From Ruminococcus sp. AF41-9 (GTDB lineage Bacteria; Bacillota; Clostridia; Lachnospirales; Lachnospiraceae): a stretch of DNA of 64,000 nt. The stretch lies in assembly GCF_003477525.1 (NCBI RefSeq), contig NZ_QUDO01000017.1, positions 1-64,000 on the forward strand, written 5' to 3'. The position numbers were made by a program, and so were the translations under genes. Shown in pieces: positions 1 to 64,000 of the stretch. The first letter of the stretch is position 1. Every line of letters starts with the position of its first letter. The notes beneath the pieces are model-generated. The model was given only the letters and a program-made list of their open reading frames with translations, had not been told where the DNA came from and did no database searches.

Positions 1-50
1 AAACTGCTACGGTTATTGTAGCATATTGGGTAACAATTTACAAGGCTCCT

Positions 51-72
51 CCCACCGCCTAAAGGCAGTGGG
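51..72. terminator. Short GC-rich hairpin
   Basis: CCCACCGCC pairs with GGCAGTGGG around a TAAA loop with one mismatch. Only three T follow, so it is a weak terminator candidate for whatever lies left of the window. It also resembles the hairpin behind the sugar-binding protein gene near 13721. Confidence 0.35.
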
Positions 73-104
73 TTTCCGCCTATGACAAAGGAAGGGATTT
101 ATTT

Positions 105-503
105 ATGAAAGGCTGTACCATTATTTATGTGGCAGTTGACGGAATGGCAGCCGGATATCTGGCTCTTTCTGATACAGTCCGTAAAGAAAGCCCGGACATG
201 ATCGACAGACTGACAGAAGAAAAAGTACATCCTGTCCTGCTTACAGGAGATCACGAAAGTGCAGCATCTGCCATCGCAGGACAGCTCCATATTCAGGAAG
301 TTCACGCAAACTGCCTGCCGGAAGATAAACTAAACTGGATTGAACGCGCATGTACCTATCTGGAGCAGAATTATCTTAAGACTTATGAGATTGCCTATCG
401 GGTAGGGTTCCGGGACGAGAAATATTTCTCCAGAGTGTTTAAAAAAGTAAAAGGAATGTCCCCGAAAGAATACAGAACAGGAAAAAGTCAGGAGCAGGCA
501 TGA
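105..503 (+). pseudogene. Chimeric relic: P-type ATPase fragment joined to an AraC DNA-binding tail
   Basis: I see an open frame of 132 codons made of two unrelated halves. Residues 1 to about 80 match the phosphorylation/nucleotide-binding region of heavy-metal P-type ATPases: they contain LSDTVRKES, the hinge motif LTGDHE and PEDKL. From about residue 81 the chain turns into the second helix-turn-helix of an AraC-family regulator (IAYRVGFRDEKYFSRVFKK, then GMSPKEYR). The join lies near 342. The first half lacks membrane helices, the DKTGT motif and the metal site, so it cannot transport. The second half lacks the first DNA-binding helix pair. A purine-rich stretch at 88-97 precedes the ATG, so translation is possible. 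I infer a deletion fusion of two decayed genes. A functional fusion is unlikely. Confidence 0.7.
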
Positions 504-555
504 AACCTGCTCCTTAGACTGTAGACAAACTTGATACTGGGAGTTATGCTTTTCG

Positions 556-1098
556 TTATTCTCCGAGAAGTTTTACATACCGTGGCTGATGATGCACAGC
601 TGGCAGAAAGGTATTTAAGATATCGTCTGTTTTGATACAGAGACTGGAAGTATTGATACATGGATGACATCCAAGATAAGGATGCGCCAGCAGATCTTCA
701 TCGATCAGAAGCTGCACTTTATTATCTTTATCATTCATCAGTCCCATAACACTCACAGAACCCGGCGTAATATCCAGTAATTCTTCCATATGTGTTTCAT
801 TGGCAAAAGAGAGACGCGCAGTATTAATCTGAGACGACAGTTCTTTTGTCTTAAATTTCTTGTCACCCGGCATCAGGAGAAGATAAAAATCTGTTTCTTG
901 TCTGTTGCAGAGAAAAAGATTCTTACACATATGTGTCTCCATCAGCTTATCAATATCCTGGCAGGCTTCAATCGTCATTGCGGGTTCATGATCTGCTCTC
1001 TGATAAGAAATGCCAAGAGAATCCAGCAGATCATAAACGCGGATTTCCTTTTCTAATCGTCCAGTGGTATCTGCCGGACGTCCGTTTAACAGTTCCAT
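556..1098 (-). CDS. Prolyl-tRNA deacylase, YbaK/ProX family
   Basis: This 180-residue protein belongs to the YbaK/ProRS-editing-domain superfamily, whose stand-alone members hydrolyse misacylated tRNAs such as Ala-tRNA(Pro) in the cytoplasm. Visible family features are the early HEPAMTIEAC region (around residues 37-46), a CKNLFL segment with the substrate-site lysine, and the LTPG-like turn (ITPGSVSVMGL, about residues 110-120). The end contains HPCINTSSL, typical of the ProX/PrdX group. The length matches free-standing members (about 165-185). Start is at the ATG preceded by GAAAGGAATG on the minus strand. It stands alone, convergent with the relic at 105-503. Exact tRNA specificity cannot be read from sequence. 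Confidence 0.85.
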   Translation of the reverse strand: MELLNGRPADTTGRLEKEIRVYDLLDSLGISYQRADHEPAMTIEACQDIDKLMETHMCKNLFLCNRQETDFYLLLMPGDKKFKTKELSSQINTARLSFANETHMEELLDITPGSVSVMGLMNDKDNKVQLLIDEDLLAHPYLGCHPCINTSSLCIKTDDILNTFLPAVHHQPRYVKLLGE

Positions 1099-1184
1099 TT
1101 TTCATTCCTTTCGTTGAATTACAAAATTATTATATATCATATCGCAGGAAGAAAAATTTCACAAGAAAAACTTCACGGGAAAAC

Positions 1185-2588
1185 TCACGCAACAATTCCG
1201 GAACCATAACCAACCAGTTTTATTCCGCTGGTTGTAGAGCAGGAGCTTACAGTTCCTTCATTAATCCCTGCGATTGCACCTGCACTGTTACCAAAATTAA
1301 ATATTGCGCTTACGTTGACTACGCCGGTTACTTCACACATGACACATTGTCCGCTGTTAGTATTAACTCCTGTAATTCCACCAGCTTGCCATCCTGATGC
1401 AGTTATATTTTTTGCAGAACAACTTATGATACTTCCAGAGTTTTTGCCGACAATACAACCGGCACCAGTATCTGCCTCTCTTGTAGATGTCTTAGAGGTT
1501 ACATTTTGGGCAGTACAATTCTGAATAATACCGTCATTAAATCCACAAACCCCACCACAGCTATTGGAATCAGAACCGGTAATATTAGTATTTGTAATAA
1601 CACAATTTATAATTCTTCCCTTGTTTATTCCTGTGATTGCGCCGATTCCATCATATTTGTAACCATCACTTTGTCCATTTACCAGAAATCTATCGATTTT
1701 AACATTTGATATGTTTCCGGAAACAGCTACAAACAATGCAGAATGGGAGTCGCTGCTGATATTAAGGGTGGAAATGGTATATCCCTGACCATTGTAACTT
1801 CCGCTAAATGGGGCATCTGTTGTACAAAGTGGCTGGAAACTTTCATAATTGCCACTGATGTTTGCAGTCTGTACAAAGTGCTTATTTGGATACAGGCCGA
1901 TTTTACGAAGCTGTTCCAGATTACTTACTTTATACGGATTAGAGGAAGAACCATTTCCTCCTGAGAAACCTGTTTTTGCATATACACGCAGATAAGCGGA
2001 ATAAGTTTTTGTAGTACCTGCGGTGATGCAGATACGGTAAGCACCTGCTTCAACATTCTTACCATTGGATGTTTTTCCGTTCCACTGGAAAGAGTATTCT
2101 TTATTCTTTGTACATGAGGAAAAAGTTTTGGAATAATAAGTTTTACCAGTTGCATCTGTGACAGAAGCTTTTACATCTGTACAGTCTGCAGCCATCTTAA
2201 ATTTTACATTTGCTTTTGTGGAATTTAAGACAAAATCTCCGCCGTCAGTGGTTTTAAAGGTAATCTTATTAGCTTTGGCATTTATATTTTTTACGGTAAC
2301 TGCACATTTCAGCTGTTTGCCGGAAGTTGTGGCAGTAACAATTGCTTTCCCCGCCTTTTTTCCTTTGATCAGTCCTTTTGATGAAACAGTGACTATTTTA
2401 CTGTTGCTGGTTGTCCATTTTACGCTCGTCGAAGTTCCACTGACTTTCAGCTGTTTTGTCTTTCCAACGTAGACAGAAACTTTCTTAGCGGAGATCGATG
2501 GTGCTGCATATACCTGCACCATAGAGACACTAAGCAGGATTGTCAGACATGTAAATAAGACAATCAATTTTTTTAAATTCTTTTTCAT
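1185..2588 (-). CDS. Secreted Big_2 and GLUG-repeat surface protein
   Basis: The 467-residue product starts with a clear signal peptide (lysine-rich start, hydrophobic core to about residue 24, VYA-AP cleavage site). Residues about 30-100 form a bacterial Ig-like Big_2 domain (KKVSVYVGKTKQL, then VKWTTSNSKIVTV). Residues about 105-205 look like a FlgD-type Ig fold (WNGKTSNGKNVEAGAYRI). The remainder holds GLUG-type repeats (GAITGINKGRI, GGVCGFNDGI, GGITGVNTNSG, GAIAGINEGTV), which form a beta-helix in adhesins and peptidases. No LPXTG motif, SLH domain or catalytic motif is visible, and the chain stops right after a repeat. It is therefore probably a released or loosely held surface protein of unknown ligand. 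A strong AGGAGG ribosome site sits at about 2597-2602 on the minus strand. Confidence 0.75.
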   Translation of the reverse strand: MKKNLKKLIVLFTCLTILLSVSMVQVYAAPSISAKKVSVYVGKTKQLKVSGTSTSVKWTTSNSKIVTVSSKGLIKGKKAGKAIVTATTSGKQLKCAVTVKNINAKANKITFKTTDGGDFVLNSTKANVKFKMAADCTDVKASVTDATGKTYYSKTFSSCTKNKEYSFQWNGKTSNGKNVEAGAYRICITAGTTKTYSAYLRVYAKTGFSGGNGSSSNPYKVSNLEQLRKIGLYPNKHFVQTANISGNYESFQPLCTTDAPFSGSYNGQGYTISTLNISSDSHSALFVAVSGNISNVKIDRFLVNGQSDGYKYDGIGAITGINKGRIINCVITNTNITGSDSNSCGGVCGFNDGIIQNCTAQNVTSKTSTREADTGAGCIVGKNSGSIISCSAKNITASGWQAGGITGVNTNSGQCVMCEVTGVVNVSAIFNFGNSAGAIAGINEGTVSSCSTTSGIKLVGYGSGIVA

Positions 2589-2895
2589 AGATGTTTTCCT
2601 CCTTTTTATTAAATTTTCATCTATAAAATGAGTATAGCAGATGGTATTTGGAGGGTCTATGGAATACTAATGGAGTGATAGTAAAAATAATTTTTGTGAC
2701 ACTTTTGGTGTGTAGAATTACAAATAATGTGAAAAGAGTTCTGCTGTTTCTATATGTATTATGGTTTAGGGGTAAGTTACCTGATGTAGGTATAGAAAGT
2801 ATAGATATAAAAAACGAGAAAAGATTTTTGTAGGGTAAATGCAAAAAGAAATTTATAGCAGCAAAAATATAAATATCATAAAACGATAAATACTC
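2589..2895. other. Intergenic stretch, 307 bases
   Basis: It lies upstream of the GLUG protein gene and downstream of the Rpn nuclease gene, both on the minus strand. On the minus strand it contains the AGGAGG site of the downstream gene and a TATACT box near 2632-2637 that could be its -10. No convincing -35, repeat or RNA gene is seen. Confidence 0.4.
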
Positions 2896-3738
2896 TTACA
2901 TATTTTTCTCAAAATCTTCCAGAGAAGTTACTTTCAGAGAAAGTTGAAACCATGATTGAAGCTTATTCATATCAGTTTCTGACGAGATTTTTTTGCTCAG
3001 AGCAGTTGAAACAGAAAATTTAGAGTTCAGGGAATCCAAAAGAAACTGAACTGCTATTTCCTGACGTCCTTCCTGTTTTTCATTACGCATCATTTCTTCT
3101 AAGAGCATATATCTTTCCTCCATGCTACGATCCTGCTTAATTGTATCAATCGTATTCTGCAAATGTCTGACAAATGGATCTGCAGTTGAAATTTCTTTCC
3201 TGCGCCCGGTGTTTTTTACATAATCCAGAAATTCTAATAATTTTTCTGGAATATCTTTTCGATTCTTTCCATGTGCATTGAGATAAATCGTCTTAACTCC
3301 ATCATTTATCCGATTTCCAGTTTCTTCACAATAAGTACCTGTCGAATATCGATACAAGCCATCTCCAAATGGATCAAAATCACAGATAAATATAACATAA
3401 GTATCCGGTAAATCCTCATAAGAATTTCCGGTCAGTAATGCATCCATATCTATCTGATCGTGATAATAACGACTTCTTTTGGAAAGAAATTTCTGTAGCG
3501 TAACCTGCATTTCTACATTAAAACGTGTTCTGTTTACATCTGCCGCATAAACGTCCAGACGTACACCATGATATTCGGAGTGATAAGACATAGTTTTTTC
3601 TGTCTGGATATGTACTTCTGAAATTGGGATTCCCAATGCAAGTTCTAATACTCTGCGACAGATTTCCGGATCAGACATTACAGCTGCAAACATGAAAGCA
3701 TCTCGTATAGTCAGATCTTTGAAATTTCGTTTGATCAT
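2896..3738 (-). CDS. Rpn-family recombination-promoting nuclease / PD-(D/E)XK transposase-like protein
   Basis: A 280-residue member of the PD-(D/E)XK nuclease family annotated as Rpn or 'putative transposase' (PDDEXK_2). These Mg-dependent DNA endonucleases are linked to recA-independent recombination. The catalytic core is intact: RLDVYAAD supplies the aspartate and FNVEMQV the E-x-Q pair typical of the family (residues about 58-80). The conserved opening LTIRDAFMFAAVMSDPEICRRVLE precedes it. The C-terminal third is helical (LLEEMMRNEKQEGRQEIA), as usual for the group. The second of two closely spaced ATGs is used, 8 bases after AGGAAGGA. The upstream 55 bases, including a TATACT box, recur in front of a decayed copy at 17557-17688. 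Confidence 0.85.
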   Translation of the reverse strand: MIKRNFKDLTIRDAFMFAAVMSDPEICRRVLELALGIPISEVHIQTEKTMSYHSEYHGVRLDVYAADVNRTRFNVEMQVTLQKFLSKRSRYYHDQIDMDALLTGNSYEDLPDTYVIFICDFDPFGDGLYRYSTGTYCEETGNRINDGVKTIYLNAHGKNRKDIPEKLLEFLDYVKNTGRRKEISTADPFVRHLQNTIDTIKQDRSMEERYMLLEEMMRNEKQEGRQEIAVQFLLDSLNSKFSVSTALSKKISSETDMNKLQSWFQLSLKVTSLEDFEKNM

Positions 3739-3979
3739 TCATATGTCCTTCCTGAAACAGAAGAACTCTTTGGTCTTAGTATAGCGTAAATGGAAAGGCT
3801 TCACAAGAGAAATTTTTAAAATTTGATTATCAGAAATAAAATTCATTATTACAAAAAAATTCTGTTAAAACAGATATATCCAATTAATATTCATTTAATT
3901 TAATTGTGGGGAATCCATGTGGATGTTACAATGAAAAAAACGACACAATCCACAATTAGAAAACTAAGGAGGGACAGGC

Positions 3980-6076
3980 ATGAAGGTGAAAAAGTTTGCA
4001 GCAATATTAACAGGTATGGCATTGATTATGTCAGACAGTGCTCTTGTTACAGCCAGTGATGCACAGACGGAAGCCGGGAGCGTGGTGTCAGCCGGGGAGT
4101 TTGTATCTGAGTCGGAAGGCTCTGACGGAGAGAGTGCAGCGACAGATGTGTTTACAGATTCGTTTTCGGATGGATTTGGTATGGGCGTGAATGTAGATAC
4201 GGATGCGAATGTAAATGTAAATGCAGGTGCAGATGAACACAGCATCATAGACGCGGACAAAGATACAGCTACTGAAGCTGCATTTTCAGACGCGGAAGCT
4301 TTGAACATTTCAGACACGGAACAGAGTCAGAATCAGAGTCAGGATGCAGAAGCGGAAACCGACCTGGATGACATTCCAGATGCTTATCCCGAGGACGAAG
4401 ATCTGACAGCGGAGGCATCAGCAAACAGTTATATTACCCTTGGCATAAGAGGCGATTATATTGCGGATATACAGGCTGCGCTTGATCGGGTCAATCAGAT
4501 TCGTAAAGAGGCGTGCGAAGAAGCTGTTCGGGACCCACGTGATGAATCAAGGTTTCTGAAACCTTCCGATTATGTACCGCTCAAATGGTCATCAGATCTT
4601 GAATACATAGCCAGAATCCGCGCAGCAGAAGCCTCTGTTAATCCGGAACATACCAGACCGAACAAACAGAGCTGTTTTACAGTGGCATCTCCAAAAGGAA
4701 TAAAGAGCAAGGGTGAGATTCTTTCCTGGCATCAGGCAGAGGTTAACTCCATAGTTCCCGGAATCAATATATTCTATGCAGAGAAGGCGGATTGGGTAAA
4801 CGGAAACAAAGATGCTGTTACAGGACATTATACTATGATGATAAATCCCGATTATCGTTATGTAGGATTTAGTACTTTTATTAATCAGGATGGTGTAAAG
4901 AAAAGTACAACCAGCGGTGAATTCAGTTCCAGATCTCAGATGGATGAAACGAGAGGTTCTGTTGAGAAGAACGTTACAGTGAAAGTAGACTTTAGCGAAT
5001 CAGAAGTCGGGGCAGCGATAAAGATGTCAAAGAATAAACTGGAGATCAATGAAACGGCAAAGGCATGGCTGGAATTCTATGGATGCAGATGCAGAGTTTA
5101 TTCCATTAGAGGAACTACGGGAACAATCACCTGGAAATCCAGCGATCCTTCTGTTGCCAGTGTTGATGAGGGTGGTAACGTAACAGGTGTTTCGAGTGGA
5201 AAAATAAAACTTACAGCGAAGATTGGAAATGTCACTGACATGGAATATGTAACAGTTAACGGACCGACGGCACCGACACCAACTCCATTTCCGGAGAACA
5301 ATATTAATAATACAAATATTAAAATCCAGGTAACTCCAACAAATTATACTTATGATGGTAAAGCAAAGAAGCCATCCGTAAAAGTTATCAGACGCGATTC
5401 ACAAACAGGAAAAAATACAGATTTGCAGGAAGGTAAAGATTATACACTTACTTATACCGACAATATAAATGCCGGAGAGGGACATATAACAATTACCGGA
5501 AAAGGAACTTATTCAGGCAAAAAAACAGTAAACTTTACAATCATAAAAAAATCTCCGGAAATTTCAGCCAGTAGTCAGGACATAGTACTTGGCAGCAGTT
5601 CAGGAAACATTGCAAAGAAAATCGTCACAGACGGAAAAGTAACTTATGAGTCTTCTGATACAAAAATCGTAGCAGTTAAAGGCAGTAAGTTTATTCCGAA
5701 AGATATCGGAAAAGCCACGATCACGATCACTGCGACAGAGGGCAAAAACTATAAAAAACTGGTGAAAAAAATTTTTATCAGAGTATATCCTCAAACGGTT
5801 TCTGTGAAAACTCTGAAATCCACAGCTTCCAGAACTGCGACTGTGACATGGACTCCTGGGAAACAGCTTACCGGATATCAGATACAGTACAGCACGCAGA
5901 AGAACATGAAAGGTGCCAGAACTGCCGCAGTAAACACAAATACAGATAATTTTACCATAAAACGTCTCAGCCAGAACACAACTTATTATGTTCGTATCCG
6001 CGCATTTAAAAGAGCCTCAAATGGCGTGAGATATTATTCTGACTGGGGAAGTGTGAAAGCAGTAACAGTAAAATAG
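3980..6076 (+). CDS. Secreted CAP-domain protein with Big_2 and FN3-like modules
   Basis: A 698-residue exported protein. A signal peptide (about residues 1-25) is followed by an acidic Ser/Asp-rich linker up to about residue 145. A CAP/SCP-like domain (about 155-320) shows VNQIRKEAC, LKWSSDLEYIARIRAAE, the typical EHTRP motif and GEILSW. Next come a Big_2 Ig-like domain (about 345-425), a PTPTP linker, a TYDGKAKKP beta-sandwich module repeated in clostridial surface proteins (about 440-520), another Ig-like segment and a fibronectin-III-like end (YYVRIRAF, about 610-698). No cell-wall anchor is seen, so secretion is likely. CAP domains in bacteria have no settled enzymatic role. The ATG is preceded by AGGAGGGACAGGC. 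It stands alone, ending against the AraC gene. Confidence 0.8.
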   Translation: MKVKKFAAILTGMALIMSDSALVTASDAQTEAGSVVSAGEFVSESEGSDGESAATDVFTDSFSDGFGMGVNVDTDANVNVNAGADEHSIIDADKDTATEAAFSDAEALNISDTEQSQNQSQDAEAETDLDDIPDAYPEDEDLTAEASANSYITLGIRGDYIADIQAALDRVNQIRKEACEEAVRDPRDESRFLKPSDYVPLKWSSDLEYIARIRAAEASVNPEHTRPNKQSCFTVASPKGIKSKGEILSWHQAEVNSIVPGINIFYAEKADWVNGNKDAVTGHYTMMINPDYRYVGFSTFINQDGVKKSTTSGEFSSRSQMDETRGSVEKNVTVKVDFSESEVGAAIKMSKNKLEINETAKAWLEFYGCRCRVYSIRGTTGTITWKSSDPSVASVDEGGNVTGVSSGKIKLTAKIGNVTDMEYVTVNGPTAPTPTPFPENNINNTNIKIQVTPTNYTYDGKAKKPSVKVIRRDSQTGKNTDLQEGKDYTLTYTDNINAGEGHITITGKGTYSGKKTVNFTIIKKSPEISASSQDIVLGSSSGNIAKKIVTDGKVTYESSDTKIVAVKGSKFIPKDIGKATITITATEGKNYKKLVKKIFIRVYPQTVSVKTLKSTASRTATVTWTPGKQLTGYQIQYSTQKNMKGARTAAVNTNTDNFTIKRLSQNTTYYVRIRAFKRASNGVRYYSDWGSVKAVTVK

Positions 6077-6101
6077 AAGGAATAAAAAATCTCTATTTTT
6101 T
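6070..6101. terminator. Bidirectional AT-rich terminator
   Basis: AAAATAGA (6070-6077) pairs with TCTATTTT (6092-6099), with T or A runs on either side. It overlaps both stop codons of the convergent CAP-protein and AraC genes, so it could serve both. The stem is weak because it holds few GC pairs. Confidence 0.5.
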
Positions 6102-6992
6102 CAAAGTAATATTCTGTTTCCTGTATTTCTGTGGACTGCACCCTTTTACCCGGGAAAATACTTTGGCGTAGTAGTTGGAGTCTGTGAAACCTGATTTCTG
6201 AGCAACATCCATGATGCTGTCTCCGGAACTGAGCAGAAATTCCAGGCTTCGCTCTACGCGGTATTCCTGAAGAAACGTAAATAAAGATACGTTCATGTAA
6301 CGCTTGAACAGGCGGCTGCATTCACTCTCGCAGAGATGGATCTCGGCTGCGATATCTTTCATCTGGATTTTATTCATATAATTATGTTCCAGATAATCCA
6401 TGATCTCACGCATACGGTTTCGTTCCAGTTTGCTGTGCTCAGTATAAGGAAGATCTTCCGGGAGATTCTGGAGCATGCAGCGCCACAGCTTCTGCAAAGT
6501 TCCGGTGATATCCAGTTCATAAAATTCTTTTTTCTCTTCATAGAGACGTATGATTTCTTTTACATACTCAGCGAAGAGACTGTGCCAGGACTGGGAGTAA
6601 TCAATATAAATCGCAGGGAGAGAGAAGTTCTGTAAAAAAGGCTCCACATATTTGCGGCGCAGAATACTCTCATAGGAACCGTAGATGATTTTGGGCAGAA
6701 AAGTGATGGAAACATATTTGCCATCCTGCATATCTTCCATGAAACCTGCGTGGAGAACATTGGCATTTCCCAGCAGGATATCACCGGTTTTCATATGGTA
6801 GGTACACTGGTTTACTTTATAAAGGATCTGGCCTTCCAGACAAAGAGTAATTTCTATTTCCGGATGCCAGTGCCATAAGAAAGAGCCGGATTTATAGCCG
6901 GAAAGCTTCTCATAGCTTACCAGCAGCGGAAATTCATCGCTGCCATGTTTTTTCAGTTCCTTCTGGGAGCCGTCGGTTATGATCTCTGCCAT
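6093..6992 (-). CDS. AraC-family transcriptional regulator with cupin sensor domain
   Basis: A 299-residue regulator. Residues about 20-110 form a cupin ligand-binding domain (FLWHWHPEIEITLCLEG, then GDILLGNANVLHAG), which binds sugars or related small molecules in this family. Residues about 190-292 form the double helix-turn-helix of AraC/XylS proteins (MKDIAAEIHLCESECSRLFKRY and IMDVAQKSGFTDSNYYAKVF, ending SPQKYR). The length is normal. The gene is divergent from galK across a 342-base gap, which suggests but does not prove control of galactose use. Confidence 0.85.
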   Translation of the reverse strand: MAEIITDGSQKELKKHGSDEFPLLVSYEKLSGYKSGSFLWHWHPEIEITLCLEGQILYKVNQCTYHMKTGDILLGNANVLHAGFMEDMQDGKYVSITFLPKIIYGSYESILRRKYVEPFLQNFSLPAIYIDYSQSWHSLFAEYVKEIIRLYEEKKEFYELDITGTLQKLWRCMLQNLPEDLPYTEHSKLERNRMREIMDYLEHNYMNKIQMKDIAAEIHLCESECSRLFKRYMNVSLFTFLQEYRVERSLEFLLSSGDSIMDVAQKSGFTDSNYYAKVFSRVKGCSPQKYRKQNITLKK

Positions 6993-7214
6993 TGCTTCGT
7001 ATCCTCCTGTGATAAAATAAATATACTGTGATCTATAGCAGGTATTGTCTGGTGTATACAGATGAAATAAATTTGGTGTGCAGGTATGAAACAGGTGCGG
7101 GTATCTATAAACTTATTGTACACGTACGCAGAAAGAAACGCAAGATTTTACTATTTTCTCCCCAGATTATCAAGGATTTTCCGATAATTGCGGGATATAC
7201 TGGATTTTAAGAGT

Positions 7215-7307
7215 GTAGCCGGAATAAGGCTGCTCCCAAACTTTCATACACATATTCCCATCCGCCGCCGGGTTTCATGCAATGCCACTGCGTAACGGCG
7301 GCCGGAT
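7215..7307 (+). promoter_or_regulatory. Structured galK leader with GC-rich hairpin
   Basis: The 342-base gap 6993-7334 separates the divergent AraC gene and galK. It holds a TATACT box at 7196-7201 without a good -35, then a small hairpin (TAGCC/GGCTG, about 7216-7232). A strong stem follows, in which ATCCGCCGCCG (7260-7270) pairs with CGGCGGCCGGAT (7296-7307) with one bulged base. The stem ends 13 bases before the GGAGGA ribosome site, so it could affect galK translation or mRNA decay. I recognise no riboswitch class. The rest of the gap shows no gene. Confidence 0.45.
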
Positions 7308-7334
7308 CGGAGAAAGCAACGGAGGATTTTTACA

Positions 7335-8573
7335 ATGAATATTCCAAATAAAAATGAATTAACACGTATTTACGGCGAAGCAGAGAACTCAGCAGCACGT
7401 TTTCAGGTAGTAGCTGACCACTTCGCAGAAATTTACCATCATGATACAGCAGAATTCTTTACCGCACCTGGAAGAACAGAGATTATCGGAAACCATACAG
7501 ACCACAATGGCGGCCGTGTACTGGCAGCCTGCATTGATATGGATACCATTGGTGCAGCATACCCGAACAACAGCAGCATTATCCGTATCACAAGTGAAGG
7601 ATATGACAAAGAAGTTGTCGTAGATATCGAGAAACTTTCCAGTGTTCCGAAGGCTCAGGGAACCGTATCCCTGGTTGCAGGTATGGTGGAAGCTATCCGG
7701 AAATTCGGTTTCAAGGCAGCCGGATTTGACGCTTATGTGACCACAAACGTAATCCGTGCAGCAGGTGTAAGTTCTTCTGCATCATTTGAAATGCTTGTAT
7801 GTTCCATCATCAACTACTTCTTCAATGATGGTGCCATGACATATATCGATTATGCAAAAGCAGGACAGTACGCTGAGAATGTATACTGGCTGAAAGCATC
7901 CGGATTAATGGATCAGCTTGCATGCGCGGTAGGCGGCCCGATCCTTCTGGATTTCTCTGACAAAGAGAACCCGAAATATGAGAAAGTAGACTTCTCTTTC
8001 CATGATTACAATCATCATCTTGTAATCGTAAACACAGGAAAAGGACATGCGGATTTAAGCCAGGAATATTCTGAAATCCCGATGGAAATGAAAGAAGCAG
8101 CCAAAGCAGCAGGTGCAGAACTTCTCTGCGAGACAACTCTGGATGATGTGCTGGCAAATATGGATAAGATCGAGAATGACAGAGCAATCTTAAGAGCTAT
8201 CCATTTCTTTAAAGAGAATGAACGTGTAGAAAAAGTCGCAAAAGCTGTTGAAGAGAAAGACGGAGCAACTGTACTGAAACTGATCAGCGAATCCGGAAAA
8301 TCTTCCTGGGAATTACTTCAGAACTGCTACCCGATCAAAGCATTTACAGAGCAGAAAATCTCTGTTGCACTTGCTCTCACAGACCTCTTCCTTGAGAAAC
8401 TGGGCAAAGGTGTCTGCCGTATCCACGGAGGCGGATTTGCAGGTGTTATCATGTGCGTGGTACCGGAAGAAGAAACAGAAAACTATGTTTCCTACATTTC
8501 CAGATTTGCAGGAAAAGAAAACGTATATCCGATGAATATCCGTGCAGTCGGTGCAGTACATATTGAACTGTAA
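7335..8573 (+). CDS. galK: Galactokinase
   Basis: Galactokinase phosphorylates galactose to galactose-1-phosphate with ATP, the first step of the Leloir pathway, in the cytoplasm. The 412-residue protein shows the signature GRTEIIGNHTDHNGG (about residues 44-58), which binds galactose. The GHMP-kinase phosphate loop AAGVSSSASFE is at about 140-150, and the C-terminal motif IHGGGFAGVIM at about 375. Length is near the family's usual 390-410. Start follows a GGAGGA ribosome site. No galT or galE is adjacent. The next genes are a sensor/regulator pair and a sugar ABC transporter, and the AraC regulator lies divergently upstream. Confidence 0.95.
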   Translation: MNIPNKNELTRIYGEAENSAARFQVVADHFAEIYHHDTAEFFTAPGRTEIIGNHTDHNGGRVLAACIDMDTIGAAYPNNSSIIRITSEGYDKEVVVDIEKLSSVPKAQGTVSLVAGMVEAIRKFGFKAAGFDAYVTTNVIRAAGVSSSASFEMLVCSIINYFFNDGAMTYIDYAKAGQYAENVYWLKASGLMDQLACAVGGPILLDFSDKENPKYEKVDFSFHDYNHHLVIVNTGKGHADLSQEYSEIPMEMKEAAKAAGAELLCETTLDDVLANMDKIENDRAILRAIHFFKENERVEKVAKAVEEKDGATVLKLISESGKSSWELLQNCYPIKAFTEQKISVALALTDLFLEKLGKGVCRIHGGGFAGVIMCVVPEEETENYVSYISRFAGKENVYPMNIRAVGAVHIEL

Positions 8574-8629
8574 TCTTTATTGTTATTTCAGATAGTTATC
8601 TTATAGTTATCTCATATAAGCTGAAATTG

Positions 8630-8677
8630 GCAGCAGTAAGGCGTATTTTGTTAAGAATATACCTTGCTGCTGCTTTT
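8630..8677 (+). terminator. Rho-independent terminator of galK
   Basis: GCAGCAGTAAGG pairs with CCTTGCTGCTGC around a loop of about 20 bases, followed by TTTTT. It lies 57 bases after the galK stop. Confidence 0.85.
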
Positions 8678-8777
8678 TCGCTTTTGAGAACTGAGTGAGC
8701 AACCGTGCTTTTTTCCTTTTCAACATAAAATTTCTGTATTATAATTATGATAATAATTTTTTGAGGGGATTTATAAA

Positions 8778-10592
8778 ATGAAACATAACAAATGGACGAT
8801 GCGAAATACTCTGCTTGTCCTGTGTATCGGCAGTGTGGTATTTGCGCTGCTTTTGCAGACTTTTCTTTTTCACCAGTCACTGCGCAGGCAGATACGGGCG
8901 GAGAGCATTTCGGATCATGAAATATCTTTAAATAAAATGCAGACAGATCTGTCTAATTTTATTCACACGATACGGGGAGAAATGCTTACGATCTACAGTG
9001 AGCAGGATCTTATAAATTCTATGCGTGATGCCGCAGAACAGGATACCAGTCTGAAAGAATACTACTGGAGAACCTGGTATCTGGCAAGAAAGCGTTTTAC
9101 AAAAGAGGATCAGGTTCTGGCCATGTATCTTTATGATACGAAAGACAGGCTGATCAGTGGCTATCGATACAATTCTGTTACATATCCAAGAGACATTTAC
9201 AAATCAGACTATGATGACAATGCGGACCGGGTTTATGAGTATGTGCATGGGGACCGCACGGATCTGATGATTTCCGGTTATCATAATCCGGATGCGAAAA
9301 AAGACATTGTCCGTTTTGTCCTGAAACTCCACAATTACGATTCAGACCGCAGCAGTCTGGGCTATCTTGTCTGCGACATCAACAGCGCAGCTTTCACTTC
9401 GATTATGGGAAAATATGTGGATGTGGAGCAGGTCTGCCTGTGGCTTCAGCCTTTGAATGATCAGGTAATTGCAATGACAGGCGAGGCATCGGAAAGTCAG
9501 CGCAGGATTCAGAAACAGCTTGCAAAAGTGGTAGAGGGTTACTATCAGTCCAGTAAACTGGAACAGGAATATGATGGCAATTATCTGATCCAGGTTTCTC
9601 AGGAGAACTATAATCTCGAAGCATTTGTCCTTGTTTCCCAGTCACTTCTGACTGCAACACAGAAGGCTCTGATCCGAACACTTCTTATTATAATGGTTGC
9701 CATGATTCTGGCAATTATCGTACTGGTATTGTTTGTGTCACAGTGGATGACGAAACCGGTGGAAGAGATGAGCAGCACGATCACACGGATCAAGAACGGG
9801 GAAACGCAGCTTCGCGTGCAGCCGGTCGGATGGTCACAGGAGCTGACTACATTAGGGACAGAGTTTAATGAAATGCTTGACCGTATGGAAGTTATGGCGC
9901 AGGAAGAATTGCAGCACAAAATGCTGGTAGAGCGCACAGAATACAAAATGCTTCAGGCGCAGATCAATCCGCACTTCCTTTATAATACACTGGATACCAT
10001 GAGCGGTATTGCGAATGCACAAAACTGTCCGTTGGTAAGCGGAATGTGCCGGTCGCTCTCTGCGATTTTCCGTTACAGCCTGAACATGACAGACGAACTT
10101 TCTACTTTGCAGAATGAGATGGCACATGTGAGAAATTATCTCTATGTTATGGATGTGAGAAATGGTTCTTCCATTGCCTATGATTATCAGATAGACAGCG
10201 ACACCCTCCAGGACCCGATGCCGCGTATCTGTATCCAGCCGGTTGTCGAAAATGCCCTGACACATGGCCTGAGAAATGTGCGGAGAAAAGACAAGAAACT
10301 TCTGATCCGTTCGGAACATGTGGGTGAAAATCTGGTGATCACGGTTCAGGATAACGGGGCAGGCATGGATGCAGAAGCTATGAACCGTCTGTTAGAGCAG
10401 AATGATATGAAGCGTGTAGAGTCCGGTGTTTCCATTGGAATCCTGAATGTAAATGCACGTCTGAAAAAACTTTTTGGAAAAGAATACGGGCTGCATATTG
10501 AGAGCACGGTAGGAGAGGGAACTACCGTGACGATTAAAGTTCCGGCGGTGCTGGAAGAAGATACCGGATATTCTGACGGCAGTGCAGAATAA
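8778..10592 (+). CDS. YesM-type sensor histidine kinase
   Basis: A 604-residue membrane kinase. A first transmembrane helix (about residues 10-30) and a second (about 300-320) enclose an extracellular sensor of about 270 residues, consistent with a Cache-like fold. A HAMP linker follows (about 320-372). The His_kinase domain carries the phospho-acceptor in QINPHFLYNTLD (His about 398). ATP-binding motifs are VVENALTHGL (about 486) and DNGAGMD (about 527). This is the LytS/YesM class that pairs with AraC-type regulators and commonly senses sugars through a binding protein. The partner regulator starts 96 bases downstream and a sugar transporter follows. A galactose- or ribose-like signal is an inference from that context. 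Confidence 0.9.
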   Translation: MKHNKWTMRNTLLVLCIGSVVFALLLQTFLFHQSLRRQIRAESISDHEISLNKMQTDLSNFIHTIRGEMLTIYSEQDLINSMRDAAEQDTSLKEYYWRTWYLARKRFTKEDQVLAMYLYDTKDRLISGYRYNSVTYPRDIYKSDYDDNADRVYEYVHGDRTDLMISGYHNPDAKKDIVRFVLKLHNYDSDRSSLGYLVCDINSAAFTSIMGKYVDVEQVCLWLQPLNDQVIAMTGEASESQRRIQKQLAKVVEGYYQSSKLEQEYDGNYLIQVSQENYNLEAFVLVSQSLLTATQKALIRTLLIIMVAMILAIIVLVLFVSQWMTKPVEEMSSTITRIKNGETQLRVQPVGWSQELTTLGTEFNEMLDRMEVMAQEELQHKMLVERTEYKMLQAQINPHFLYNTLDTMSGIANAQNCPLVSGMCRSLSAIFRYSLNMTDELSTLQNEMAHVRNYLYVMDVRNGSSIAYDYQIDSDTLQDPMPRICIQPVVENALTHGLRNVRRKDKKLLIRSEHVGENLVITVQDNGAGMDAEAMNRLLEQNDMKRVESGVSIGILNVNARLKKLFGKEYGLHIESTVGEGTTVTIKVPAVLEEDTGYSDGSAE

Positions 10593-10688
10593 ATCCGGAG
10601 AGAAAGGTATTTTTTGAAAAAGGCTGCCATCAGTGCAGAGAAACGCAAAATGAGAGATTACAGATGATAGAAACAGGAGGATATATCA

Positions 10689-12335
10689 TTGAAATCCATG
10701 AAATACAAAGTCCTTGCGGCGGACGATGAATTCTGGAGCCGCGAAAATATACGAAGCCTGATTCCATGGGAGGAATATTCACTGGAATTTCTGGAGCCTG
10801 CCTGTGATGGGGAGGAGGTTCTGGAAAGAATCCCCGAGGAGCATCCGGATATTATTCTGACAGATATCAATATGCCGTTCTTAAGCGGTCTGGAATTATT
10901 GCAGAGACTTCAGAAAGAGTATCCGGATATCGTGACGGTCGCGATCAGCGGATATGATGATTTTGATAAAGTAAAAGGAGTATTTGTATCCGGGGGGCTG
11001 GACTATCTGCTGAAACCGGTGGGAAAAGAAGAACTGGTCAAAGTCCTCACCAAAGCACTGGGAGTTCTGGAAGAAAGAGAGAACGCGAAGAAGCAGGATG
11101 AAACCAGCCGTATCCAGGAACATAAACTTTCATCATTTCTGGAGGACAGTGAATACTCCGCACTGCTTTCCGGAAAATTATATGGTCAGTCTGCATCTCA
11201 GACTTATGTTTCCAGTACAAATACATTCTCAGAAGTGACGACTCTGATGGTGAAGTTTTACAATATCACAGAAATCGCGGAGCAATTTGAACATGACAAT
11301 CTGCTGATGTCCTGGAATATCAAGTACAGACTGAGGGAGCTGACCGGTTCTGCGGGAAATCCGATCATTTTTAATAACAGTAACAAAATGAGTGAGTTTC
11401 TGATCGTAAAAACAGCAGATGCCAGGGAACTCCGGACACTTTCAGAGAACATTCTGAAAGAATTTCCACTGGAAGAATACGGACCGGTTTCCGTTGTTCT
11501 TCATGAACAGACCAGTTCGCTGGACGATATCGGCACGGTTTACAGGGAACTGATCTCAACTCTTGTTACCCGTCCGTTTAACCGCAGCCATTGTATTCTG
11601 TCCTGCCCGGAGGAGAAAAACAGCGGGCTTCAGAAGAATGAGGATATTCAGATGTCCGGAAAGGCGGCACCTGCCCATATGGAGACGGAGCTTTATCATC
11701 TGCTGTCAACCGGACAGAAAGCAGAGACAGAGAAGCTGATTTTCAAGACCTGTAATTTCAGACATTGCGATGATGGCACCTGGAGCTATCTGGATGTAAA
11801 GCAGTATGTTGGAAGAATTACGGGAATCATGTACCGTTATGTGCAGGAGAAATGCCCGGAGCTGACCGCACAGGCAGAGGAAGCCATGGACAATATTGAT
11901 TATTATATGAAATGTCTGAATGCACCGTCTCTGTTCGCGTCCCTGAAAATCCTGCTGGACAGCCTATGGGAGAGTGGAGAGGACAGAAGCTCTGACTCTA
12001 ATTCCAGTTCCATCGTGCAGCAGGTAGAACAGATTCACAGATATATGGAACGTTCTTACCACGAGAATATTACACTTACCGCTCTGGCAGAGCAGTACCA
12101 TATGGATGCCAGCTATCTCTCCAGAATTTTCAGCCAGAAATACGGGGAGACGATCATTGCCTTTCTCACCAGGATCCGTATGGAAAAGGCAGCAGAACTT
12201 ATGAAAGATCAGGATAAGAAACTGGAGACGATTTCGTTTCTGGTGGGTTATGATGACTATAACTATTTTAGCAGAGTATTCCGCAAAAAGATGGGATGCA
12301 GCCCAAGAGAATATCGGAACAATCTTGCACAGTGA
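10689..12335 (+). CDS. YesN-type response regulator with AraC DNA-binding domain
   Basis: A 548-residue cytoplasmic regulator. The receiver domain at residues 1-125 has the acidic pair in AADDE (Asp11, Asp12), the phospho-acceptor Asp59 in LTDINMP and the conserved Lys109 in LLKPVG. A long middle region follows. The C-terminal AraC double helix-turn-helix (about 440-545) contains LTALAEQYHMDASYLSRIF and ISFLVGYDDYNYFSRVF, ending SPREYR. The start chosen is TTG at 10689, 8 bases after AGGAGG. The ATG nine bases further on is too far from that site. It is the partner of the kinase just upstream and probably activates the sugar ABC operon downstream. Confidence 0.9.
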   Translation: MKSMKYKVLAADDEFWSRENIRSLIPWEEYSLEFLEPACDGEEVLERIPEEHPDIILTDINMPFLSGLELLQRLQKEYPDIVTVAISGYDDFDKVKGVFVSGGLDYLLKPVGKEELVKVLTKALGVLEERENAKKQDETSRIQEHKLSSFLEDSEYSALLSGKLYGQSASQTYVSSTNTFSEVTTLMVKFYNITEIAEQFEHDNLLMSWNIKYRLRELTGSAGNPIIFNNSNKMSEFLIVKTADARELRTLSENILKEFPLEEYGPVSVVLHEQTSSLDDIGTVYRELISTLVTRPFNRSHCILSCPEEKNSGLQKNEDIQMSGKAAPAHMETELYHLLSTGQKAETEKLIFKTCNFRHCDDGTWSYLDVKQYVGRITGIMYRYVQEKCPELTAQAEEAMDNIDYYMKCLNAPSLFASLKILLDSLWESGEDRSSDSNSSSIVQQVEQIHRYMERSYHENITLTALAEQYHMDASYLSRIFSQKYGETIIAFLTRIRMEKAAELMKDQDKKLETISFLVGYDDYNYFSRVFRKKMGCSPREYRNNLAQ

Positions 12336-12352
12336 TCCAGGAAAGCGACCAT

Positions 12353-12425
12353 ACAAGTTACAGCTATTTTGTATAACTTGTTCACATTTTGTCCAACTTT
12401 CATATACAAACTGGTCAAAAATGTG
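12353..12425 (+). promoter_or_regulatory. Paired inverted repeats upstream of the sugar ABC operon
   Basis: In the 227-base gap before the binding-protein gene, ACAAGTTA (12353-12360) is the exact reverse complement of TAACTTGT (12374-12381). CACATTTTG (12383-12391) is nearly complementary to CAAAAATGTG (12416-12425). No T run follows, so these look like protein-binding sites rather than a terminator. The YesN-type regulator encoded upstream is the obvious candidate ligand. That assignment is inference. Confidence 0.45.
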
Positions 12426-12562
12426 CAACAAAAATTTCCAAATATGTCCTAACTGCCTAATCCTTAAATATGGTTTAATATAGTCACAGAAGGAACGGAA
12501 AGCCCGGAAAAAACTTCCGTTCAAAAACAAAAAACCAAATTATTCAAGGAGGGTTTTACAAC

Positions 12563-13705
12563 ATGAAAAAAAGAATGAGAAAAGCAGTCGCTATCGCAGC
12601 AACAGCAGCAATGGTTGGTTCTTTACCAATGGGTGCAGTAACAGCACAGGCAGCCGATGACGATATCACAATCGGTGTATCAATCTGGAGCTCCACAGAC
12701 GTACTTGGAAGCCAGAGTAAGAAAATCATCGACAAAGCAGCTGATGCTCTTGGCGTTAACGTAATGTATGTTGACCAGGGTCACGTATCTGAGCAGGTTA
12801 CAGCTTCTGTTGAACAGCTTTGTGCAGCAGGATGTAACGGTATCGTAATCTGTAACTCAGCAGACTCTGAAATGACATCTGCAATCCAGACCTGCGATGC
12901 AAACCAGGTTTACCTTACACAGTTCTACCGTATCATCTCCGAAGAGAACAGCCCTGAAGTATATCAGACAGCATGCAACTCCCAGTATTATCTTGGTGCA
13001 GTTCATGAAGACGAAGTAACAAACGGATATACACTGGTTAACCTGCTTCTTGAAAACGGCGACAGAAACATCGGTCTTGAAGCATGGACAGTTGGTGATG
13101 CTACATTCCAGCAGAGATGGAAAGGTTATCAGCAGGCAGTTGACGAATGGAACGAAGCTAACCCGGATGATCAGGCAACAATGACAGAGCCTGTATACGC
13201 TAACACATCTTCTGAAGAAGGCGCAGCAGCAGCTCTTTCCCTTTACAACTCCAATCCTGATATGGACGCTCTGATCGTTGCAGGTGGCGGCGGTGACCCA
13301 CTCGTTGGTTCTATCGGTGCTCTGGCAAACGAAGGACTTACAGGAAAGATCGACGTTGTTTCCACAGACTTCCTTGATGACCTTGGCGAGCAGCTTCAGT
13401 CTGGCGGAATGTTTGCTGAATCAGGCGGACACTTCTGCGACCCGTTATATGCATTCCTTATCACATATAACGCAATCAAAGGCAACTATGTAAAAGATGA
13501 AGGATCCTTCGGATACGAAATCCAGTTCCCATATCTGTATGTATCTTCTTCCGAAGACTATGAAAACTACAAGAAATACTTTGTAGATGATGATCCATAT
13601 ACAGACGAAGAACTCGTTGAATTAGCAGGATACAGCTTCGACGATCTGAACAAAGCTGCAACATCACTTTCTATCGACGACGTTATTTCCCGTCACAGCA
13701 ACTAA
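12563..13705 (+). CDS. Sugar ABC transporter substrate-binding protein (RbsB-like)
   Basis: A 380-residue exported binding protein of the periplasmic-binding-protein type 1 class (ribose/galactose group). It starts with a signal peptide ending AQA-ADDD near residue 31. The mature chain opens ITIGVSIWSSTDVLGSQSKK and has the family pattern of two Rossmann-like lobes (GIVICNSADSEM; DALIVAGGGGD; IDVVSTDFLDD). I see no lipobox cysteine after the hydrophobic stretch, although most binding proteins of Gram-positive bacteria are lipoproteins. It is the first gene of an operon with permease, ATPase and permease genes. Strong AGGAGG site at 12548-12553. The ligand is not identifiable from sequence. 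Confidence 0.88.
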   Translation: MKKRMRKAVAIAATAAMVGSLPMGAVTAQAADDDITIGVSIWSSTDVLGSQSKKIIDKAADALGVNVMYVDQGHVSEQVTASVEQLCAAGCNGIVICNSADSEMTSAIQTCDANQVYLTQFYRIISEENSPEVYQTACNSQYYLGAVHEDEVTNGYTLVNLLLENGDRNIGLEAWTVGDATFQQRWKGYQQAVDEWNEANPDDQATMTEPVYANTSSEEGAAAALSLYNSNPDMDALIVAGGGGDPLVGSIGALANEGLTGKIDVVSTDFLDDLGEQLQSGGMFAESGGHFCDPLYAFLITYNAIKGNYVKDEGSFGYEIQFPYLYVSSSEDYENYKKYFVDDDPYTDEELVELAGYSFDDLNKAATSLSIDDVISRHSN

Positions 13706-13720
13706 TATGACGAACTTAAA

Positions 13721-13752
13721 CTCCACTGCCTTTCCTCCAAAAGGCAGTGGAG
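13721..13752 (+). terminator. Intercistronic hairpin after the binding-protein gene
   Basis: CTCCACTGCCTTT (13721-13733) pairs perfectly with AAAGGCAGTGGAG (13740-13752), followed by ATTTT. Placed between the binding-protein gene and the rest of its operon, such a hairpin usually lowers downstream transcription or protects the upstream mRNA, giving more binding protein than permease. Confidence 0.65.
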
Positions 13753-13776
13753 ATTTTAAAAAGAGGTTATGATTAG

Positions 13777-13838
13777 CGCCCGCCCGAAGCAAAAGGCCAA
13801 ACCTGATAAAGTGTCTGACCTCCTGCTTTTGGCGGGCG
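13777..13838 (+). promoter_or_regulatory. Second intercistronic stem before the permease
   Basis: CGCCCGCC (13777-13784) pairs with GGCGGGCG (13831-13838), extended by CAAAAG/CTTTT across a bulge. It ends 12 bases before the AGGAG site of the permease gene, so it may mask or expose that start. There is no T run. Confidence 0.45.
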
Positions 13839-13862
13839 AAGAAATGGATAAGGAGAATGGTT

Positions 13863-14801
13863 ATGAAGAAACTCAAACAAAGCCAGTATTACGGAATCGG
13901 CATTCTGATTCTTATGCTTGTAGTTTTCTGGGCAGTATTCAAAGTGCTTGCACCAACTACGTTCGGTTCCCCTGCAAAACTGGCTACTTACATGAAATCA
14001 GCATTAATTTACGCAGTCGGCGGATGCGGTCTCTACTTTATCTGCGTAATGGGACCTTTCGATATGAGCGTTGGTGCCAATATCGTACTTTCCTCCATTA
14101 TCGCCTGCAACGCAAGTGAGAAATTCGGTTATGCCGGTCTTATTATTGCACCGCTGATCTGTGGCACTATCATCGGTCTGATCAATGGTATCGTTTATAT
14201 CAAATTACATATTTCTTCCCTGATCGTTACCTGTGCGCTGTCCCTGATCTATGAGGCATTCAGTGTATATGCAACAAACGGAAAGAACGTAATCCTTTCT
14301 ACAGATTACAGAGCATTCGGTGATTATCCGGTCAACCTGATCCTGGCACTGATCGCATATATGCTCTGCGCATTCATCCTGAAATACACCAAGATCGGTA
14401 CTTATACTTACGCAATCGGAAGCAACGAAGTTGTAGCGAAGAACATGGGTGTAAATGTTCCAAAATATAAAATCGTAGCATTTACTCTTGCAGGATTCTT
14501 CTTCGGACTTCAGGCAATCCTGACAATCAGCTTTGGTACTTCCATGACATCAGCTTCCAACCTTTCCTCAATGAGCCGTAACTTTACTCCTCTGATGGGA
14601 ACCTTCTTTGGACTGGCATTTAAGAAATACGGCCATCCGGTTATCGCTATCGTAATCGGTGAAATGATCATTCAGCTTATGTTCAACGGATTCGTTGCAC
14701 TCGGTGCTCCTACCACAATCCAGAACGTGGTAACAGGTGTTGCCCTGCTGGTTATCGTTGCACTGACAACCAAACCGGTTAAAGGTCTTGTAGTAAAATA
14801 A
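13863..14801 (+). CDS. Sugar ABC transporter permease (RbsC family)
   Basis: A 312-residue inner-membrane permease of the branched-chain/ribose type (BPD_transp_2), with about eight to ten hydrophobic helices. Family marks are MGPFDMSVGANIVLSS early, GLINGIVYIKLHI in the middle and the GSNEVVAKNMGVNV coupling segment near residue 195, which contacts the ATPase. The ATG at 13863 lies 7 bases after AGGAG. An in-frame ATG at 13857 lies only one base from that site and is less likely. It is followed 11 bases later by the ATPase gene. With the second permease at 16321 it would form a heterodimeric channel. Confidence 0.88.
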   Translation: MKKLKQSQYYGIGILILMLVVFWAVFKVLAPTTFGSPAKLATYMKSALIYAVGGCGLYFICVMGPFDMSVGANIVLSSIIACNASEKFGYAGLIIAPLICGTIIGLINGIVYIKLHISSLIVTCALSLIYEAFSVYATNGKNVILSTDYRAFGDYPVNLILALIAYMLCAFILKYTKIGTYTYAIGSNEVVAKNMGVNVPKYKIVAFTLAGFFFGLQAILTISFGTSMTSASNLSSMSRNFTPLMGTFFGLAFKKYGHPVIAIVIGEMIIQLMFNGFVALGAPTTIQNVVTGVALLVIVALTTKPVKGLVVK

Positions 14802-14812
14802 GGAGAACGATT

Positions 14813-16308
14813 ATGGGTGAAATATTATTAAGAGCAGAAAATATTGATAAACATTTTGGCATCACACACGCCCTGGACAACGTTTCCTTTACCTTTGAAA
14901 AAGGTGAGATCCACGCACTGATCGGTGAAAACGGTTCCGGTAAATCCACACTGACTTCCTGCCTGACAGGTATCTATCAGAAAGATTCCGGTAAATTCAT
15001 CCTTGAAGGCAAAGAAATCACTGCAACCAACCAGGTTGAAGCCAACCATCAGGGTGTAGCCATCATCGTACAGGAGATCGGAACACTTTCCGGACTGACT
15101 GTAGCAGAGAATATTTTCCTTGGAAACGAGGACCAGTTCACAAAACATGGTATCAAAAATACCGCAGCAATGAACAAGAAAGCCCAGGAATATCTGGACA
15201 GCTACGGATTCAACTATATTGATGCAACAAAAGTAATCGATGATTACAACTTCGAGGATCGTAAATTAGTAGAGATCGTAAAATCCACTTACTTCAATCC
15301 GAAGGTACTGGTTGTCGATGAGACAACAACAGCACTTGGTCAGAAAGGCCGTGAAGAACTTTTCAAAGTTATGCACAGAGTCCGTGACACAGGAACTGCG
15401 TAATCTTCATTTCCCATGACCTTGAGGAAGTTATTGAGCAGTCTGATAACATTAGTGTTCTTCGAGATGGTGTCAAAATCGGTTCTATTACAAAAGCAGA
15501 AGCAACTCCTGACAGACTGAAAGCCTTAATGGTAGGTCGTGAGATCGGTGACAGCTATTATCGTACAGACTACGGCGAACCAATTTCCAAAGAAGTGGTT
15601 CTTTCCGCTAAGAATGTAACTGTAAAAGGTCAGATCGAGAACCTGAATCTTGATCTTCACAAAGGTGAGATCCTTGGTATCGGAGGACTTTCCGAGTGCG
15701 GTATGCATGAAGTTGGTAAGGCACTTTTCGGCGCTTCCTATTATCGTCAGGGAACAGTAACTCTGGGCGACGGCACACCGATCAATTCCATTCCGGATGC
15801 CATCAAACACAGTATCGCATATGCTTCCAAAGACCGTGACAATGAGTCATTGGTAATCAATGATACCATCGGCGATAACATCTGTCTCCCATCCCTTGAG
15901 GATCTGAAGACACATGGATTCCTTCGTGCAAAGACCATGAATGAATTTGCCAATAAATTTGCAAAACAGATGAGTACAAAAATGACAGGCGTTGACCAGT
16001 TTGTATCCGCTCTTTCCGGTGGTAACAAACAGAAAGTCGTTCTTGCACGCTGGGTTGGTAAAGACTCCGACCTGATCATCCTTGACTCCCCTACCCGTGG
16101 TATTGATGTCAAAGTAAAAGCTGACATCTACGCCATGATGAACGATATGAGAAAAAGAGGAAAATCCATCATTATGATTTCCGAGGAAATCATGGAACTT
16201 CTGGGTATGGCAGACCGTATCCTGATCATGAAAGACGGCAAGATCAATGGTGAATTCCTTCGCTCTCCGGATCTGAAAGATACAGATCTGATTGACAATA
16301 TGATTTAA
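14813..16308 (+). pseudogene. Sugar ABC transporter ATP-binding protein (RbsA-like), one-base frameshift
   Basis: Two open frames (14813-15403 and about 15390-16308) together give one RbsA-type double ATPase of about 498 residues, the normal family length. One base is missing near 15391: restoring a G in ACTGCG gives the expected run TAVIFISHDLEE. The first ATPase domain has a good Walker A (GENGSGKST) and Walker B (VLVVDETT), but its signature region reads YNFEDRKLVE instead of LSGGQ. The second domain has a poor Walker A (GGLSECGMHEVGKA), a proper signature (SALSGGNKQK), and Walker B LIILDSPTRGID, where serine replaces the catalytic glutamate. Both permeases and the binding protein are intact, so a sequencing error or recent mutation is likely. 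Confidence 0.85.
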
Positions 16309-16320
16309 GGGGGTAAAAAA

Positions 16321-17280
16321 ATGAGTACAACAAAAAAATCAACTGAGCAAGTACCATTTCTGGAACGTCCCATTGTGCGTACGATTCTTCCTATCGCAGG
16401 ATTCGTGATCATCTGTGTATTGTTTGCAATCCTCACAGACGGCAGACTGTTTCAGCCGAAAAATATATCACTGCTTCTGAGCCAGTCATACATGCTGCTG
16501 ATCTCATCCATCGGCGTATTCATGGTCATGACAATGGGCGGCCTGGATTTCTCCCAGGGCTCCATGCTCGGTGTAGCTTCCATCGTAGTTTGCTACCTTT
16601 CCCATTACAACATGATTCTGGCAGCACTCGGCGGTGTGGTAACAGGCGGACTCATCGGTCTGATCAATGGTTACTTCAATGTTAAGAGAAAAATCACAAG
16701 CTTCATTGTTACAATCTGTACCATGTACCTGTTCCGTGGAGTTTGTGCTTATGCAACAACAAACTCACCGGTTTACGCAGTAAGTGATATTTCCAAATAT
16801 AACACACTGCCATTTATGCTTACTTTTACAGTGATCATCTTCGTAGTGGCATATCTTGTATTCACTTACACAGGTCTGGGCTCCAGACTGAAAGCAATCG
16901 GTGCAGGTGAAACAGCAGCAAGATTTGCAGGTATCCGTGTAGAGACTACAAAGATCCTTGTATTCGTAGCAGCAGGATGCATCACAGGACTTGCAGCATT
17001 TGTCAATGCCATCAAAGTAGGTTCCGTTACATCCACAGCCGGAAACCAGCTCGAAACACAGATCATGATCGCCCTCGTACTCGGCGGAATGCCGGTAAAC
17101 GGCGGTGCCAAGGTTAAATTCTACAACATCATCCTTGGCGTTATGACCTACAAAGTACTTTCCAGTGGTCTGGTAATGCTGATGATGCCAACCCAGTTAC
17201 AGCAGTTGATCCTTGGTGTGATCTTCCTGATCGAAGTAGCAATCTTCAGCGACAGAAAGACTGGTATGATCGTTAAATAA
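16321..17280 (+). CDS. Sugar ABC transporter permease, second subunit (RbsC family)
   Basis: A 319-residue multi-helix membrane protein related to but distinct from the permease at 13863. It shows MTMGGLDFSQGSMLGVASIVV, GLINGYFNVKRKITSF and the coupling segment GAGETAARFAGIRV (about residue 195-208), plus a C-terminal GGMPVNGGAKVKF region. A GGGGG ribosome site precedes the ATG. It is the last gene of the operon, 12 bases after the ATPase. Transporters of this group with two different permease genes are known in Firmicutes for galactose, ribose or autoinducer-type sugars. The substrate here is open. Confidence 0.88.
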   Translation: MSTTKKSTEQVPFLERPIVRTILPIAGFVIICVLFAILTDGRLFQPKNISLLLSQSYMLLISSIGVFMVMTMGGLDFSQGSMLGVASIVVCYLSHYNMILAALGGVVTGGLIGLINGYFNVKRKITSFIVTICTMYLFRGVCAYATTNSPVYAVSDISKYNTLPFMLTFTVIIFVVAYLVFTYTGLGSRLKAIGAGETAARFAGIRVETTKILVFVAAGCITGLAAFVNAIKVGSVTSTAGNQLETQIMIALVLGGMPVNGGAKVKFYNIILGVMTYKVLSSGLVMLMMPTQLQQLILGVIFLIEVAIFSDRKTGMIVK

Positions 17281-17425
17281 TCGGTTATCAGATAATTGCT
17301 TGTCTGATGCTCAACGTTTGACGATTAGATAATAGATTTCTAAATAATCATTACAATCGTTACAGACTTATATGGCAAAGAACCTCCGCCATATAGCTGA
17401 CATATTCTCATTACTATACTTACAT

Positions 17426-17473
17426 AAAATCCCCGTCTTCCGCAGATTTAGTTCTGCGGGAGGTGGGGATTTT
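17426..17473. terminator. Terminator of the sugar ABC operon
   Basis: AAAATCCCC (17426-17434) pairs with GGGGATTTT (17465-17473), and the inner CTTCCGCAGA pairs with TCTGCGGGAG around a short loop. The symmetrical A/T ends would let it stop transcription from both sides. It lies 146 bases after the permease stop. Confidence 0.7.
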
Positions 17474-17498
17474 GTCGAAAATTTCTCTTTGTCGAAAC

Positions 17499-17688
17499 CA
17501 TCCTTTTGCGTTATACTAAGCCCAAAGAGTTCTTCTGATTCAGAAAGGACAGAAGAATGGCGTATCATTCCGAATATCATGGTGTACGTCTGGATGTTTA
17601 TGCTGATGATGCAGAAAAGAGACGCTTTAATGTAGAGATGCAGGTTACTTTGTGTAGAAGTTACCTTTTTCCAGAGATTTATCTCTGA
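17499..17688 (+). pseudogene. Relic of an Rpn-family nuclease gene with its promoter region
   Basis: The stretch 17503-17555 resembles the 55 bases upstream of the intact Rpn gene at 3738, including TATACTAAG and AAAGAGTTCTTCTG. An ATG at 17557 then opens a 43-codon frame whose residues 1-32 (YHSEYHGVRLDVYADD and RRFNVEMQVTL) match residues 50-82 of the intact protein, keeping the catalytic aspartate and E-x-Q. The first 49 codons and everything after VTL are missing. It ends inside the 3' end of the OLD nuclease gene on the other strand. This is a decayed duplicate. Together with the terminator it accounts for the gap 17281-17678. Confidence 0.75.
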
Positions 17689-19540
17689 TATTTTTTCCTG
17701 TTCTCAAAATACACAAACCGGTCAATGGCATCCAGAATATCTTTAAAGGTATCCCGCGGTGCTTCTTCTATATAGGCTTTGAGAATTTCGGTTTCATTTT
17801 TTCGGTATCTTCCATAGAAGATATCATAAAGATTATGCCCGCGAAGACAGACACGGATTTCTTCTATATGCTGTCTGACATCTTCTGTATCTGAGAGAGA
17901 ATGTCCGATCATTTCTGTGAGATGCTGACCGCTTTTTAACCTGTACAGATATTCTTTCCACTTTTCAAGCAGGATTTCATAGAAATCTTCTTCGCTTTTT
18001 ACCACTCCGATCTTTGTCATCACTTTTGGATCAAGGAAGTAATTCTCGAAGGAATAATACTTCAGGATCAGAACATTTTCCCGGGTTACACGCGGCAGTC
18101 TGTCCATATCCTCACGGTTACGTGCTTCATAATATCTGCACAGGGAGGATGCCAGTTCCTCGGCATCTTTGCCATCTCCATCCCGGATCATAAGGAAATT
18201 ATCGCGCAAATATGTCTGATTGATATATTTGAGGTTTGCATAGGTTTTTATGTTGGTACAACTGTTTGTGGAAATGATAGAGATTCTGGACAGGTTTCCT
18301 TCCTGGTCATAAATCTCAGAATAATATTTTTCCAGAAGCAGTGGCAGACGGCTTTTGTCCTGTTTTCCTTCCACGATAAAAACAAAGCTGACATTCAGAA
18401 GATCACTGGCTGTAAATCCCAGATCATCCAGGATAGCAGAGAGGTTTGTATGACTGCGGATCACAGAATATCCATCTTCATCTAAGACCATCTGGCGGAT
18501 CTGTCGGCTGTTGAACTGAAACAGCAGGTTCGGGGAGTGCGTTGTAAAAATAACCTGGCTTTTTCTGGAAAGTCTGTACAGAATCTCACTGGATTTTTTC
18601 TGCAAGGTAGGATGCAGGAAAATTTCCGGATCTTCCATAAGGATCATTCCGGGAACTCGTTCTTCGTCTTCCAGATAGGCTTCCAGCAATGAAAGCAGAT
18701 AAATGCTGCGCATTCCTTTTCCAAGAGAAGAAATATCTTCCGGTCCGTGGGACTCTTTGGCTTCCAGATAAGCATTTACCTGAAAGATTCTGTCTGTGTT
18801 GCAGGTCAGTTCATAACAGATGGTTCCGGAGGTGCCGCCATTTTTGTGAAAGTTTTCATTGACTCGTTGGGAAAAGCTGTCGAGGTTTAACTGATATAGT
18901 TTATATTCCAGAAGCTTTTCTGTCTCAAAGGCATTGAGCTGTGACGGCATCTTCTGATTGATCAGCCCGATACAGGAAAAACAATGATTGCATTTCTTGG
19001 AACGGTCAAAAAGGCAGCAGTCCGCGCGCATCTGATTCAACAGGTCATCTTCCATAAATGAAAGCAGACTGTCCTGAATCCCGTTCAGATCACGCTGGCT
19101 GTCCAGATAATAAATCTTTGGAAAACTTCCCGGATAACCGGATTGTTTTTATGATATCCATCCGACATTCGGATCCGCCCGTTGTAATTTACAATATAGG
19201 AAAAAGTCAGTACGCCGTTTTTATAGGAGGGAAGCTTTTTCTGAAATTCCCTCATCCAGATTTCCATTCTTCGATAAGAACTGACTCTGCGGAGCCTGTG
19301 AAGAAGTTCCAGGTCTTCCTGTGTGATTTCAAGGGCAATATCAATCTCTATATTCTGTTTCTTTTCATTAAAATCTGTCTCTGTGATTTCGTATTGCCCG
19401 CCCACCGCACAGAGTGCGCTGAGAACTGCGGTTTTTCCTACATTATTTTTTCCGACCAGTATCAAAGCATTCTCTATATCACAGATTTCCAGATTGCGAA
19501 TGTAGCGGAAATTTTTGATATGAAGTTCCTGAATACGCAT
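17679..19540 (-). pseudogene. OLD-family ATP-dependent endonuclease, one-base frameshift
   Basis: The two frames (19540-19085 and about 19120-17679, minus strand) join into one protein of about 620 residues if one T is added to the TTTT run near 19122. This restores EVFPKIYYLDSQRD. The ATPase half has Walker A (VGKNNVGKTAV), a signature-like SSLGKGMRSIYLL, Walker B (GMILMEDPEIFLHP) and the H-loop VIFTTHSPN. The C-terminal TOPRIM nuclease shows FIVEGKQDKSRLP and IRDGDGKDAEE, the metal-binding acids. Between them is a cysteine cluster, CCLFDRSKKCNHCFSC, possibly a zinc site. OLD proteins act in phage defence. There is no UvrD-like partner, so it would be a stand-alone (class 1) type. Start chosen at 19540 behind GGAGG. 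An upstream ATG at 19585 lacks a ribosome site. Confidence 0.8.
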
Positions 19541-19764
19541 ATGAGTCCCTCCTTTTTGTGGAATTACGATGGCTGTTTTTCTCAAAAAATACCAATCAGG
19601 TAATGTTTACGGTAAAAAGATTTCATGTTATCATAATTTTACAGTAATTGTTCGGTAGAATAATTATATTTTACCACAATAAAAAATATAGTGTGAAACT
19701 ATATTTGACTGATACAGAACGGAAAATGTATGAAAAGCAGCGGCTTTCTGTATAATTCAATATA

Positions 19765-19935
19765 AGCAATTCTGAGTTGGAAGAAACAGTAGATAATGCG
19801 CTGCACCAGATTAAAGAGAAAGAATATGCCTCAGAACTTCTTGAGGCTGGAATAGCAGAAGAGAATATCAGAATGTATGAATTTGATTTTGAAGGAAAGA
19901 GAGTATTGATTGGAAGTATGGAGATTAATAATTAG
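19765..19935 (+). pseudogene. C-terminal relic of a PD-(D/E)XK/AAA-ATPase family protein
   Basis: This short reading frame has no start codon context and encodes 56 residues, including NALHQIKEKEYASELL, GIAEENIRMYEFDF and EGKRVLIG before the stop. That pattern is the usual end of the large 'AAA family ATPase/PD-(D/E)XK nuclease' proteins common in gut Clostridia and Bacteroides. The rest of the gene (some 450 residues) is absent. The surrounding gap 19541-20149 otherwise holds an AT-rich palindrome (AATATAGT/ACTATATT, about 19684-19707) and the promoter at 19995. Confidence 0.6.
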
Positions 19936-19994
19936 AGGTCTGACATTATCTGACGGTATGGAAAAAATATTGTCGGTTGTGTTGAAAAATTTTC

Positions 19995-20023
19995 TTGACT
20001 TTTTCATCTGCAATCCGTATAAT
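19995..20023 (+). promoter_or_regulatory. Consensus sigma-A promoter
   Basis: TTGACT (19995-20000), a 17-base spacer and TATAAT (20018-20023). It would drive the DUF2798-like membrane protein gene with a leader of about 120 bases. Confidence 0.8.
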
Positions 20024-20149
20024 AACCAACGGTAATTTAAGGAAAAAGATATTTGGTTTTATTGGAAACGGTACATCCTCCCCGGATGGTTATGAACAAC
20101 ACAAATTTCTGGTTAATGTTATTCACATACTATCTAAGGAGGATTTTTT

Positions 20150-20638
20150 ATGCCTAAAAACAAGTTTCAGGAAGTTATTTTTACGATTATTATGGTATTT
20201 GTGATGGTTTATGCCATGATCTGCTACAACATTGTGCTGAATACAGGAACAATGACAAATGAGACATTTCTGTTAGCGTTTCATGAATTAGTATTTATGG
20301 GACCAATCGCATTTGTTCTTGATTTCTTTCTCATCGGTGGTCTTGCAAAGAAGACTGCATTTGGGATTGTGGATGTGAGAAAAGATAATCCTTTCCATCT
20401 GGTACTGGCGATCTCAGCAGTATCCGTCGCATTTATGTGTCCGTGTATGAGCCTTGCAGCTACTCTGCTGATCAAACACGCAGCAGTAAGCCAGATCATC
20501 CCGACATGGCTTCAGACTACAGCAATGAACTTTCCGATGGCATTCTTCTGGCAGATCTTTTACGCTGGTCCGCTTGTAAGATTCATTTTTGGAAAACTTT
20601 TTCCGGAGAAGGAAAGAGCAGCAGCTTCTGCTGAATAA
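20150..20638 (+). CDS. DUF2798-like small membrane protein
   Basis: A 162-residue protein with four hydrophobic helices (about residues 8-28, 48-70, 80-108 and 120-148) separated by short loops. The pattern, including the CYNIVLNTGTM segment after helix 1 and FHELVFMGPIAF in helix 2, fits the DUF2798 family of bacterial membrane proteins, whose function is unknown. It is monocistronic: a consensus promoter lies upstream, AAGGAGG sits before the ATG and a terminator follows. No catalytic motif is visible, and I do not assign a role. Confidence 0.65.
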   Translation: MPKNKFQEVIFTIIMVFVMVYAMICYNIVLNTGTMTNETFLLAFHELVFMGPIAFVLDFFLIGGLAKKTAFGIVDVRKDNPFHLVLAISAVSVAFMCPCMSLAATLLIKHAAVSQIIPTWLQTTAMNFPMAFFWQIFYAGPLVRFIFGKLFPEKERAAASAE

Positions 20639-20690
20639 AATATAGAATAGAAAGTTTACTGATAACAAAAGAGAACAGTGACATTTTGCG

Positions 20691-20724
20691 CGCAGCATTT
20701 CTGGTTGAGGATGCTGCGTTTTTT
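20691..20724 (+). terminator. Rho-independent terminator
   Basis: CGCAGCAT pairs with ATGCTGCG around a 12-base loop, followed by TTTTTT. It separates the membrane protein gene from the sulfur cluster. Confidence 0.85.
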
Positions 20725-20749
20725 GCATTGTATTTATTTGAATACAGTA

Positions 20750-20778
20750 TTGACAAATAATGTCAATTCGTGTAATAT
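20750..20778 (+). promoter_or_regulatory. Promoter with overlapping operator for the sulfur cluster
   Basis: TTGACA (20750-20755), a 17-base spacer and TAATAT (20773-20778) make a strong promoter 120 bases before the sulfite reductase gene. The -35 box is the left arm of a perfect inverted repeat, TTGACA-AATAA-TGTCAA (20750-20766). A repressor bound there would block RNA polymerase, so the whole cluster may be sulfur- or cysteine-regulated. The regulator is not in the window. Confidence 0.7.
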
Positions 20779-20897
20779 CATATAAAACCTACCTAACAAC
20801 TATGAAAAGTAGAAAATACATATCAGGTTAAAGTGCTAAAGTGAAATAAAACAAAGAAAAACAAAGAAGAGAGTATTCCTGACAGGAGGAAAAGACA

Positions 20898-21758
20898 ATG
20901 GCAGATTATGCAGCATTAAAAAAAGGCGGATTCATGCGCCAGAAACAGAAAAATAATTTTTCATTAAGAATCCGTGTAGTTGGCGGACATCTGGATGCGA
21001 AGCAGCTTGCGAAAGTAGCTGAGGTTTCAGAGAAATACGGCGAGGGCTATGTACATCTTACTTCCCGTCAGGGTGTGGAGATTCCCTTCATTAAATTAGA
21101 CCAGATCGATGAGGTGAAGGCAGCACTGGCAGAGGGAGATGTAGTTCCAGGTGTATGCGGACCGAGAGTCCGGACCATCACAGCCTGTCAGGGCGCAGCC
21201 ATCTGTCCGAGCGGATGTATTGATACTTACGCACTGGCAGAGGAGCTGGACGAGAGATACTTTGGACGTGAACTTCCACACAAATTTAAATTCGGTGTAA
21301 CCGGATGCCAGAATAACTGCCTGAAAGCAGAGGAAAATGATGTAGGAATCAAAGGCGGTATCAAGGTCGCATGGCAGGAAGATAAATGTATTCAGTGTGG
21401 TGTCTGTGTGAAAGCCTGTCGTGAAGGTGCAGTCACACTGGAAGATGGAAAGATCAGCATAGATTCTTCCAAATGTAACTTCTGTGGAAGATGCACCAAA
21501 GCCTGTCCAACAGATGCATATGAGAATACACACGGATACATCGTTTCTTTCGGAGGAATTTTCGGAAACCATATCAATAAAGGAAAAACAGTGATTCCGT
21601 TTATCGAGGATCATGAAAAACTCCTGAAAGTCTGCGATGCGGCGATCAGCTTTTTCGAGAAAAATGCAAAGGCCGGTGAGCGACTGAAATTTACGATCGA
21701 CCGTGTAGGCGAGGACGAATTTAATAAAGAAATCCTGGAGGCATATGAAAATGAGTGA
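20898..21758 (+). CDS. Siroheme sulfite reductase-like protein with two 4Fe-4S clusters
   Basis: A 286-residue cytoplasmic protein of the nitrite/sulfite reductase superfamily. A short ferredoxin-like half-domain leads (residues about 20-75; VHLTSRQGVEIPFI). The siroheme-[4Fe-4S] ligands follow as C-x5-C (CQGAAIC, about 98) and C-x3-C (GCQNNC, about 140). A bacterial ferredoxin insert carries CIQCGVCVKAC and CNFCGRCTKAC, which bind two more clusters. It would reduce sulfite to sulfide with six electrons. It is half the size of CysI and resembles the small single-gene enzymes of anaerobes. It heads the cluster and overlaps the TusA gene. The gene neighbours (AprAB, CysDN) favour sulfite over nitrite. 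Confidence 0.85.
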   Translation: MADYAALKKGGFMRQKQKNNFSLRIRVVGGHLDAKQLAKVAEVSEKYGEGYVHLTSRQGVEIPFIKLDQIDEVKAALAEGDVVPGVCGPRVRTITACQGAAICPSGCIDTYALAEELDERYFGRELPHKFKFGVTGCQNNCLKAEENDVGIKGGIKVAWQEDKCIQCGVCVKACREGAVTLEDGKISIDSSKCNFCGRCTKACPTDAYENTHGYIVSFGGIFGNHINKGKTVIPFIEDHEKLLKVCDAAISFFEKNAKAGERLKFTIDRVGEDEFNKEILEAYENE

Positions 21759-21996
21759 GATTAAATTTGATGATACCGTAGATATTACAGATGTTGTCTG
21801 CCCGGTAACTTTCGTAAAGGCAAAGGTAGCACTGGAAGAACTGGATGAGGGACAGATTTTATCCATCCGCATGAATGACGGCGAACCGGTTCAGAATGTA
21901 CCGCGCAGCATCAAAGAAGAAGGACATCAGATCCTGAAACTGGATGACAACGAAGATGGAACTTACACTCTTTATGTGAAGAAAGTCGGAGACTGA
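21751..21996 (+). CDS. TusA-family sulfur carrier
   Basis: An 81-residue TusA/SirA-fold protein. The active cysteine is Cys17 in DVVCPVTFVKAK, in the position of the family's CPxP motif. Such proteins hold sulfur as a persulfide and pass it on. I choose the ATG at 21751, 9 bases after GGAGG (21737-21741). The ATG at 21745 is only 3 bases from it. The start overlaps the end of the sulfite reductase gene (ATGAGTGA), suggesting translational coupling and that it handles sulfur produced by that enzyme. Confidence 0.85.
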   Translation: MSEIKFDDTVDITDVVCPVTFVKAKVALEELDEGQILSIRMNDGEPVQNVPRSIKEEGHQILKLDDNEDGTYTLYVKKVGD

Positions 21997-22071
21997 TAAA
22001 AGAAAACAGGGTTCGGGCGAACAAAAAAGAGCCTGAACGAGGAACGTGAAAAGACTGACAGGAGCAGGACC

Positions 22072-22389
22072 ATGGCAGAGAGATTAAACGAAGAGACTTT
22101 TAAAGAAAAAGCTTTTCAGGCAGGAAAACTTACACTGATCGATTTCTATTCCGACAGTTGTGTACCGTGTAAACGAATGGTTCCGGTATTTGCAAAGCTG
22201 GAAGAGAAATACGGCGATCAGATTTATATAGGAAAAGTAAATGTAGCTTACGAACAGAATCTGGTAGAAGAATACAAAGTCATGTCAGCACCGACGCTGA
22301 TCTTTCTGAAAGACGGAGAACAGATCGAGAGACTGACCGGAGCAAAGAAAGCAGTAGAGCTGGAAGAGATTATTGATAAGAATTTATAG
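22072..22389 (+). CDS. Thioredoxin-family protein
   Basis: A 105-residue single-domain thioredoxin. The active site is CVPC (residues about 31-34) within DFYSDSCVPCKRMVPVF, and the cis-proline lies in MSAPTLIF. The CVPC sequence differs from the usual CGPC. It sits 75 bases after the TusA gene and 21 bases before the ThiS-like gene. Inside this cluster it is a plausible electron donor for APS reduction or for reducing persulfides. The sequence does not show which. Confidence 0.88.
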   Translation: MAERLNEETFKEKAFQAGKLTLIDFYSDSCVPCKRMVPVFAKLEEKYGDQIYIGKVNVAYEQNLVEEYKVMSAPTLIFLKDGEQIERLTGAKKAVELEEIIDKNL

Positions 22390-22410
22390 AGATAAAGGAG
22401 AGCAAAAGTT

Positions 22411-22617
22411 ATGGTTATCACAGTAGCAGGAGATAAAAAAGAAGTAAAAGACGCAATCACAGTTTCAGAACTGATCGTACAGGAGGATGTGGAAACTCCT
22501 CAGTATGTGACAGTATCCGTAAACGATGACTTTATCGACAAGGCAGAATTTGACACCTACGCATTAAAAGAAGGCGACAGCGTTGAATTCCTGTACTTCA
22601 TGGGAGGTGGAAGATAG
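22411..22617 (+). CDS. ThiS-like sulfur carrier protein with extra C-terminal residue
   Basis: A 68-residue beta-grasp protein of the ThiS/MoaD class (VTVSVNDDFID, then EGDSVEFLYFMGGGR). Carriers of this class end in Gly-Gly, which is adenylated and turned into a thiocarboxylate. Here one arginine follows the glycines, so a peptidase must first remove it. A JAMM peptidase and an E1-like adenylating enzyme lie just downstream. This matches the HcyS carrier of Wolinella, whose last residue is also trimmed. No thiamine synthesis genes are present nearby, which argues against a ThiS role. Its stop (TAG) overlaps the GTG start of the next gene. Confidence 0.85.
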   Translation: MVITVAGDKKEVKDAITVSELIVQEDVETPQYVTVSVNDDFIDKAEFDTYALKEGDSVEFLYFMGGGR

Positions 22618-23423
22618 TGGCATTCACAAATGATCAGCTCGAACGTTATTCCAGACATATCATTCTGAAAGAAGTTGGGGCAAAAGGACAGAAAAAACTG
22701 CTTAATTCCAGCGTCCTGATCATCGGAGCAGGCGGTCTGGGAGCACCGGCAGCCCTTTATCTTGCGGCAGCAGGTGTGGGAACCATCGGAATTGCAGATG
22801 CAGATGAGGTAGACCTTTCCAATCTTCAGCGTCAGGTCATCCACGCAACCAAAGATATCGGGAAACCAAAGGTACTTTCCGCAAAAGAATCCATGGAAGC
22901 CATCAACCCGGATGTGACAGTAAAAACTTACCAGACTTTCGTAGATTCTGAAACGATCATGGACCTGATCAAAGATTACGATTTCATCATCGACGGAACC
23001 GATAACTTCCCGGCAAAATTCCTGATCAACGATGCCTGTGTTATGGCAAAGAAACCATTTTCACACGCAGGAATCCTTCGTTTCCAGGGACAGTTAATGA
23101 CTTATGTTCCGGGAGAAGGACCATGTTACAGATGTGTATTCAAAGATCCGCCGCCAAAAGATGCCGTACCAACCTGTAAGCAGGCCGGAGTCGTCGGAGC
23201 AATGGGCGGAGTGATCGGAAGTCTTCAGGCAATGGAAGCCATCAAATACCTTCTCGGTGTTGGTGATCTTCTTACCGGATACCTTCTTACCTATGATGCA
23301 CTTACCATGGAATTCCGTAAGATCAAACTTCCGAAACATGTAAAGAACTGCCCGGTATGCGGCGAGCATCCGACGATCACAGAACTGATCGACTACGAGC
23401 AGGCAGAATGTGACGGAATCTAG
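22617..23423 (+). CDS. ThiF/MoeB/HesA-type E1-like adenylyltransferase
   Basis: A 268-residue enzyme that would adenylate the C-terminal glycine of the ThiS-like carrier. The ATP-binding loop is IGAGGLGAPAALYLAAAG (about residues 37-54), followed by DLSNLQRQV and the DGTDNF motif (about 127-132). Zinc ligands are the pairs CYRC (about 175) and CPVC (about 244). The conserved catalytic-loop cysteine is in VPTCKQAGVVG. The GTG start overlaps the carrier's stop by one base behind GGGAGGTGG, so the two are co-translated. The stop codon TAG lies inside the left end of a 165-base palindrome. By context it corresponds to HcyF. Confidence 0.88.
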   Translation: MAFTNDQLERYSRHIILKEVGAKGQKKLLNSSVLIIGAGGLGAPAALYLAAAGVGTIGIADADEVDLSNLQRQVIHATKDIGKPKVLSAKESMEAINPDVTVKTYQTFVDSETIMDLIKDYDFIIDGTDNFPAKFLINDACVMAKKPFSHAGILRFQGQLMTYVPGEGPCYRCVFKDPPPKDAVPTCKQAGVVGAMGGVIGSLQAMEAIKYLLGVGDLLTGYLLTYDALTMEFRKIKLPKHVKNCPVCGEHPTITELIDYEQAECDGI

Positions 23424-23584
23424 TACATCGTTTTCGAAATAACTATACCACTCACTTGTCTGCGAATCCGATTGCACAGGTCTAAAAGCCTCAGCGTAGC
23501 CCGCTACGCCTGCGTTTTTAGACCTGCACACTCGAATCCGCATCCTACGCGATTGGTATAGTTATTTACGAAACGATGTACTAG
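23420..23584. repeat. 165-base long imperfect palindrome
   Basis: The two ends CTAGTACATCG and CGATGTACTAG are exact reverse complements, followed inward by AACTATACCA/TGGTATAGTT. The inner part pairs too (CAGGTCTAAAAG with TTTTTAGACCTG; AGCGTAGC with GCTACGC). The RNA would fold into one long hairpin. It has the shape of a small non-autonomous mobile palindrome and supplies the stop codon of the E1-like gene. The gap 23424-23730 holds this, a 39-base repeat (23638) and the ribosome site of the peptidase gene. Confidence 0.8.
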
Positions 23585-23637
23585 AAAACAACTGTTTCAG
23601 GGAGGATGCAAAGTATCTGCCTGATCACAAACACATT

Positions 23638-23676
23638 TTAACCAAATCAAGTAAGTCCCCTGCCTCAATTGCGAAG
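23638..23676. repeat. 39-base repeat, copy 1
   Basis: Begins TTTAACCAAATCAAGTAAGT and differs by one base from the copy at 30197-30235. Here the right arm that would close a hairpin is missing. Confidence 0.7.
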
Positions 23677-23730
23677 ATCCGCCGGACTATTTCGAATAAA
23701 GAAATGTGAATGTAAAGGAGCCAGAAAGTC

Positions 23731-24141
23731 ATGATCACAATGTCAAAAAATGACTATGAAATAATTTTAAAACACGCCAGAGAAAACCTTCCGGAAGAAG
23801 CCTGCGGACTGATCGCCGGAACAAAGGACGGAAACGATAAATCCATTCAGAAAGTTTACTGCCTGACAAACATCGACCATTCCAATGAACATTTTTCTCT
23901 CGATCCGAAAGAACAGCTCGCAGCAGTGAAAGATATGCGCGCCAACGGTCTGGTACCTCTTGGAAACTGGCATTCTCATCCGGAAAGCCCTTCCAGACCA
24001 TCCGAAGAAGACAAGAGACTGGCTTATGACAGCACAGCAAGCTATATGATCCTTTCTCTGATGGATAATGAGAATCCGGTTCTGAATTCTTTCCATATAG
24101 AAGGAACAGAATCTGAGAGGGAAGTACTGGTATTACTGTAA
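23731..24141 (+). CDS. JAMM/Mov34-family metallopeptidase
   Basis: A 136-residue zinc peptidase. The JAMM motif is complete: Glu in LPEEACGLIAG (about residue 23) and HSH followed after seven residues by S-x2-D (HSHPESPSRPSEED, about 79-92). Bacterial members of this size next to ThiS-like proteins cut the residue after the terminal Gly-Gly, as HcyD does. Here the arginine tail of the carrier at 22411 is the obvious substrate. AGGAG precedes the ATG. The sulfate-binding protein gene starts 17 bases later, tying it to the transport operon. Confidence 0.88.
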   Translation: MITMSKNDYEIILKHARENLPEEACGLIAGTKDGNDKSIQKVYCLTNIDHSNEHFSLDPKEQLAAVKDMRANGLVPLGNWHSHPESPSRPSEEDKRLAYDSTASYMILSLMDNENPVLNSFHIEGTESEREVLVLL

Positions 24142-24158
24142 AACTCAGGAGATGAAAC

Positions 24159-25157
24159 ATGATAAAAAAATTATTTGCATTTGGTCTGGCAGCCGTGCTG
24201 GCACTGACACCGGTGCAGGCATTTGGAAAGACAGTGTCTATCACAAACGTTTCCTATGACCCTACCAGAGAGATGTTTGAACAGTACAACAAAATATTCG
24301 AAGAACACTGGAAAGAACAGACCGGCGAGGATGTGGAAGTGATACAGTCTCACGGTGGCTCCGGCAAACAGGCACTTGAGGTAGCCAACGGACTGGATGC
24401 AGATGTAGTAACACTGGCACTGGAATACGATATTGAATCCATAGAAAATGCAGGGCTGATCAAAGCAGGATGGAAAGACAACTTTGACAATGACAGTTCT
24501 CCGTATACATCAACGATCGTATTTCTGGTGAAAAAAGGAAATCCAAAGGATATCAAAGACTGGGATGACCTGACCAGGGACGGAGTAGGAGTGGTGACAC
24601 CAAACCCGAAGACCTCCGGCGGAGCCAGATGGAACTACATGGCAGCATGGGCCTATGCAGATAAGAAATATGACGGCGATGAAACACAGATGAAAGATTT
24701 CATCAAAAAACTCTATCAGAATGTAGTAGTTCTGGACTCCGGTGCAAGAGGTGCAACCACTTCTTTTGTAGAAAACGGACAGGGCGATGTGCTGGTAGCG
24801 TGGGAAAATGAAGCGTATCTTTCCATGCGTGACTACCCGGATGAGTACGAGATCGTTACCCCTAGTGTCAGCATTCTGGCACAGCCATCCGTAGCAGTGG
24901 TGGATGAGGTAGTGGATTACAGAGGAACAAGAGATGTGGCAACTGAGTATCTGAATTATCTGTATTCCGATGAAGCGCAGGAGATTGAAGCAGAGAACTA
25001 TTTCCGGCCGACAAATGAGAAAATCCTGAATGAGTACAGCGATGTATTTGACCTGAATGTAGATCTGGTAAACATCAGCGAATACGGCGGATGGGATGAA
25101 GTGCAGGAGAAACATTTCACGGACGGCGGAATCTTTGATGAGATTTACGAGAGATAA
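24159..25157 (+). CDS. sbp: Sulfate ABC transporter substrate-binding protein
   Basis: A 332-residue exported binding protein of the Sbp/CysP family. A signal peptide (residues 1-23) ends QAFGK, and the mature chain opens with the family hallmark ITNVSYDPTREM. Sulfate-contacting motifs QSHGGSGKQA (about 62) and NPKTSGGARWNYMAAW (about 147) are intact. The mature start has no lipobox cysteine, so this protein would not be lipid-anchored, unlike most Gram-positive binding proteins. It lies just after the JAMM peptidase and before cysTWA. Thiosulfate as a second ligand is possible. Confidence 0.9.
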   Translation: MIKKLFAFGLAAVLALTPVQAFGKTVSITNVSYDPTREMFEQYNKIFEEHWKEQTGEDVEVIQSHGGSGKQALEVANGLDADVVTLALEYDIESIENAGLIKAGWKDNFDNDSSPYTSTIVFLVKKGNPKDIKDWDDLTRDGVGVVTPNPKTSGGARWNYMAAWAYADKKYDGDETQMKDFIKKLYQNVVVLDSGARGATTSFVENGQGDVLVAWENEAYLSMRDYPDEYEIVTPSVSILAQPSVAVVDEVVDYRGTRDVATEYLNYLYSDEAQEIEAENYFRPTNEKILNEYSDVFDLNVDLVNISEYGGWDEVQEKHFTDGGIFDEIYER

Positions 25158-25244
25158 GAAACAGGATACAGAATAATCCGGAATATGAAAACTACGAAGA
25201 CAACGTGACCAGAGCATACGAGACGAGAGAGGTGGTAATTGATT

Positions 25245-26080
25245 ATGAAAAAAAGAAATAAACCAGTGATTCCAGGATTCGGACTCTCCATGGGAATTAC
25301 CATTTCCATACTAAGTCTGGTGGTTCTGATCCCGCTTGCCAGTCTGGTAATCTACACTGTAAAGCTCAGTTTTAAAGATTTCATTGAAACCATCACAAGA
25401 GCCAGAGTGCTGGCATCCTTTTACACCAGTTTTATCTCTGCTTTTGCAGCGGCAGTGATAAACGGTATCATGGGAACCATTCTTGCATGGGTGCTTGTGA
25501 AATATGAATTTCCAGGCAGACGGATCATGGACGGAATGATCGAACTTCCTTTCGCACTTCCAACCGCAGTTGCCGGTATTGCACTGACATCCTTAACTTC
25601 TGATTCCGGTATCGTAGGCAGCTTTTTTGCAGATTTGGTATCAGGATCGCATACACAAGAATTGGCATCACAGTTGCTATGATCTTCGTAGGAATCCCAT
25701 TCGTTGTACGAAGCGTACAGCCGGTTCTGGAAAAAATGGACAATTCCTACAGTGAGGCAGCTGGAGTGTTGGGTGCCAGGAAATCCACAATCTTCCGGAA
25801 AGTTATTTTTCCGGAATTAAGACCTGCGATCTTCGCAGGAACCGGACTTGCATTCGGCAGATGCCTGGGCGAATACGGAAGCATCGTATTTATCGCAGGA
25901 AACAAACCATATTATACAGAAATCACGCCGCTGATCATTATGTCAGAGCTTCAGGAATTTGATTATTCCAGTGCAACGGCGATCGCGCTGGTAATGCTGG
26001 CAGTTTCATTTTTCATTCTGTTTCTCAACAGCATGATCCAGCAGAGAAACGCAAGAATCTTAAGAGGAGGAAATGCCTGA
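25245..26080 (+). pseudogene. cysT: Sulfate ABC transporter permease CysT, one-base frameshift
   Basis: Two frames (25245-25682 and about 25630-26080) combine to a 278-residue CysT/CysU permease. One T is missing from the run near 25634: restoring it gives ADFGIRIAYTRIGITVAMIF. The parts show the MetI-type fold with about six helices, the LPFALPTAVAGIALT segment and the ATPase-coupling EAA loop (YSEAAGVLGARKSTIFRKVIFPEL). Start at ATG 25245, 10 bases after GAGAGGTGG. The stop overlaps the cysW ATG (TGATGG). The downstream genes are intact, so a sequencing error is quite possible. Confidence 0.85.
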
Positions 26081-26904
26081 TGGACAACAAAGGAAAGACT
26101 TCAGAGAAAATCACAAAATGGCTTCTGATCGGAATCGGTGTTCTGTTCCTGACAGTGATGCTCATCCTCCCGCTGGTCACAGTGATTACAGAAGCATTGC
26201 GAAGCGGATGGAAAGTTTACGTCGCTGCGGTGACAGACGAGTACACCATCAAAGCACTTCTCCTCACTGTGAAGGCAACACTTTTCGCAGTGATCTTTAA
26301 TACCATCTTCGGTATCTTCGCAGCCTGGGCACTGACCAAGTTTCAGTTTAAGGGCAAAAAACTGCTGACCACACTGATCGACCTTCCGGTTACGATCTCA
26401 CCGGTCATTGCAGGTCTGATCTTTCTCCTGATTTTCGGACGACAGAGTCCGGTCTACTTTTTCCTTTTGAAATTTGGAATTAAAGTTGTATTCTCTGTAC
26501 CGGGAATCATTATTGCAACCGTGTTTGTAACTTTTCCTTTTATTTCCAGAGAGCTGATTCCGGTTCTGGAAGCAGAAGGAACAGATGAGGAAGAAGCGGC
26601 GGCCCTGATGGGAGCCGGCGGGTGGACGATTTTCTGGAAGATCACTTTTCCTCATATTAAATGGGCATTGCTTTACGGCATCGTCCTCTGTACGGCGAGA
26701 GCGATGGGAGAGTTCGGTGCAGTGTCCGTCCTTTCCGGACATTTAAGAGGAAAGACAAATACCCTTCCTCTCCATGTGGAGATTTTATTTAACGAGTTTC
26801 AGTATGTTCCGGCATTTGCCGTATCTTCATTGCTGGTGATCATGGCAGTTATCATCCTGGTGGTCCGAAGCGTGATCGAATACAAAGGAAAGAAGGAAGC
26901 CTGA
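26080..26904 (+). CDS. cysW: Sulfate ABC transporter permease CysW
   Basis: A 274-residue inner-membrane permease with about six helices, the partner of CysT. Visible marks are LPVTISPVIAGLIFLLIFG (about residues 100-118), the EAA coupling loop EEEAAALMGAGGWTIFWKITFP (about 168-190) and the conserved ARAMGEFGAVSVLSG. The start codon overlaps the cysT stop. The cysA start follows after one base. Length is usual for CysW (270-290). Confidence 0.92.
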   Translation: MDNKGKTSEKITKWLLIGIGVLFLTVMLILPLVTVITEALRSGWKVYVAAVTDEYTIKALLLTVKATLFAVIFNTIFGIFAAWALTKFQFKGKKLLTTLIDLPVTISPVIAGLIFLLIFGRQSPVYFFLLKFGIKVVFSVPGIIIATVFVTFPFISRELIPVLEAEGTDEEEAAALMGAGGWTIFWKITFPHIKWALLYGIVLCTARAMGEFGAVSVLSGHLRGKTNTLPLHVEILFNEFQYVPAFAVSSLLVIMAVIILVVRSVIEYKGKKEA

Positions 26905-26905
26905 T

Positions 26906-27964
26906 ATGTATGTAGAGTTAAAAAATATAAATAAGACCTATGGTTCCTACCAGGCATCAAAGAATGTGAATTTCGGAATCGAAAAAGGCAAGCTGATCGG
27001 CCTGCTGGGACCAAGCGGAAGCGGAAAAACAACCATTCTTCGAATGATCGCAGGTCTGGAAACACCGGACAGCGGCGAGATCATCATTGACGGAAAAGTA
27101 GTCAACGATGTTCCGGCAAGTGAACGTGGCATTGGTTTTGTATTTCAGAATTATGCATTGTTCCGTTACATGACCGTTTACGATAACGTAGCATTCGGCC
27201 TGAAAGTTCAGAAGGTAGACAAGAAAACCATTGACAGCAGAGTCAGAGAACTGGTAAAGCTGGTAGGTCTGGAAGGACTGGAAAAAAGATATCCAAGCCA
27301 GTTATCCGGCGGTCAGAGACAGAGGGTAGCATTTGCCAGAGCCCTTGCGCCAAACCCGCAGGTACTTTTGCTGGATGAGCCGTTTGCAGCGATTGATGCA
27401 AAGATCCGACAGGAACTGCGAAGCTGGTTAAAAGAGATGATTGAGAAGCTGGGAATTACCAGTATCTTTGTTACACATGATCAGGATGAGGCCATCGAGG
27501 TGGCAGATGAGATCATCATCACCAACGCAGGACGGATTGAGCAGAAAGGAACACCTGTAGAAGTTTACCGAAATCCGGAGACAGCTTTTACCGCATCCTT
27601 CTTCGGACAGCCGTCTGTACTGAAGAATGCAGATGATTTCCACACATTTACGCAGGCAGAAGGAGCAGACAAAATCATTGTCCGCCCGGAATTTGTAAAA
27701 GTTTCCAAACTGGATGAGGTTGAGAAGTTCAGAACTTCCGTTTCCCAGGGAGTGGTTGAACGGGTTTCTTTCAGAGGCGATAACCTGGAACTTCAGGTAA
27801 GAGTCAACAACTCCGTGGTAAACGCCAGAAGAAGCCTTGAGAAAGCAGATGTCCGCGAGGGCGAAATCGTGAATGTATTCCTTTACAGGATTTTTGCCCT
27901 GAGAGGTGACAGCGTACAACTGATTGAGAATGAGGCTGTAAGAGATGACTTCGTGATCATTTAA
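26906..27964 (+). CDS. cysA: Sulfate ABC transporter ATP-binding protein CysA
   Basis: A 352-residue ATPase that powers sulfate import. Walker A is GPSGSGKTT (about residues 34-42), the Q-loop lies in FVFQNYALF, the signature is LSGGQRQRVAFARAL (about 132), Walker B is VLLLDEPFAAID (about 152) and the switch histidine is in IFVTHDQDEA. The C-terminal third is a TOBE-like regulatory region (IIVRPEFVKV; LYRIFALRG). Length matches the CysA family. It ends the transport part of the cluster. A hairpin repeat and a 151-base gap separate it from aprA. Confidence 0.93.
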   Translation: MYVELKNINKTYGSYQASKNVNFGIEKGKLIGLLGPSGSGKTTILRMIAGLETPDSGEIIIDGKVVNDVPASERGIGFVFQNYALFRYMTVYDNVAFGLKVQKVDKKTIDSRVRELVKLVGLEGLEKRYPSQLSGGQRQRVAFARALAPNPQVLLLDEPFAAIDAKIRQELRSWLKEMIEKLGITSIFVTHDQDEAIEVADEIIITNAGRIEQKGTPVEVYRNPETAFTASFFGQPSVLKNADDFHTFTQAEGADKIIVRPEFVKVSKLDEVEKFRTSVSQGVVERVSFRGDNLELQVRVNNSVVNARRSLEKADVREGEIVNVFLYRIFALRGDSVQLIENEAVRDDFVII

Positions 27965-27970
27965 CCGAAT

Positions 27971-28003
27971 CAGGCAGTGAAGCGGATGTTTTTATCCGTC
28001 TGA
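27971..28003. repeat. Short hairpin repeat (GAAGCGGAT family), diverged copy
   Basis: AGCGGAT pairs with ATCCGTC around a TGTTTTT-type loop. It is a shorter relative of the copies at 30318, 30365, 33055, 50981 and 56541. Confidence 0.55.
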
Positions 28004-28115
28004 ATCTTTAACCAGAATTTTACCCAACGTTAATCCAACGGAATCGGATTGATGATAAAATGAATTGATAATACAATCAGGAATAAACAGGATACATACT
28101 TCCGGAGGAAAGAGT

Positions 28116-29873
28116 ATGAGAGCAGAGAGAATCAAGACCGACGTACTAATCATCGGCGGTGGTACAGCAGGATGCTTTGCAGCTTACGTGATCGGGCAGA
28201 AAAGCGATAAGAAAGTTCTGATCGCAGAGAAAGCAAATATTAAGCGAAGTGGATGTCTGGCAGCAGGTGTCAACGCGTTGAACGCATATATCACAGAGGG
28301 CAGAGTGCCGCAGGATTATGTAGACTATGCCAAAAAGGATGCCCATGGAATCGTAAGGGAAGATCTTCTTCTGACCATGTCAGAGAGACTGAATCATGTG
28401 ACAAAAGTAATGGAAGATCTGGGGCTGGTCATCCTGAAAGATGAAAACGGCAAATATGTTGCCAGAGGAAACCGAAATATCAAGATTAACGGTGAGAATA
28501 TGAAACCAATCCTGGCAAAGGCAGCAGCCGGACAGGAAAACGTTACCGTTCTCAATCATGTAAATATCACAGATTATAAAACGGAAAACGGAAAGATCAC
28601 CGGAGCCGTAGGATTCAGCGTGAATGAAGAAATCTTCTATGATATTGACGCAGAAGCAGTCCTTTGTGCGACAGGCGGTGCGGCAGGACTTTACAGACCG
28701 AACAATCCGGGATTTTCCAGACATAAAATGTGGTATCCGCCATTTAACACAGGCGCAGGATATGCAATGGGACTTCTTTCCGGAGCAGAGATGACGACTT
28801 TCGAGATGCGCTTCATTGCACTGAGATGTAAAGACACCATCGCTCCTACAGGAACCATTGCCCAGGGCGTAGGTGCCAGACAGGTGAATGCACACGGTGA
28901 TATTTATGAAACCAAATATGGACTGACAACTTCTCAGCGGGTTTACGGTACCGTCATGGAGAACAGAGAAGGAAACGGTCCATGTTACCTCAGGACTGAA
29001 GGCATTTCCAAAGAACAGGAACAGGATCTTTACAAAGCTTACCTGAACATGGCACCGTCCCAGACGCTGAAATGGATGGAAGCAGGCAAGGGGCCTTCTG
29101 AAGAAAATGTAGAGATCGAGGGTACCGAGCCATACATCGTGGGCGGTCACACAGCCAGCGGTTACTGGGTGGATAATAACAGAGCTACAACCATCGAAGG
29201 CTTATATGCAGCCGGAGATGTAGCCGGAGGATGCCCGCAGAAATATGTAACCGGCGCACTGGCAGAAGGTGAGATCGCAGCAGAGGCGATCCTGAAATAT
29301 CTGAACGGAAAAGCAGAATCAGAAGGAACAAAGCTTTTGGAAGTTTCGGAAAATCAGGAATTATCTGGTAACGCAGCGGATAAGAAAGCAGAGTATGAAT
29401 CTCACTTAAATGCCACCCGTTCCCTGATGAACGCAGAGCAGCTTGAGGAAGCCATGCAGAAGATCATGGACCAGTACGCAGGCGGAATCGGCACAGACTA
29501 CAGATACAGCGAGACAGGTCTTGCAAAAGCAGACGAAAAGATTGCGGCACTTCTCCCGGTAGTGGATACTCTGGCAGCAGCCGATACCTACGAACTGATG
29601 CAGATTTACGAACTTCGTGAACGACTGATCGTATGCCGTGCAGTTATCGCACATCTGGCGGCCAGAAAAGAAACCAGATGGCATAGTTTTGGAGAGAATA
29701 CCGATTATCCGGAACAGAGCGAAGATTGGATGAAATATGTGAACTCCCGCATGGAAAACGGTGAGATTAAGATTCTGTACCGTGACTTAGTCACAAAAGA
29801 GACCGCTGATAAACAGACAGCAGGTTCAAAACCATCACAAAATACAGCAGAGAAAGGAGCAGGTGAAAGATGA
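28116..29873 (+). CDS. aprA: Adenylylsulfate (APS) reductase, alpha subunit
   Basis: A 585-residue flavoprotein of the fumarate reductase/AprA family that reduces APS to sulfite and AMP. The FAD-binding start is DVLIIGGGTAGCFAAYVIGQ, followed by the AprA-typical RSGCLAAGVNALNAYI (about residues 46-61). Further family segments are GARQVNAHGD, AGDVAGGCPQKYVTGALAEGEIAA (about 370) and a helical C-terminal domain. I choose the ATG at 28116, 7 bases after GGAGG. The longer frame from 28065 has no ribosome site. It overlaps aprB by four bases. Enzymes of sulfate-respiring bacteria come with Qmo or Dsr genes. None is here, so an assimilatory use is inferred. Confidence 0.9.
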   Translation: MRAERIKTDVLIIGGGTAGCFAAYVIGQKSDKKVLIAEKANIKRSGCLAAGVNALNAYITEGRVPQDYVDYAKKDAHGIVREDLLLTMSERLNHVTKVMEDLGLVILKDENGKYVARGNRNIKINGENMKPILAKAAAGQENVTVLNHVNITDYKTENGKITGAVGFSVNEEIFYDIDAEAVLCATGGAAGLYRPNNPGFSRHKMWYPPFNTGAGYAMGLLSGAEMTTFEMRFIALRCKDTIAPTGTIAQGVGARQVNAHGDIYETKYGLTTSQRVYGTVMENREGNGPCYLRTEGISKEQEQDLYKAYLNMAPSQTLKWMEAGKGPSEENVEIEGTEPYIVGGHTASGYWVDNNRATTIEGLYAAGDVAGGCPQKYVTGALAEGEIAAEAILKYLNGKAESEGTKLLEVSENQELSGNAADKKAEYESHLNATRSLMNAEQLEEAMQKIMDQYAGGIGTDYRYSETGLAKADEKIAALLPVVDTLAAADTYELMQIYELRERLIVCRAVIAHLAARKETRWHSFGENTDYPEQSEDWMKYVNSRMENGEIKILYRDLVTKETADKQTAGSKPSQNTAEKGAGER

Positions 29874-30184
29874 GCATTCGGATTCAGAAAAGTAAATGTG
29901 TAGGATGCGGCAGATGCATCGAAGCCTGTCCCGGAAACCTGATCAAAAAGGACAAAGAAGGCAAAGCCTTTATCCGTCAGGTCAGAGACTGCTGGGGATG
30001 CACTTCCTGTATCAAAGAATGCAGCCGTGATGCCATCCGCTTCTTCCTTGGAGCTGATGTGGGAGGCAGAGGTACAAGCATGGTTGTATCAGAGAAACCT
30101 GATATTTCCACCTGGACAGTGGAGAAGCCGGACGGCACAAAGATTACCATTCAGGTTAATAAGAAAGATGCGAACAAATATTAA
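29870..30184 (+). CDS. aprB: APS reductase, beta (ferredoxin-like) subunit
   Basis: A 104-residue ferredoxin with two [4Fe-4S] motifs: CVGCGRCIEACPGN (about residues 10-23) and CWGCTSCIKECSRDAI (about 41-56), the latter with AprB-type spacing. A short C-terminal extension (TWTVEKPDGTKITIQVN) would wrap around AprA, as the longer tail of classical AprB (about 150 residues) does. The ATG overlaps the aprA stop (ATGA). It would pass electrons to the FAD of AprA. Confidence 0.9.
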   Translation: MSIRIQKSKCVGCGRCIEACPGNLIKKDKEGKAFIRQVRDCWGCTSCIKECSRDAIRFFLGADVGGRGTSMVVSEKPDISTWTVEKPDGTKITIQVNKKDANKY

Positions 30185-30196
30185 CGCGATCAATAT

Positions 30197-30268
30197 TTAA
30201 CCAAATCAAGTAAGTCCCCTGCTTCAATTGCGAAAAGCAATAAGCAGTGGGTGGGGACTTGCTTGTAT
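30197..30268. repeat. 39-base repeat, copy 2, extended to a full hairpin
   Basis: 30197-30235 nearly equals the copy at 23638. Here CAAGTAAGTCCCC and GGGGACTTGCTTG close a long stem (about 30206-30268). It may terminate or stabilise the aprAB message. The gap 30185-30506 also holds two GAAGCGGAT hairpins and the cysD ribosome site. No gene is seen. Confidence 0.65.
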
Positions 30269-30317
30269 CAGGAAGAGTGCAAGCTCTTTCTGATAAACTG
30301 CGGAGCAGTTATTTGGT

Positions 30318-30357
30318 TATGAGCAAGTAGCGAAGCGGATTGCGAATATCCGCTTGA
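30318..30357. repeat. Short hairpin repeat (GAAGCGGAT family)
   Basis: The copy reads TATGAGCAAGTAGCGAAGCG at its left. AAGCGGAT pairs with ATCCGCTT around TGCGAAT. It is nearly identical to 50981-51022. Confidence 0.75.
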
Positions 30358-30364
30358 CCCAAAT

Positions 30365-30402
30365 CAAGCAAGTAGCAAAGCGGATGATTTTATCCGCCTG
30401 AC
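30365..30402. repeat. Short hairpin repeat (GAAGCGGAT family), second tandem copy
   Basis: CAAGCAAGTAGCAAAGCGGA followed by a TGATTTT loop and ATCCGCCTGAC. It lies 7 bases from the previous copy. Confidence 0.65.
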
Positions 30403-30506
30403 AAAAATGTTTTCGGTGAGAAAAGCATGAAATGTTCTGGCAGTCAGATAACAGAGCAGACTGCCGGACTTTACGATAAATCAAACAAACAGAGGAGGAT
30501 AATGCA

Positions 30507-31406
30507 ATGAGTAACTTATCTCATCTTGATGAGCTTGAAGCAGAAGCAATTTATATTATGCGAGAAGTAGCAGCCGAGTGTGAAAAGCCGGTTATGCTCT
30601 ATTCTATAGGAAAGGACAGCTCCGTTATGCTCCATCTGGCGCTGAAAGCATTCTATCCGGAGAAACCGCCGTTCCCGTTCCTGCACATTGACACAACCTG
30701 GAAATTCCGTGAAATGATCGAATTTCGTGACAGAATTGCCAAAGAAAACGGCATCGACATGCTGGTTTATACCAACGAAGAAGGTGTAAAAGCAGGAATC
30801 AACCCGTTTGACAACGGCTCCGCATACACCGACATCATGAAAACCCAGGCATTAAAACAGGCTCTTACCAAATATGGATTTACTGCAGCATTCGGCGGCG
30901 GCCGTCGTGATGAAGAGAAATCCAGAGCAAAAGAAAGAATCTTCTCTTTCCGTAATGCAGCCCAGGCATGGGACCCGAAAAATCAGAGACCAGAGATGTG
31001 GAAACTCTACAACACCAAGATCCAGAAAGGGGAAAGCATGCGAGTTTTCCCGATCTCCAACTGGACAGAGAAAGATATCTGGCAGTACATTCGGCGTGAA
31101 AACATCGAAATCGTGCCATTATATTTTGCAAAAGAAAGACCGGTCATCTACAGAGATGGCAACATTATCATGGTAGACGATGACAGATTAAAACTTCGCC
31201 CGGATGAAAAAATCGAGTACAAAAAAGTCAGATTCCGTACCCTTGGATGCTATCCGCTTACAGGCGGCATCGAATCTGAAGCAGATACATTAGACGAGAT
31301 CATTGACGAGACATTAAGTGCTGTTTCCTCCGAACGTACCAGCCGTGTGATCGACCACGAGGCAGCAGGCAGCATGGAGAGAAGAAAGAGAGAGGGGTAT
31401 TTCTAG
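30507..31406 (+). CDS. cysD: Sulfate adenylyltransferase subunit 2 (CysD)
   Basis: A 299-residue catalytic subunit of ATP sulfurylase, which makes APS from sulfate and ATP. It has the PP-loop [20 protein letters not shown] (about residues 33-52), the segment [15 protein letters not shown], the basic [15 protein letters not shown] loop (about 130-145) and [17 protein letters not shown]. Its length matches CysD (about 300). A strong AGAGGAGG site lies upstream, and cysN begins two bases after the stop. Without a CysH/CysC pair in the cluster, the product APS would go to AprAB. Confidence 0.95.
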
Positions 31407-31407
31407 G

Positions 31408-33048
31408 ATGAAAGGATTATTGAAATTTATTACATGCGGAAGTGTGGATGATGGAAAATCCACTCTGATCGGACATATTCTTTATGATGCAAAGCTTCTC
31501 TATGCAGATCAGGAGAAAGCTCTGGAGCTGGATTCCAAAGTGGGAAGCAGAGGCGGTGCCATTGACTATTCCCTTCTTCTGGACGGTCTGATGGCAGAAC
31601 GTGAACAGGGTATCACTATTGACGTTGCATACCGTTATTTTACAACAGACAACCGCAGCTTTATCGTAGCTGACACCCCGGGCCATGAAGAATATACCAG
31701 AAACATGGCAGTCGGTGCATCTTTTGCAGATCTGGCAGTTATCCTTGTGGATGCTTCTCAGGGCGTACTGGTACAGACAAGACGCCATGCAAGAATCTGC
31801 GCGCTGATGGGAATCCGCTACTTCGTATTTGCAGTAAACAAAATGGACCTGATCGGATATGATGAAAAACGTTTCTGCGAGATTGAAAACCAGATCGCAG
31901 GTCTGATCGAAGAACTGAAGCTTGCCAATGTGACGATCATTCCGGTATCTGCCACAGAGGGAGATAACGTTACAACCAAATCCGACAACATGCCATGGTA
32001 TGCAGGCGAAGCACTCCTCACACATCTGGAAACCGTAGACATCAAAGAAGACACAGAAAAAGGTTTCTATATGCCTGTACAGAGAGTCTGCCGTCCAAAT
32101 CACGAATTTCGTGGATTCCAGGGCCAGATTGAGAACGGTTCCATTAAAGTGGGCGACTTTGTGACAACTCTTCCAAGCAAAGAAGAAGCACATGTAAAGA
32201 GTATTCTGGTTGGCGACAAAGAAGCAGAAGAAGCTGTACAGGGACAGCCTGTAACCATTCAGCTTGACAGAGAAGTAGACGTTTCCCGCGGATGCGTTCT
32301 TACTGTTGATTCCGGTGCAGTTCTCACAGATTCCGTAGAAGCGGACATCCTCTGGATGGATGACAACGCCCTCACAGACGGCAAAAACTTCTTTGTAAAA
32401 ATCGGTACCAAGATGATCCCTGGTCTGGTTACAAAGATCAACTACTCCGTAGATGTAAATACAGGTGAAAAGAAAAACGCCTATACTTTAAATAAGAATG
32501 AGATCGCATCCTGCACTCTGGAATTTTCAGAGAAGATTGTAGTTGATGAATTTGAAAAACACAGAACTCTGGGTGAACTGATTCTGATCGACCGTGTCAC
32601 AAATATGACATCCGCCTGCGGTGTTGTAAGAAAAACTCTGGTTTCTCAGGATAAATCCCAGATCGGCAAAGTGAATGAACAGGTTCGTGCAGGTCTGAAA
32701 GGCCAGACACCGGTAGTCGTAGAATTTCCAATCGGCAAAGAAGGAATCACTCTCGACTTCGCAGAACAGGTAGAAAAAGGATTAACAGTTCTTGGAAGAC
32801 ATACCTACCTCTATCACCCGGCAGCAAGCGAAAACTACGCAGAAACTGTCCGCCACCTCAAAGCAGCCGGACTGATCGTACTTCTTGTCCTTGATGAAAG
32901 CACAGCCAAAGACGAAACACTCAAAGGACTGGAAGGTTTCTACGCAAACTGGCAGCCGGATGGACTTACTGTGAAAGATGCTGTGGATTTCGTGAAGAAA
33001 AAATCTGCATTTGCGGTACAGAATGCAGAGGATGGAAATTATATTTAA
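31408..33048 (+). CDS. cysN: Sulfate adenylyltransferase subunit 1 (CysN) with degenerate APS-kinase-like tail
   Basis: A 546-residue GTPase that drives APS synthesis by CysD. EF-Tu-like motifs are GSVDDGKSTLIGHI (G1, about residues 11-24), DTPGHEEYTRNM (G3, about 89-100) and NKMD (G4, about 148). Two beta-barrel domains follow to about residue 425. Plain CysN is about 470 residues. Here a further stretch (about 430-530) reads VVVEFPIGKEGITLDFAEQV, GRHTYLYHPA and AGLIVLLVLDE. That echoes the fold and order of an APS kinase (CysC), but the GxxGxGKS P-loop is lost. I infer a fused, inactive kinase domain. The rest of the enzyme looks complete. Confidence 0.9.
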   Translation: MKGLLKFITCGSVDDGKSTLIGHILYDAKLLYADQEKALELDSKVGSRGGAIDYSLLLDGLMAEREQGITIDVAYRYFTTDNRSFIVADTPGHEEYTRNMAVGASFADLAVILVDASQGVLVQTRRHARICALMGIRYFVFAVNKMDLIGYDEKRFCEIENQIAGLIEELKLANVTIIPVSATEGDNVTTKSDNMPWYAGEALLTHLETVDIKEDTEKGFYMPVQRVCRPNHEFRGFQGQIENGSIKVGDFVTTLPSKEEAHVKSILVGDKEAEEAVQGQPVTIQLDREVDVSRGCVLTVDSGAVLTDSVEADILWMDDNALTDGKNFFVKIGTKMIPGLVTKINYSVDVNTGEKKNAYTLNKNEIASCTLEFSEKIVVDEFEKHRTLGELILIDRVTNMTSACGVVRKTLVSQDKSQIGKVNEQVRAGLKGQTPVVVEFPIGKEGITLDFAEQVEKGLTVLGRHTYLYHPAASENYAETVRHLKAAGLIVLLVLDESTAKDETLKGLEGFYANWQPDGLTVKDAVDFVKKKSAFAVQNAEDGNYI

Positions 33049-33054
33049 CAAAAT

Positions 33055-33093
33055 CAGGTAAGTGGTGAAGCGGATTGCGAATATCCGCCTGAC
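33055..33093. repeat. Short hairpin repeat (GAAGCGGAT family)
   Basis: GAAGCGGATTGCGAATATCC with the CGCCTGAC end, directly behind the cysN stop, where it could act as the 3' end structure of the cluster mRNA. Confidence 0.7.
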
Positions 33094-33229
33094 AAATAAG
33101 ACAGTAAAACAGATATAAATATTGATTTGATATCTTGTGAATGTGAATTATTTAGAAAGAGTACTGTATATGGAGAATTGTCATTTATATTCTCCGGAAG
33201 CAGTGCTCTTTTTGTGTTTTTTGCGTTTC

Positions 33230-33259
33230 TTGACAATAAGCAATTATGGGGCTTATACT
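33230..33259 (+). promoter_or_regulatory. Promoter of the EamA transporter gene
   Basis: TTGACA (33230-33235), an 18-base spacer and TATACT (33254-33259), about 200 bases before the ATG. The gap 33049-33457 otherwise contains the hairpin repeat at 33055 and no believable gene. Confidence 0.65.
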
Positions 33260-33457
33260 CATACGGATTGATGAGTCAGCTGCTGCGGTCAGACGGGGCA
33301 GAGACTGAAACGAGTCTGGATGTGGATGCGTAAAGTGTTTTGTCGTCTGATACATGGATTCCGGCAGAGGTGGAGAAGAGTCACCATGCAGAGAGGAAAA
33401 ATGTTTGGCAGTAGGATTAACTGATAAATAAAGAAATAACAGGAGAACAGATTTTTT

Positions 33458-34402
33458 ATGAGTGCACAAAAGAATAAAGGAAGCCATGCAGAAAACAATA
33501 AGGTGGTGACTGGTACGATTATAACAATCGCAGGAGGAATTCTTTGGGGTGTATCCGGAGTATGCGGGCAGTATATGTTCCAGAATAAAGGTGTAACAGC
33601 ACCCTGGCTTGTATCTGTACGTCTGGTTGCAGCAGGACTTCTGATGCTGTGCTATTATTTCCTCACAGACAGAGAACAGACATTAAAAATATGGAAAAGT
33701 AAACGGGACAGACGTGATGTTATTATTTATGGCCTGTTGGGAATGATGCCCTGTCAGTATGCGTATTTCCAGACAATTGAATGGTCGAATGCCGGAACCG
33801 CCACGGTCATCCAGTATCTGGGGCCTGCGCTGATTGTTGTGTGGGTATGTTTCCGCACCAGAAGAATGCCAACGGTACAGGAAGTTACAGGTGTCATTCT
33901 GGCGATTATGGGAGTTTTTCTCATCGCAACCCACGGAAATCCAACCACTCTTGCACTTTCCGGGCGAGCATTGCTTATGGGACTTGCCTCTGCGGTAGCA
34001 GTAGCACTTTACACACTGGAACCTGCGAGACTCCAGAAAAAATATGATACCCCACTGATCCTTGCATGGGGAATGAGCATCGGCGGTATTGCCCTTACTT
34101 TAATTTCCCGTCCATGGACAGTAACAGGAATTCAGGCAGATGGTGAGATGTTTACTGCTCTTGGTTTTGTAATTGTATTTGGAACCATGGCGGGCTTTTC
34201 TCTGTACATGACAGGTGTAAAACTCATCGGTTCTGTAAAAGCCAGTCTGTACGCCTGCATGGAGCCGGTATCTTCTATGATTCTTACTGTTCTGTGGATG
34301 AAGGTGCAATTTACAACACCGGATTTGATTGGAACTTTACTGGTTATTGCAACGATTATTATTCTTACGATTCCGTCGAAGAAAAAACGTCAGAAACGTT
34401 AA
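33458..34402 (+). CDS. EamA-family (drug/metabolite) transporter
   Basis: A 314-residue membrane protein with ten hydrophobic helices in two halves of five, typical of the drug/metabolite transporter superfamily. Family marks are GGILWGVSGVCGQYMF in helix 1, GMMPCQYAYFQTIEWSNAGTATVIQYLGPALIVVW in helices 3-4 (shown here as one region, residues about 88-122) and the second-half FSLYMTGVKLIGSVKASLYACMEPV. The end is basic and cytoplasmic. Members export amino acids or other metabolites. The substrate cannot be read here. Its place after the sulfur cluster permits a cysteine or related substrate, but it has its own promoter, so this is only a guess. Confidence 0.85.
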   Translation: MSAQKNKGSHAENNKVVTGTIITIAGGILWGVSGVCGQYMFQNKGVTAPWLVSVRLVAAGLLMLCYYFLTDREQTLKIWKSKRDRRDVIIYGLLGMMPCQYAYFQTIEWSNAGTATVIQYLGPALIVVWVCFRTRRMPTVQEVTGVILAIMGVFLIATHGNPTTLALSGRALLMGLASAVAVALYTLEPARLQKKYDTPLILAWGMSIGGIALTLISRPWTVTGIQADGEMFTALGFVIVFGTMAGFSLYMTGVKLIGSVKASLYACMEPVSSMILTVLWMKVQFTTPDLIGTLLVIATIIILTIPSKKKRQKR

Positions 34403-34656
34403 CTGGCGGAAGCAGGCACTGTTCTTTGCCGATAATTGAGAATAAAAAGTGTTTTACGGTTACACATTTGATTGTGGAGTATGCTATAATAACCTTTGTA
34501 TAACAGGGTGTATACAGGGGATATAAAAGAATAATTGTTTTTACAGTTAAAACTTCGAAACAGTTATCTGGTTATGAGCAGATACTGAAACAGAAGTATC
34601 TATCTGACTGGTAAACAGAAACTGTGCAGCAAAAGTCAAACAGGAGGTATTTTTAA

Positions 34657-34914
34657 ATGCGTTTAGAAAAAGTACAGGAAGCGTTAAATACAAAGAACAT
34701 AAAATATGAATATACAGAAGAGAATGGATGCGGAAGCCTGGATTTCATGTTCCGTGGGCTGAGATTCCACGTATGGGAATATGAAGACCGTGTCTGGGGA
34801 GCTGAGACAAACGTATTCGAAGCAGGCAGAAGTCAGGATATCGAGGGAGATTATGAAGAAACCATTTCCAGAGAAATCCTGTCCTGGCCGGATATGATGC
34901 CGGGAATGCAGTAA
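34657..34914 (+). CDS. Conserved small protein of unknown function (85 residues)
   Basis: An 85-residue soluble, acidic protein with a compact alpha-beta look: VQEALNTKNIKYEYTEENGC, then LDFMFRGLRFHVWEYEDRVWGAET. It ends with a helix and the tail SWPDMMPGMQ. No motif for catalysis or nucleic-acid binding is visible. AGGAGG lies 9 bases before the ATG and the codon use matches the neighbours, so it is a real gene. A TATAAT box at 34483-34488 may be its -10. I do not recognise a function. Confidence 0.6.
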   Translation: MRLEKVQEALNTKNIKYEYTEENGCGSLDFMFRGLRFHVWEYEDRVWGAETNVFEAGRSQDIEGDYEETISREILSWPDMMPGMQ

Positions 34915-34954
34915 AAGTGTTACGAAAAATGGAGAGGGGAGGACCTGAGTAATT

Positions 34955-35605
34955 ATGAATTGCAGAAAGATATTAACAATTGCACTGACAGCAGGAACTT
35001 TAACCAGCGCATTATTGGCGCAGCCGGTTCTTGCAGCATCCCTTACGGAAAATCAGGAAGAGGGAACTTTGAGTAAACCGGACCACCCGGATACGGTTTC
35101 CGCAGATAAACTGATTTTTATCGGAGATTCCAGAACAGAGGGAATCCGGGATGCCGTACAGGACGACAGCGTCTGGTCCTGCCTTTCCTCCATGGGCTAT
35201 GACTGGATGGTTTCCACAGGTGTTCCGCAGGTAGAAGATGAGATCGAAGATAATACAGCAGTCATTATCCTGATGGGAGTCAACGACCTGTACCATGTAA
35301 ATGATTATCTCAGCTATATCAATGAGAAAGCAGTGGAGTGGTCAGATCTTGGCGCCCAGACCTACTTTGTATCAGTAGGACCGGTAGAAAATGACCCGTA
35401 TGCCAGCAATACAGAAATTGAAAGCTTTAATTCCGCCATGGAAGCAAATTTAAGTGGGGTAACTTACATAGATGTATACTCGCATCTGGTAACAGACGGC
35501 TTTTCAACAGTGGATGGAATCCATTATCCCAACAGTGTGTCCATAGATATCTATAATTATATTCTGGATCATCTGGAAGAACAGCGAAGCGGAATCTGGG
35601 GTTGA
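34955..35605 (+). CDS. Secreted SGNH/GDSL-type hydrolase
   Basis: A 216-residue exported esterase-like protein. The signal peptide (about residues 1-28) ends VLA-AS. The SGNH blocks are present: IFIGDSRTEG (block I serine, about 58), a glycine region SSMGYDW, GVNDLY (block III asparagine, about 110) and DGIHYPNS with the catalytic Asp and His near 188-191. Members hydrolyse acyl esters of cell wall or capsule sugars, or lipids. The target here is unknown. AGGGGAGGA precedes the start. The small unknown gene ends 40 bases upstream. Confidence 0.82.
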   Translation: MNCRKILTIALTAGTLTSALLAQPVLAASLTENQEEGTLSKPDHPDTVSADKLIFIGDSRTEGIRDAVQDDSVWSCLSSMGYDWMVSTGVPQVEDEIEDNTAVIILMGVNDLYHVNDYLSYINEKAVEWSDLGAQTYFVSVGPVENDPYASNTEIESFNSAMEANLSGVTYIDVYSHLVTDGFSTVDGIHYPNSVSIDIYNYILDHLEEQRSGIWG

Positions 35606-35688
35606 TAATGGAATGAAAAAGACTGGAAGACAACAAGAAAATTGTAAATTTAAATGTTTGGATTTTCTATGAAAACAGTGATAAAAAC

Positions 35689-35739
35689 AAAGAAACAGCA
35701 CTTATTAGTATTTATTTTACTATAAAGGGCTGTTTCTTT
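35689..35739. terminator. Bidirectional terminator
   Basis: AAAGAAACAGC (35689-35699) pairs with GCTGTTTCTTT (35729-35739) between the SGNH hydrolase gene and the converging methyltransferase gene. The loop is long (29 bases). Confidence 0.65.
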
Positions 35740-35765
35740 ATGTACTGGAAAGATTAGACATCATT

Positions 35766-36635
35766 TTACCATGTCAACAGAAGCTGATCATCAATTTTTT
35801 TGTTTTTCATGGATTTTCCACTATTTTGTAATCGATCCACCATAGATATACCGCAATCAACGAAAAGCTGTCTTTCAAATAATCCTTCTGGCGGAACTGC
35901 TGCTATATCGGTTTTTCCAGAGTCTTTTTTTCCATTGATGCTAAGCATAACCTTTACCCCTCTGGCTTTACATTCCGCAATTTTTTTCCATAAAACTTCA
36001 ACATCAAAAGATTGAGCACCATATAGAATACTTTGTGAATGAGTATAAGGAGGGTCGCAGTATATAACATCATTTTTTTGTGCTCTATTCATAGCCTCGG
36101 TATAATTCATACAATCAAAATCAGCCTTTTGAATTAAGGTATGCCATTGTAAAAGCCGTTTTTCGAATACTTCGGGTGAAATAGGATTATGAGGTCCTCT
36201 TGGTGTACTCATATATCCATCGGTCTTTCTGAAACGTATTACCCCACCATAACATGTGCGGGAAAGAACTAGAAAATCAAAGGGATTATGTTCGTTATTA
36301 AATTTATTTTTTATTAAATTATATTGTAAATCGGGATCTTTTTTATACTTTTCAATTTCTTCTCTATAGTAAGATGATAAAGCAATAGGATTATTTTTGG
36401 CTAGATTAAAAATATCAATCAGGAATGGAAGCACGTCTGATCCATAGGCATGCTTAAATTTTGGAAACAATTTATTTGCATCAGAATCCAATAATGCGGC
36501 CATTACAGCACCACTTCCCAGAAATGGTTCATAATAGTTGTTAAATTCTTGAGGCATATAACTAATAATTGTATCTGCAAAACGCTGTTTATTTCCTATC
36601 CACTTTAATAGTGCTGGTATGCGAATAGTTATCAC
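35766..36635 (-). CDS. Type II DNA adenine methyltransferase (D12 class)
   Basis: A 289-residue N6-adenine methyltransferase of the Dam/DpnM (MethyltransfD12) class. The opening LLKWIGNKQRF corresponds to the AdoMet-site motif X. FLGSGAVM (about residue 40) is motif I. CDPPY (about 193) is catalytic motif IV. The middle VIRFRKTDGYMSTP is the target-recognition region. It would protect host DNA against the restriction enzyme encoded on the other side of the divergent control region. The GC content of this island is clearly below that of its neighbours, suggesting horizontal gain. The recognition sequence cannot be deduced. Confidence 0.9.
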   Translation of the reverse strand: MITIRIPALLKWIGNKQRFADTIISYMPQEFNNYYEPFLGSGAVMAALLDSDANKLFPKFKHAYGSDVLPFLIDIFNLAKNNPIALSSYYREEIEKYKKDPDLQYNLIKNKFNNEHNPFDFLVLSRTCYGGVIRFRKTDGYMSTPRGPHNPISPEVFEKRLLQWHTLIQKADFDCMNYTEAMNRAQKNDVIYCDPPYTHSQSILYGAQSFDVEVLWKKIAECKARGVKVMLSINGKKDSGKTDIAAVPPEGLFERQLFVDCGISMVDRLQNSGKSMKNKKIDDQLLLTW

Positions 36636-36646
36636 TCCATTCTGTA

Positions 36647-36688
36647 ACTTATAGTCTGTAGACGTATAGTCTACGGTTTTATTATAAT
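36647..36688. promoter_or_regulatory. C-box operator and promoter of the restriction-modification operon
   Basis: 36647-36676 holds two related half-sites, ACTTATAGTC and GTATAGTCTACGG, around TGTAGAC. This is the arrangement of controller-protein operators. A TATAAT box follows at 36683-36688. The divergent methyltransferase start lies 12 bases to the left. The small XRE protein encoded just right is the expected ligand, giving delayed endonuclease expression. Confidence 0.7.
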
Positions 36689-36713
36689 TATAAAAAGAGG
36701 AGGTGTCAATCCA

Positions 36714-36950
36714 ATGGAAAGTGAAATTCGGATTAAATTTGGCAGAACACTTCGGAGACTAAGGAAAAATCAAGGTGTTTCGCAAGAAGCTTTCGCAGAT
36801 AAATGTGATTTGCACAGAACATATGTCAGTGATGTAGAACGAGGTGAACGAAATATATCATTGGAAAATATCGAAAAAATAGCGAAAGTTTTGAATGTGA
36901 AGATAAGTGAATTGTTTAGAGAGGTGGAGAACGAAAGTGATAGCATTTAA
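36714..36950 (+). CDS. XRE-family controller (C) protein of a restriction-modification system
   Basis: A 78-residue helix-turn-helix protein, nearly all HTH_3 domain: FGRTLRRLRKNQGVSQEAFADKC, then THRTYVSDVERGERNIS-like recognition (LHRTYVSDVERGERNIS) and ISLENIEKIAKVLNVKISELF. Controller proteins bind C-boxes in their own promoter and set the timing of endonuclease synthesis. The C-box-like element lies 40 bases upstream, and the endonuclease gene starts inside this gene's end. AGGAGG precedes the ATG. Confidence 0.88.
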   Translation: MESEIRIKFGRTLRRLRKNQGVSQEAFADKCDLHRTYVSDVERGERNISLENIEKIAKVLNVKISELFREVENESDSI

Positions 36951-37779
36951 AGAGTTCCATAATATGCCAGAGAATTTTTGGGCTTTTGTAAAATATGTAT
37001 CAGAAAATTTAGGATATGCGAAACGTGGTGTTGGGGTTAAAACTTATTCAGCAGATGAAATCGAAAAGCTTTGTAGAAAAAATGAGGTATATGCGGATTC
37101 AAAAACAATACAGGCTGTAGCAAATTATTCAGCGATGAGAGCTGATTTGTTAAATAATTTTGTGGAAAGCAGGTTAATGACTGCTGAACAGGCAAAAGAA
37201 AAATTTGTATATTGGGAACAATTACATAGAACTCATTCATATCAATGTAAATTGCCATTAAATAAACAAAAAGGCGAGATGCGTCAGGTTGCGTTTTTTA
37301 CTGCTATTATAAATATTTTGGCAGAAAAAACTATACGTGAAGAATTACATACAGATGATTTAGGCTTCAATGATGATCCACGAAGTTTAATGTATGTAAC
37401 AGATGAAAATGAACAAATTATAGGAGCGAGTTCTCGACGATTTGATGGCGCATTTCCTTCTATAAAAAATCCGTCCATTGTATGGGAAATCAAAGAATAT
37501 TATTATGCAACAACATTTGGATCAAGAGTAGCAGATGGCGTATATGAGACTCAGCTTGATGGTTTTGAATTCAAAGAGATATTTGAAAGAACGGGTCATA
37601 AAATATATCATGTATTGTTTATTGATGCATATCGTACCTGGTGGGAACAGGGAAAGAGTTATTTATGCAGGTTAGTGGATGCACTGAATTCTGGGGTGGT
37701 AGATGAAGTGATTGTTGGAGAAGAAGTGTTTGATAGGTGGCCTGAATTGTTGCGAGATGTGATTCATAATAAAATATAG
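36937..37779 (+). CDS. Type II restriction endonuclease (probable)
   Basis: A 280-residue protein translated from GTG at 36937, 9 bases after GAGGTGG and overlapping the controller gene by 14 bases. The position between controller gene and methyltransferase makes an endonuclease the natural call. A candidate PD-(D/E)XK core lies at RRFDGAFP followed by IVWEIKEYYYATTFGSR (about residues 175-210), giving D...ExK. The rest has no motif I can name. Low GC matches the methyltransferase. It should cut the unmethylated form of the same site. Confidence 0.75.
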   Translation: MIAFKEFHNMPENFWAFVKYVSENLGYAKRGVGVKTYSADEIEKLCRKNEVYADSKTIQAVANYSAMRADLLNNFVESRLMTAEQAKEKFVYWEQLHRTHSYQCKLPLNKQKGEMRQVAFFTAIINILAEKTIREELHTDDLGFNDDPRSLMYVTDENEQIIGASSRRFDGAFPSIKNPSIVWEIKEYYYATTFGSRVADGVYETQLDGFEFKEIFERTGHKIYHVLFIDAYRTWWEQGKSYLCRLVDALNSGVVDEVIVGEEVFDRWPELLRDVIHNKI

Positions 37780-37814
37780 TATATGATGAAAGATGAGCCT
37801 AGAGGGAGAAGTGA

Positions 37815-38822
37815 ATGGAAACAGGAAGAGAATTTATAAGATTGCTGAACAAATTGTTAAGCGAGGAGCCGAAATATGATAACGAGCTAAAAACGTTTTT
37901 GCACTACTTAGAACGTGAAAATCTATTAGATAAATGTTTTGATTTATCTTTGCGTGATATTGATGAATTCTTTGATTCACTTATTGGTATAAAGATGGGG
38001 GTATTGAGCACACTAAATATGTACATTGCAGCTTTAACATCTTTGTTTGAATATTTATTACGGGAAAATCATAATTTTAGAGCTTTGCTAGGGTATATTG
38101 GATCAGCAACATTTAAAGAAAAATATATAAATAAACTGGGAAATGGTTCACAGAAAAAAGTTATTCCAATGGATATATTACAGAAACTATTAAGCAAAAT
38201 GGAGGATTATTTTTCACAGGAAAATAAAAAAGCAACAGATAAGCTTTATCATTTGTTAATAGCGAGAGTATATATAGAGCTATCATTGATAATTCCGGTA
38301 AAACCAGGCGATTTGTTAGAATTAAAAGTAGGTAAAATAAAGAATGTAACAGTTCGGGAGATTGTATATAATTCTATAGCTATAAAGCTACCTAAGAGTG
38401 TACGTACACATATTATTGAGATTATAGATTTTGCTGAAACACAGTATCATAGAAAATATTCTGAGGAAGAAGCATTGTTTATTTTCCTTTATAAAGCAAT
38501 TGGGAAAAACATAAATCCAAGTATGATGACGGGAGAATTACAGAAGTTATATAGGGAACTTGAAATGAATGAATTGTTACAGACATATAAGTCTGGTACA
38601 AAAAATGTTTCTCTCTATCCATTAGAAAGCTACAAAAAGACAGCAATATTTGAAATGCTTAATAATGGCGTGAATATTGTTTATTTAAAGCAGTTAACAG
38701 GACTGGAAATAAATACGTTGCTTGCTGATTATAATTTAGCAATGATTAAATCTGATATTGATATAAAATCATATAATATTAATAGTGGAATTGTAAATGC
38801 CGCATATTTTGCATATTTATAA
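37815..38822 (+). CDS. Degenerate tyrosine-recombinase-like protein of the restriction island
   Basis: A 335-residue protein with the layout of a phage-type integrase. The N-terminal half (about residues 15-90) resembles a SAM-like core-binding domain. The second half has YIELSLIIPVKPGDLLELKVG where integrases have the first arginine, and PLESYKKTAIFEMLNNGVNIVYLKQLTGLEINT where they have HxLRH and the helix before the tyrosine. The catalytic Arg and His-x-x-Arg are replaced. A tyrosine in LLADYNLAM sits near the expected nucleophile place. Recombination by the usual chemistry seems impossible. It is 35 bases behind the endonuclease gene with equally low GC, so it is probably part of the island. 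A role as an accessory DNA-binding factor is speculation. Confidence 0.55.
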   Translation: METGREFIRLLNKLLSEEPKYDNELKTFLHYLERENLLDKCFDLSLRDIDEFFDSLIGIKMGVLSTLNMYIAALTSLFEYLLRENHNFRALLGYIGSATFKEKYINKLGNGSQKKVIPMDILQKLLSKMEDYFSQENKKATDKLYHLLIARVYIELSLIIPVKPGDLLELKVGKIKNVTVREIVYNSIAIKLPKSVRTHIIEIIDFAETQYHRKYSEEEALFIFLYKAIGKNINPSMMTGELQKLYRELEMNELLQTYKSGTKNVSLYPLESYKKTAIFEMLNNGVNIVYLKQLTGLEINTLLADYNLAMIKSDIDIKSYNINSGIVNAAYFAYL

Positions 38823-38854
38823 GAAATGATTTTGCTATAGAAATTTTATTATGT

Positions 38855-38892
38855 GTCAGTCAAGGAGAATTTTATTACCTTGACTGACTTTA
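38855..38892. terminator. Terminator of the restriction island
   Basis: GTCAGTCAAGG (38855-38865) pairs perfectly with CCTTGACTGAC (38878-38888), followed by TTT. It lies between the integrase-like gene and the converging apbE gene. Confidence 0.75.
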
Positions 38893-38924
38893 AAAGCGAA
38901 GTCGTTAAGTAAATGAAAAAGAAA

Positions 38925-40028
38925 TTATTCCGTTTCTGTAACGGTAATCTTTTCCTGAAAATTCTTGGTATAATAGATTTCGTAATCAGAAGTTACAAAA
39001 AATGCCTGCACATCATCCAGAGACTCTGCCAGCTCCATTCCATCCTCAAGTCCGAGCGCAAAACAGGTTGTGCTCAGTGCATCACCGTCCACCGATTTAT
39101 CAGAAATGATTGTAACTGCAATCAGCCCATTATCATAAGGATATCCAGTCTTAGGATTCAGCAGGTGATGATATAAAATTCCATCTTTCTCAAAACATCT
39201 CTCATAAACCCCGGAAGAAACTACTGATTTATCTTTAATATCCATAACTGCGATTGTCTCACTGCGATCTGCAAACGGCTTCTGAATTCCGATTTTAAAA
39301 GAAGAGTCATCTGATTTTTCACCAATACAGAGAACATTTCCCCCAAGATTAATGATCGCACTTTTCACATTCTGAGAAACCAGATAATCTTTCAGACGGT
39401 CTGCAATATATCCCTTGGCAATCGCTCCAAGTTCAATGGCAGTGTCATCTGTTTTTAATGTAATTTCATTGCTATTTGTATCACTGACAGAAATATTGTG
39501 ATAATCACATTTTGACAAAGCATCCTGAATCAAAGAATCTTGTGGTACCTGTGGATTGTCAGCAGTAAAATCCCAGAGAGAAGTCAGCGGTTCAATTGCA
39601 ATATCAAAAGCTCCTTCAGACAGCTCGGAATAATACAGCCCTTTTCGAATCAGATCAGCCAGAGAATATGATATCTGATAAGTATCTGTAGTTCCGGCGA
39701 CAGGCGTAAGTTCTCTGTGATTCAACTGATACAGTTCGCTGTCGCCTGCAGTGCGGCTGAATATTTTTTCGTATTTATCACACAGATTCATGCATTCTGT
39801 GAGCAGATTTCTGTCCTGAGAATCATAGATAGTGACAGTAACCGCAGTATTCAGTTTGATCGCAGTAGTGGAAATGGGCTCCTGTGATCCGGAATCAGAA
39901 GTTTCAGCCGTATTGATTTTAACGGAACACCCGGAAAAAACAGCAGAAGACAGCAAAAGTGCTCCTGCAAGTATGGAAAAAGTACAGCGTTTTATTATTT
40001 TTTTTACAGATATATGATATAATGTCAT
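38925..40028 (-). CDS. apbE: FAD:protein FMN transferase, lipoprotein
   Basis: A 367-residue ApbE-family enzyme that attaches FMN to a threonine of flavoproteins such as RnfG/NqrC on the outer side of the membrane. I choose the start at 40028, 8 bases after GAGGTT. The longer frame to 40136 has no ribosome site. The signal peptide ends in a lipobox (AVFSGCS, Cys about residue 33). Family marks are GAFDIAIEPLTSLWDF, ELGAIAKGYIAD, INLGGNVLCIG and LNPKTGYP, followed by VDGDALSTTCFALG with the metal ligands. No Rnf genes are in the window. Confidence 0.9.
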   Translation of the reverse strand: MTLYHISVKKIIKRCTFSILAGALLLSSAVFSGCSVKINTAETSDSGSQEPISTTAIKLNTAVTVTIYDSQDRNLLTECMNLCDKYEKIFSRTAGDSELYQLNHRELTPVAGTTDTYQISYSLADLIRKGLYYSELSEGAFDIAIEPLTSLWDFTADNPQVPQDSLIQDALSKCDYHNISVSDTNSNEITLKTDDTAIELGAIAKGYIADRLKDYLVSQNVKSAIINLGGNVLCIGEKSDDSSFKIGIQKPFADRSETIAVMDIKDKSVVSSGVYERCFEKDGILYHHLLNPKTGYPYDNGLIAVTIISDKSVDGDALSTTCFALGLEDGMELAESLDDVQAFFVTSDYEIYYTKNFQEKITVTETE

Positions 40029-40194
40029 AAATGTAACCTCTTTAATAATATTATGAAAACAAGATGATAAAATCCCTATAGCATGGCAAAATTTATGATA
40101 TATAACCAGAATTTTTAAATGAGAATAATTTATCATTACACAACTAAACTTTAGTATATCAGAAACGATAGAACTTGAACAGGAGGAACCAATA

Positions 40195-40377
40195 ATGTCT
40201 GATGCAGTAAACTGCGAATATTGTGTAAATTACAGCTATGATGATGATTACGAATGTTATACCTGTGAAGTAAACCTGGACGAGGATGAAATGGTGAAAT
40301 TTATTACCGGAAATTTCCATCAGTGTCCCTATTTTAAAATGGGAGATGAGTACCGCATTGTGCGAAAGCAGATGTAA
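40195..40377 (+). CDS. Small cysteine-rich protein (DUF6472-like)
   Basis: A 60-residue acidic protein with five cysteines: NCEYCVNYSYDDDYECYTC in the first third and CPYF near residue 45. The C-x2-C and C-x2-C spacing suggests a small metal-binding (zinc or iron) fold. A good AGGAGG site precedes the ATG and proteins of this type are widespread in Lachnospiraceae (DUF6472 as I recall). No function is known to me. It stands between divergent apbE and upp. Confidence 0.65.
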   Translation: MSDAVNCEYCVNYSYDDDYECYTCEVNLDEDEMVKFITGNFHQCPYFKMGDEYRIVRKQM

Positions 40378-40417
40378 AAGTGTAAAATTTCCCCTTTTGT
40401 AAAAGCACAGGATGCAT

Positions 40418-40546
40418 TATAATGGGAACAGAAACGAGACATAGTGCCCCTGTGTCTGAGAAAAATGCACTGTTATAGCTGAATACAGGGAAGGTTCCGG
40501 AGTTTTTGCTTTCGCAGGCAGAGACAACTGACCAGTTGATTTTTTT
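40418..40546 (+). promoter_or_regulatory. upp leader with -10 box and possible attenuator
   Basis: TATAAT lies at 40418-40423 with a poor -35 (TTGTAA, 15-base spacer). About 100 bases later, CAACT-GACC-AGTTG (40525-40538) makes a short stem followed by seven T (40540-40546), 65 bases before the upp ATG. The stem is weak, so attenuation is only a possibility. Confidence 0.4.
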
Positions 40547-40611
40547 GTACAACAGCTCAGGTAACAGTAACAACAGAATAACAATAATACAACCAAGAGA
40601 GGAAAACGATA

Positions 40612-41241
40612 ATGGAAAACGTTTATATCATGGATCATCCGCTGATCCAGCACAAAATCTCCATGCTGAGAAACAAGAATACAGGAACAAATGAATTCCG
40701 TAAACTGGTAGAAGAAATTGGAATCCTTATGGGATACGAAGCTCTTCGTGATCTTCCGGTAGAGGATGTAGAAGTAGAAACTCCGATTGAAACCTGTATG
40801 ACACCGATGATCGCAGGAAAGAAACTGGCAGTTGTTCCGGTTCTCCGTGCAGGTCTTGGAATGGTAAACAGTATTCTCACACTGGTTCCGTCTGCGAAAG
40901 TCGGACACGTAGGACTTTACCGTGATCCTGTAACACACGAACCACACGAATACTACTGTAAACTTCCGGAATCCATTGATGAGCGTATCGCAGTGATTGT
41001 TGACCCGATGCTTGCAACCGGCGGTTCCGCAGAAGCAGCGATCGATTTCGTTAAGAAACAGGGTGGAAAAAATATCAAATTTATGTGCATCATTGCAGCA
41101 CCGGAAGGACTGGAACGCCTTCACAAAGCACATCCGGATGTACAGATCTACTGTGGACATCTTGATCGTGAACTGAACGATCACGCATACATCTGCCCGG
41201 GTCTTGGCGACGCCGGTGACCGTATCTTCGGAACCAAATAA
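40612..41241 (+). CDS. upp: Uracil phosphoribosyltransferase
   Basis: A 209-residue salvage enzyme that makes UMP from uracil and PRPP. It has the family opening [17 protein letters not shown], the PRPP-binding loop [17 protein letters not shown] (about residues 124-140) and the C-terminal uracil site [14 protein letters not shown]. Length is exactly usual (about 209). AGAGGAAAACGATA precedes the ATG. It stands alone between the small Cys-rich gene and the L10 operon. The A-rich 100 bases after its stop (41242-41337) contain no clear terminator. Confidence 0.96.
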
Positions 41242-41337
41242 AACCAGAAGAAATAAGGTCAGAAACGAAATAAGACCAGGAACAAAAGAAAAATCAGAAG
41301 CAAAATAAAAAAATCTGAAAAAAAATAAAAAAACCTC

Positions 41338-41366
41338 TTGACAACCACATCCTCATATGCTATTTT
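41338..41366 (+). promoter_or_regulatory. Promoter of rplJL
   Basis: TTGACA (41338-41343), a 17-base spacer and TATTTT (41361-41366). Confidence 0.75.
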
Positions 41367-41374
41367 ATAGCAGA

Positions 41375-41545
41375 ACGCTGCCGAAGACAGTAGGTGCCGT
41401 AAGGCATAAGGATGTAAACGCCTACCGAGGACTAAGTATTCTTTATGTTTATGGAAGATTACGCAAGCCTTACTGTCATGCAGTAAGGCTTTTTCTTTAC
41501 TCATTTGCAGCGGTATACAAAATCTATAAGGAGGTGTACCATTTC
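41375..41545 (+). ncRNA. L10 leader with attenuator
   Basis: The 5' region of rplJ has the ribosomal protein L10 leader form. A stem closed by GTAGG/CCTAC with inner GTGCC/GGCAT-type pairing (about 41390-41435) resembles the L10-L12 binding site. A terminator follows, AGCCTTACTG pairing with CAGTAAGGCT (41466-41490) and a T-rich tail to about 41498. Binding of excess L10-(L12)4 is known to shut off such operons. The exact mechanism here is inferred. Confidence 0.7.
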
Positions 41546-42049
41546 ATGGCAAAAGTAGAACTTAAACAACCGATCGTAGAAGAAATCATCAACAACGTGA
41601 AAGATGCAGAATCTGTAGTACTTGTTAACTACAGCGGTCTTACAGTTGAACAGGATACTGCTTTACGTAAGGAATTAAGAGAAGCTGGTGTTGTATATAA
41701 AGTATACAAAAACACAATGATGCATCGTGCATTCGAAGGTACTCAGTGCGAAGAACTTATCCAGCACTTACATGGAACAAACGCTCTGGCAATCTCTGCT
41801 ACAGACGCTACTGCTCCTGCAAGAATCCTTGATAAATTCGCAAAGAAGAACCCGGCTTTAGAGTTAATCGCAGGTGTCGTTGAAGGAAACTACAACGATC
41901 AGGCAGGTATTCAGGCACTGGCTGGAATCCCGTCCAGAGAAGAACTTCTTGGCAAACTGCTTGGAAGCATCCAGTCTCCGATTACAAACTTCGCTCGTGT
42001 GCTTAATCAGATCGCTGAGAAAAACGGCTCTGAAGCAGCAGCAGAGTAA
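41546..42049 (+). CDS. rplJ: 50S ribosomal protein L10
   Basis: A 167-residue stalk-base protein that anchors L7/L12 dimers on the ribosome. The start MAKVELKQPIVEEI and the VNYSGLTVEQDTALRKELREAGV segment are typical, and the C-terminal helix that binds L12 is present. I use the ATG at 41546 behind AAGGAGGTG. The longer frame from 41357 runs through the leader RNA and is not protein. L11 and L1 genes, often just upstream in bacteria, are absent here. Confidence 0.96.
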   Translation: MAKVELKQPIVEEIINNVKDAESVVLVNYSGLTVEQDTALRKELREAGVVYKVYKNTMMHRAFEGTQCEELIQHLHGTNALAISATDATAPARILDKFAKKNPALELIAGVVEGNYNDQAGIQALAGIPSREELLGKLLGSIQSPITNFARVLNQIAEKNGSEAAAE

Positions 42050-42116
42050 TTTTTACTGAACGTCTTAAGGACGCAAAAGAACGAATCTAAAATATATTAT
42101 ATGGAGGGAATTTAAA

Positions 42117-42491
42117 ATGGCAAAATTAACAACAGAAGAATTTATTGCAGCAATCAAAGAATTATCTGTATTAGAATTAAACGACTTAGTAAAAGCTTGT
42201 GAAGAAGAATTTGGTGTATCCGCAGCAGCAGGTGTTGTAGTAGCAGCAGCTGGAGCAGCAGGAGAAGCAGCAGAAGAAAAAGATGAGTTCGACGTAGAAC
42301 TTGCAGAAGTTGGACCAAACAAAGTTAAAGTTATCAAAGTTGTTCGTGAAGTAACTGGCTTAGGTCTGAAAGAAGCTAAAGAAATGGTTGACGGTGCTCC
42401 GAAGGTCGTTAAAGAAGGTGCATCCAAAGCTGAAGCTGAAGACATCAAAACAAAACTTGAAGCTGAAGGCGCTAAGGTTAACCTTAAATAA
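42117..42491 (+). CDS. rplL: 50S ribosomal protein L7/L12
   Basis: A 124-residue stalk protein that recruits translation factors. The N-terminal dimerisation helices ([24 protein letters not shown]) lead to an Ala-rich hinge ([19 protein letters not shown]). The C-terminal domain follows, with [20 protein letters not shown] and the factor-binding VDGAPK region. It is 67 bases behind rplJ with a GGAGGG site and a terminator after it. Confidence 0.97.
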
Positions 42492-42524
42492 TTATCTTCC
42501 TATTATAATAGGAAAGATTATACG

Positions 42525-42554
42525 GCAGGAATGTCTCGGCATTCCTGCTTTTTT
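42525..42554 (+). terminator. Terminator of rplJL
   Basis: GCAGGAATG pairs with CATTCCTGC around TCTCGG, followed by TTTTTT. Confidence 0.88.
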
Positions 42555-42611
42555 ACCATAAGGCTGATACTGCAATGCAGCAGCCGCACGAAATGACTCA
42601 GCAGCCGGGAA

Positions 42612-42672
42612 GTTACTGTTCATCTTTGGTTATGACTTGAATTTGTCAGCATGGATAAAGGTGAGCAGTAAC
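42612..42672. repeat. 61-base imperfect palindrome
   Basis: GTTACTGTTCATCTTT at the left pairs with AAGGTGAGCAGTAAC at the right, with an inner TGAC/GTCA pair. It looks like a dispersed hairpin element. The 505-base gap 42492-42996 holds the rplL terminator, this element, the 158-base palindrome and the rpoB promoter. Confidence 0.6.
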
Positions 42673-42680
42673 ACGCTATT

Positions 42681-42838
42681 ATAGCAATTCCAGAAAATAA
42701 TGCAAGCAATCCAGCCCATCAGAGCGTGAAGTCCTGCGTCAGATATCTTTGCCGTGCGTCAGCACGCCTGCAGATACCTTCCTTGTCCTTCGCACTCTGC
42801 TGAACTGTCTTGATTGCATTATTTTCTGGAATTGCTAT
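42681..42838. repeat. 158-base long imperfect palindrome upstream of rpoB
   Basis: ATAGCAATTCCAGAAAATAA (from 42681) and its exact reverse complement (to 42838) form 25-base perfect ends. Inside, CAGAGCGTGAAG pairs loosely with CTTCGCACTCTG, GATATCT with AGATACC, and GTGC-GTCA-GCAC forms the tip. Size and build match the 165-base palindrome at 23420, but the sequence differs. It ends 33 bases before the rpoB -35 box. Confidence 0.8.
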
Positions 42839-42870
42839 TAGAAAATGTTGAGAAAATATTAAAAAAATGA

Positions 42871-42899
42871 TTGACAGGCGTATCTTGTTGTGCTATAGT
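42871..42899 (+). promoter_or_regulatory. Promoter of rpoBC
   Basis: TTGACA (42871-42876), a 17-base spacer and TATAGT (42894-42899), about 100 bases before the rpoB ATG. Confidence 0.8.
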
Positions 42900-42996
42900 G
42901 AAGAATGCTATATTATGGCAAGATGTGCCTTCTTGTCTTTTGACAGAAAGGATCATGTTATAATAAATTTTAAGAAAAAACAGGGGTGAAACGTCA

Positions 42997-45900
42997 ATGG
43001 AAAAAAACAGAATTCGTTCTGTAAAAACTGGAAAAAGCATGCGTATGAGCTACCAGAGACAGCAAGAAGTCCTGGAAATGCCGAACCTGATCGAAGTCCA
43101 GAGAGATTCTTATAAATGGTTTCTTGATGAAGGACTGAAGGAAGTCTTTGATGACATTTCTCCGATCGCAGATTACGGCGGAAAGTTCAGCCTGGAATTC
43201 ATCGACTTTACATTTGACGAGAAAGATGCGAAATACAATATCGAACAGTGTAAAGAACGTGACGCAACTTACGCCGCACCTTTGAAGGTTCGAGTGAGAC
43301 TGATTAATAAAGAAACAGAGGAAATCAACGAACACGAGATTTTCATGGGAGATTTACCTATTATGACAGTAACCGGTACCTTTGTGATCAATGGTGCAGA
43401 GCGAGTAATTGTCAGCCAGTTAGTACGTTCCCCTGGAATCTATTACGCAATTGCGCACGATAAACTTGGTAAGAGACTGTTCTCCAGTACTGTAATCCCG
43501 AACAGAGGTGCATGGCTGGAATATGAAACAGACTCCAACGATGTATTCTATGTACGTGTAGACAGAACAAGAAAGGTTCCGATCACTGTCCTGATCCGTG
43601 CCCTCGGTGTGGGAAGCAATGCAGAGATCGTAGAACTGTTCGGTGAAGAACCGAAGATCCTTGCAAGTTTCAGCAAAGATACATCTACCAACTATCAGGA
43701 AGGTCTTCTTGAATTATACAAGAAAATCCGTCCGGGTGAGCCGCTTGCAGTTGAGAGCGCAGAGAGCCTGATCAACGCAATGTTCTTTGACCCGAGAAGA
43801 TATGATCTTGCGAAAGTTGGACGTTATAAATTTAACAAGAAACTTCATCTTAACAGAAGAATCGTTGGCCACAAACTGGCTGAGGACGTTGTAGATGCTT
43901 CTACAGGAGAAATCCTGGCAGAAGAAGGTACTGTGGTTACAAAAGAAATGGCAAATACCATTCAGAACAGCGCAGTTCCATATGTATGGATCCTGGGCGA
44001 AGAAGACCGCAGAATCAAAGTTCTCTCCAACTTAATGGTTGACCTTCGTCATTACCTGCCGGAAATCGAAGATCCAAAGAGCATCGGTGTTACAGAATTA
44101 GTATACTACCCTGTTCTGGAAAACATTCTGGAAGAAAATGACACATTAGAAGACAGAATCGCAGCAATCCACAGAGATATCCATGATCTGATTCCGAAGC
44201 ATATCACAAAGGAAGACATTTTTGCTTCCATCAACTACAATATGCATCTGGAATATGGTCTTGGCAATGCCGATGATATCGACCACCTTGGCAACCGTCG
44301 TATCCGTGCGGTAGGTGAGCTGCTTCAGAACCAGTACAGAATCGGTCTTTCCAGACTGGAACGTGTGGTTCGTGAAAGAATGACAACACAGGATACGGAC
44401 AATGTATCTCCGCAGTCCTTAATCAATATCAAACCGGTAACTGCAGCAGTGAAAGAGTTCTTCGGCTCTTCTCAGTTGTCACAGTTCATGGATCAGAACA
44501 ACCCTCTTGGTGAGCTGACCCACAAGAGACGTCTTTCCGCCCTGGGACCTGGCGGTCTGTCACGAGACAGAGCCGGATTCGAGGTTCGAGATGTCCACTA
44601 TTCCCATTACGGAAGAATGTGCCCTGTTGAGACCCCTGAAGGTCCTAACATCGGTCTGATCAACTCTCTTGCATCTTTCGCAAGAATCAATCAGTACGGA
44701 TTTATCGAGGCACCTTACCGTAAGATCGATAAAACAGATCCTAAGAATCCTCGTGTAACAGATGAGGTTGTATACATGACCGCAGATGAAGAGGATAATT
44801 ACCATGTAGCACAGGCGAATGAGCCTCTGGACGAAGAAGGACACTTCATTCATAAGAATGTATCCGGTCGTTTCCGTGAGGAGACTCAGGAGTATGAGCG
44901 TCATATGTTTGATTACATGGACGTATCTCCTCGAATGGTATTCTCTGTCGCTACAGCACTGATTCCGTTCCTTCAGAACGACGATGCTAACCGTGCGCTG
45001 ATGGGATCCAACATGCAGCGTCAGGCTGTGCCGCTTCTGACAACAGAAGCTCCTGTAGTTGGTACAGGTATGGAAGTTAAGACAGCAGTCGACTCCGGTG
45101 TCTGCGTAGTAGCAAAGAAATCCGGTACTGTACTTCGTTCCACATCTACAGACATCAGCATCAAGAACGACGATGGAACCAAAGATGATTACCATCTGAC
45201 TAAATATTTAAGAAGTAACCAGAGCAACTGCTACAACCAGAAGCCAATCGTATTCCAGGGTGAGCACGTAGAGGCAGGACAGGTTATCGCAGATGGTCCT
45301 TCCACAGCAAACGGAGAACTTGCCCTTGGTAAGAACCCGCTGATCGGATTCATGACATGGGAAGGTTACAACTACGAGGATGCGGTACTTCTTAGTGAAC
45401 GACTTGTTATGGACGATGTTTACACATCTGTTCATATTGAAGAATATGAAGCAGAAGCCCGTGATACCAAACTCGGACCGGAAGAGATCACACGTGACGT
45501 TCCTGGTGTCGGTGACGACGCACTGAAGGATCTGGATGAACGTGGTATCATCCGTATCGGTGCAGAAGTACGTGCCGGTGATATCCTTGTCGGCAAAGTT
45601 ACTCCTAAGGGAGAGACAGAGCTTACTGCTGAAGAGAGACTTCTTCGTGCAATCTTCGGTGAGAAAGCACGTGAAGTTCGTGATACTTCTCTGAAAGTAC
45701 CGCACGGTGAATACGGTATTGTCGTAGATGCCAAGGTATTTACAAGAGAGAACGGCGATGAGATGTCACCTGGTGTAAACCAGTCTGTCCGCATCTACAT
45801 CGCACAGAAGAGAAAGATTTCCGTTGGTGATAAGATGGCCGGACGTCACGGTAACAAGGGTGTTGTTTCCCGTGTACTCCCTGTTGAAGATATGCCATTC

Positions 45901-46860
45901 CTTCCGAACGGACGTCCTCTTGATATCGTGCTGAACCCTCTGGGTGTGCCTTCCCGAATGAATATCGGACAGGTTCTGGAGATTCACTTAAGCCTTGCTG
46001 CGAAAGCACTTGGATTCAATGTTGCAACTCCTATTTTCCAGGGTGCAAACGAGCATGATATCCAGGATACACTGGAACTTGCAAATGACTATGTAAACAC
46101 AGAAGACTTTGAAGAGTTCCGCGAGAAATACAAAGACATTTTAGCACCGGATGTAATGCAGTATCTGGATGAGAACAAAGCACACAGAGCACTGTGGAAA
46201 GGTGTTCCGATCTCCAGAGACGGTAAAGTGCGTCTCCGTGACGGACGTACAGGTGAATATTTCGACAGCCCTGTAACCATCGGTCACATGCACTATCTGA
46301 AACTGCATCACCTGGTTGACGATAAGATCCATGCACGTTCCACAGGTCCTTACTCTCTGGTAACACAGCAGCCACTGGGTGGTAAAGCTCAGTTCGGTGG
46401 TCAGCGTTTCGGTGAGATGGAGGTTTGGGCACTGGAAGCATACGGTGCATCCTATACACTGCAGGAAATCCTGACAGTAAAATCTGATGATGTTGTCGGT
46501 CGTGTGAAGACATACGAAGCAATCATCAAAGGTGACAATATTCCTGAGCCGGGTATTCCGGAATCCTTCAAGGTTCTCTTAAAAGAGCTTCAGTCTCTTG
46601 GTCTGGACGTGAAGGTACTCAAGGATGACAATACAGAAGTGCATCTTCTTGAATCTGTAGACTACGGTGATACAGACCTGCGTTCTGTCATCGAGGGAGA
46701 TTCCAGAAGACATCACGACAGAGAAGAAGACTACGGCAAACACGGCTATACAAAGCAGGAGTTTGACGGAGAAGAACTCGTTGACATTGATGAGGATGAA
46801 GACGAGGATGAGGACTTCATTGAGCTGGACGAAGCTCTTGAAGATGATGACGAAGAGTAA
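42997..46860 (+). CDS. rpoB: DNA-directed RNA polymerase subunit beta
   Basis: The 1287-residue beta subunit. The rifampicin-binding region at about residues 490-515 ([29 protein letters not shown] in the usual order) carries the sensitive-type Gln, Asp, His and Ser residues. Active-site segments [41 protein letters not shown] (about 945) and the C-terminal [18 protein letters not shown] are all intact. The C-terminal tail is unusually acidic (a run of Asp and Glu over the last 40 residues). rpoC starts 17 bases later. GGGGTGAAACGTCA precedes the ATG. Confidence 0.98.
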
Positions 46861-46877
46861 GAAAGGGGAAAGAATAC

Positions 46878-49800
46878 ATGGCAGAAACAACTAACGCCAA
46901 TGAAACATATCAGCCAATGACTTTCGATGCCATCAAAATCGGACTGGCGTCCCCTGAGAAAATCAGAGAGTGGTCAAGAGGCGAGGTTTTAAAACCTGAG
47001 ACCATCAACTACCGTACCTTAAAACCGGAGAAAGACGGACTTTTCTGTGAAAGAATCTTCGGACCAAGCAAGGACTGGGAGTGCCACTGTGGAAAGTATA
47101 AAAAGATTCGCTATAAAGGCGTTGTCTGCGACAGATGTGGTGTAGAAGTTACCAAATCTTCTGTACGTAGAGAGCGTATGGGTCATATCGAGCTGGCTGC
47201 TCCGGTATCCCACATCTGGTATTTCAAAGGAATTCCGTCCCGTATGGGTCTGATCCTTGACATTTCTCCGAGAACTCTGGAGAAAGTTCTTTACTTTGCA
47301 AACTATATCGTACTGGACCCGGCTGATTCCGGGCTTCAGTACAAACAGGTACTCACTGAGAGAGAATATCAGGATGCCCGTGAAGCTTACGGATACAACT
47401 TCCGTGTAGGTATGGGTGCTGAATCCATCAAAGAGCTCCTGGAAGCAATTGATCTTGAGAAAGATTCTGTAGAACTGAAAAAAGAGTTAAAAGATGCTAC
47501 CGGTCAGAAACGTGCGAGAATCATCAAACGTCTCGAAGTTGTAGAATCTTTCCGTGAGTCAGGAAACCGTCCTGAGTGGATGATCATGACAGTCATTCCT
47601 GTTATCCCGCCGGATCTTCGTCCTATGGTTCAGCTCGATGGCGGACGTTTCGCTACATCTGACTTAAATGACCTTTACAGAAGAATCATCAACCGTAACA
47701 ACCGTCTGAAGAGACTTCTGGAATTAGGCGCACCGGATATCATCGTCCGTAACGAGAAACGTATGCTTCAGGAAGCAGTTGATGCCCTGATTGACAACGG
47801 TCGTCGTGGACGTCCTGTAACAGGTCCTGGAAACAGAGCCCTGAAATCCCTTTCCGATATGCTGAAAGGTAAATCCGGACGTTTCCGTCAGAACCTTCTT
47901 GGTAAACGAGTTGACTATTCCGGACGTTCCGTTATCGTCGTAGGACCGGAACTGAAGATTTACCAGTGTGGTCTTCCGAAAGAAATGGCAATCGAGCTGT
48001 TCAAACCATTCGTTATGAAAGAGCTTGTTGCAAACGGAACTTCACACAATATTAAAAACGCTAAGAAAATGGTTGAGAAACTGGAGCCGGAAGTATGGGA
48101 CGTTCTCGAAGACGTTATCAAAGAACATCCGGTTATGCTGAACCGTGCACCTACACTGCATCGTCTTGGTATCCAGGCATTCGAACCAATCCTTGTAGAA
48201 GGTAAAGCAATCAAACTGCATCCGCTGGTTTGTACCGCGTTCAATGCCGACTTCGATGGTGACCAGATGGCCGTACATCTTCCGCTTTCACAGGAAGCAC
48301 AGGCAGAGTGCCGTTTCCTTCTGTTATCACCGAACAACCTGCTGAAACCTTCCGATGGTGGTCCTGTAGCCGTTCCTTCACAGGATATGGTACTTGGTAT
48401 CTACTATCTGACACAGGAAAGACCTGGAAACAAGGGTGAAGGCAAATACTTCAAGAGCGTAAACGAAGCAATCCTTGCTTATGAAAATAAAGTAATCACA
48501 CTGCAGTCCAGAATTCACGTTCGCTGCAGCAAGACAATGCCGGATGGCTCTGTCCTGACCGGTACTGTAGAATCTACACTTGGACGTTTCCTGTTCAACG
48601 AAATCCTTCCTCAGGATCTTGGTTTCGTAGACAGAAGCATTCCTGGAAATGAACTTCTCCTTGAAGTAGACTTCCTGGTTGCCAAGAAACAGTTAAAGCA
48701 GATTCTTGAAAAAGTTATCAATACTCACGGTGCTACAAAGACTGCTGAGGTTCTTGATGCGATCAAAGCTACAGGTTACAAGTATTCCACACGTGCAGCC
48801 ATGACTGTTGCCATTGCCGATATGACTGTTCCGCCACAGAAACCGGAAATGATCAAACAGGCTCAGGATACTGTAGACCTTATCACAAAGAACTACAAAC
48901 GTGGTCTTATCACTGAAGAAGAACGTTATAAAGAAGTTGTTGATACATGGAAGAAGACTGACGATGAGCTGACACATGCTCTGCTGTCCGGACTTGATAA
49001 ATACAACAACATCTTCATGATGGCTGACTCCGGTGCCCGTGGTTCCGATAAACAGATCAAACAGCTTGCAGGTATGCGAGGACTGATGGCCGATACAACC
49101 GGTCACACAATCGAGCTGCCTATCAAGTCAAACTTCCGTGAAGGTCTTGACGTACTGGAATACTTCATGTCTGCGCATGGAGCTCGAAAAGGTATGTCCG
49201 ATACCGCTCTTCGTACAGCCGACTCCGGTTACCTGACAAGACGTATGGTTGACGTTTCTCAGGATCTGATCGTACGTGAGACAGACTGCTGTGAAAACAG
49301 AGACGAAATCTCAGGTATGTATGTAGAAGCCTTTACAGATGGTAAAGAAGAGATCGAAGGACTTCAGGAACGTATCACAGGTCGTTTCTCCTGTGAGACA
49401 ATTACAAATAAAGATGGTGAAGTGATCGTAAAAGCAAACCATATGATCACACCAAAACGTGCAGCCCGCATCATGAAAGAGGGCGTGGACAACGTAACAG
49501 GCGGCTCCATTAACAGAGTCAAGATCCGTACAATCCTTACATGTAAGTGTAAAGTCGGTATCTGTGCAAAATGTTACGGTGCGAACCTTGCAACCGGTGA
49601 AGCTGTTCAGGTTGGTGAATCTGTTGGTATCATCGCTGCTCAGTCTATCGGTGAGCCAGGTACACAGCTTACCATGCGTACCTTCCACAGTGGTGGTGTT
49701 GCCGGTGGAGATATCACACAGGGTCTTCCTCGTGTCGAGGAGCTTTTCGAGGCAAGAAAGCCGAAAGGTCTTGCCATTATCACAGAAATCCCGGGTGTTG

Positions 49801-50633
49801 CTGTTATCAATGACACCAAGAAGAAACGTGAAGTTATCGTTACAGATCAGGAGACAGGTGAGTCCAAGACTTATCTTATCCCATACGGTTCCCGTATCAA
49901 GATCACAGACGGACAGATCCTTGAAGCAGGTGATGAACTTACAGAAGGTAGCGTAAATCCGCATGATATCCTGAGAATCAAGGGTGTACGTGCTGTTCAG
50001 GATTACATGATCCGTGAAGTACAGCGTGTATATCGTCTCCAGGGTGTTGAGATCAGTGATAAGCATATCGAAGTTATCGTTCGTCAGATGCTGAAGAAGA
50101 TCCGTATTGAAGATAACGGAGATACAGAATTCCTTCCTGGAACACTGGTTGACTTCCTTGAATATGAGGACGTTAACGAGCAGATGGAAAAAGAAGGCAA
50201 ACAGCCTGCAGATGGAAAACAGGTTATGCTTGGTATTACCAAGGCATCTCTTGCTACAAACTCCTTCCTGTCAGCCGCTTCCTTCCAGGAAACAACCAAG
50301 GTTCTGACTGAAGCTGCGATCAAGGGTAAAGTTGACCCGCTGATCGGTCTGAAAGAAAACGTAATCATCGGTAAACTGATTCCGGCCGGAACTGGTATGA
50401 AACGTTACAGAGACGTAAGACTGGATTCCACAATGCCTGAGCCAGTACAGGAAACTGTTGCTGAAGAGGCAGAAGGCGATGTTCAGGAAGAAGAATTAAA
50501 AGATGATGAAATGATCACAATGGACGAAGAACTTCCGGAAGACGAAGAATTCGATGTTGATGAAGATTCTGATGATGCAGAAGCAGAAGAAACTGAAGAA
50601 GCAGACACAGAAGAATCTGATGATCAGGAATAA
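46878..50633 (+). CDS. rpoC: DNA-directed RNA polymerase subunit beta'
   Basis: The 1251-residue beta' subunit. The N-terminal zinc site is [20 protein letters not shown] (about residues 68-87). The catalytic magnesium loop is [12 protein letters not shown] (about 457-468). The second zinc site is near [11 protein letters not shown] (about 890). The trigger-loop/bridge region [22 protein letters not shown] is present. The last 70 residues are strongly acidic, as in other Clostridia. It forms an operon with rpoB and is closed by a terminator at 50648. Confidence 0.98.
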
Positions 50634-50647
50634 ATAGAACTTAAGAA

Positions 50648-50696
50648 GAGACTGCTGTATTGGGAGAAATTCTCCTGATGCGGTGGTTTCTTTTTT
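50648..50696 (+). terminator. Terminator of rpoBC
   Basis: GAGACTGCTGTAT pairs with ATGCGGTGGTTTC (several G-T pairs), and inside it GGGAGAA pairs with TTCTCC. Six T follow. Confidence 0.8.
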
Positions 50697-50700
50697 ATGT

Positions 50701-50751
50701 CGCAGAAGCGACCCGCCACAGGCGGAGAATCCTGCAAGCAGGATTCTTTCC
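50701..50751. repeat. GGCGGAGAATCCTGC hairpin repeat, copy 1
   Basis: CGCAGAAGCGACCCGCCACA leads into GGCGGAGAATCCTGCAAGCA and GGATTC. GAATCCTGC pairs with GCAGGATTC. The second copy is at 55240. Both sit directly behind a terminator. The 500-base gap 50634-51133 also holds a GAAGCGGAT repeat (50981) and two TATAAT boxes (50951 and 50964 region) without clear -35. Confidence 0.7.
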
Positions 50752-50980
50752 TGGTATTGACTGATGGAGAGAAGAAATAGAGAAAGAAATATGATAGTAC
50801 TTAGGAACTATTGAGATATTTTGAAAAATTTTTATGAAAAATGCACAGAAGAAGCATTGAGTAAAAATATTTTGACATGATTTTCCGTGAAACGTATATA
50901 TTATCAGAAATATCGTAACAGAAAAAATACAAAGAATTCGCTTTTTTGTGTTATAATTCCGATATAATCTGAGTTACAGA

Positions 50981-51022
50981 TTATGAGCAAGTAGCGAAGC
51001 GGATTGCGAATATCCGCTTGAC
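50981..51022. repeat. Short hairpin repeat (GAAGCGGAT family)
   Basis: This copy is almost identical to 30318-30357 (GAGCAAGTAGCGAAGCGGAT then TGCGAATATCCGCTTGAC). It lies in the leader of the kinase gene. Confidence 0.75.
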
Positions 51023-51133
51023 TGTGAAAATAAATGGACGGCTAAGCCGTTATTAATATAGAACAGAAATAAAAGAATGATAGAAACAACTGATACATTA
51101 AAAAATTATATTTAAGAAAGAAGGAGGTGCGAC

Positions 51134-53155
51134 ATGGATAAAGAACTGCCGGTTTCTGCGTGGCCGGAGTGGAAAATTATAGAGAAGATCGGAGAAGGTT
51201 CTTTTGGCAAAGTATACAAAGCGCAAAGAACCGAACATGGCAAATCCTTTTACTCTGCGATTAAGATCATCAATATTCCGGGAAGTCAGAGCGAGTTGAA
51301 CAGTGTGCGCTCCGAGACAGGAGACGACCATTCAGCCAGAGAATATTTTCAGAATCTTGTGGAAGAATGTATCCAGGAAATCAGCACCATGGAATATTTT
51401 CGCGGAAATTCCTATATTGTCTCAGTAGAAGACTTTAAAGTTATGGAATATCTGGATGCAATCGGCTGGGAAATTTCCATACGAATGGAATATCTTACCA
51501 GCTTTATGGAATATTGTGCGGAAAAACAGTTAACAGAAAAAGAAGTCATTCAGCTTGGACTGGATTTAAGCAAGGCTCTGGAATATTGCCGGAAATTAAA
51601 GATTATTCACAGAGATATCAAACCGGAGAATATTTTTGTATCCAGATTCGGGGATTTCAAACTGGGAGATTTTGGAATTGCCAGAGAGCTGGAACGCACC
51701 ATGAGCGGATTTTCCAAAAAAGGTACCTATTCTTATATGGCACCGGAGATGTATAAAGGCGAGAAATATGACAGCAGAGTAGATATCTATTCTCTGGGAA
51801 TTGTGCTCTATAAACTGATGAACCATAACAGACTGCCTTTTATGAATCTGGAAAAGCAGTTTATTACATACAGAGATAAAGAAAATGCACTGAACCGGAG
51901 AATATCCGGGGAAACGATGGAGAAACCTGTGGATGCAGGGGAACAGTTTGCAGAGATCATATTAAGGGCGTGTGCATATGATCCTGCTGACAGATATCAG
52001 ACTCCGGAAGAATTTTATATGGCACTGGACGAACTCAAAAATGGGAAACGAGCTGCGGAAAGTCTTTTTCAGAATGGGCAGACAGATAATAATGTGTCTT
52101 CCGGATCAGGAAATGTAACAAGAGGAAATGCGCAGAGGGAAAATCTACAGAAAGGAAGTATACCAGGAGGAAATGCACCAGGAAAAACTGTGCAGGAAGG
52201 AAAACGTGGAAAAAACAGCAGCGTAAACACCTCCAATGTGCAAAAATCAGCAAACACAAACAAAGATACAGCAAACAAACATATAACAAATAAAGATACA
52301 ATAAACAAACATACAACAAACAAAGATGCAATAAACAAACATGCAGCAAACAAAGATACAGCGGATAAAAACAGAACTTCTGCAAATAAAATTCCAGGAA
52401 CATCAGACAGAAACAACAGAGTTCCTGATTCTGTCAATGACAGTATAGAAGTCAGAAATACCAATGTCATCAATGCAAATATGGTTCAGTCAGCCAGAGC
52501 AGTTGCGGCCAGAAAGCGCAGAAGAAAAAAAGAAAGGATACTGCGCAGAGCAATCCTGACTGTGGCAACGGGTCTTGTCGTTGTGCTGATCGGCGGATTC
52601 TATATAAAAATGAATCAGCGAAATGCAGCAAACAACCAGGAAAATAATCCGGTTGCAATTCTGGACAGTGACAAATACAGTGCTTCCAAGTCAGATTCCA
52701 AAGATTTCAGTGATGCGCTGGAAACCATAAAAGACCAGGCAACCACCATCACAAACAATCTGGATACTTATGACTGGGTTGGTTCCGAAGGAACCGTTCT
52801 GCGCTACTTAAAAAGAGTAAAAACAACACAGAACCAGGAGGGAAATCTGGATGTGGAAAGTGAATGTATGAAGGCACTGGTTTATCCGGCAGAATCCGGA
52901 GATGGTGTTTACGAAGAGTACTTCTACTGGGGCGAAAAACTGTTTTTTGCCTATATCTGGTATGATGAAACCGCAGAGTACTATTATTATAACAACAATG
53001 GCGAGCTGATCCGCTGGATTGATTCCAACGGAAAATGCCATGACAATGAGACAGACAATGAAGAATATACCAAACGTGGGGAGAAGTATTGGGATAATTC
53101 ATTAAAAGCACTGAAGGGAGAAGGAACGAAAACGGACAATGGCGTATCAAATTGA
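51134..53155 (+). CDS. Membrane-anchored Ser/Thr protein kinase
   Basis: A 673-residue Hanks-type kinase. The cytoplasmic kinase domain (about residues 13-300) has the glycine loop IGEGSFGKVY, the lysine in SAIKIIN, the catalytic loop HRDIKPENIF (about 158-167), DFGIAR and APEMYKG. A low-complexity linker (about 310-450) is rich in Asn/Lys/Thr, with short tandem repeats of an NKDT/NKHT type at about 375-420. One transmembrane helix follows (about 472-490), then an outside domain of about 180 residues with no PASTA repeats. PrkC-type kinases sense muropeptides through PASTA. This one must sense something else. The PP2C gene overlaps its 3' end by 17 bases. Start behind AAGGAGGTGCGAC. Confidence 0.9.
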   Translation: MDKELPVSAWPEWKIIEKIGEGSFGKVYKAQRTEHGKSFYSAIKIINIPGSQSELNSVRSETGDDHSAREYFQNLVEECIQEISTMEYFRGNSYIVSVEDFKVMEYLDAIGWEISIRMEYLTSFMEYCAEKQLTEKEVIQLGLDLSKALEYCRKLKIIHRDIKPENIFVSRFGDFKLGDFGIARELERTMSGFSKKGTYSYMAPEMYKGEKYDSRVDIYSLGIVLYKLMNHNRLPFMNLEKQFITYRDKENALNRRISGETMEKPVDAGEQFAEIILRACAYDPADRYQTPEEFYMALDELKNGKRAAESLFQNGQTDNNVSSGSGNVTRGNAQRENLQKGSIPGGNAPGKTVQEGKRGKNSSVNTSNVQKSANTNKDTANKHITNKDTINKHTTNKDAINKHAANKDTADKNRTSANKIPGTSDRNNRVPDSVNDSIEVRNTNVINANMVQSARAVAARKRRRKKERILRRAILTVATGLVVVLIGGFYIKMNQRNAANNQENNPVAILDSDKYSASKSDSKDFSDALETIKDQATTITNNLDTYDWVGSEGTVLRYLKRVKTTQNQEGNLDVESECMKALVYPAESGDGVYEEYFYWGEKLFFAYIWYDETAEYYYYNNNGELIRWIDSNGKCHDNETDNEEYTKRGEKYWDNSLKALKGEGTKTDNGVSN

Positions 53156-53960
53156 GTATGCGTATACCTGCCATATGGGTAAGGTTCGGGCAAATAATGA
53201 GGATAATTTCTGGTGCTGCGGGAAGTCGCTTCCGGCAGAAAACCAGGGAGCAGAGGGAGTATATTCCGAAATTGTTTCCGGAAGTAAAATACCTGCATTG
53301 GCTGTATTTGACGGCATGGGCGGAGAAAGTTGCGGGGAAATGGCAGCATTTCTGGCTTCAGAAGAGTTTGGAAAATATTACAATGCACATAAACGGGTTT
53401 TGCGGGATATGCCGGAGAATTTTATCGAAGGTGTCTGCAAAAATATGAATGATGCCGTATGCAGGTATGGAACAGAAAATCATATTCAGAGCATGGGAAG
53501 CACCATGGCAATGGCGTTGTTTACACCGGAGTCGATGTTTATCTGTAATCTTGGAGACAGCAGAGTCTATTTTTCGTCCGGAGAACAGTTTCAGCAGCTT
53601 TCCACAGATCATGTACTTGGCAGAAGCCTTATCGGAAAAGCTCCGCTGACGCAATATCTGGGAATGCCGGAAGAACAACAGGTTTTGGAACCTTTTGTCA
53701 CAGAAATTGAGCATAAAGAGGGATATCGGTATCTGCTGTGCTCAGACGGAGTGACGGATATGCTCTCCGATCAGGAAATCCGGGAGATTCTGTCACAGAA
53801 CAACAGTCTGTCAGAGACCGTACAGAATCTTCTTGAACAGGCATTACAGAAAGGCGGACGGGACAATGTGACGATCGTCCTCTGCGAAGTGCAGAAACAG
53901 GAATCCGGACGGAGACTACGGACATGGTTAAAAGGTCTGAAAGATAAAAATGAGGGGTGA
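53139..53960 (+). CDS. PP2C-family protein phosphatase
   Basis: A 273-residue metal-dependent phosphatase expected to reverse the kinase encoded upstream. Conserved motifs: VRANNEDNF (Asp near residue 22), FDGMGGES (about 49-56), NLGDSRVYF, LCSDGVTDML (about 199) and GGRDNVTIVL (about 245). These supply the Mn/Mg ligands. It is soluble. An insert around residues 28-45 (ENQGAEGVYSE) is slightly longer than in the PrpC type. It overlaps the kinase gene by 17 bases and its stop overlaps the upstream edge of the next gene, so the three are co-expressed. Confidence 0.92.
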   Translation: MAYQIEYAYTCHMGKVRANNEDNFWCCGKSLPAENQGAEGVYSEIVSGSKIPALAVFDGMGGESCGEMAAFLASEEFGKYYNAHKRVLRDMPENFIEGVCKNMNDAVCRYGTENHIQSMGSTMAMALFTPESMFICNLGDSRVYFSSGEQFQQLSTDHVLGRSLIGKAPLTQYLGMPEEQQVLEPFVTEIEHKEGYRYLLCSDGVTDMLSDQEIREILSQNNSLSETVQNLLEQALQKGGRDNVTIVLCEVQKQESGRRLRTWLKGLKDKNEG

Positions 53961-53965
53961 GCAGC

Positions 53966-55189
53966 ATGAAAAATCGTATGCAGGATCTGGACTTTGAACA
54001 GACAGTAGCATTTGATAAAGTACAGGACTATGAGTTTACCAGAAGGGCAGCTCAGAGATTCCGCCAGGTGGTAAGTCTTGACAGCTTTGAGGACGAAGAT
54101 GCGGATGTTATTTTTCACTATTTATATAAAGAAATGGAACTGGTCTCCTTCGGGGATCATCTGAAGCGCTATATCTACGAGAGAGCAGAACTGGAGGAAC
54201 CATTTTCTGAAGTTCCACAGGAGGTCTATAAGGATATTATTCTTGATTCTTTTAAGGAAACCTACACACCGAAGTCTATGAATCCTACTTCCACGAAGCT
54301 GTCGGCACTGGTAAATAACTGGCTGAATCAGGCTTCTGTAAAAAGAGAAACTGTATTTTTGCTTGGATTCGGGCTGAAAATGACAGCAGAAGATGTCTCT
54401 GATTTTCTGACCAGAGTGCTGAAAGAACAGGATTTTGACTTCCATAATCCGGACGAAGTGATTTACTGGTACTGCTACAGTACCCAACAGGGCTACCATA
54501 AAGCAGAAGAACTGAAGAAAAAATATGAGGAACTGGAACCAATCCAGACAGACAGTTCACAGGTACTTTATAATGCCAATCTGTGTCTGGATACAGAAGA
54601 AAAACTGCTCGACTATCTGGCACGTCTGAAAGCCAAACGGGATGACCCCATGTCAGAAAAAAGTCAGGCATTTCAGGAGTTTACAAAGCTTTTGTATCAC
54701 GCCAAGCAGATCATTGCCGGACTTTATCAACATGATGAAGAGGAAAAAGGCGGGGATAAGGTGTGGACAGCAGACAGAATTACCCCATCTGATGTGGAAA
54801 AAGTGATCTGCAGCGGAATCCCCATCAACAAAATGGGAAACCTGAAGAAAATGTCTGCCTCCATCCTGGCAAAACATTTCAGCCAGAAACGTTTCAGCAG
54901 ACAGAGGATCACCAACATCCTCAGTCATAAACTTCCGGTAGAACGCTTTGACCTGATCACACTGGAGTTCTTTATCGTTTCCCAGGAAATGGAAGACGAC
55001 GATCCATTTAACAGATATAAATATTTTCTGGAGGAGATTCAGGATATTCTGCTTAGATGCGGAATGAGTGAAATTTACATAGTAAATCCATATGAATGTT
55101 TCCTCCTCATGTGTCTTCTGACAGACTGCCCGCTTGCAGTATTTGCGGAAATCTGGGAGAAGTCTTATGAGGAAACAGAAGAACAGTAA
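53966..55189 (+). CDS. Unknown protein linked to the kinase/phosphatase pair
   Basis: A 407-residue soluble protein that I do not recognise. It is acidic and mostly helical. It opens with LDFEQTVAFDKVQDYEF, where a threonine lies between acidic residues near the N-terminus, as in known kinase substrates of the FHA-adaptor kind. No FHA domain follows. The C-terminal half has SASILAKHFSQKRFSRQRITNILSHKLPVERFDLITLEFF, which may be a helix-turn-helix-like or packing region. I choose the ATG at 53966 (9 bases after AGGGG). The GTG at 53957 overlaps the phosphatase stop. Tight coupling to the phosphatase gene suggests a target or regulator of the kinase. Confidence 0.7.
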   Translation: MKNRMQDLDFEQTVAFDKVQDYEFTRRAAQRFRQVVSLDSFEDEDADVIFHYLYKEMELVSFGDHLKRYIYERAELEEPFSEVPQEVYKDIILDSFKETYTPKSMNPTSTKLSALVNNWLNQASVKRETVFLLGFGLKMTAEDVSDFLTRVLKEQDFDFHNPDEVIYWYCYSTQQGYHKAEELKKKYEELEPIQTDSSQVLYNANLCLDTEEKLLDYLARLKAKRDDPMSEKSQAFQEFTKLLYHAKQIIAGLYQHDEEEKGGDKVWTADRITPSDVEKVICSGIPINKMGNLKKMSASILAKHFSQKRFSRQRITNILSHKLPVERFDLITLEFFIVSQEMEDDDPFNRYKYFLEEIQDILLRCGMSEIYIVNPYECFLLMCLLTDCPLAVFAEIWEKSYEETEEQ

Positions 55190-55203
55190 AATAAAAATAC
55201 TGT

Positions 55204-55239
55204 AAAAGTACCACTGTCAGATAAAGTGGTACTTTTTTT
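55204..55239. terminator. Terminator of the kinase operon
   Basis: AAAAGTACCACT (55204-55215) pairs with AGTGGTACTTTT (55225-55236), with more T behind. The A-rich left side allows action on the opposite strand. Confidence 0.85.
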
Positions 55240-55294
55240 ATGCCGCGGAAGCGATTCATGCCGCAGGCGGAGAATCCTGCAGACAGGATTCCTT
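55240..55294. repeat. GGCGGAGAATCCTGC hairpin repeat, copy 2
   Basis: GCGGAAGCGATTCATGCCGC is followed by AGGCGGAGAATCCTGCAGAC and AGGATTCC. It is like the copy at 50701, and again immediately follows a terminator. Confidence 0.7.
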
Positions 55295-55333
55295 TTTATC
55301 CTTTTCCCGACAGCCCCCTTCTTTTAAAAACAG

Positions 55334-56503
55334 CTATTCGTTATAATATCCGTAAATGGCACGGGCATCAGCAGCAATAGTCTGTCGGGCAGCTTCGGTG
55401 TCGGTCAGATCCTGAGACATGAAACATACGATCAGGTTGATGCCTTTCGCAGTGTCGAAGATGATCGCTGCATCGTTTTCTACCGTATTAAGCTCACCGG
55501 TTTTATTGGCTGTGTGAACACCTTCCGGAAGCTGTGCCGGGATTTTGTTTTTGCGCTGCTGCATTTTTAACTGATAGTACATGGCTTCTGCATTCGGAAG
55601 TGTGGAATCAGAGATTGTACCATTGGATATCTGGTAGATTTCCTTTAAAAAAGTACCACAGTCTCTGGCGGAAGTGTAATTATCGCCGTTTTCATTACCT
55701 GACAGAAGCATACGATTCATCTGTGTGCTGGTAAAATCGTGATTCTGGCAGAACTCATTTACCTTTGCCATACCTGCACCATCATCTCCATTGCCCAGCC
55801 AGTTTACCAGAGCGTTGGCTGCATCGTTGTCGCTGACAGTGATCATGGAGGAAATGTTGCTGTCCAGTTCATCAGTACTGTGAGACTGGGCAAGGGAGTC
55901 GTAGTTTTCGTATACAGCACCCATAATGTAAAGCTTGATCAGACTGGCAGCCTGCATAGGAGTATCATTGATCACTCCGTCGGAATCCAGAGAAAGATTG
56001 CATACATAGACAGACCAGGTTCCGTTATCCTGTGGAAGAAGAGTCTGCACCTGATTTAAAAGGTTGTCCAGACTGTCATCAGAGTTATCTGTGAAAGTAG
56101 TACCGCTGGATGGGGAGAGCGTGCCTTCCTGCTGGGCGGAGGTGGAAGGATCGGAGGAAGCGTCTGCGGATGCGCTGGAATTTGTCTGTGAATCTACAGA
56201 ACTGATTTCATCTGTGGCGGTCTGGACAGAAGCTTCCTGTTCTCTTAACTCTTCTAACTGATCTGCCTGTGAGATCAAAGTGCTTGCATTTGTGGAAATA
56301 TCCTGCACAGTATCAGAAAGAGACTGGACTTTCTGCTGTAAAGTAACAAGGTGGCTCAGGGAAAGAAATGATACAGCTCCCAGTGCTGCAACTGCCACGA
56401 CAAGCACAGCAATCACAACATACAGGAAAACGGGTTTCTTCGGTTCCTGATATTCTTCGTTTCTGATGGAAGATTCAGGGATACTTGGAGGATTTTTACT
56501 CAT
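55334..56503 (-). CDS. Membrane-anchored serine hydrolase, class A beta-lactamase fold
   Basis: A 389-residue protein. A short cytoplasmic start, one transmembrane helix (about residues 26-48) and a coiled, Ser/Thr-rich stalk (to about 150) lead to a beta-lactamase-type domain outside. Its catalytic motifs are present: S-x-x-K in AASLIKLY (Ser about 187), SDNDAANAL (SDN, about 224) and NKTGEL (KTG, about 332). The sequence DSTLPNAEAMYYQLKMQQ replaces the usual omega-loop Glu-x-x-x-Asn, so true penicillin hydrolysis is doubtful. A peptidoglycan-modifying or esterase role is likely. It lies next to an amidase gene on the same strand. Confidence 0.82.
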   Translation of the reverse strand: MSKNPPSIPESSIRNEEYQEPKKPVFLYVVIAVLVVAVAALGAVSFLSLSHLVTLQQKVQSLSDTVQDISTNASTLISQADQLEELREQEASVQTATDEISSVDSQTNSSASADASSDPSTSAQQEGTLSPSSGTTFTDNSDDSLDNLLNQVQTLLPQDNGTWSVYVCNLSLDSDGVINDTPMQAASLIKLYIMGAVYENYDSLAQSHSTDELDSNISSMITVSDNDAANALVNWLGNGDDGAGMAKVNEFCQNHDFTSTQMNRMLLSGNENGDNYTSARDCGTFLKEIYQISNGTISDSTLPNAEAMYYQLKMQQRKNKIPAQLPEGVHTANKTGELNTVENDAAIIFDTAKGINLIVCFMSQDLTDTEAARQTIAADARAIYGYYNE

Positions 56504-56540
56504 TGAATTGTAGTCCTTTCATAGTTTATAGTCCGGTATA

Positions 56541-56579
56541 GAGTCACGTAGCGAAGCGGATTGCGATATCCGCCTGACG
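56541..56579. repeat. Short hairpin repeat (GAAGCGGAT family)
   Basis: CGTAGCGAAGCGGATTGCGA with ATCCGCCTGACG, located in the 79-base gap between the amidase and serine hydrolase genes. Confidence 0.7.
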
Positions 56580-56582
56580 GAA

Positions 56583-57614
56583 TTATGAATCGAAATAGGC
56601 ATCAATGCCATTGGCGATTCCCTCGGCCATTGTTTTCTGGAAATCTGGATCAGCCATTTTCAAATCGTCATTCTGGCTGGTCATAAAGCCCATTTCTATG
56701 ATCGTGACAGGAACAGTACTCCAGTTGATTCCGGTCATATTGTCGTAATACTGAACACCAAGATTCTGGAATCCGGTAGCAGAACAGTAGGAATCAAGGA
56801 TACACTGAGATAATCGGTTGGACTGGTCAAAAAGCTGAGGAATATAGGGGTTATTCTGGGATGGTGACATAGTCAGTGCACCGGAAGCTGTGTGGGAATC
56901 ATCGCCGTTTGCATGAATGCGGACATAGATTTCTGCACCCTGAGATGCGACATACTCGGCACGTTCTTTGTTGCTGATAGCTGTTTTATTGTCTGTTCTT
57001 GTCATAACGACCTGATAGCCGCGCTGTTCCAGAATCTCTTTTAACTGAAGGGAGACTTCCAGATTCAGTTCATATTCCGGCAGACCGCTGTAGGAGCCCT
57101 GAGTTCCGGTGGAACATTTTGCTTTCATATCAGAAGAACCGGGACCGTTTGGTTCCAGTGCGCTCATATCGACCGCCTCACTCTGATGCCCGGGGTCGAT
57201 TCCGATGATATGCCCGTCCTGAGCTGCTTCTGAAGAAAAAATGCTGGATGCGGAATCACTGTTTTCAGAGCCATCCGCCACCTCCGGACTGCTGTTCTGA
57301 CTGAATACAGAAGGTCTGGATTCTGTTTTCTGAGCGACTTCGGCTTTTTCCTTTACTTTTTTCTGAGAAGCAGTCTGCTGTTTCTGCTTCATTCGGTTGA
57401 TATTTGCCTGTACCGAATCTACAGCGGCAGTGTACTTGTCAGCAGCGGATTTTACCTGCTGTTGTTTGGCTGCGATCTGCTCTGCCACGGCATCCACTTC
57501 TTTCTCTGTGGTAATGATTCGTTCCAGAGTACTTTTATTAAAGAAGAAAAGGGAGACAATGCACAAAAGCCCTGTGAGAAATAAAAGTACGCTGATCATG
57601 CTGGGTTTCTTCAT
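56583..57614 (-). CDS. N-acetylmuramoyl-L-alanine amidase (Amidase_3)
   Basis: A 343-residue cell-wall hydrolase that cuts the bond between muramic acid and L-alanine. It has an N-terminal membrane helix (about residues 7-24), a coiled coil (about 30-90) and a Ser-rich linker. The zinc-dependent amidase domain runs from about 135 to 343. Zinc ligands are the His in IGIDPGHQSE (about 143), the Glu in EYELNLEVS (about 180) and the His in YVRIHANGDD (about 236). The catalytic Glu is in TIIEMGFMTS (about 312). The coiled stalk resembles regulated amidases of cell separation. It lies 79 bases before the serine hydrolase gene on the same strand, probably co-transcribed. Confidence 0.9.
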   Translation of the reverse strand: MKKPSMISVLLFLTGLLCIVSLFFFNKSTLERIITTEKEVDAVAEQIAAKQQQVKSAADKYTAAVDSVQANINRMKQKQQTASQKKVKEKAEVAQKTESRPSVFSQNSSPEVADGSENSDSASSIFSSEAAQDGHIIGIDPGHQSEAVDMSALEPNGPGSSDMKAKCSTGTQGSYSGLPEYELNLEVSLQLKEILEQRGYQVVMTRTDNKTAISNKERAEYVASQGAEIYVRIHANGDDSHTASGALTMSPSQNNPYIPQLFDQSNRLSQCILDSYCSATGFQNLGVQYYDNMTGINWSTVPVTIIEMGFMTSQNDDLKMADPDFQKTMAEGIANGIDAYFDS

Positions 57615-57755
57615 AGATGGTTTCCTTTCATAAATTCTGAATGTGGTTTTTACTTCTTATTTTATTATGCTTATTATAATGAAGGAATTTGTAAAATGCA
57701 ATTGCCGGAGAAGAGGAGACTGTAAAAAAAATATGTAAAAATCAAGTAAAATCCC

Positions 57756-57784
57756 TTGACAGCGCCAGATTTACAGGATATAAT
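57756..57784 (+). promoter_or_regulatory. Promoter of the str operon
   Basis: TTGACA (57756-57761), a 17-base spacer and TATAAT (57779-57784): a perfect consensus pair. Confidence 0.9.
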
Positions 57785-57788
57785 GAGC

Positions 57789-57818
57789 AAGCGTGCAAAA
57801 GAAACGCTTAATTTTTTT
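57789..57818 (+). terminator. Attenuator in the rpsL leader
   Basis: AAGCGT (57789-57794) pairs with ACGCTT (57804-57809), followed after A by seven T. It lies within 20 bases of the expected start of transcription, far upstream of the rpsL ribosome site, so it could trim expression of the operon. Confidence 0.6.
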
Positions 57819-57893
57819 GTGCGTAAATGCGAGAATAGCAACCGCAAGGCCCCATAGAAAACTATGGAGAAATAAATCGGGAGGTGAAATGGA

Positions 57894-58310
57894 ATGCCAA
57901 CATTCAACCAGTTAGTAAGAAAAGGACGCCAGACAACTGTAAAGAAATCTACAGCTCCGGCTCTTCAGAAAACATTCAACTCTTTAAGAAAGAAAGCAGT
58001 TGAACAGTCTGCACCACAGAAACGTGGCGTTTGTACAGCAGTTAAGACTGCAACTCCTAAGAAGCCTAACTCAGCTCTTAGAAAAATCGCCAGAGTTCGT
58101 CTTTCCAACGGAATCGAAGTAACAAGCTACATCCCAGGAGAAGGTCACAACCTTCAGGAGCATAGCGTTGTTCTTATCCGTGGAGGAAGGGTTAAGGACT
58201 TACCTGGTACAAGATACCACATCATCAGAGGTACTCTTGATACTGCAGGTGTTGCTAACAGAAAACAGGCCCGTTCCAAATACGGCGCTAAGAGACCTAA
58301 AAAGAAATAA
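57894..58310 (+). CDS. rpsL: 30S ribosomal protein S12
   Basis: A 138-residue decoding-centre protein. Conserved parts are [12 protein letters not shown] at the start, [20 protein letters not shown] (streptomycin-sensitive lysine in KKPN, about residue 56), [21 protein letters not shown] (with the second sensitive lysine, about 101) and the basic end. GGGAGGTGAAATGGA precedes the ATG. First gene of rpsL-rpsG-fusA. Confidence 0.98.
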
Positions 58311-58397
58311 TTCGAGACAGGTTTCATAAAAAATAAAAACTGATCCCATTGTTTGGGACAGCAGGAATTAATCAATCGAAAATTCACGGAAGACTAG

Positions 58398-59003
<606 letters not shown>

Positions 59004-59021
59004 ATATAGGAGGAAAATCCA

Positions 59022-61142
59022 TTGGCTAAAGAAGGAAGAGAATATCCATTAGAGCGTACCAGAAATATTGGTATTATGGCTCATATCGATGCGGGTAAAA
59101 CAACTCTTACAGAACGTATCCTGTATTACACAGGTGTCAACTATAAGATTGGTGATACTCATGAAGGTACTGCTACCATGGACTGGATGGAACAGGAGCA
59201 GGAAAGAGGTATCACAATCACTTCAGCGGCTACAACATGTCACTGGACTCTGGAAGAGAACTGCAAACCGAAGCCAGGTGCTCTGGAACATCGTATCAAC
59301 ATCATTGATACCCCAGGTCACGTTGACTTCACAGTAGAAGTTGAGCGTTCTCTTCGTGTACTTGACGGTGCTGTCGGCGTTTTCTGTGCTAAGGGTGGTG
59401 TTGAACCACAGTCTGAAAACGTATGGCGTCAGGCCGACACATACAACGTACCACGTATGGCATTCATCAACAAGATGGATATCCTTGGTGCAAACTTCTA
59501 CGGTGCAGTAGAGCAGATCAAGACTCGTCTTGGTAAAAACGCAATCTGCTTACAGCTCCCAATCGGAAAAGAAGATGATTTCAAAGGAATCATTGACTTA
59601 TTCGAAATGAAAGCTTACATCTACAACGATGAAAAAGGTGATGACATCTCCATCGTTGACATTCCTGAAGATATGAAGGAAGATGCTGAGCTTTATCATA
59701 CAGAGCTCATCGAGAAAATCTGTGAGCTTGATGACGATTTAATGATGGAATATCTTGAAGGTGAAGAACCAACTGTAGAGAAACTGAAAGCAACATTAAG
59801 AAAAGCTACATGCGAGTGTACTGCTGTTCCGGTTTGCTGCGGTTCTGCTTACAGAAACAAAGGTGTTCAGAAACTTCTTGATGCTATTCTTGAGTACATG
59901 CCAGCTCCAACAGACATCCCTCCAATCCAGGGTGTTGATCTGGACGGCAACGAAGTAGTGAGACATTCTTCTGACGAAGAACCGTTCTCCGCACTTGCAT
60001 TCAAGATTATGACAGACCCATTCGTTGGTAAACTTGCATATTTCCGTGTATACTCCGGTACAATGAATTCCGGTTCTTATGTACTTAACGCTACTAAGGA
60101 CAAGAAAGAACGTGTTGGACGTATCCTTCAGATGCATGCTAACAAACGTATGGAACTTGATAAAGTATATTCCGGAGATATCGCTGCAGCGATCGGATTT
60201 AAATTCACAACAACTGGTGATACAATCTGTGACGAGCAGCATCCGGTAATCCTGGAGTCCATGGAATTCCCGGAACCAGTTATCGAGCTCGCTATCGAGC
60301 CTAAGACAAAAGCTGGACAGGGTAAACTTGGTGAAGCTCTTGCAAAACTTGCAGAAGAAGACCCGACATTCCGTGCACATACAGATCAGGAAACAGGACA
60401 GACCATTATCGCTGGTATGGGTGAGCTTCATCTGGATATCATCGTTGACCGTCTCCTTCGTGAATTCAAGGTAGAGGCTAACGTAGGTGCTCCTCAGGTT
60501 GCTTACAAAGAAACAATCACCAAACCTGTTGATGTAGACAGCAAGTATGCAAAACAGTCTGGTGGTCGTGGACAGTATGGTCACTGTAAAGTTAAATTCG
60601 AGCCTATGGATGCCAACGGAGAAGAACTGTACAAGTTCGAATCCACAGTTGTTGGTGGTGCTATTCCGAAGGAATATATCCCGGCAGTAGGCGAAGGTAT
60701 CGAAGAAGCTATGAAGGCTGGTATCCTTGGCGGATTCCCTGTAGTCGGTGTATACGCTAACGTATACGATGGTTCTTACCATGAAGTCGACTCTTCTGAA
60801 ATGGCATTCCACATTGCAGGTTCTCTTGCATTCAAAGATGCTATGCAGAAAGCAGCTCCGGTTCTTCTTGAGCCAATCATGAAGGTCGAAGTTACTACAC
60901 CAGAGGATTACATGGGTGATGTTATCGGTGATATCAACTCCCGTCGTGGACGTATCGAAGGTATGGAAGATATCGGCGGTGGTAAGATGATCCGCGGATA
61001 TGTACCGCTTTCCGAAATGTTCGGATATGCTACAGACCTTCGTTCCAGAACACAGGGACGTGGTAACTACTCTATGTTCTTTGAGAAATATGAGCAGGTT
61101 CCGAAGTCTGTACAGGAAAAAATTCTTTCTAAGAAAGACTGA
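59022..61142 (+). CDS. fusA: Elongation factor G
   Basis: A 706-residue GTPase that moves tRNAs and mRNA through the ribosome. G motifs are [15 protein letters not shown] (G1), DTPGHVDF (G3, about residue 92) and NKMD (G4, about 146). Domain IV contains [15 protein letters not shown], and the C-terminal end is a standard domain V ([21 protein letters not shown]). The start is TTG at 59022, 8 bases after AGGAGG. No ATG fits. It is 18 bases after rpsG. A GC stem (CAATCTGCCG/CGGCAGATTG, 61160-61188) follows, without a T run. Confidence 0.97.
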
Positions 61143-61321
61143 TAATATTTGATCATCTGCAATCTGCCGGATTATCTTCGGCAGATTGTAGAAGATATAA
61201 CAATTCATAACGGACTGCTGATTGTATCTGTTTCGGAGTACTCTGAGTCTGGTACGGGGCTGTTTTTTCGATGTGGAAAACAATACCCGCAGTATGTCGG
61301 TTATCAAATTGTATAAAGTGC

Positions 61322-61350
61322 TTGCAAATATCTTTGTTTTGCAATATAAT
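61322..61350 (+). promoter_or_regulatory. Promoter of tuf
   Basis: TTGCAA (61322-61327), a 17-base spacer and TATAAT (61345-61350). tuf thus has its own promoter in addition to any read-through from fusA. Confidence 0.8.
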
Positions 61351-61429
61351 CAAGGATAGCAAGTTTAAAACCGAAAAAGATGCTCTATAATAATATAAGA
61401 GCCAAATGTTTTAAGGAGGACGTTTTAAA

Positions 61430-62623
61430 ATGGCAAAAGCTAAGTTTGAGAGAACAAAACCGCATTGTAACATTGGTACCATCGGACACGTTGACCATGG
61501 TAAAACAACTTTAACTGCAGCTATCACAAAAGTTCTGGCTGAAAGAGTTGCTGGTAACACAGCTACAGATTTCGCTAACATCGATAAAGCTCCAGAAGAA
61601 AGAGAGCGTGGTATCACAATTTCTACAGCACACGTTGAGTACGAAACAGAGCATAGACACTATGCACACGTTGACTGCCCAGGACATGCTGACTACGTTA
61701 AGAACATGATCACAGGTGCAGCTCAGATGGATGGTGCTATCCTCGTTGTTGCTGCTACTGATGGTGTTATGGCTCAGACTAAAGAGCACATCCTTCTTTC
61801 CCGTCAGGTAGGTGTTCCTTACATCGTTGTATTCATGAACAAATGCGATATGGTAGACGATGAAGAACTTCTTGAACTGGTAGAAATGGAAATTCGTGAA
61901 CTCTTAAGCGAGTACGACTTCCCAGGAGATGACATCCCGGTAATCCAGGGTTCAGCTCTTAAAGCTCTTGAAGATCCAAGCAGCGAGTGGGGAGATAAGA
62001 TCATGGAACTTATGGATGCTGTTGACAGCTACATTCCAGACCCACAGCGTGACACAGATAAACCATTCGTAATGCCTGTAGAGGACGTATTCTCTATCAC
62101 AGGTCGTGGTACAGTTGCTACTGGTAGAGTAGAGGCTGGTGTACTTCATGTATCTGACGAAGTTGAAATCGTTGGTATCAAAGAAGAAACACGTAAGGTT
62201 GTTGTAACTGGTATCGAAATGTTCCGTAAACTTCTTGATGAAGCTCAGGCTGGTGATAACATCGGTGCACTTCTTCGTGGTGTTCAGAGAAACGAAATCG
62301 AGCGTGGACAGGTTCTTGCTAAACCAGGAACAATCACATGCCATACAAAATTCACAGCTCAGGTTTACGTTCTGACAAAAGATGAAGGTGGACGTCATAC
62401 TCCATTCTTCAACAACTATCGTCCACAGTTCTACTTCAGAACAACAGACGTAACAGGTGTTTGCAACCTTCCAGAAGGAACAGAAATGTGCATGCCTGGA
62501 GATAACATCGAAATGACAATCGAACTGATCCACCCAATCGCTATGGCTCAGGGTCTTACTTTCGCTATCCGTGAAGGTGGACGTACTGTAGGATCAGGAC
62601 GTGTTGCTACAGTTATCGAATAA
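61430..62623 (+). CDS. tuf: Elongation factor Tu
   Basis: A 397-residue GTPase that brings aminoacyl-tRNA to the ribosome. G1 is [14 protein letters not shown] (about residues 19-32), G3 is [12 protein letters not shown] (about 80-92), and G4 is NKCD (about 136). The effector loop ends in [10 protein letters not shown], and the C-terminal barrel contains [20 protein letters not shown] ending. AAGGAGGACG precedes the ATG. Last gene of the str block, closed by the terminator at 62691. Confidence 0.98.
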
Positions 62624-62690
62624 TTTTAGCATAACATCTTAATTATATAAATAGAGTACCGCAAGGTACATTGTGTCCAAACGTAAGATA

Positions 62691-62720
62691 CCCCGGAACC
62701 GTAAGGTTTCCGGGGTTTTT
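62691..62720 (+). terminator. Terminator of tuf
   Basis: CCCCGGAAACC-type left arm (62691-62700) pairs with GGTTTCCGGGG (62705-62715), followed by TTTTT. A smaller GTACC/GGTAC hairpin precedes it near 62657-62669. Confidence 0.9.
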
Positions 62721-62828
62721 CTGTACTCTAAGAAAAGAATTATTCGTAAATTTATCAGGTTAGTAATAGTGAAACATTTATCAGGAAGATGAAATACAGA
62801 TAAATTTATAATTGAAAAATAAGACCAG

Positions 62829-62850
62829 CGGTGCCAAAACGGTGCCAAAA
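62829..62850. repeat. Tandem 11-base repeat CGGTGCCAAAA
   Basis: Two exact head-to-tail copies. In my experience such GGTGCCAAAA pairs occur at the 3' ends of phage-type integrase genes, so this may be the last trace of one. No integrase frame is left. The gap 62624-62927 otherwise holds the tuf terminator and nothing further recognisable. Confidence 0.4.
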
Positions 62851-62927
62851 AGAAACTCCTGCGAATGTTTGCTATTCATTTTAGAAATTAAGAAGAGTTC
62901 TGCCACATTCTTGTAGCCCAGATGGAA

Positions 62928-63413
62928 TTAATCATCAATGCCGTATTTGTTTTCCAGCGCTTCTTCTGCTAATTCCAGTTCATCTTCCAGTTTTTCAATC
63001 GCGCGTTCTCTCGCTTTGTATATCTCGAAGCTAATCTCTTTCATCTGGTAAGCATACTCAAATTCATCATCAAGTTTATCCAGTTCGTCATCAACTGCGT
63101 CTACCTGTTTTTTCAAAGCGTAGAATTGTTCGTGATTCTCAGATGCATTTGTAGATGTTTTTGCATTGTTTACACTTTTTGTTATATTACGGATATCGTT
63201 TTCATAAGAAGAGAAATCATAATCCTTTTCGTTCGCATTCTCTACTGAGTTTTCTATGTTACTGATATTATCATCATTGTCATCTGTATTTGATGTTATA
63301 ACTTCCTGTGTCTTAATTTCTATATCTTCTGCTGCTCCATTATTGGATGAAGTGCATCCTGTAAAAGCAAATATTAATGTGAGAGATAATAAAACTACTA
63401 ATATTTTTTTCAT
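62928..63413 (-). CDS. Small acidic lipoprotein with coiled coil
   Basis: A 161-residue exported lipoprotein. The signal peptide ends in the lipobox FTGC (Cys about residue 20). The mature part is Asn/Asp-rich and then forms a long charged coiled coil (about 95-158: ALKKQVDAVDDELDKLDDEF, then ERAIEKLEDELELAEEALENKYG). No enzyme motif is seen. It faces a response-regulator gene divergently across 156 bases, so it may belong to the stimulus or output of that two-component system. GGAAGGAG lies 8 bases before the ATG. Confidence 0.75.
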   Translation of the reverse strand: MKKILVVLLSLTLIFAFTGCTSSNNGAAEDIEIKTQEVITSNTDDNDDNISNIENSVENANEKDYDFSSYENDIRNITKSVNNAKTSTNASENHEQFYALKKQVDAVDDELDKLDDEFEYAYQMKEISFEIYKARERAIEKLEDELELAEEALENKYGIDD

Positions 63414-63569
63414 AACGTGTTCTCCTTCCGTCTCTTGGATGTTTTGTTTTTGCTGTTATATGTATCATATAGGGGGAAGATTAAAAAAAGATTAAAACAA
63501 ATAGTAATTTCAAAAAATGAAAAAAGGACTCTAGCACACGAAAATGATTGGTATTATAATAATTACATT

Positions 63570-64000
63570 ATGAGATTACTGATTGTAGAAGACGAGAATG
63601 ATTTAAGAAACATTGTCAAAAAAAGGCTTGTCAAGGAACATTACAGTGTAGATGCCTGTGGGGATGGTCTGGAAGCGATGGATTATATCGATATGACTTC
63701 CTACGATGGTATTATTCTTGATATCATGTTGCCGGGAAAGGACGGATATGAAATCTTAAGAGAATTAAGGCAACGAGAAGATGATACACCGGTTCTGTTA
63801 CTGACAGCAAAAGACAGCATTGAAGACCGTGTCAAAGGACTGGATCTTGGTGCCGATGATTACCTGATCAAACCATTTGCATTTGAAGAACTGCTTGCAA
63901 GAATCCGTGTCATGATGCGTAGAAAGCCACAATTTACATCCAATCAACTAAAAATAGCAGATCTTATTCTGGATCGTGACACAAGAAGGGTTACAAGAGC
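63570..64000 (+). CDS. OmpR/PhoB-family response regulator, cut by the window end
   Basis: The first 143 residues of a regulator. The receiver domain is complete: the acidic pair in LIVEDEND (Glu7, Asp8), the phospho-acceptor Asp in IILDIMLPGKDG (Asp51), the switch Thr in LLLTAKD and the conserved Lys in LIKPFAFEEL (about 101). The linker RKPQF and the start of the winged helix (LKIADLILDRDTRRVTR) follow before the edge. The frame stays open to base 64000. A TATAAT box at 63555-63560 lies only nine bases before the ATG and no Shine-Dalgarno is visible, so the mRNA may be leaderless. A sensor kinase gene is expected just beyond the window. Confidence 0.9.
   Translation, partial: MRLLIVEDENDLRNIVKKRLVKEHYSVDACGDGLEAMDYIDMTSYDGIILDIMLPGKDGYEILRELRQREDDTPVLLLTAKDSIEDRVKGLDLGADDYLIKPFAFEELLARIRVMMRRKPQFTSNQLKIADLILDRDTRRVTR

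Follow-up and report, generated by a model that had tools for sequence, protein, structure and literature searches.

A clostridial gene cluster that appears to turn sulfate into methionine sulfur via a small protein carrier

RESULTS

Gene content of the cluster

Open reading frame (ORF) calls and domain searches of the window (the whole 64-kb stretch of DNA that was analyzed) recovered every gene named in the preliminary description, all on the plus strand and including its TusA (PF01206) and CVPC thioredoxin (PF00085). The features, with their basis, are as follows.

20750..20778, +, predicted sigma-A-like promoter (TTGACA, 17-base spacer, TAATAT) 5' of the cluster; read from the sequence
20898..21758, +, small siroheme sulfite reductase (SiR) with an inserted 2x[4Fe-4S] ferredoxin domain; NIR_SIR and Fer4
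21745..21996, +, TusA-like sulfurtransferase; PF01206
22072..22389, +, thioredoxin (Trx), CVPC; PF00085
22411..22617, +, ThiS-like sulfur carrier, C terminus GGG-R; PF02597/TIGR01683
22617..23423, +, E1-like adenylating enzyme without a rhodanese domain, 268 aa; PF00899 (ThiF domain) alone
23731..24141, +, JAMM/JAB peptidase; PF14464, HxHx7SxxD motif intact
24159..25157, +, putative sulfate-binding protein Sbp; solute-binding family PF13531, sulfate specificity suggested by context
25239..26080, +, cysT permease, broken into two ORFs (25239-25682 and 25679-26080); ORFs and comparison with G002
26080..26904, +, CysW permease; ORF with 98% identity to a G002 ORF, named from context
26906..27964, +, CysA ATPase; PF00005 and TOBE_2
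28116..29873 (ORF opens at 28065), +, AprA, PAPS-reductase clade, with N-R-N motif; NF005331 (927.7 bits), PDB match and tree
29870..30184, +, AprB, 2x[4Fe-4S] ferredoxin-like; TIGR02060 (47.6 bits, under its cut-off of 135.65)
30507..31406, +, CysD, ATP sulfurylase small subunit; TIGR02039
31408..33048, +, CysN, ATP sulfurylase GTPase subunit; TIGR02034
32638..33045, +, tail of CysN (residues 411-546), decayed APS-kinase domain lacking a P-loop

The same block recurred at 92 to 99% protein identity in G002, the closest cluster-bearing relative with a complete genome, and in rearranged form across Clostridia; the arrangement is therefore not a product of chance. Two spacers were longer in the window than in G002, namely E1-JAMM (additional DNA at about 23423-23707) and AprB-CysD (at about 30187-30402), and one base was missing from cysT, which is a single ORF in G002. 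The -35 element, spacing and -10 element of the predicted promoter likewise preceded SiR in G002. A palindromic operator at 20750 was rejected, being imperfect in G002 and matched at the tested stringency by 27 of 100 shuffles, and Rfam at gathering scores gave no riboswitch near the cluster. The closest PDB relatives of SiR were F420-dependent sulfite reductases, and of the 35 thioredoxins matched in the loci, 22 carried CVPC and 11 CIPC.

Relatives were named from a contig scan as the best 80 of 423 confirmed, a set biased toward close relatives because only these 80 were kept. Of the AprA places above 460 bits, nine were left out; from those below, a single region holding two dissimilatory copies was taken in. 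Statements on the rest of the genome in the window lineage draw on G002 and other relatives.

In relatives the relay genes mostly occur as a unit together with MetY

Co-occurrence was counted in the 42 fully flanked loci of the best 80 of 423 relatives, leaving out the 38 named loci in which one flank of aprA was shorter than 9 kb. The relay was mostly all or none in these loci: 20 of 42 had the complete trio of carrier, E1 and JAMM, 20 had none of the three, and the remaining two had E1, either by itself or accompanied by SiR and TusA. Each of the 20 trio loci also contained TusA, SiR and MetY. The JAMM motif was present in 59 of 59 loci, and one or more residues followed GG(G) in 57 of 58 matched carriers (window and two duplicate genomes included). 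As proposed in the preliminary description, the set resembles the HcyS/HcyF/HcyD route and is tied to sulfate reduction.

The description had further reported that APS kinase, CysK and MetY are absent and had concluded that the acceptor of the thiocarboxylate sulfur is unknown and may be new. The absence was borne out for the window: tblastn (E<=1e-3) found no match within 64 kb to MetY, to a second OAH sulfhydrylase, to CysK or to APS kinase. G002, however, has cysK, and its metY lies away from the cluster. A new acceptor was rejected, MetY being part of the module in relatives (20 of 20 trio loci with long flanks). In the MetY tree (43 of 66 rows, with every second in-cluster MetY), the off-cluster metY of G002 was nested inside the in-cluster clade, and Wolinella MetY, on a long branch, stood beside this clade and not with ordinary OAH sulfhydrylases (support 81). 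For the PF01053 rows of this tree the longest plus-strand frame was used, which exceeded 380 aa in 15 of 30 loci; rows L054 and L057, with branch lengths near 10, are evidently wrong. The nested position indicates that metY was relocated away from the cluster in G002, and by analogy the window's own genome would be expected to encode metY as well. A homoserine acyltransferase was found in 16 of 19 genomes of the window subclade, G002 among them.

In mycobacteria, the CysO-CysM pair uses a carrier thiocarboxylate for cysteine. A comparable use of the present relay, in which a CysK/CysM-like enzyme would combine carrier-COSH with acetyl- or phosphoserine, appears unlikely: although cysK is present in G002 and in 7 of 20 trio loci (best 80 of 423 relatives), MetY accompanies the trio in all 20, and cysK also occurs in 6 of 20 loci of the same sample without any trio gene and therefore does not track the relay. 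Moreover, for the related MetY of Wolinella, use of a protein thiocarboxylate has been reported (PMC6271081).

AprA belongs to a PAPS-reductase clade, and most of its subclade has lost APS kinase

The best PDB match of the window AprA was 8a8o (616.5 bits), i.e., MtPAPSR, the AprAB-like PAPS reductase described from Methanothermococcus thermolithotrophicus (PMC10322725). In a careful AprA tree of 74 of 155 rows, R-type sequences formed a clade (100/100) that included MtPAPSR, and the window subclade (100/97) was nested within it. The AprAB pair noted previously as dissimilatory-type is present, but is better regarded as assimilatory and as a member of the PAPS-reductase clade. Its motif N-R-N shares only the Arg with Lys120-Arg121-Ser122 of MtPAPSR; this second-position Arg, which in MtPAPSR is one of those put forward for PAPS, stands where dissimilatory AprAB has W (QWQ in Archaeoglobus fulgidus).

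APS kinase was found genome-wide in 28 of 28 other R-type and 6 of 22 W-type genomes. In the window subclade it was found in 1 of 19 and 7 of 46 genomes, two being common to both sets, hence in 8 of 63; this search took in 46 of the 80 named loci and genomes of unstated completeness. At E<=1e-10, the other 55 of 63 subclade genomes gave no APS kinase, G002 included, and the suggested check for cysH and APS kinase, run on G002, found neither, CysD being its only PF01507 match. An intact kinase ORF lay within the fetched stretch at 22 of 31 other R-type loci versus 0 of 100 subclade loci, the latter including the window and four same-genome pairs and having longer stretches. On the tree, loss of the kinase was essentially one event, so that motif residue and kinase are not independently correlated (sign test, median p 0.5); the independent pairs were too few for a significant result. 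A strict rule by which Ser or Asn in the motif decides kinase presence was rejected, as locus L269 (genome G260) has the motif KRN, yet adjoins a kinase.

The window CysN is longer than plain CysN by a tail (residues 411-546) that shares its fold and profile homology with APS kinase (CysC). The P-loop GxxGxGKS/T was missing from this tail and from 31 of 31 such fossil tails. The assumption that every CysN tail in the subclade is a kinase fossil had to be discarded: where CysN was long, 63 of 94 subclade loci (59 of 90 once duplicate genomes were removed) carried a different domain, with hhalign values of 0.2-0.25% against CysC. For this alternative tail, Foldseek gave nothing better than E 0.59, and no usable CysC match came from an HMM built on the two tail types together. 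In the literature searched, neither a CysN-borne dead APS kinase nor APS kinase loss beside AprAB was described.

Conceivably, AprAB still reduces PAPS, delivered by an unrecognized kinase or by the CysN tail. Clade membership with MtPAPSR, the retained Arg and the eight kinase-bearing subclade genomes would fit this, but the 55 genomes without an APS kinase match and the 100 stretches without an intact kinase ORF, together with a tail that has neither a P-loop nor a segment aligned to RHGLNKDLGF, make it quite improbable. Very improbable is an electron sink, as suggested for Roseburia in PMC7478625, in which AprAB and SiR would dump electrons on sulfate: AprAB does resemble the dissimilatory enzyme, but in none of 19 subclade genomes did DsrB exceed the cut-off, unlike in both sulfate-reducer-like controls, which led us to reject a dissimilatory role; the module includes carrier and MetY, ATP is spent on sulfate activation, and a similarly composed aprA cluster of Clostridium acetobutylicum is listed as CymR-regulated in Table 3 of PMC4845359. 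Scarcely credible, finally, is service of the carrier/E1/JAMM set to thiamine or another cofactor, which the preliminary description had named as grounds for refutation: the carrier does score above threshold with the ThiS model TIGR01683 (67.4 bits against a cut-off of 37.45), but its GGGR end and JAMM neighbor are unlike thiamine ThiS, which has no C-terminal extension needing trimming, and G002 possesses a separate thiS-thiF-thiG set whose ThiS ends exactly at GGG, so that a thiamine role was rejected.

DISCUSSION

Proposed pathway

We consider it probable that the locus is an assimilatory sulfate-to-homocysteine cluster with an APS-reducing AprAB, a thiocarboxylate relay, MetY encoded elsewhere and the lost kinase surviving as a CysN tail. 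The sequences themselves show the gene content, the linkage of the module, the move of metY in G002, the clades, the loss of kinase in relatives and the fold of the fossil domain; each reaction and the substrate switch are inferred, as follows. Sulfate would be imported by Sbp-CysTWA and converted to APS by CysDN; AprAB would reduce APS (not PAPS) to sulfite, and the small siroheme enzyme would reduce sulfite to sulfide. JAMM is predicted to trim the C-terminal Arg of the carrier, exposing GG, after which E1 would adenylate the carrier and the sulfur would probably be passed on by TusA, with Trx as reductant, to yield the carrier thiocarboxylate. MetY, from its separate genomic location, would put this thiocarboxylate onto O-acetylhomoserine, and JAMM would release homocysteine. 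AprA would derive from PAPS-type enzymes, with APS kinase lost and its dead domain kept on CysN.

We also lean, if only slightly, toward a wider interpretation as a clostridial reversal, in which a PAPS-reducing AprAB returned to APS, the kinase was lost and the dead domain fused to CysN was kept, possibly for regulation, while most sister lineages swapped the tail for an unrelated domain without recognized fold. The outcome would be a bacterial counterpart, arisen by convergence, of fungal ATP sulfurylase and its dead kinase domain, and would feed the thiocarboxylate route to homocysteine.

For Roseburia, the fate of the sulfite from aprAB was left open in print (PMC7478625). In Roseburia faecis (locus L166), MetY, SiR, TusA, Trx, carrier, E1 and JAMM lie directly 3' of CysN, which likely answers this question. 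These gut Lachnospiraceae, regarded as possible sulfate respirers, may thus instead be sulfate assimilators that make methionine sulfur on a protein carrier. AprA can be split by sequence, in a testable manner, into three forms: W-type, whose members presumably use APS; R..S, which occurs with a kinase and presumably uses PAPS; and R..N, mostly kinase-less. The division is useful since aprA is employed as a sulfur-cycle marker gene (PMC5099947). The proposed change would have left a lasting trace in the dead kinase domain of CysN.

Comparison with known systems

The HcyS/HcyF/HcyD/MetY methionine route of Wolinella succinogenes was reportedly described by Krishnamoorthy and Begley in 2011. Residue(s) past GG on the carrier, an E1, a JAMM peptidase and sulfate-reduction genes are common to that route and the window. 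MetY is a partner in Wolinella, whereas metY is unlinked in the window lineage (as seen in G002), and the window cluster adds AprAB, TusA and Trx, in a clostridial host. The 2011 work is cited in PMC5764234 and PMC6271081.

The operon class was already predicted by Iyer, Burroughs and Aravind in 2006 as class 4e (PMC1779556, Table 1), with the proposal that sulfur from sulfate/sulfite goes to the carrier. Like the window, class 4e combines a ThiS/MoaD-like protein, a JAB peptidase, a rhodanese-less E1 and SirA/TusA with sulfate transport, ATP sulfurylase and sulfite reductase, and it lists an OAH sulfhydrylase, as in the module of the window's relatives. Unlike the window, the class entry lists PAPS reductase and adenylylsulfate kinase and has no mention of AprAB or a dead kinase.

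MtPAPSR shares with the window enzyme its AprA clade and assimilatory use and is the nearest solved structure (PMC10322725); the window has NRN in place of KRS, and the partner kinase is gone in most of its subclade. CA_C0102-0110 of C. acetobutylicum is likewise listed with AprA, ferredoxin, a sulfate ABC transporter, CysD and CysN, and also with an OAH sulfhydrylase; this likeness is one of gene listings, not sequences, and the listing includes adenylylsulfate kinase but not carrier, E1 or JAMM (PMC4845359). Genomes with the window-type CysN tail are mostly without detectable APS kinase. Fungal and yeast ATP sulfurylases have an APS-kinase-like C-terminal domain described as of regulatory or undefined function (PMC3779200), and an APS-kinase-like domain without a kinase role is thus common to both, carried by a homo-oligomeric ATP sulfurylase in fungi and by the GTPase subunit CysN in the window.

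Results

Reexamination of ORFs and domains in the window confirmed the gene list and order of the preliminary description, whose observation as a whole holds. A single-direction series begins with a 286-aa sulfite reductase into which a ferredoxin domain is inserted, followed by TusA, a thioredoxin, and a 68-aa ThiS-like carrier, and continues with a 268-aa E1, a 136-aa JAMM peptidase, Sbp-CysTWA, AprA, AprB, CysD, and CysN. Two features had been overlooked: CysN extends 136 residues beyond its core (residues 411 to 546), read here as a decayed APS-kinase domain without a P-loop, and a single base absent from cysT, as compared with the genome of relative G002 (90% DNA identity), splits the gene, reflecting perhaps a sequencing error, perhaps a genuine lesion affecting sulfate uptake. 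G002, a single contig, carries the cluster with 92 to 99% protein identity and also aligns with window segments flanking it on both sides. No AprA of the window's kind was found in G001, the nearest genome by shared words (83% complete; same genus as G002).

20898-33048, + strand: sulfate assimilation cluster
25239-26080, + strand: split cysT
20150-20638: small membrane-type protein beside the cluster, kept in G002; DUF2798 match below threshold (20.8 of 23.5 bits)
23419-23707: MITE-like insert between E1 and JAMM, not in G002, carrying directly at the E1 stop codon a long imperfect palindrome (arms of 35 nt, 23419-23453 and 23551-23585, 89% complementary)
30187-30402: dispersed intergenic repeat, with pieces at 23637-23675, 33060-33093, 50981-51022, and 56545-56578; matching pieces occur in several relatives' loci too
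35766-38822: apparent restriction-modification or mobile island downstream of the cluster, encoding a D12-class adenine methylase, an HTH protein, a DUF7687/DUF7690 protein, and an ORF with no Pfam match

The solved structure closest to the window AprA was MtPAPSR, an AprAB-like PAPS reductase (616.5 bits, versus 308 bits for dissimilatory APS reductase). Its authors ascribe the PAPS traits to Lys120, Arg121, and Ser122 (PMC10322725). The motif columns read N-R-N in the window, K-R-S in MtPAPSR, and Q-W-Q in A. fulgidus. Phylogenetic analysis of 74 AprA sequences placed all those with R at the middle position (R-type) in one clade (100/100) and those with W (W-type) on one side of a branch (100/100). 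Within the R-type clade, R-N sequences of the window's kind formed a subclade (100/97) adjoined by nine sequences of K-R-S-like type (89/65); support for the 32 taken together is 100/100.

Genome-wide, APS kinase was present in 28/28 tested genomes with other R-type AprA, in 6/22 with W-type AprA, and, for the window's subclade, in 1/19 and 7/46 genomes of two sets (combined 8/63, since two genomes with identical AprA are common to both). An intact APS-kinase ORF occurred in the fetched stretch of 22 of the 31 other R-type loci, none of the 22 W-type loci, and none of the 100 subclade loci (including the window and four same-genome pairs), the subclade stretches being longer (medians 20.0 versus 15.7 kb). 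Kinase loss is essentially one event, and these counts are therefore not independent. The exception was locus L269 of genome G260, which has a K-R-N motif yet an adjoining kinase.

The sole kinase-bearing genome of the 19-genome set, G036, has a second CysD-like gene with an adjoining APS kinase domain in a 615-aa, CysN-CysC-like frame (G036:C145:64200-66794). Separately, 63 of 94 subclade loci with long CysN carry an alternative C-terminal domain of ∼155 aa (L172:14167-14628 and 39 aligned relatives), predicted to be mostly beta (model pLDDT 89.9), for which no over-cutoff Pfam match and no PDB fold match was found.

Co-occurrence was scored in 42 loci flanked by 9 kb or more on each side of AprA, drawn from 80 named loci (the best 80 of 423 relatives). 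Carrier, E1, and JAMM occurred together in 20 of these, always with TusA, sulfite reductase, and a MetY-type enzyme; MetY therefore belongs to the module. No member of the trio was present in another 20, and E1 occurred in the remaining 2, one of which also had sulfite reductase and TusA. CysK does not track the relay, as cysK occurred both with (7/20) and without (6/20) the trio. The preliminary description had noted neither CysH nor CysK; in the whole genome of G002, CysH was likewise not found (CysD is the sole PF01507 match), but cysK is present.

The G002 cluster is without metY, which lies elsewhere on the chromosome (1.12 Mb versus 3.36 Mb). This gene nests within the in-cluster MetY clade (69% identity to the in-cluster MetY of relative G028), and the other O-acetylhomoserine (OAH) sulfhydrylase of G002 groups apart. 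Wolinella MetY (3RI6) stands beside the in-cluster clade on a long branch (support 81). Homoserine acyltransferase was present in 16/19 tested genomes. Downstream of the relocated metY are transposase genes (DDE and IS605-OrfB types) and a RAGATH-18 RNA (L073:7374-13214).

The window carrier ends in GGGR, and 57 of 58 matched carriers (window and two duplicate genomes counted) have at least one residue after GG(G); ThiS of the G002 thiS-thiF-thiG locus and five other ThiS proteins end exactly in GGG. JAMM proteins kept HxHx7SxxD in 59/59 loci. A second carrier with a likewise extended C terminus (QFMGGGSC) lies ∼9 to 11 kb upstream of aprA in three Blautia relatives (L076, L078, and L079 of G006, G005, and G017).

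Discussion

The main novelty is the AprA clade and the kinase fossil, outside the focus of the preliminary description. That account had also left the sulfur acceptor unknown, which was not borne out: because MetY is part of the module, the off-cluster metY of G002 is of the in-cluster type, and homoserine acyltransferase is frequent, the acceptor is most likely O-acetylhomoserine. For every reaction we infer from protein families that sulfate would be taken up and converted to APS, AprAB would reduce APS to sulfite, and the small sulfite reductase would yield sulfide. JAMM trimming and E1 would generate the carrier thiocarboxylate, MetY would transfer its sulfur to O-acetylhomoserine, and JAMM would then release the product. 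The presence of TusA in all trio loci suggests that it passes sulfur on within the relay.

A published account of Roseburia genomes with cysND-aprAB left unclear where the sulfite goes (PMC7478625). In R. faecis, locus L166 contains the entire module, which suggests the answer. The relay chemistry of Wolinella is reportedly known from work by Krishnamoorthy and Begley in 2011. In 2006, Iyer, Burroughs, and Aravind described an operon class, with Wolinella and Clostridium thermocellum among the organisms listed, that combines a ThiS/MoaD-like protein, JAB, a rhodanese-less E1, and SirA with genes of sulfate assimilation, one of them for OAH sulfhydrylase; they proposed that sulfate-derived sulfur reaches the carrier and supposed a hand-over by SirA, parallel to TusA here (PMC1779556). 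The window relay is of the same kind as this operon class and the Wolinella route and is not new in kind.
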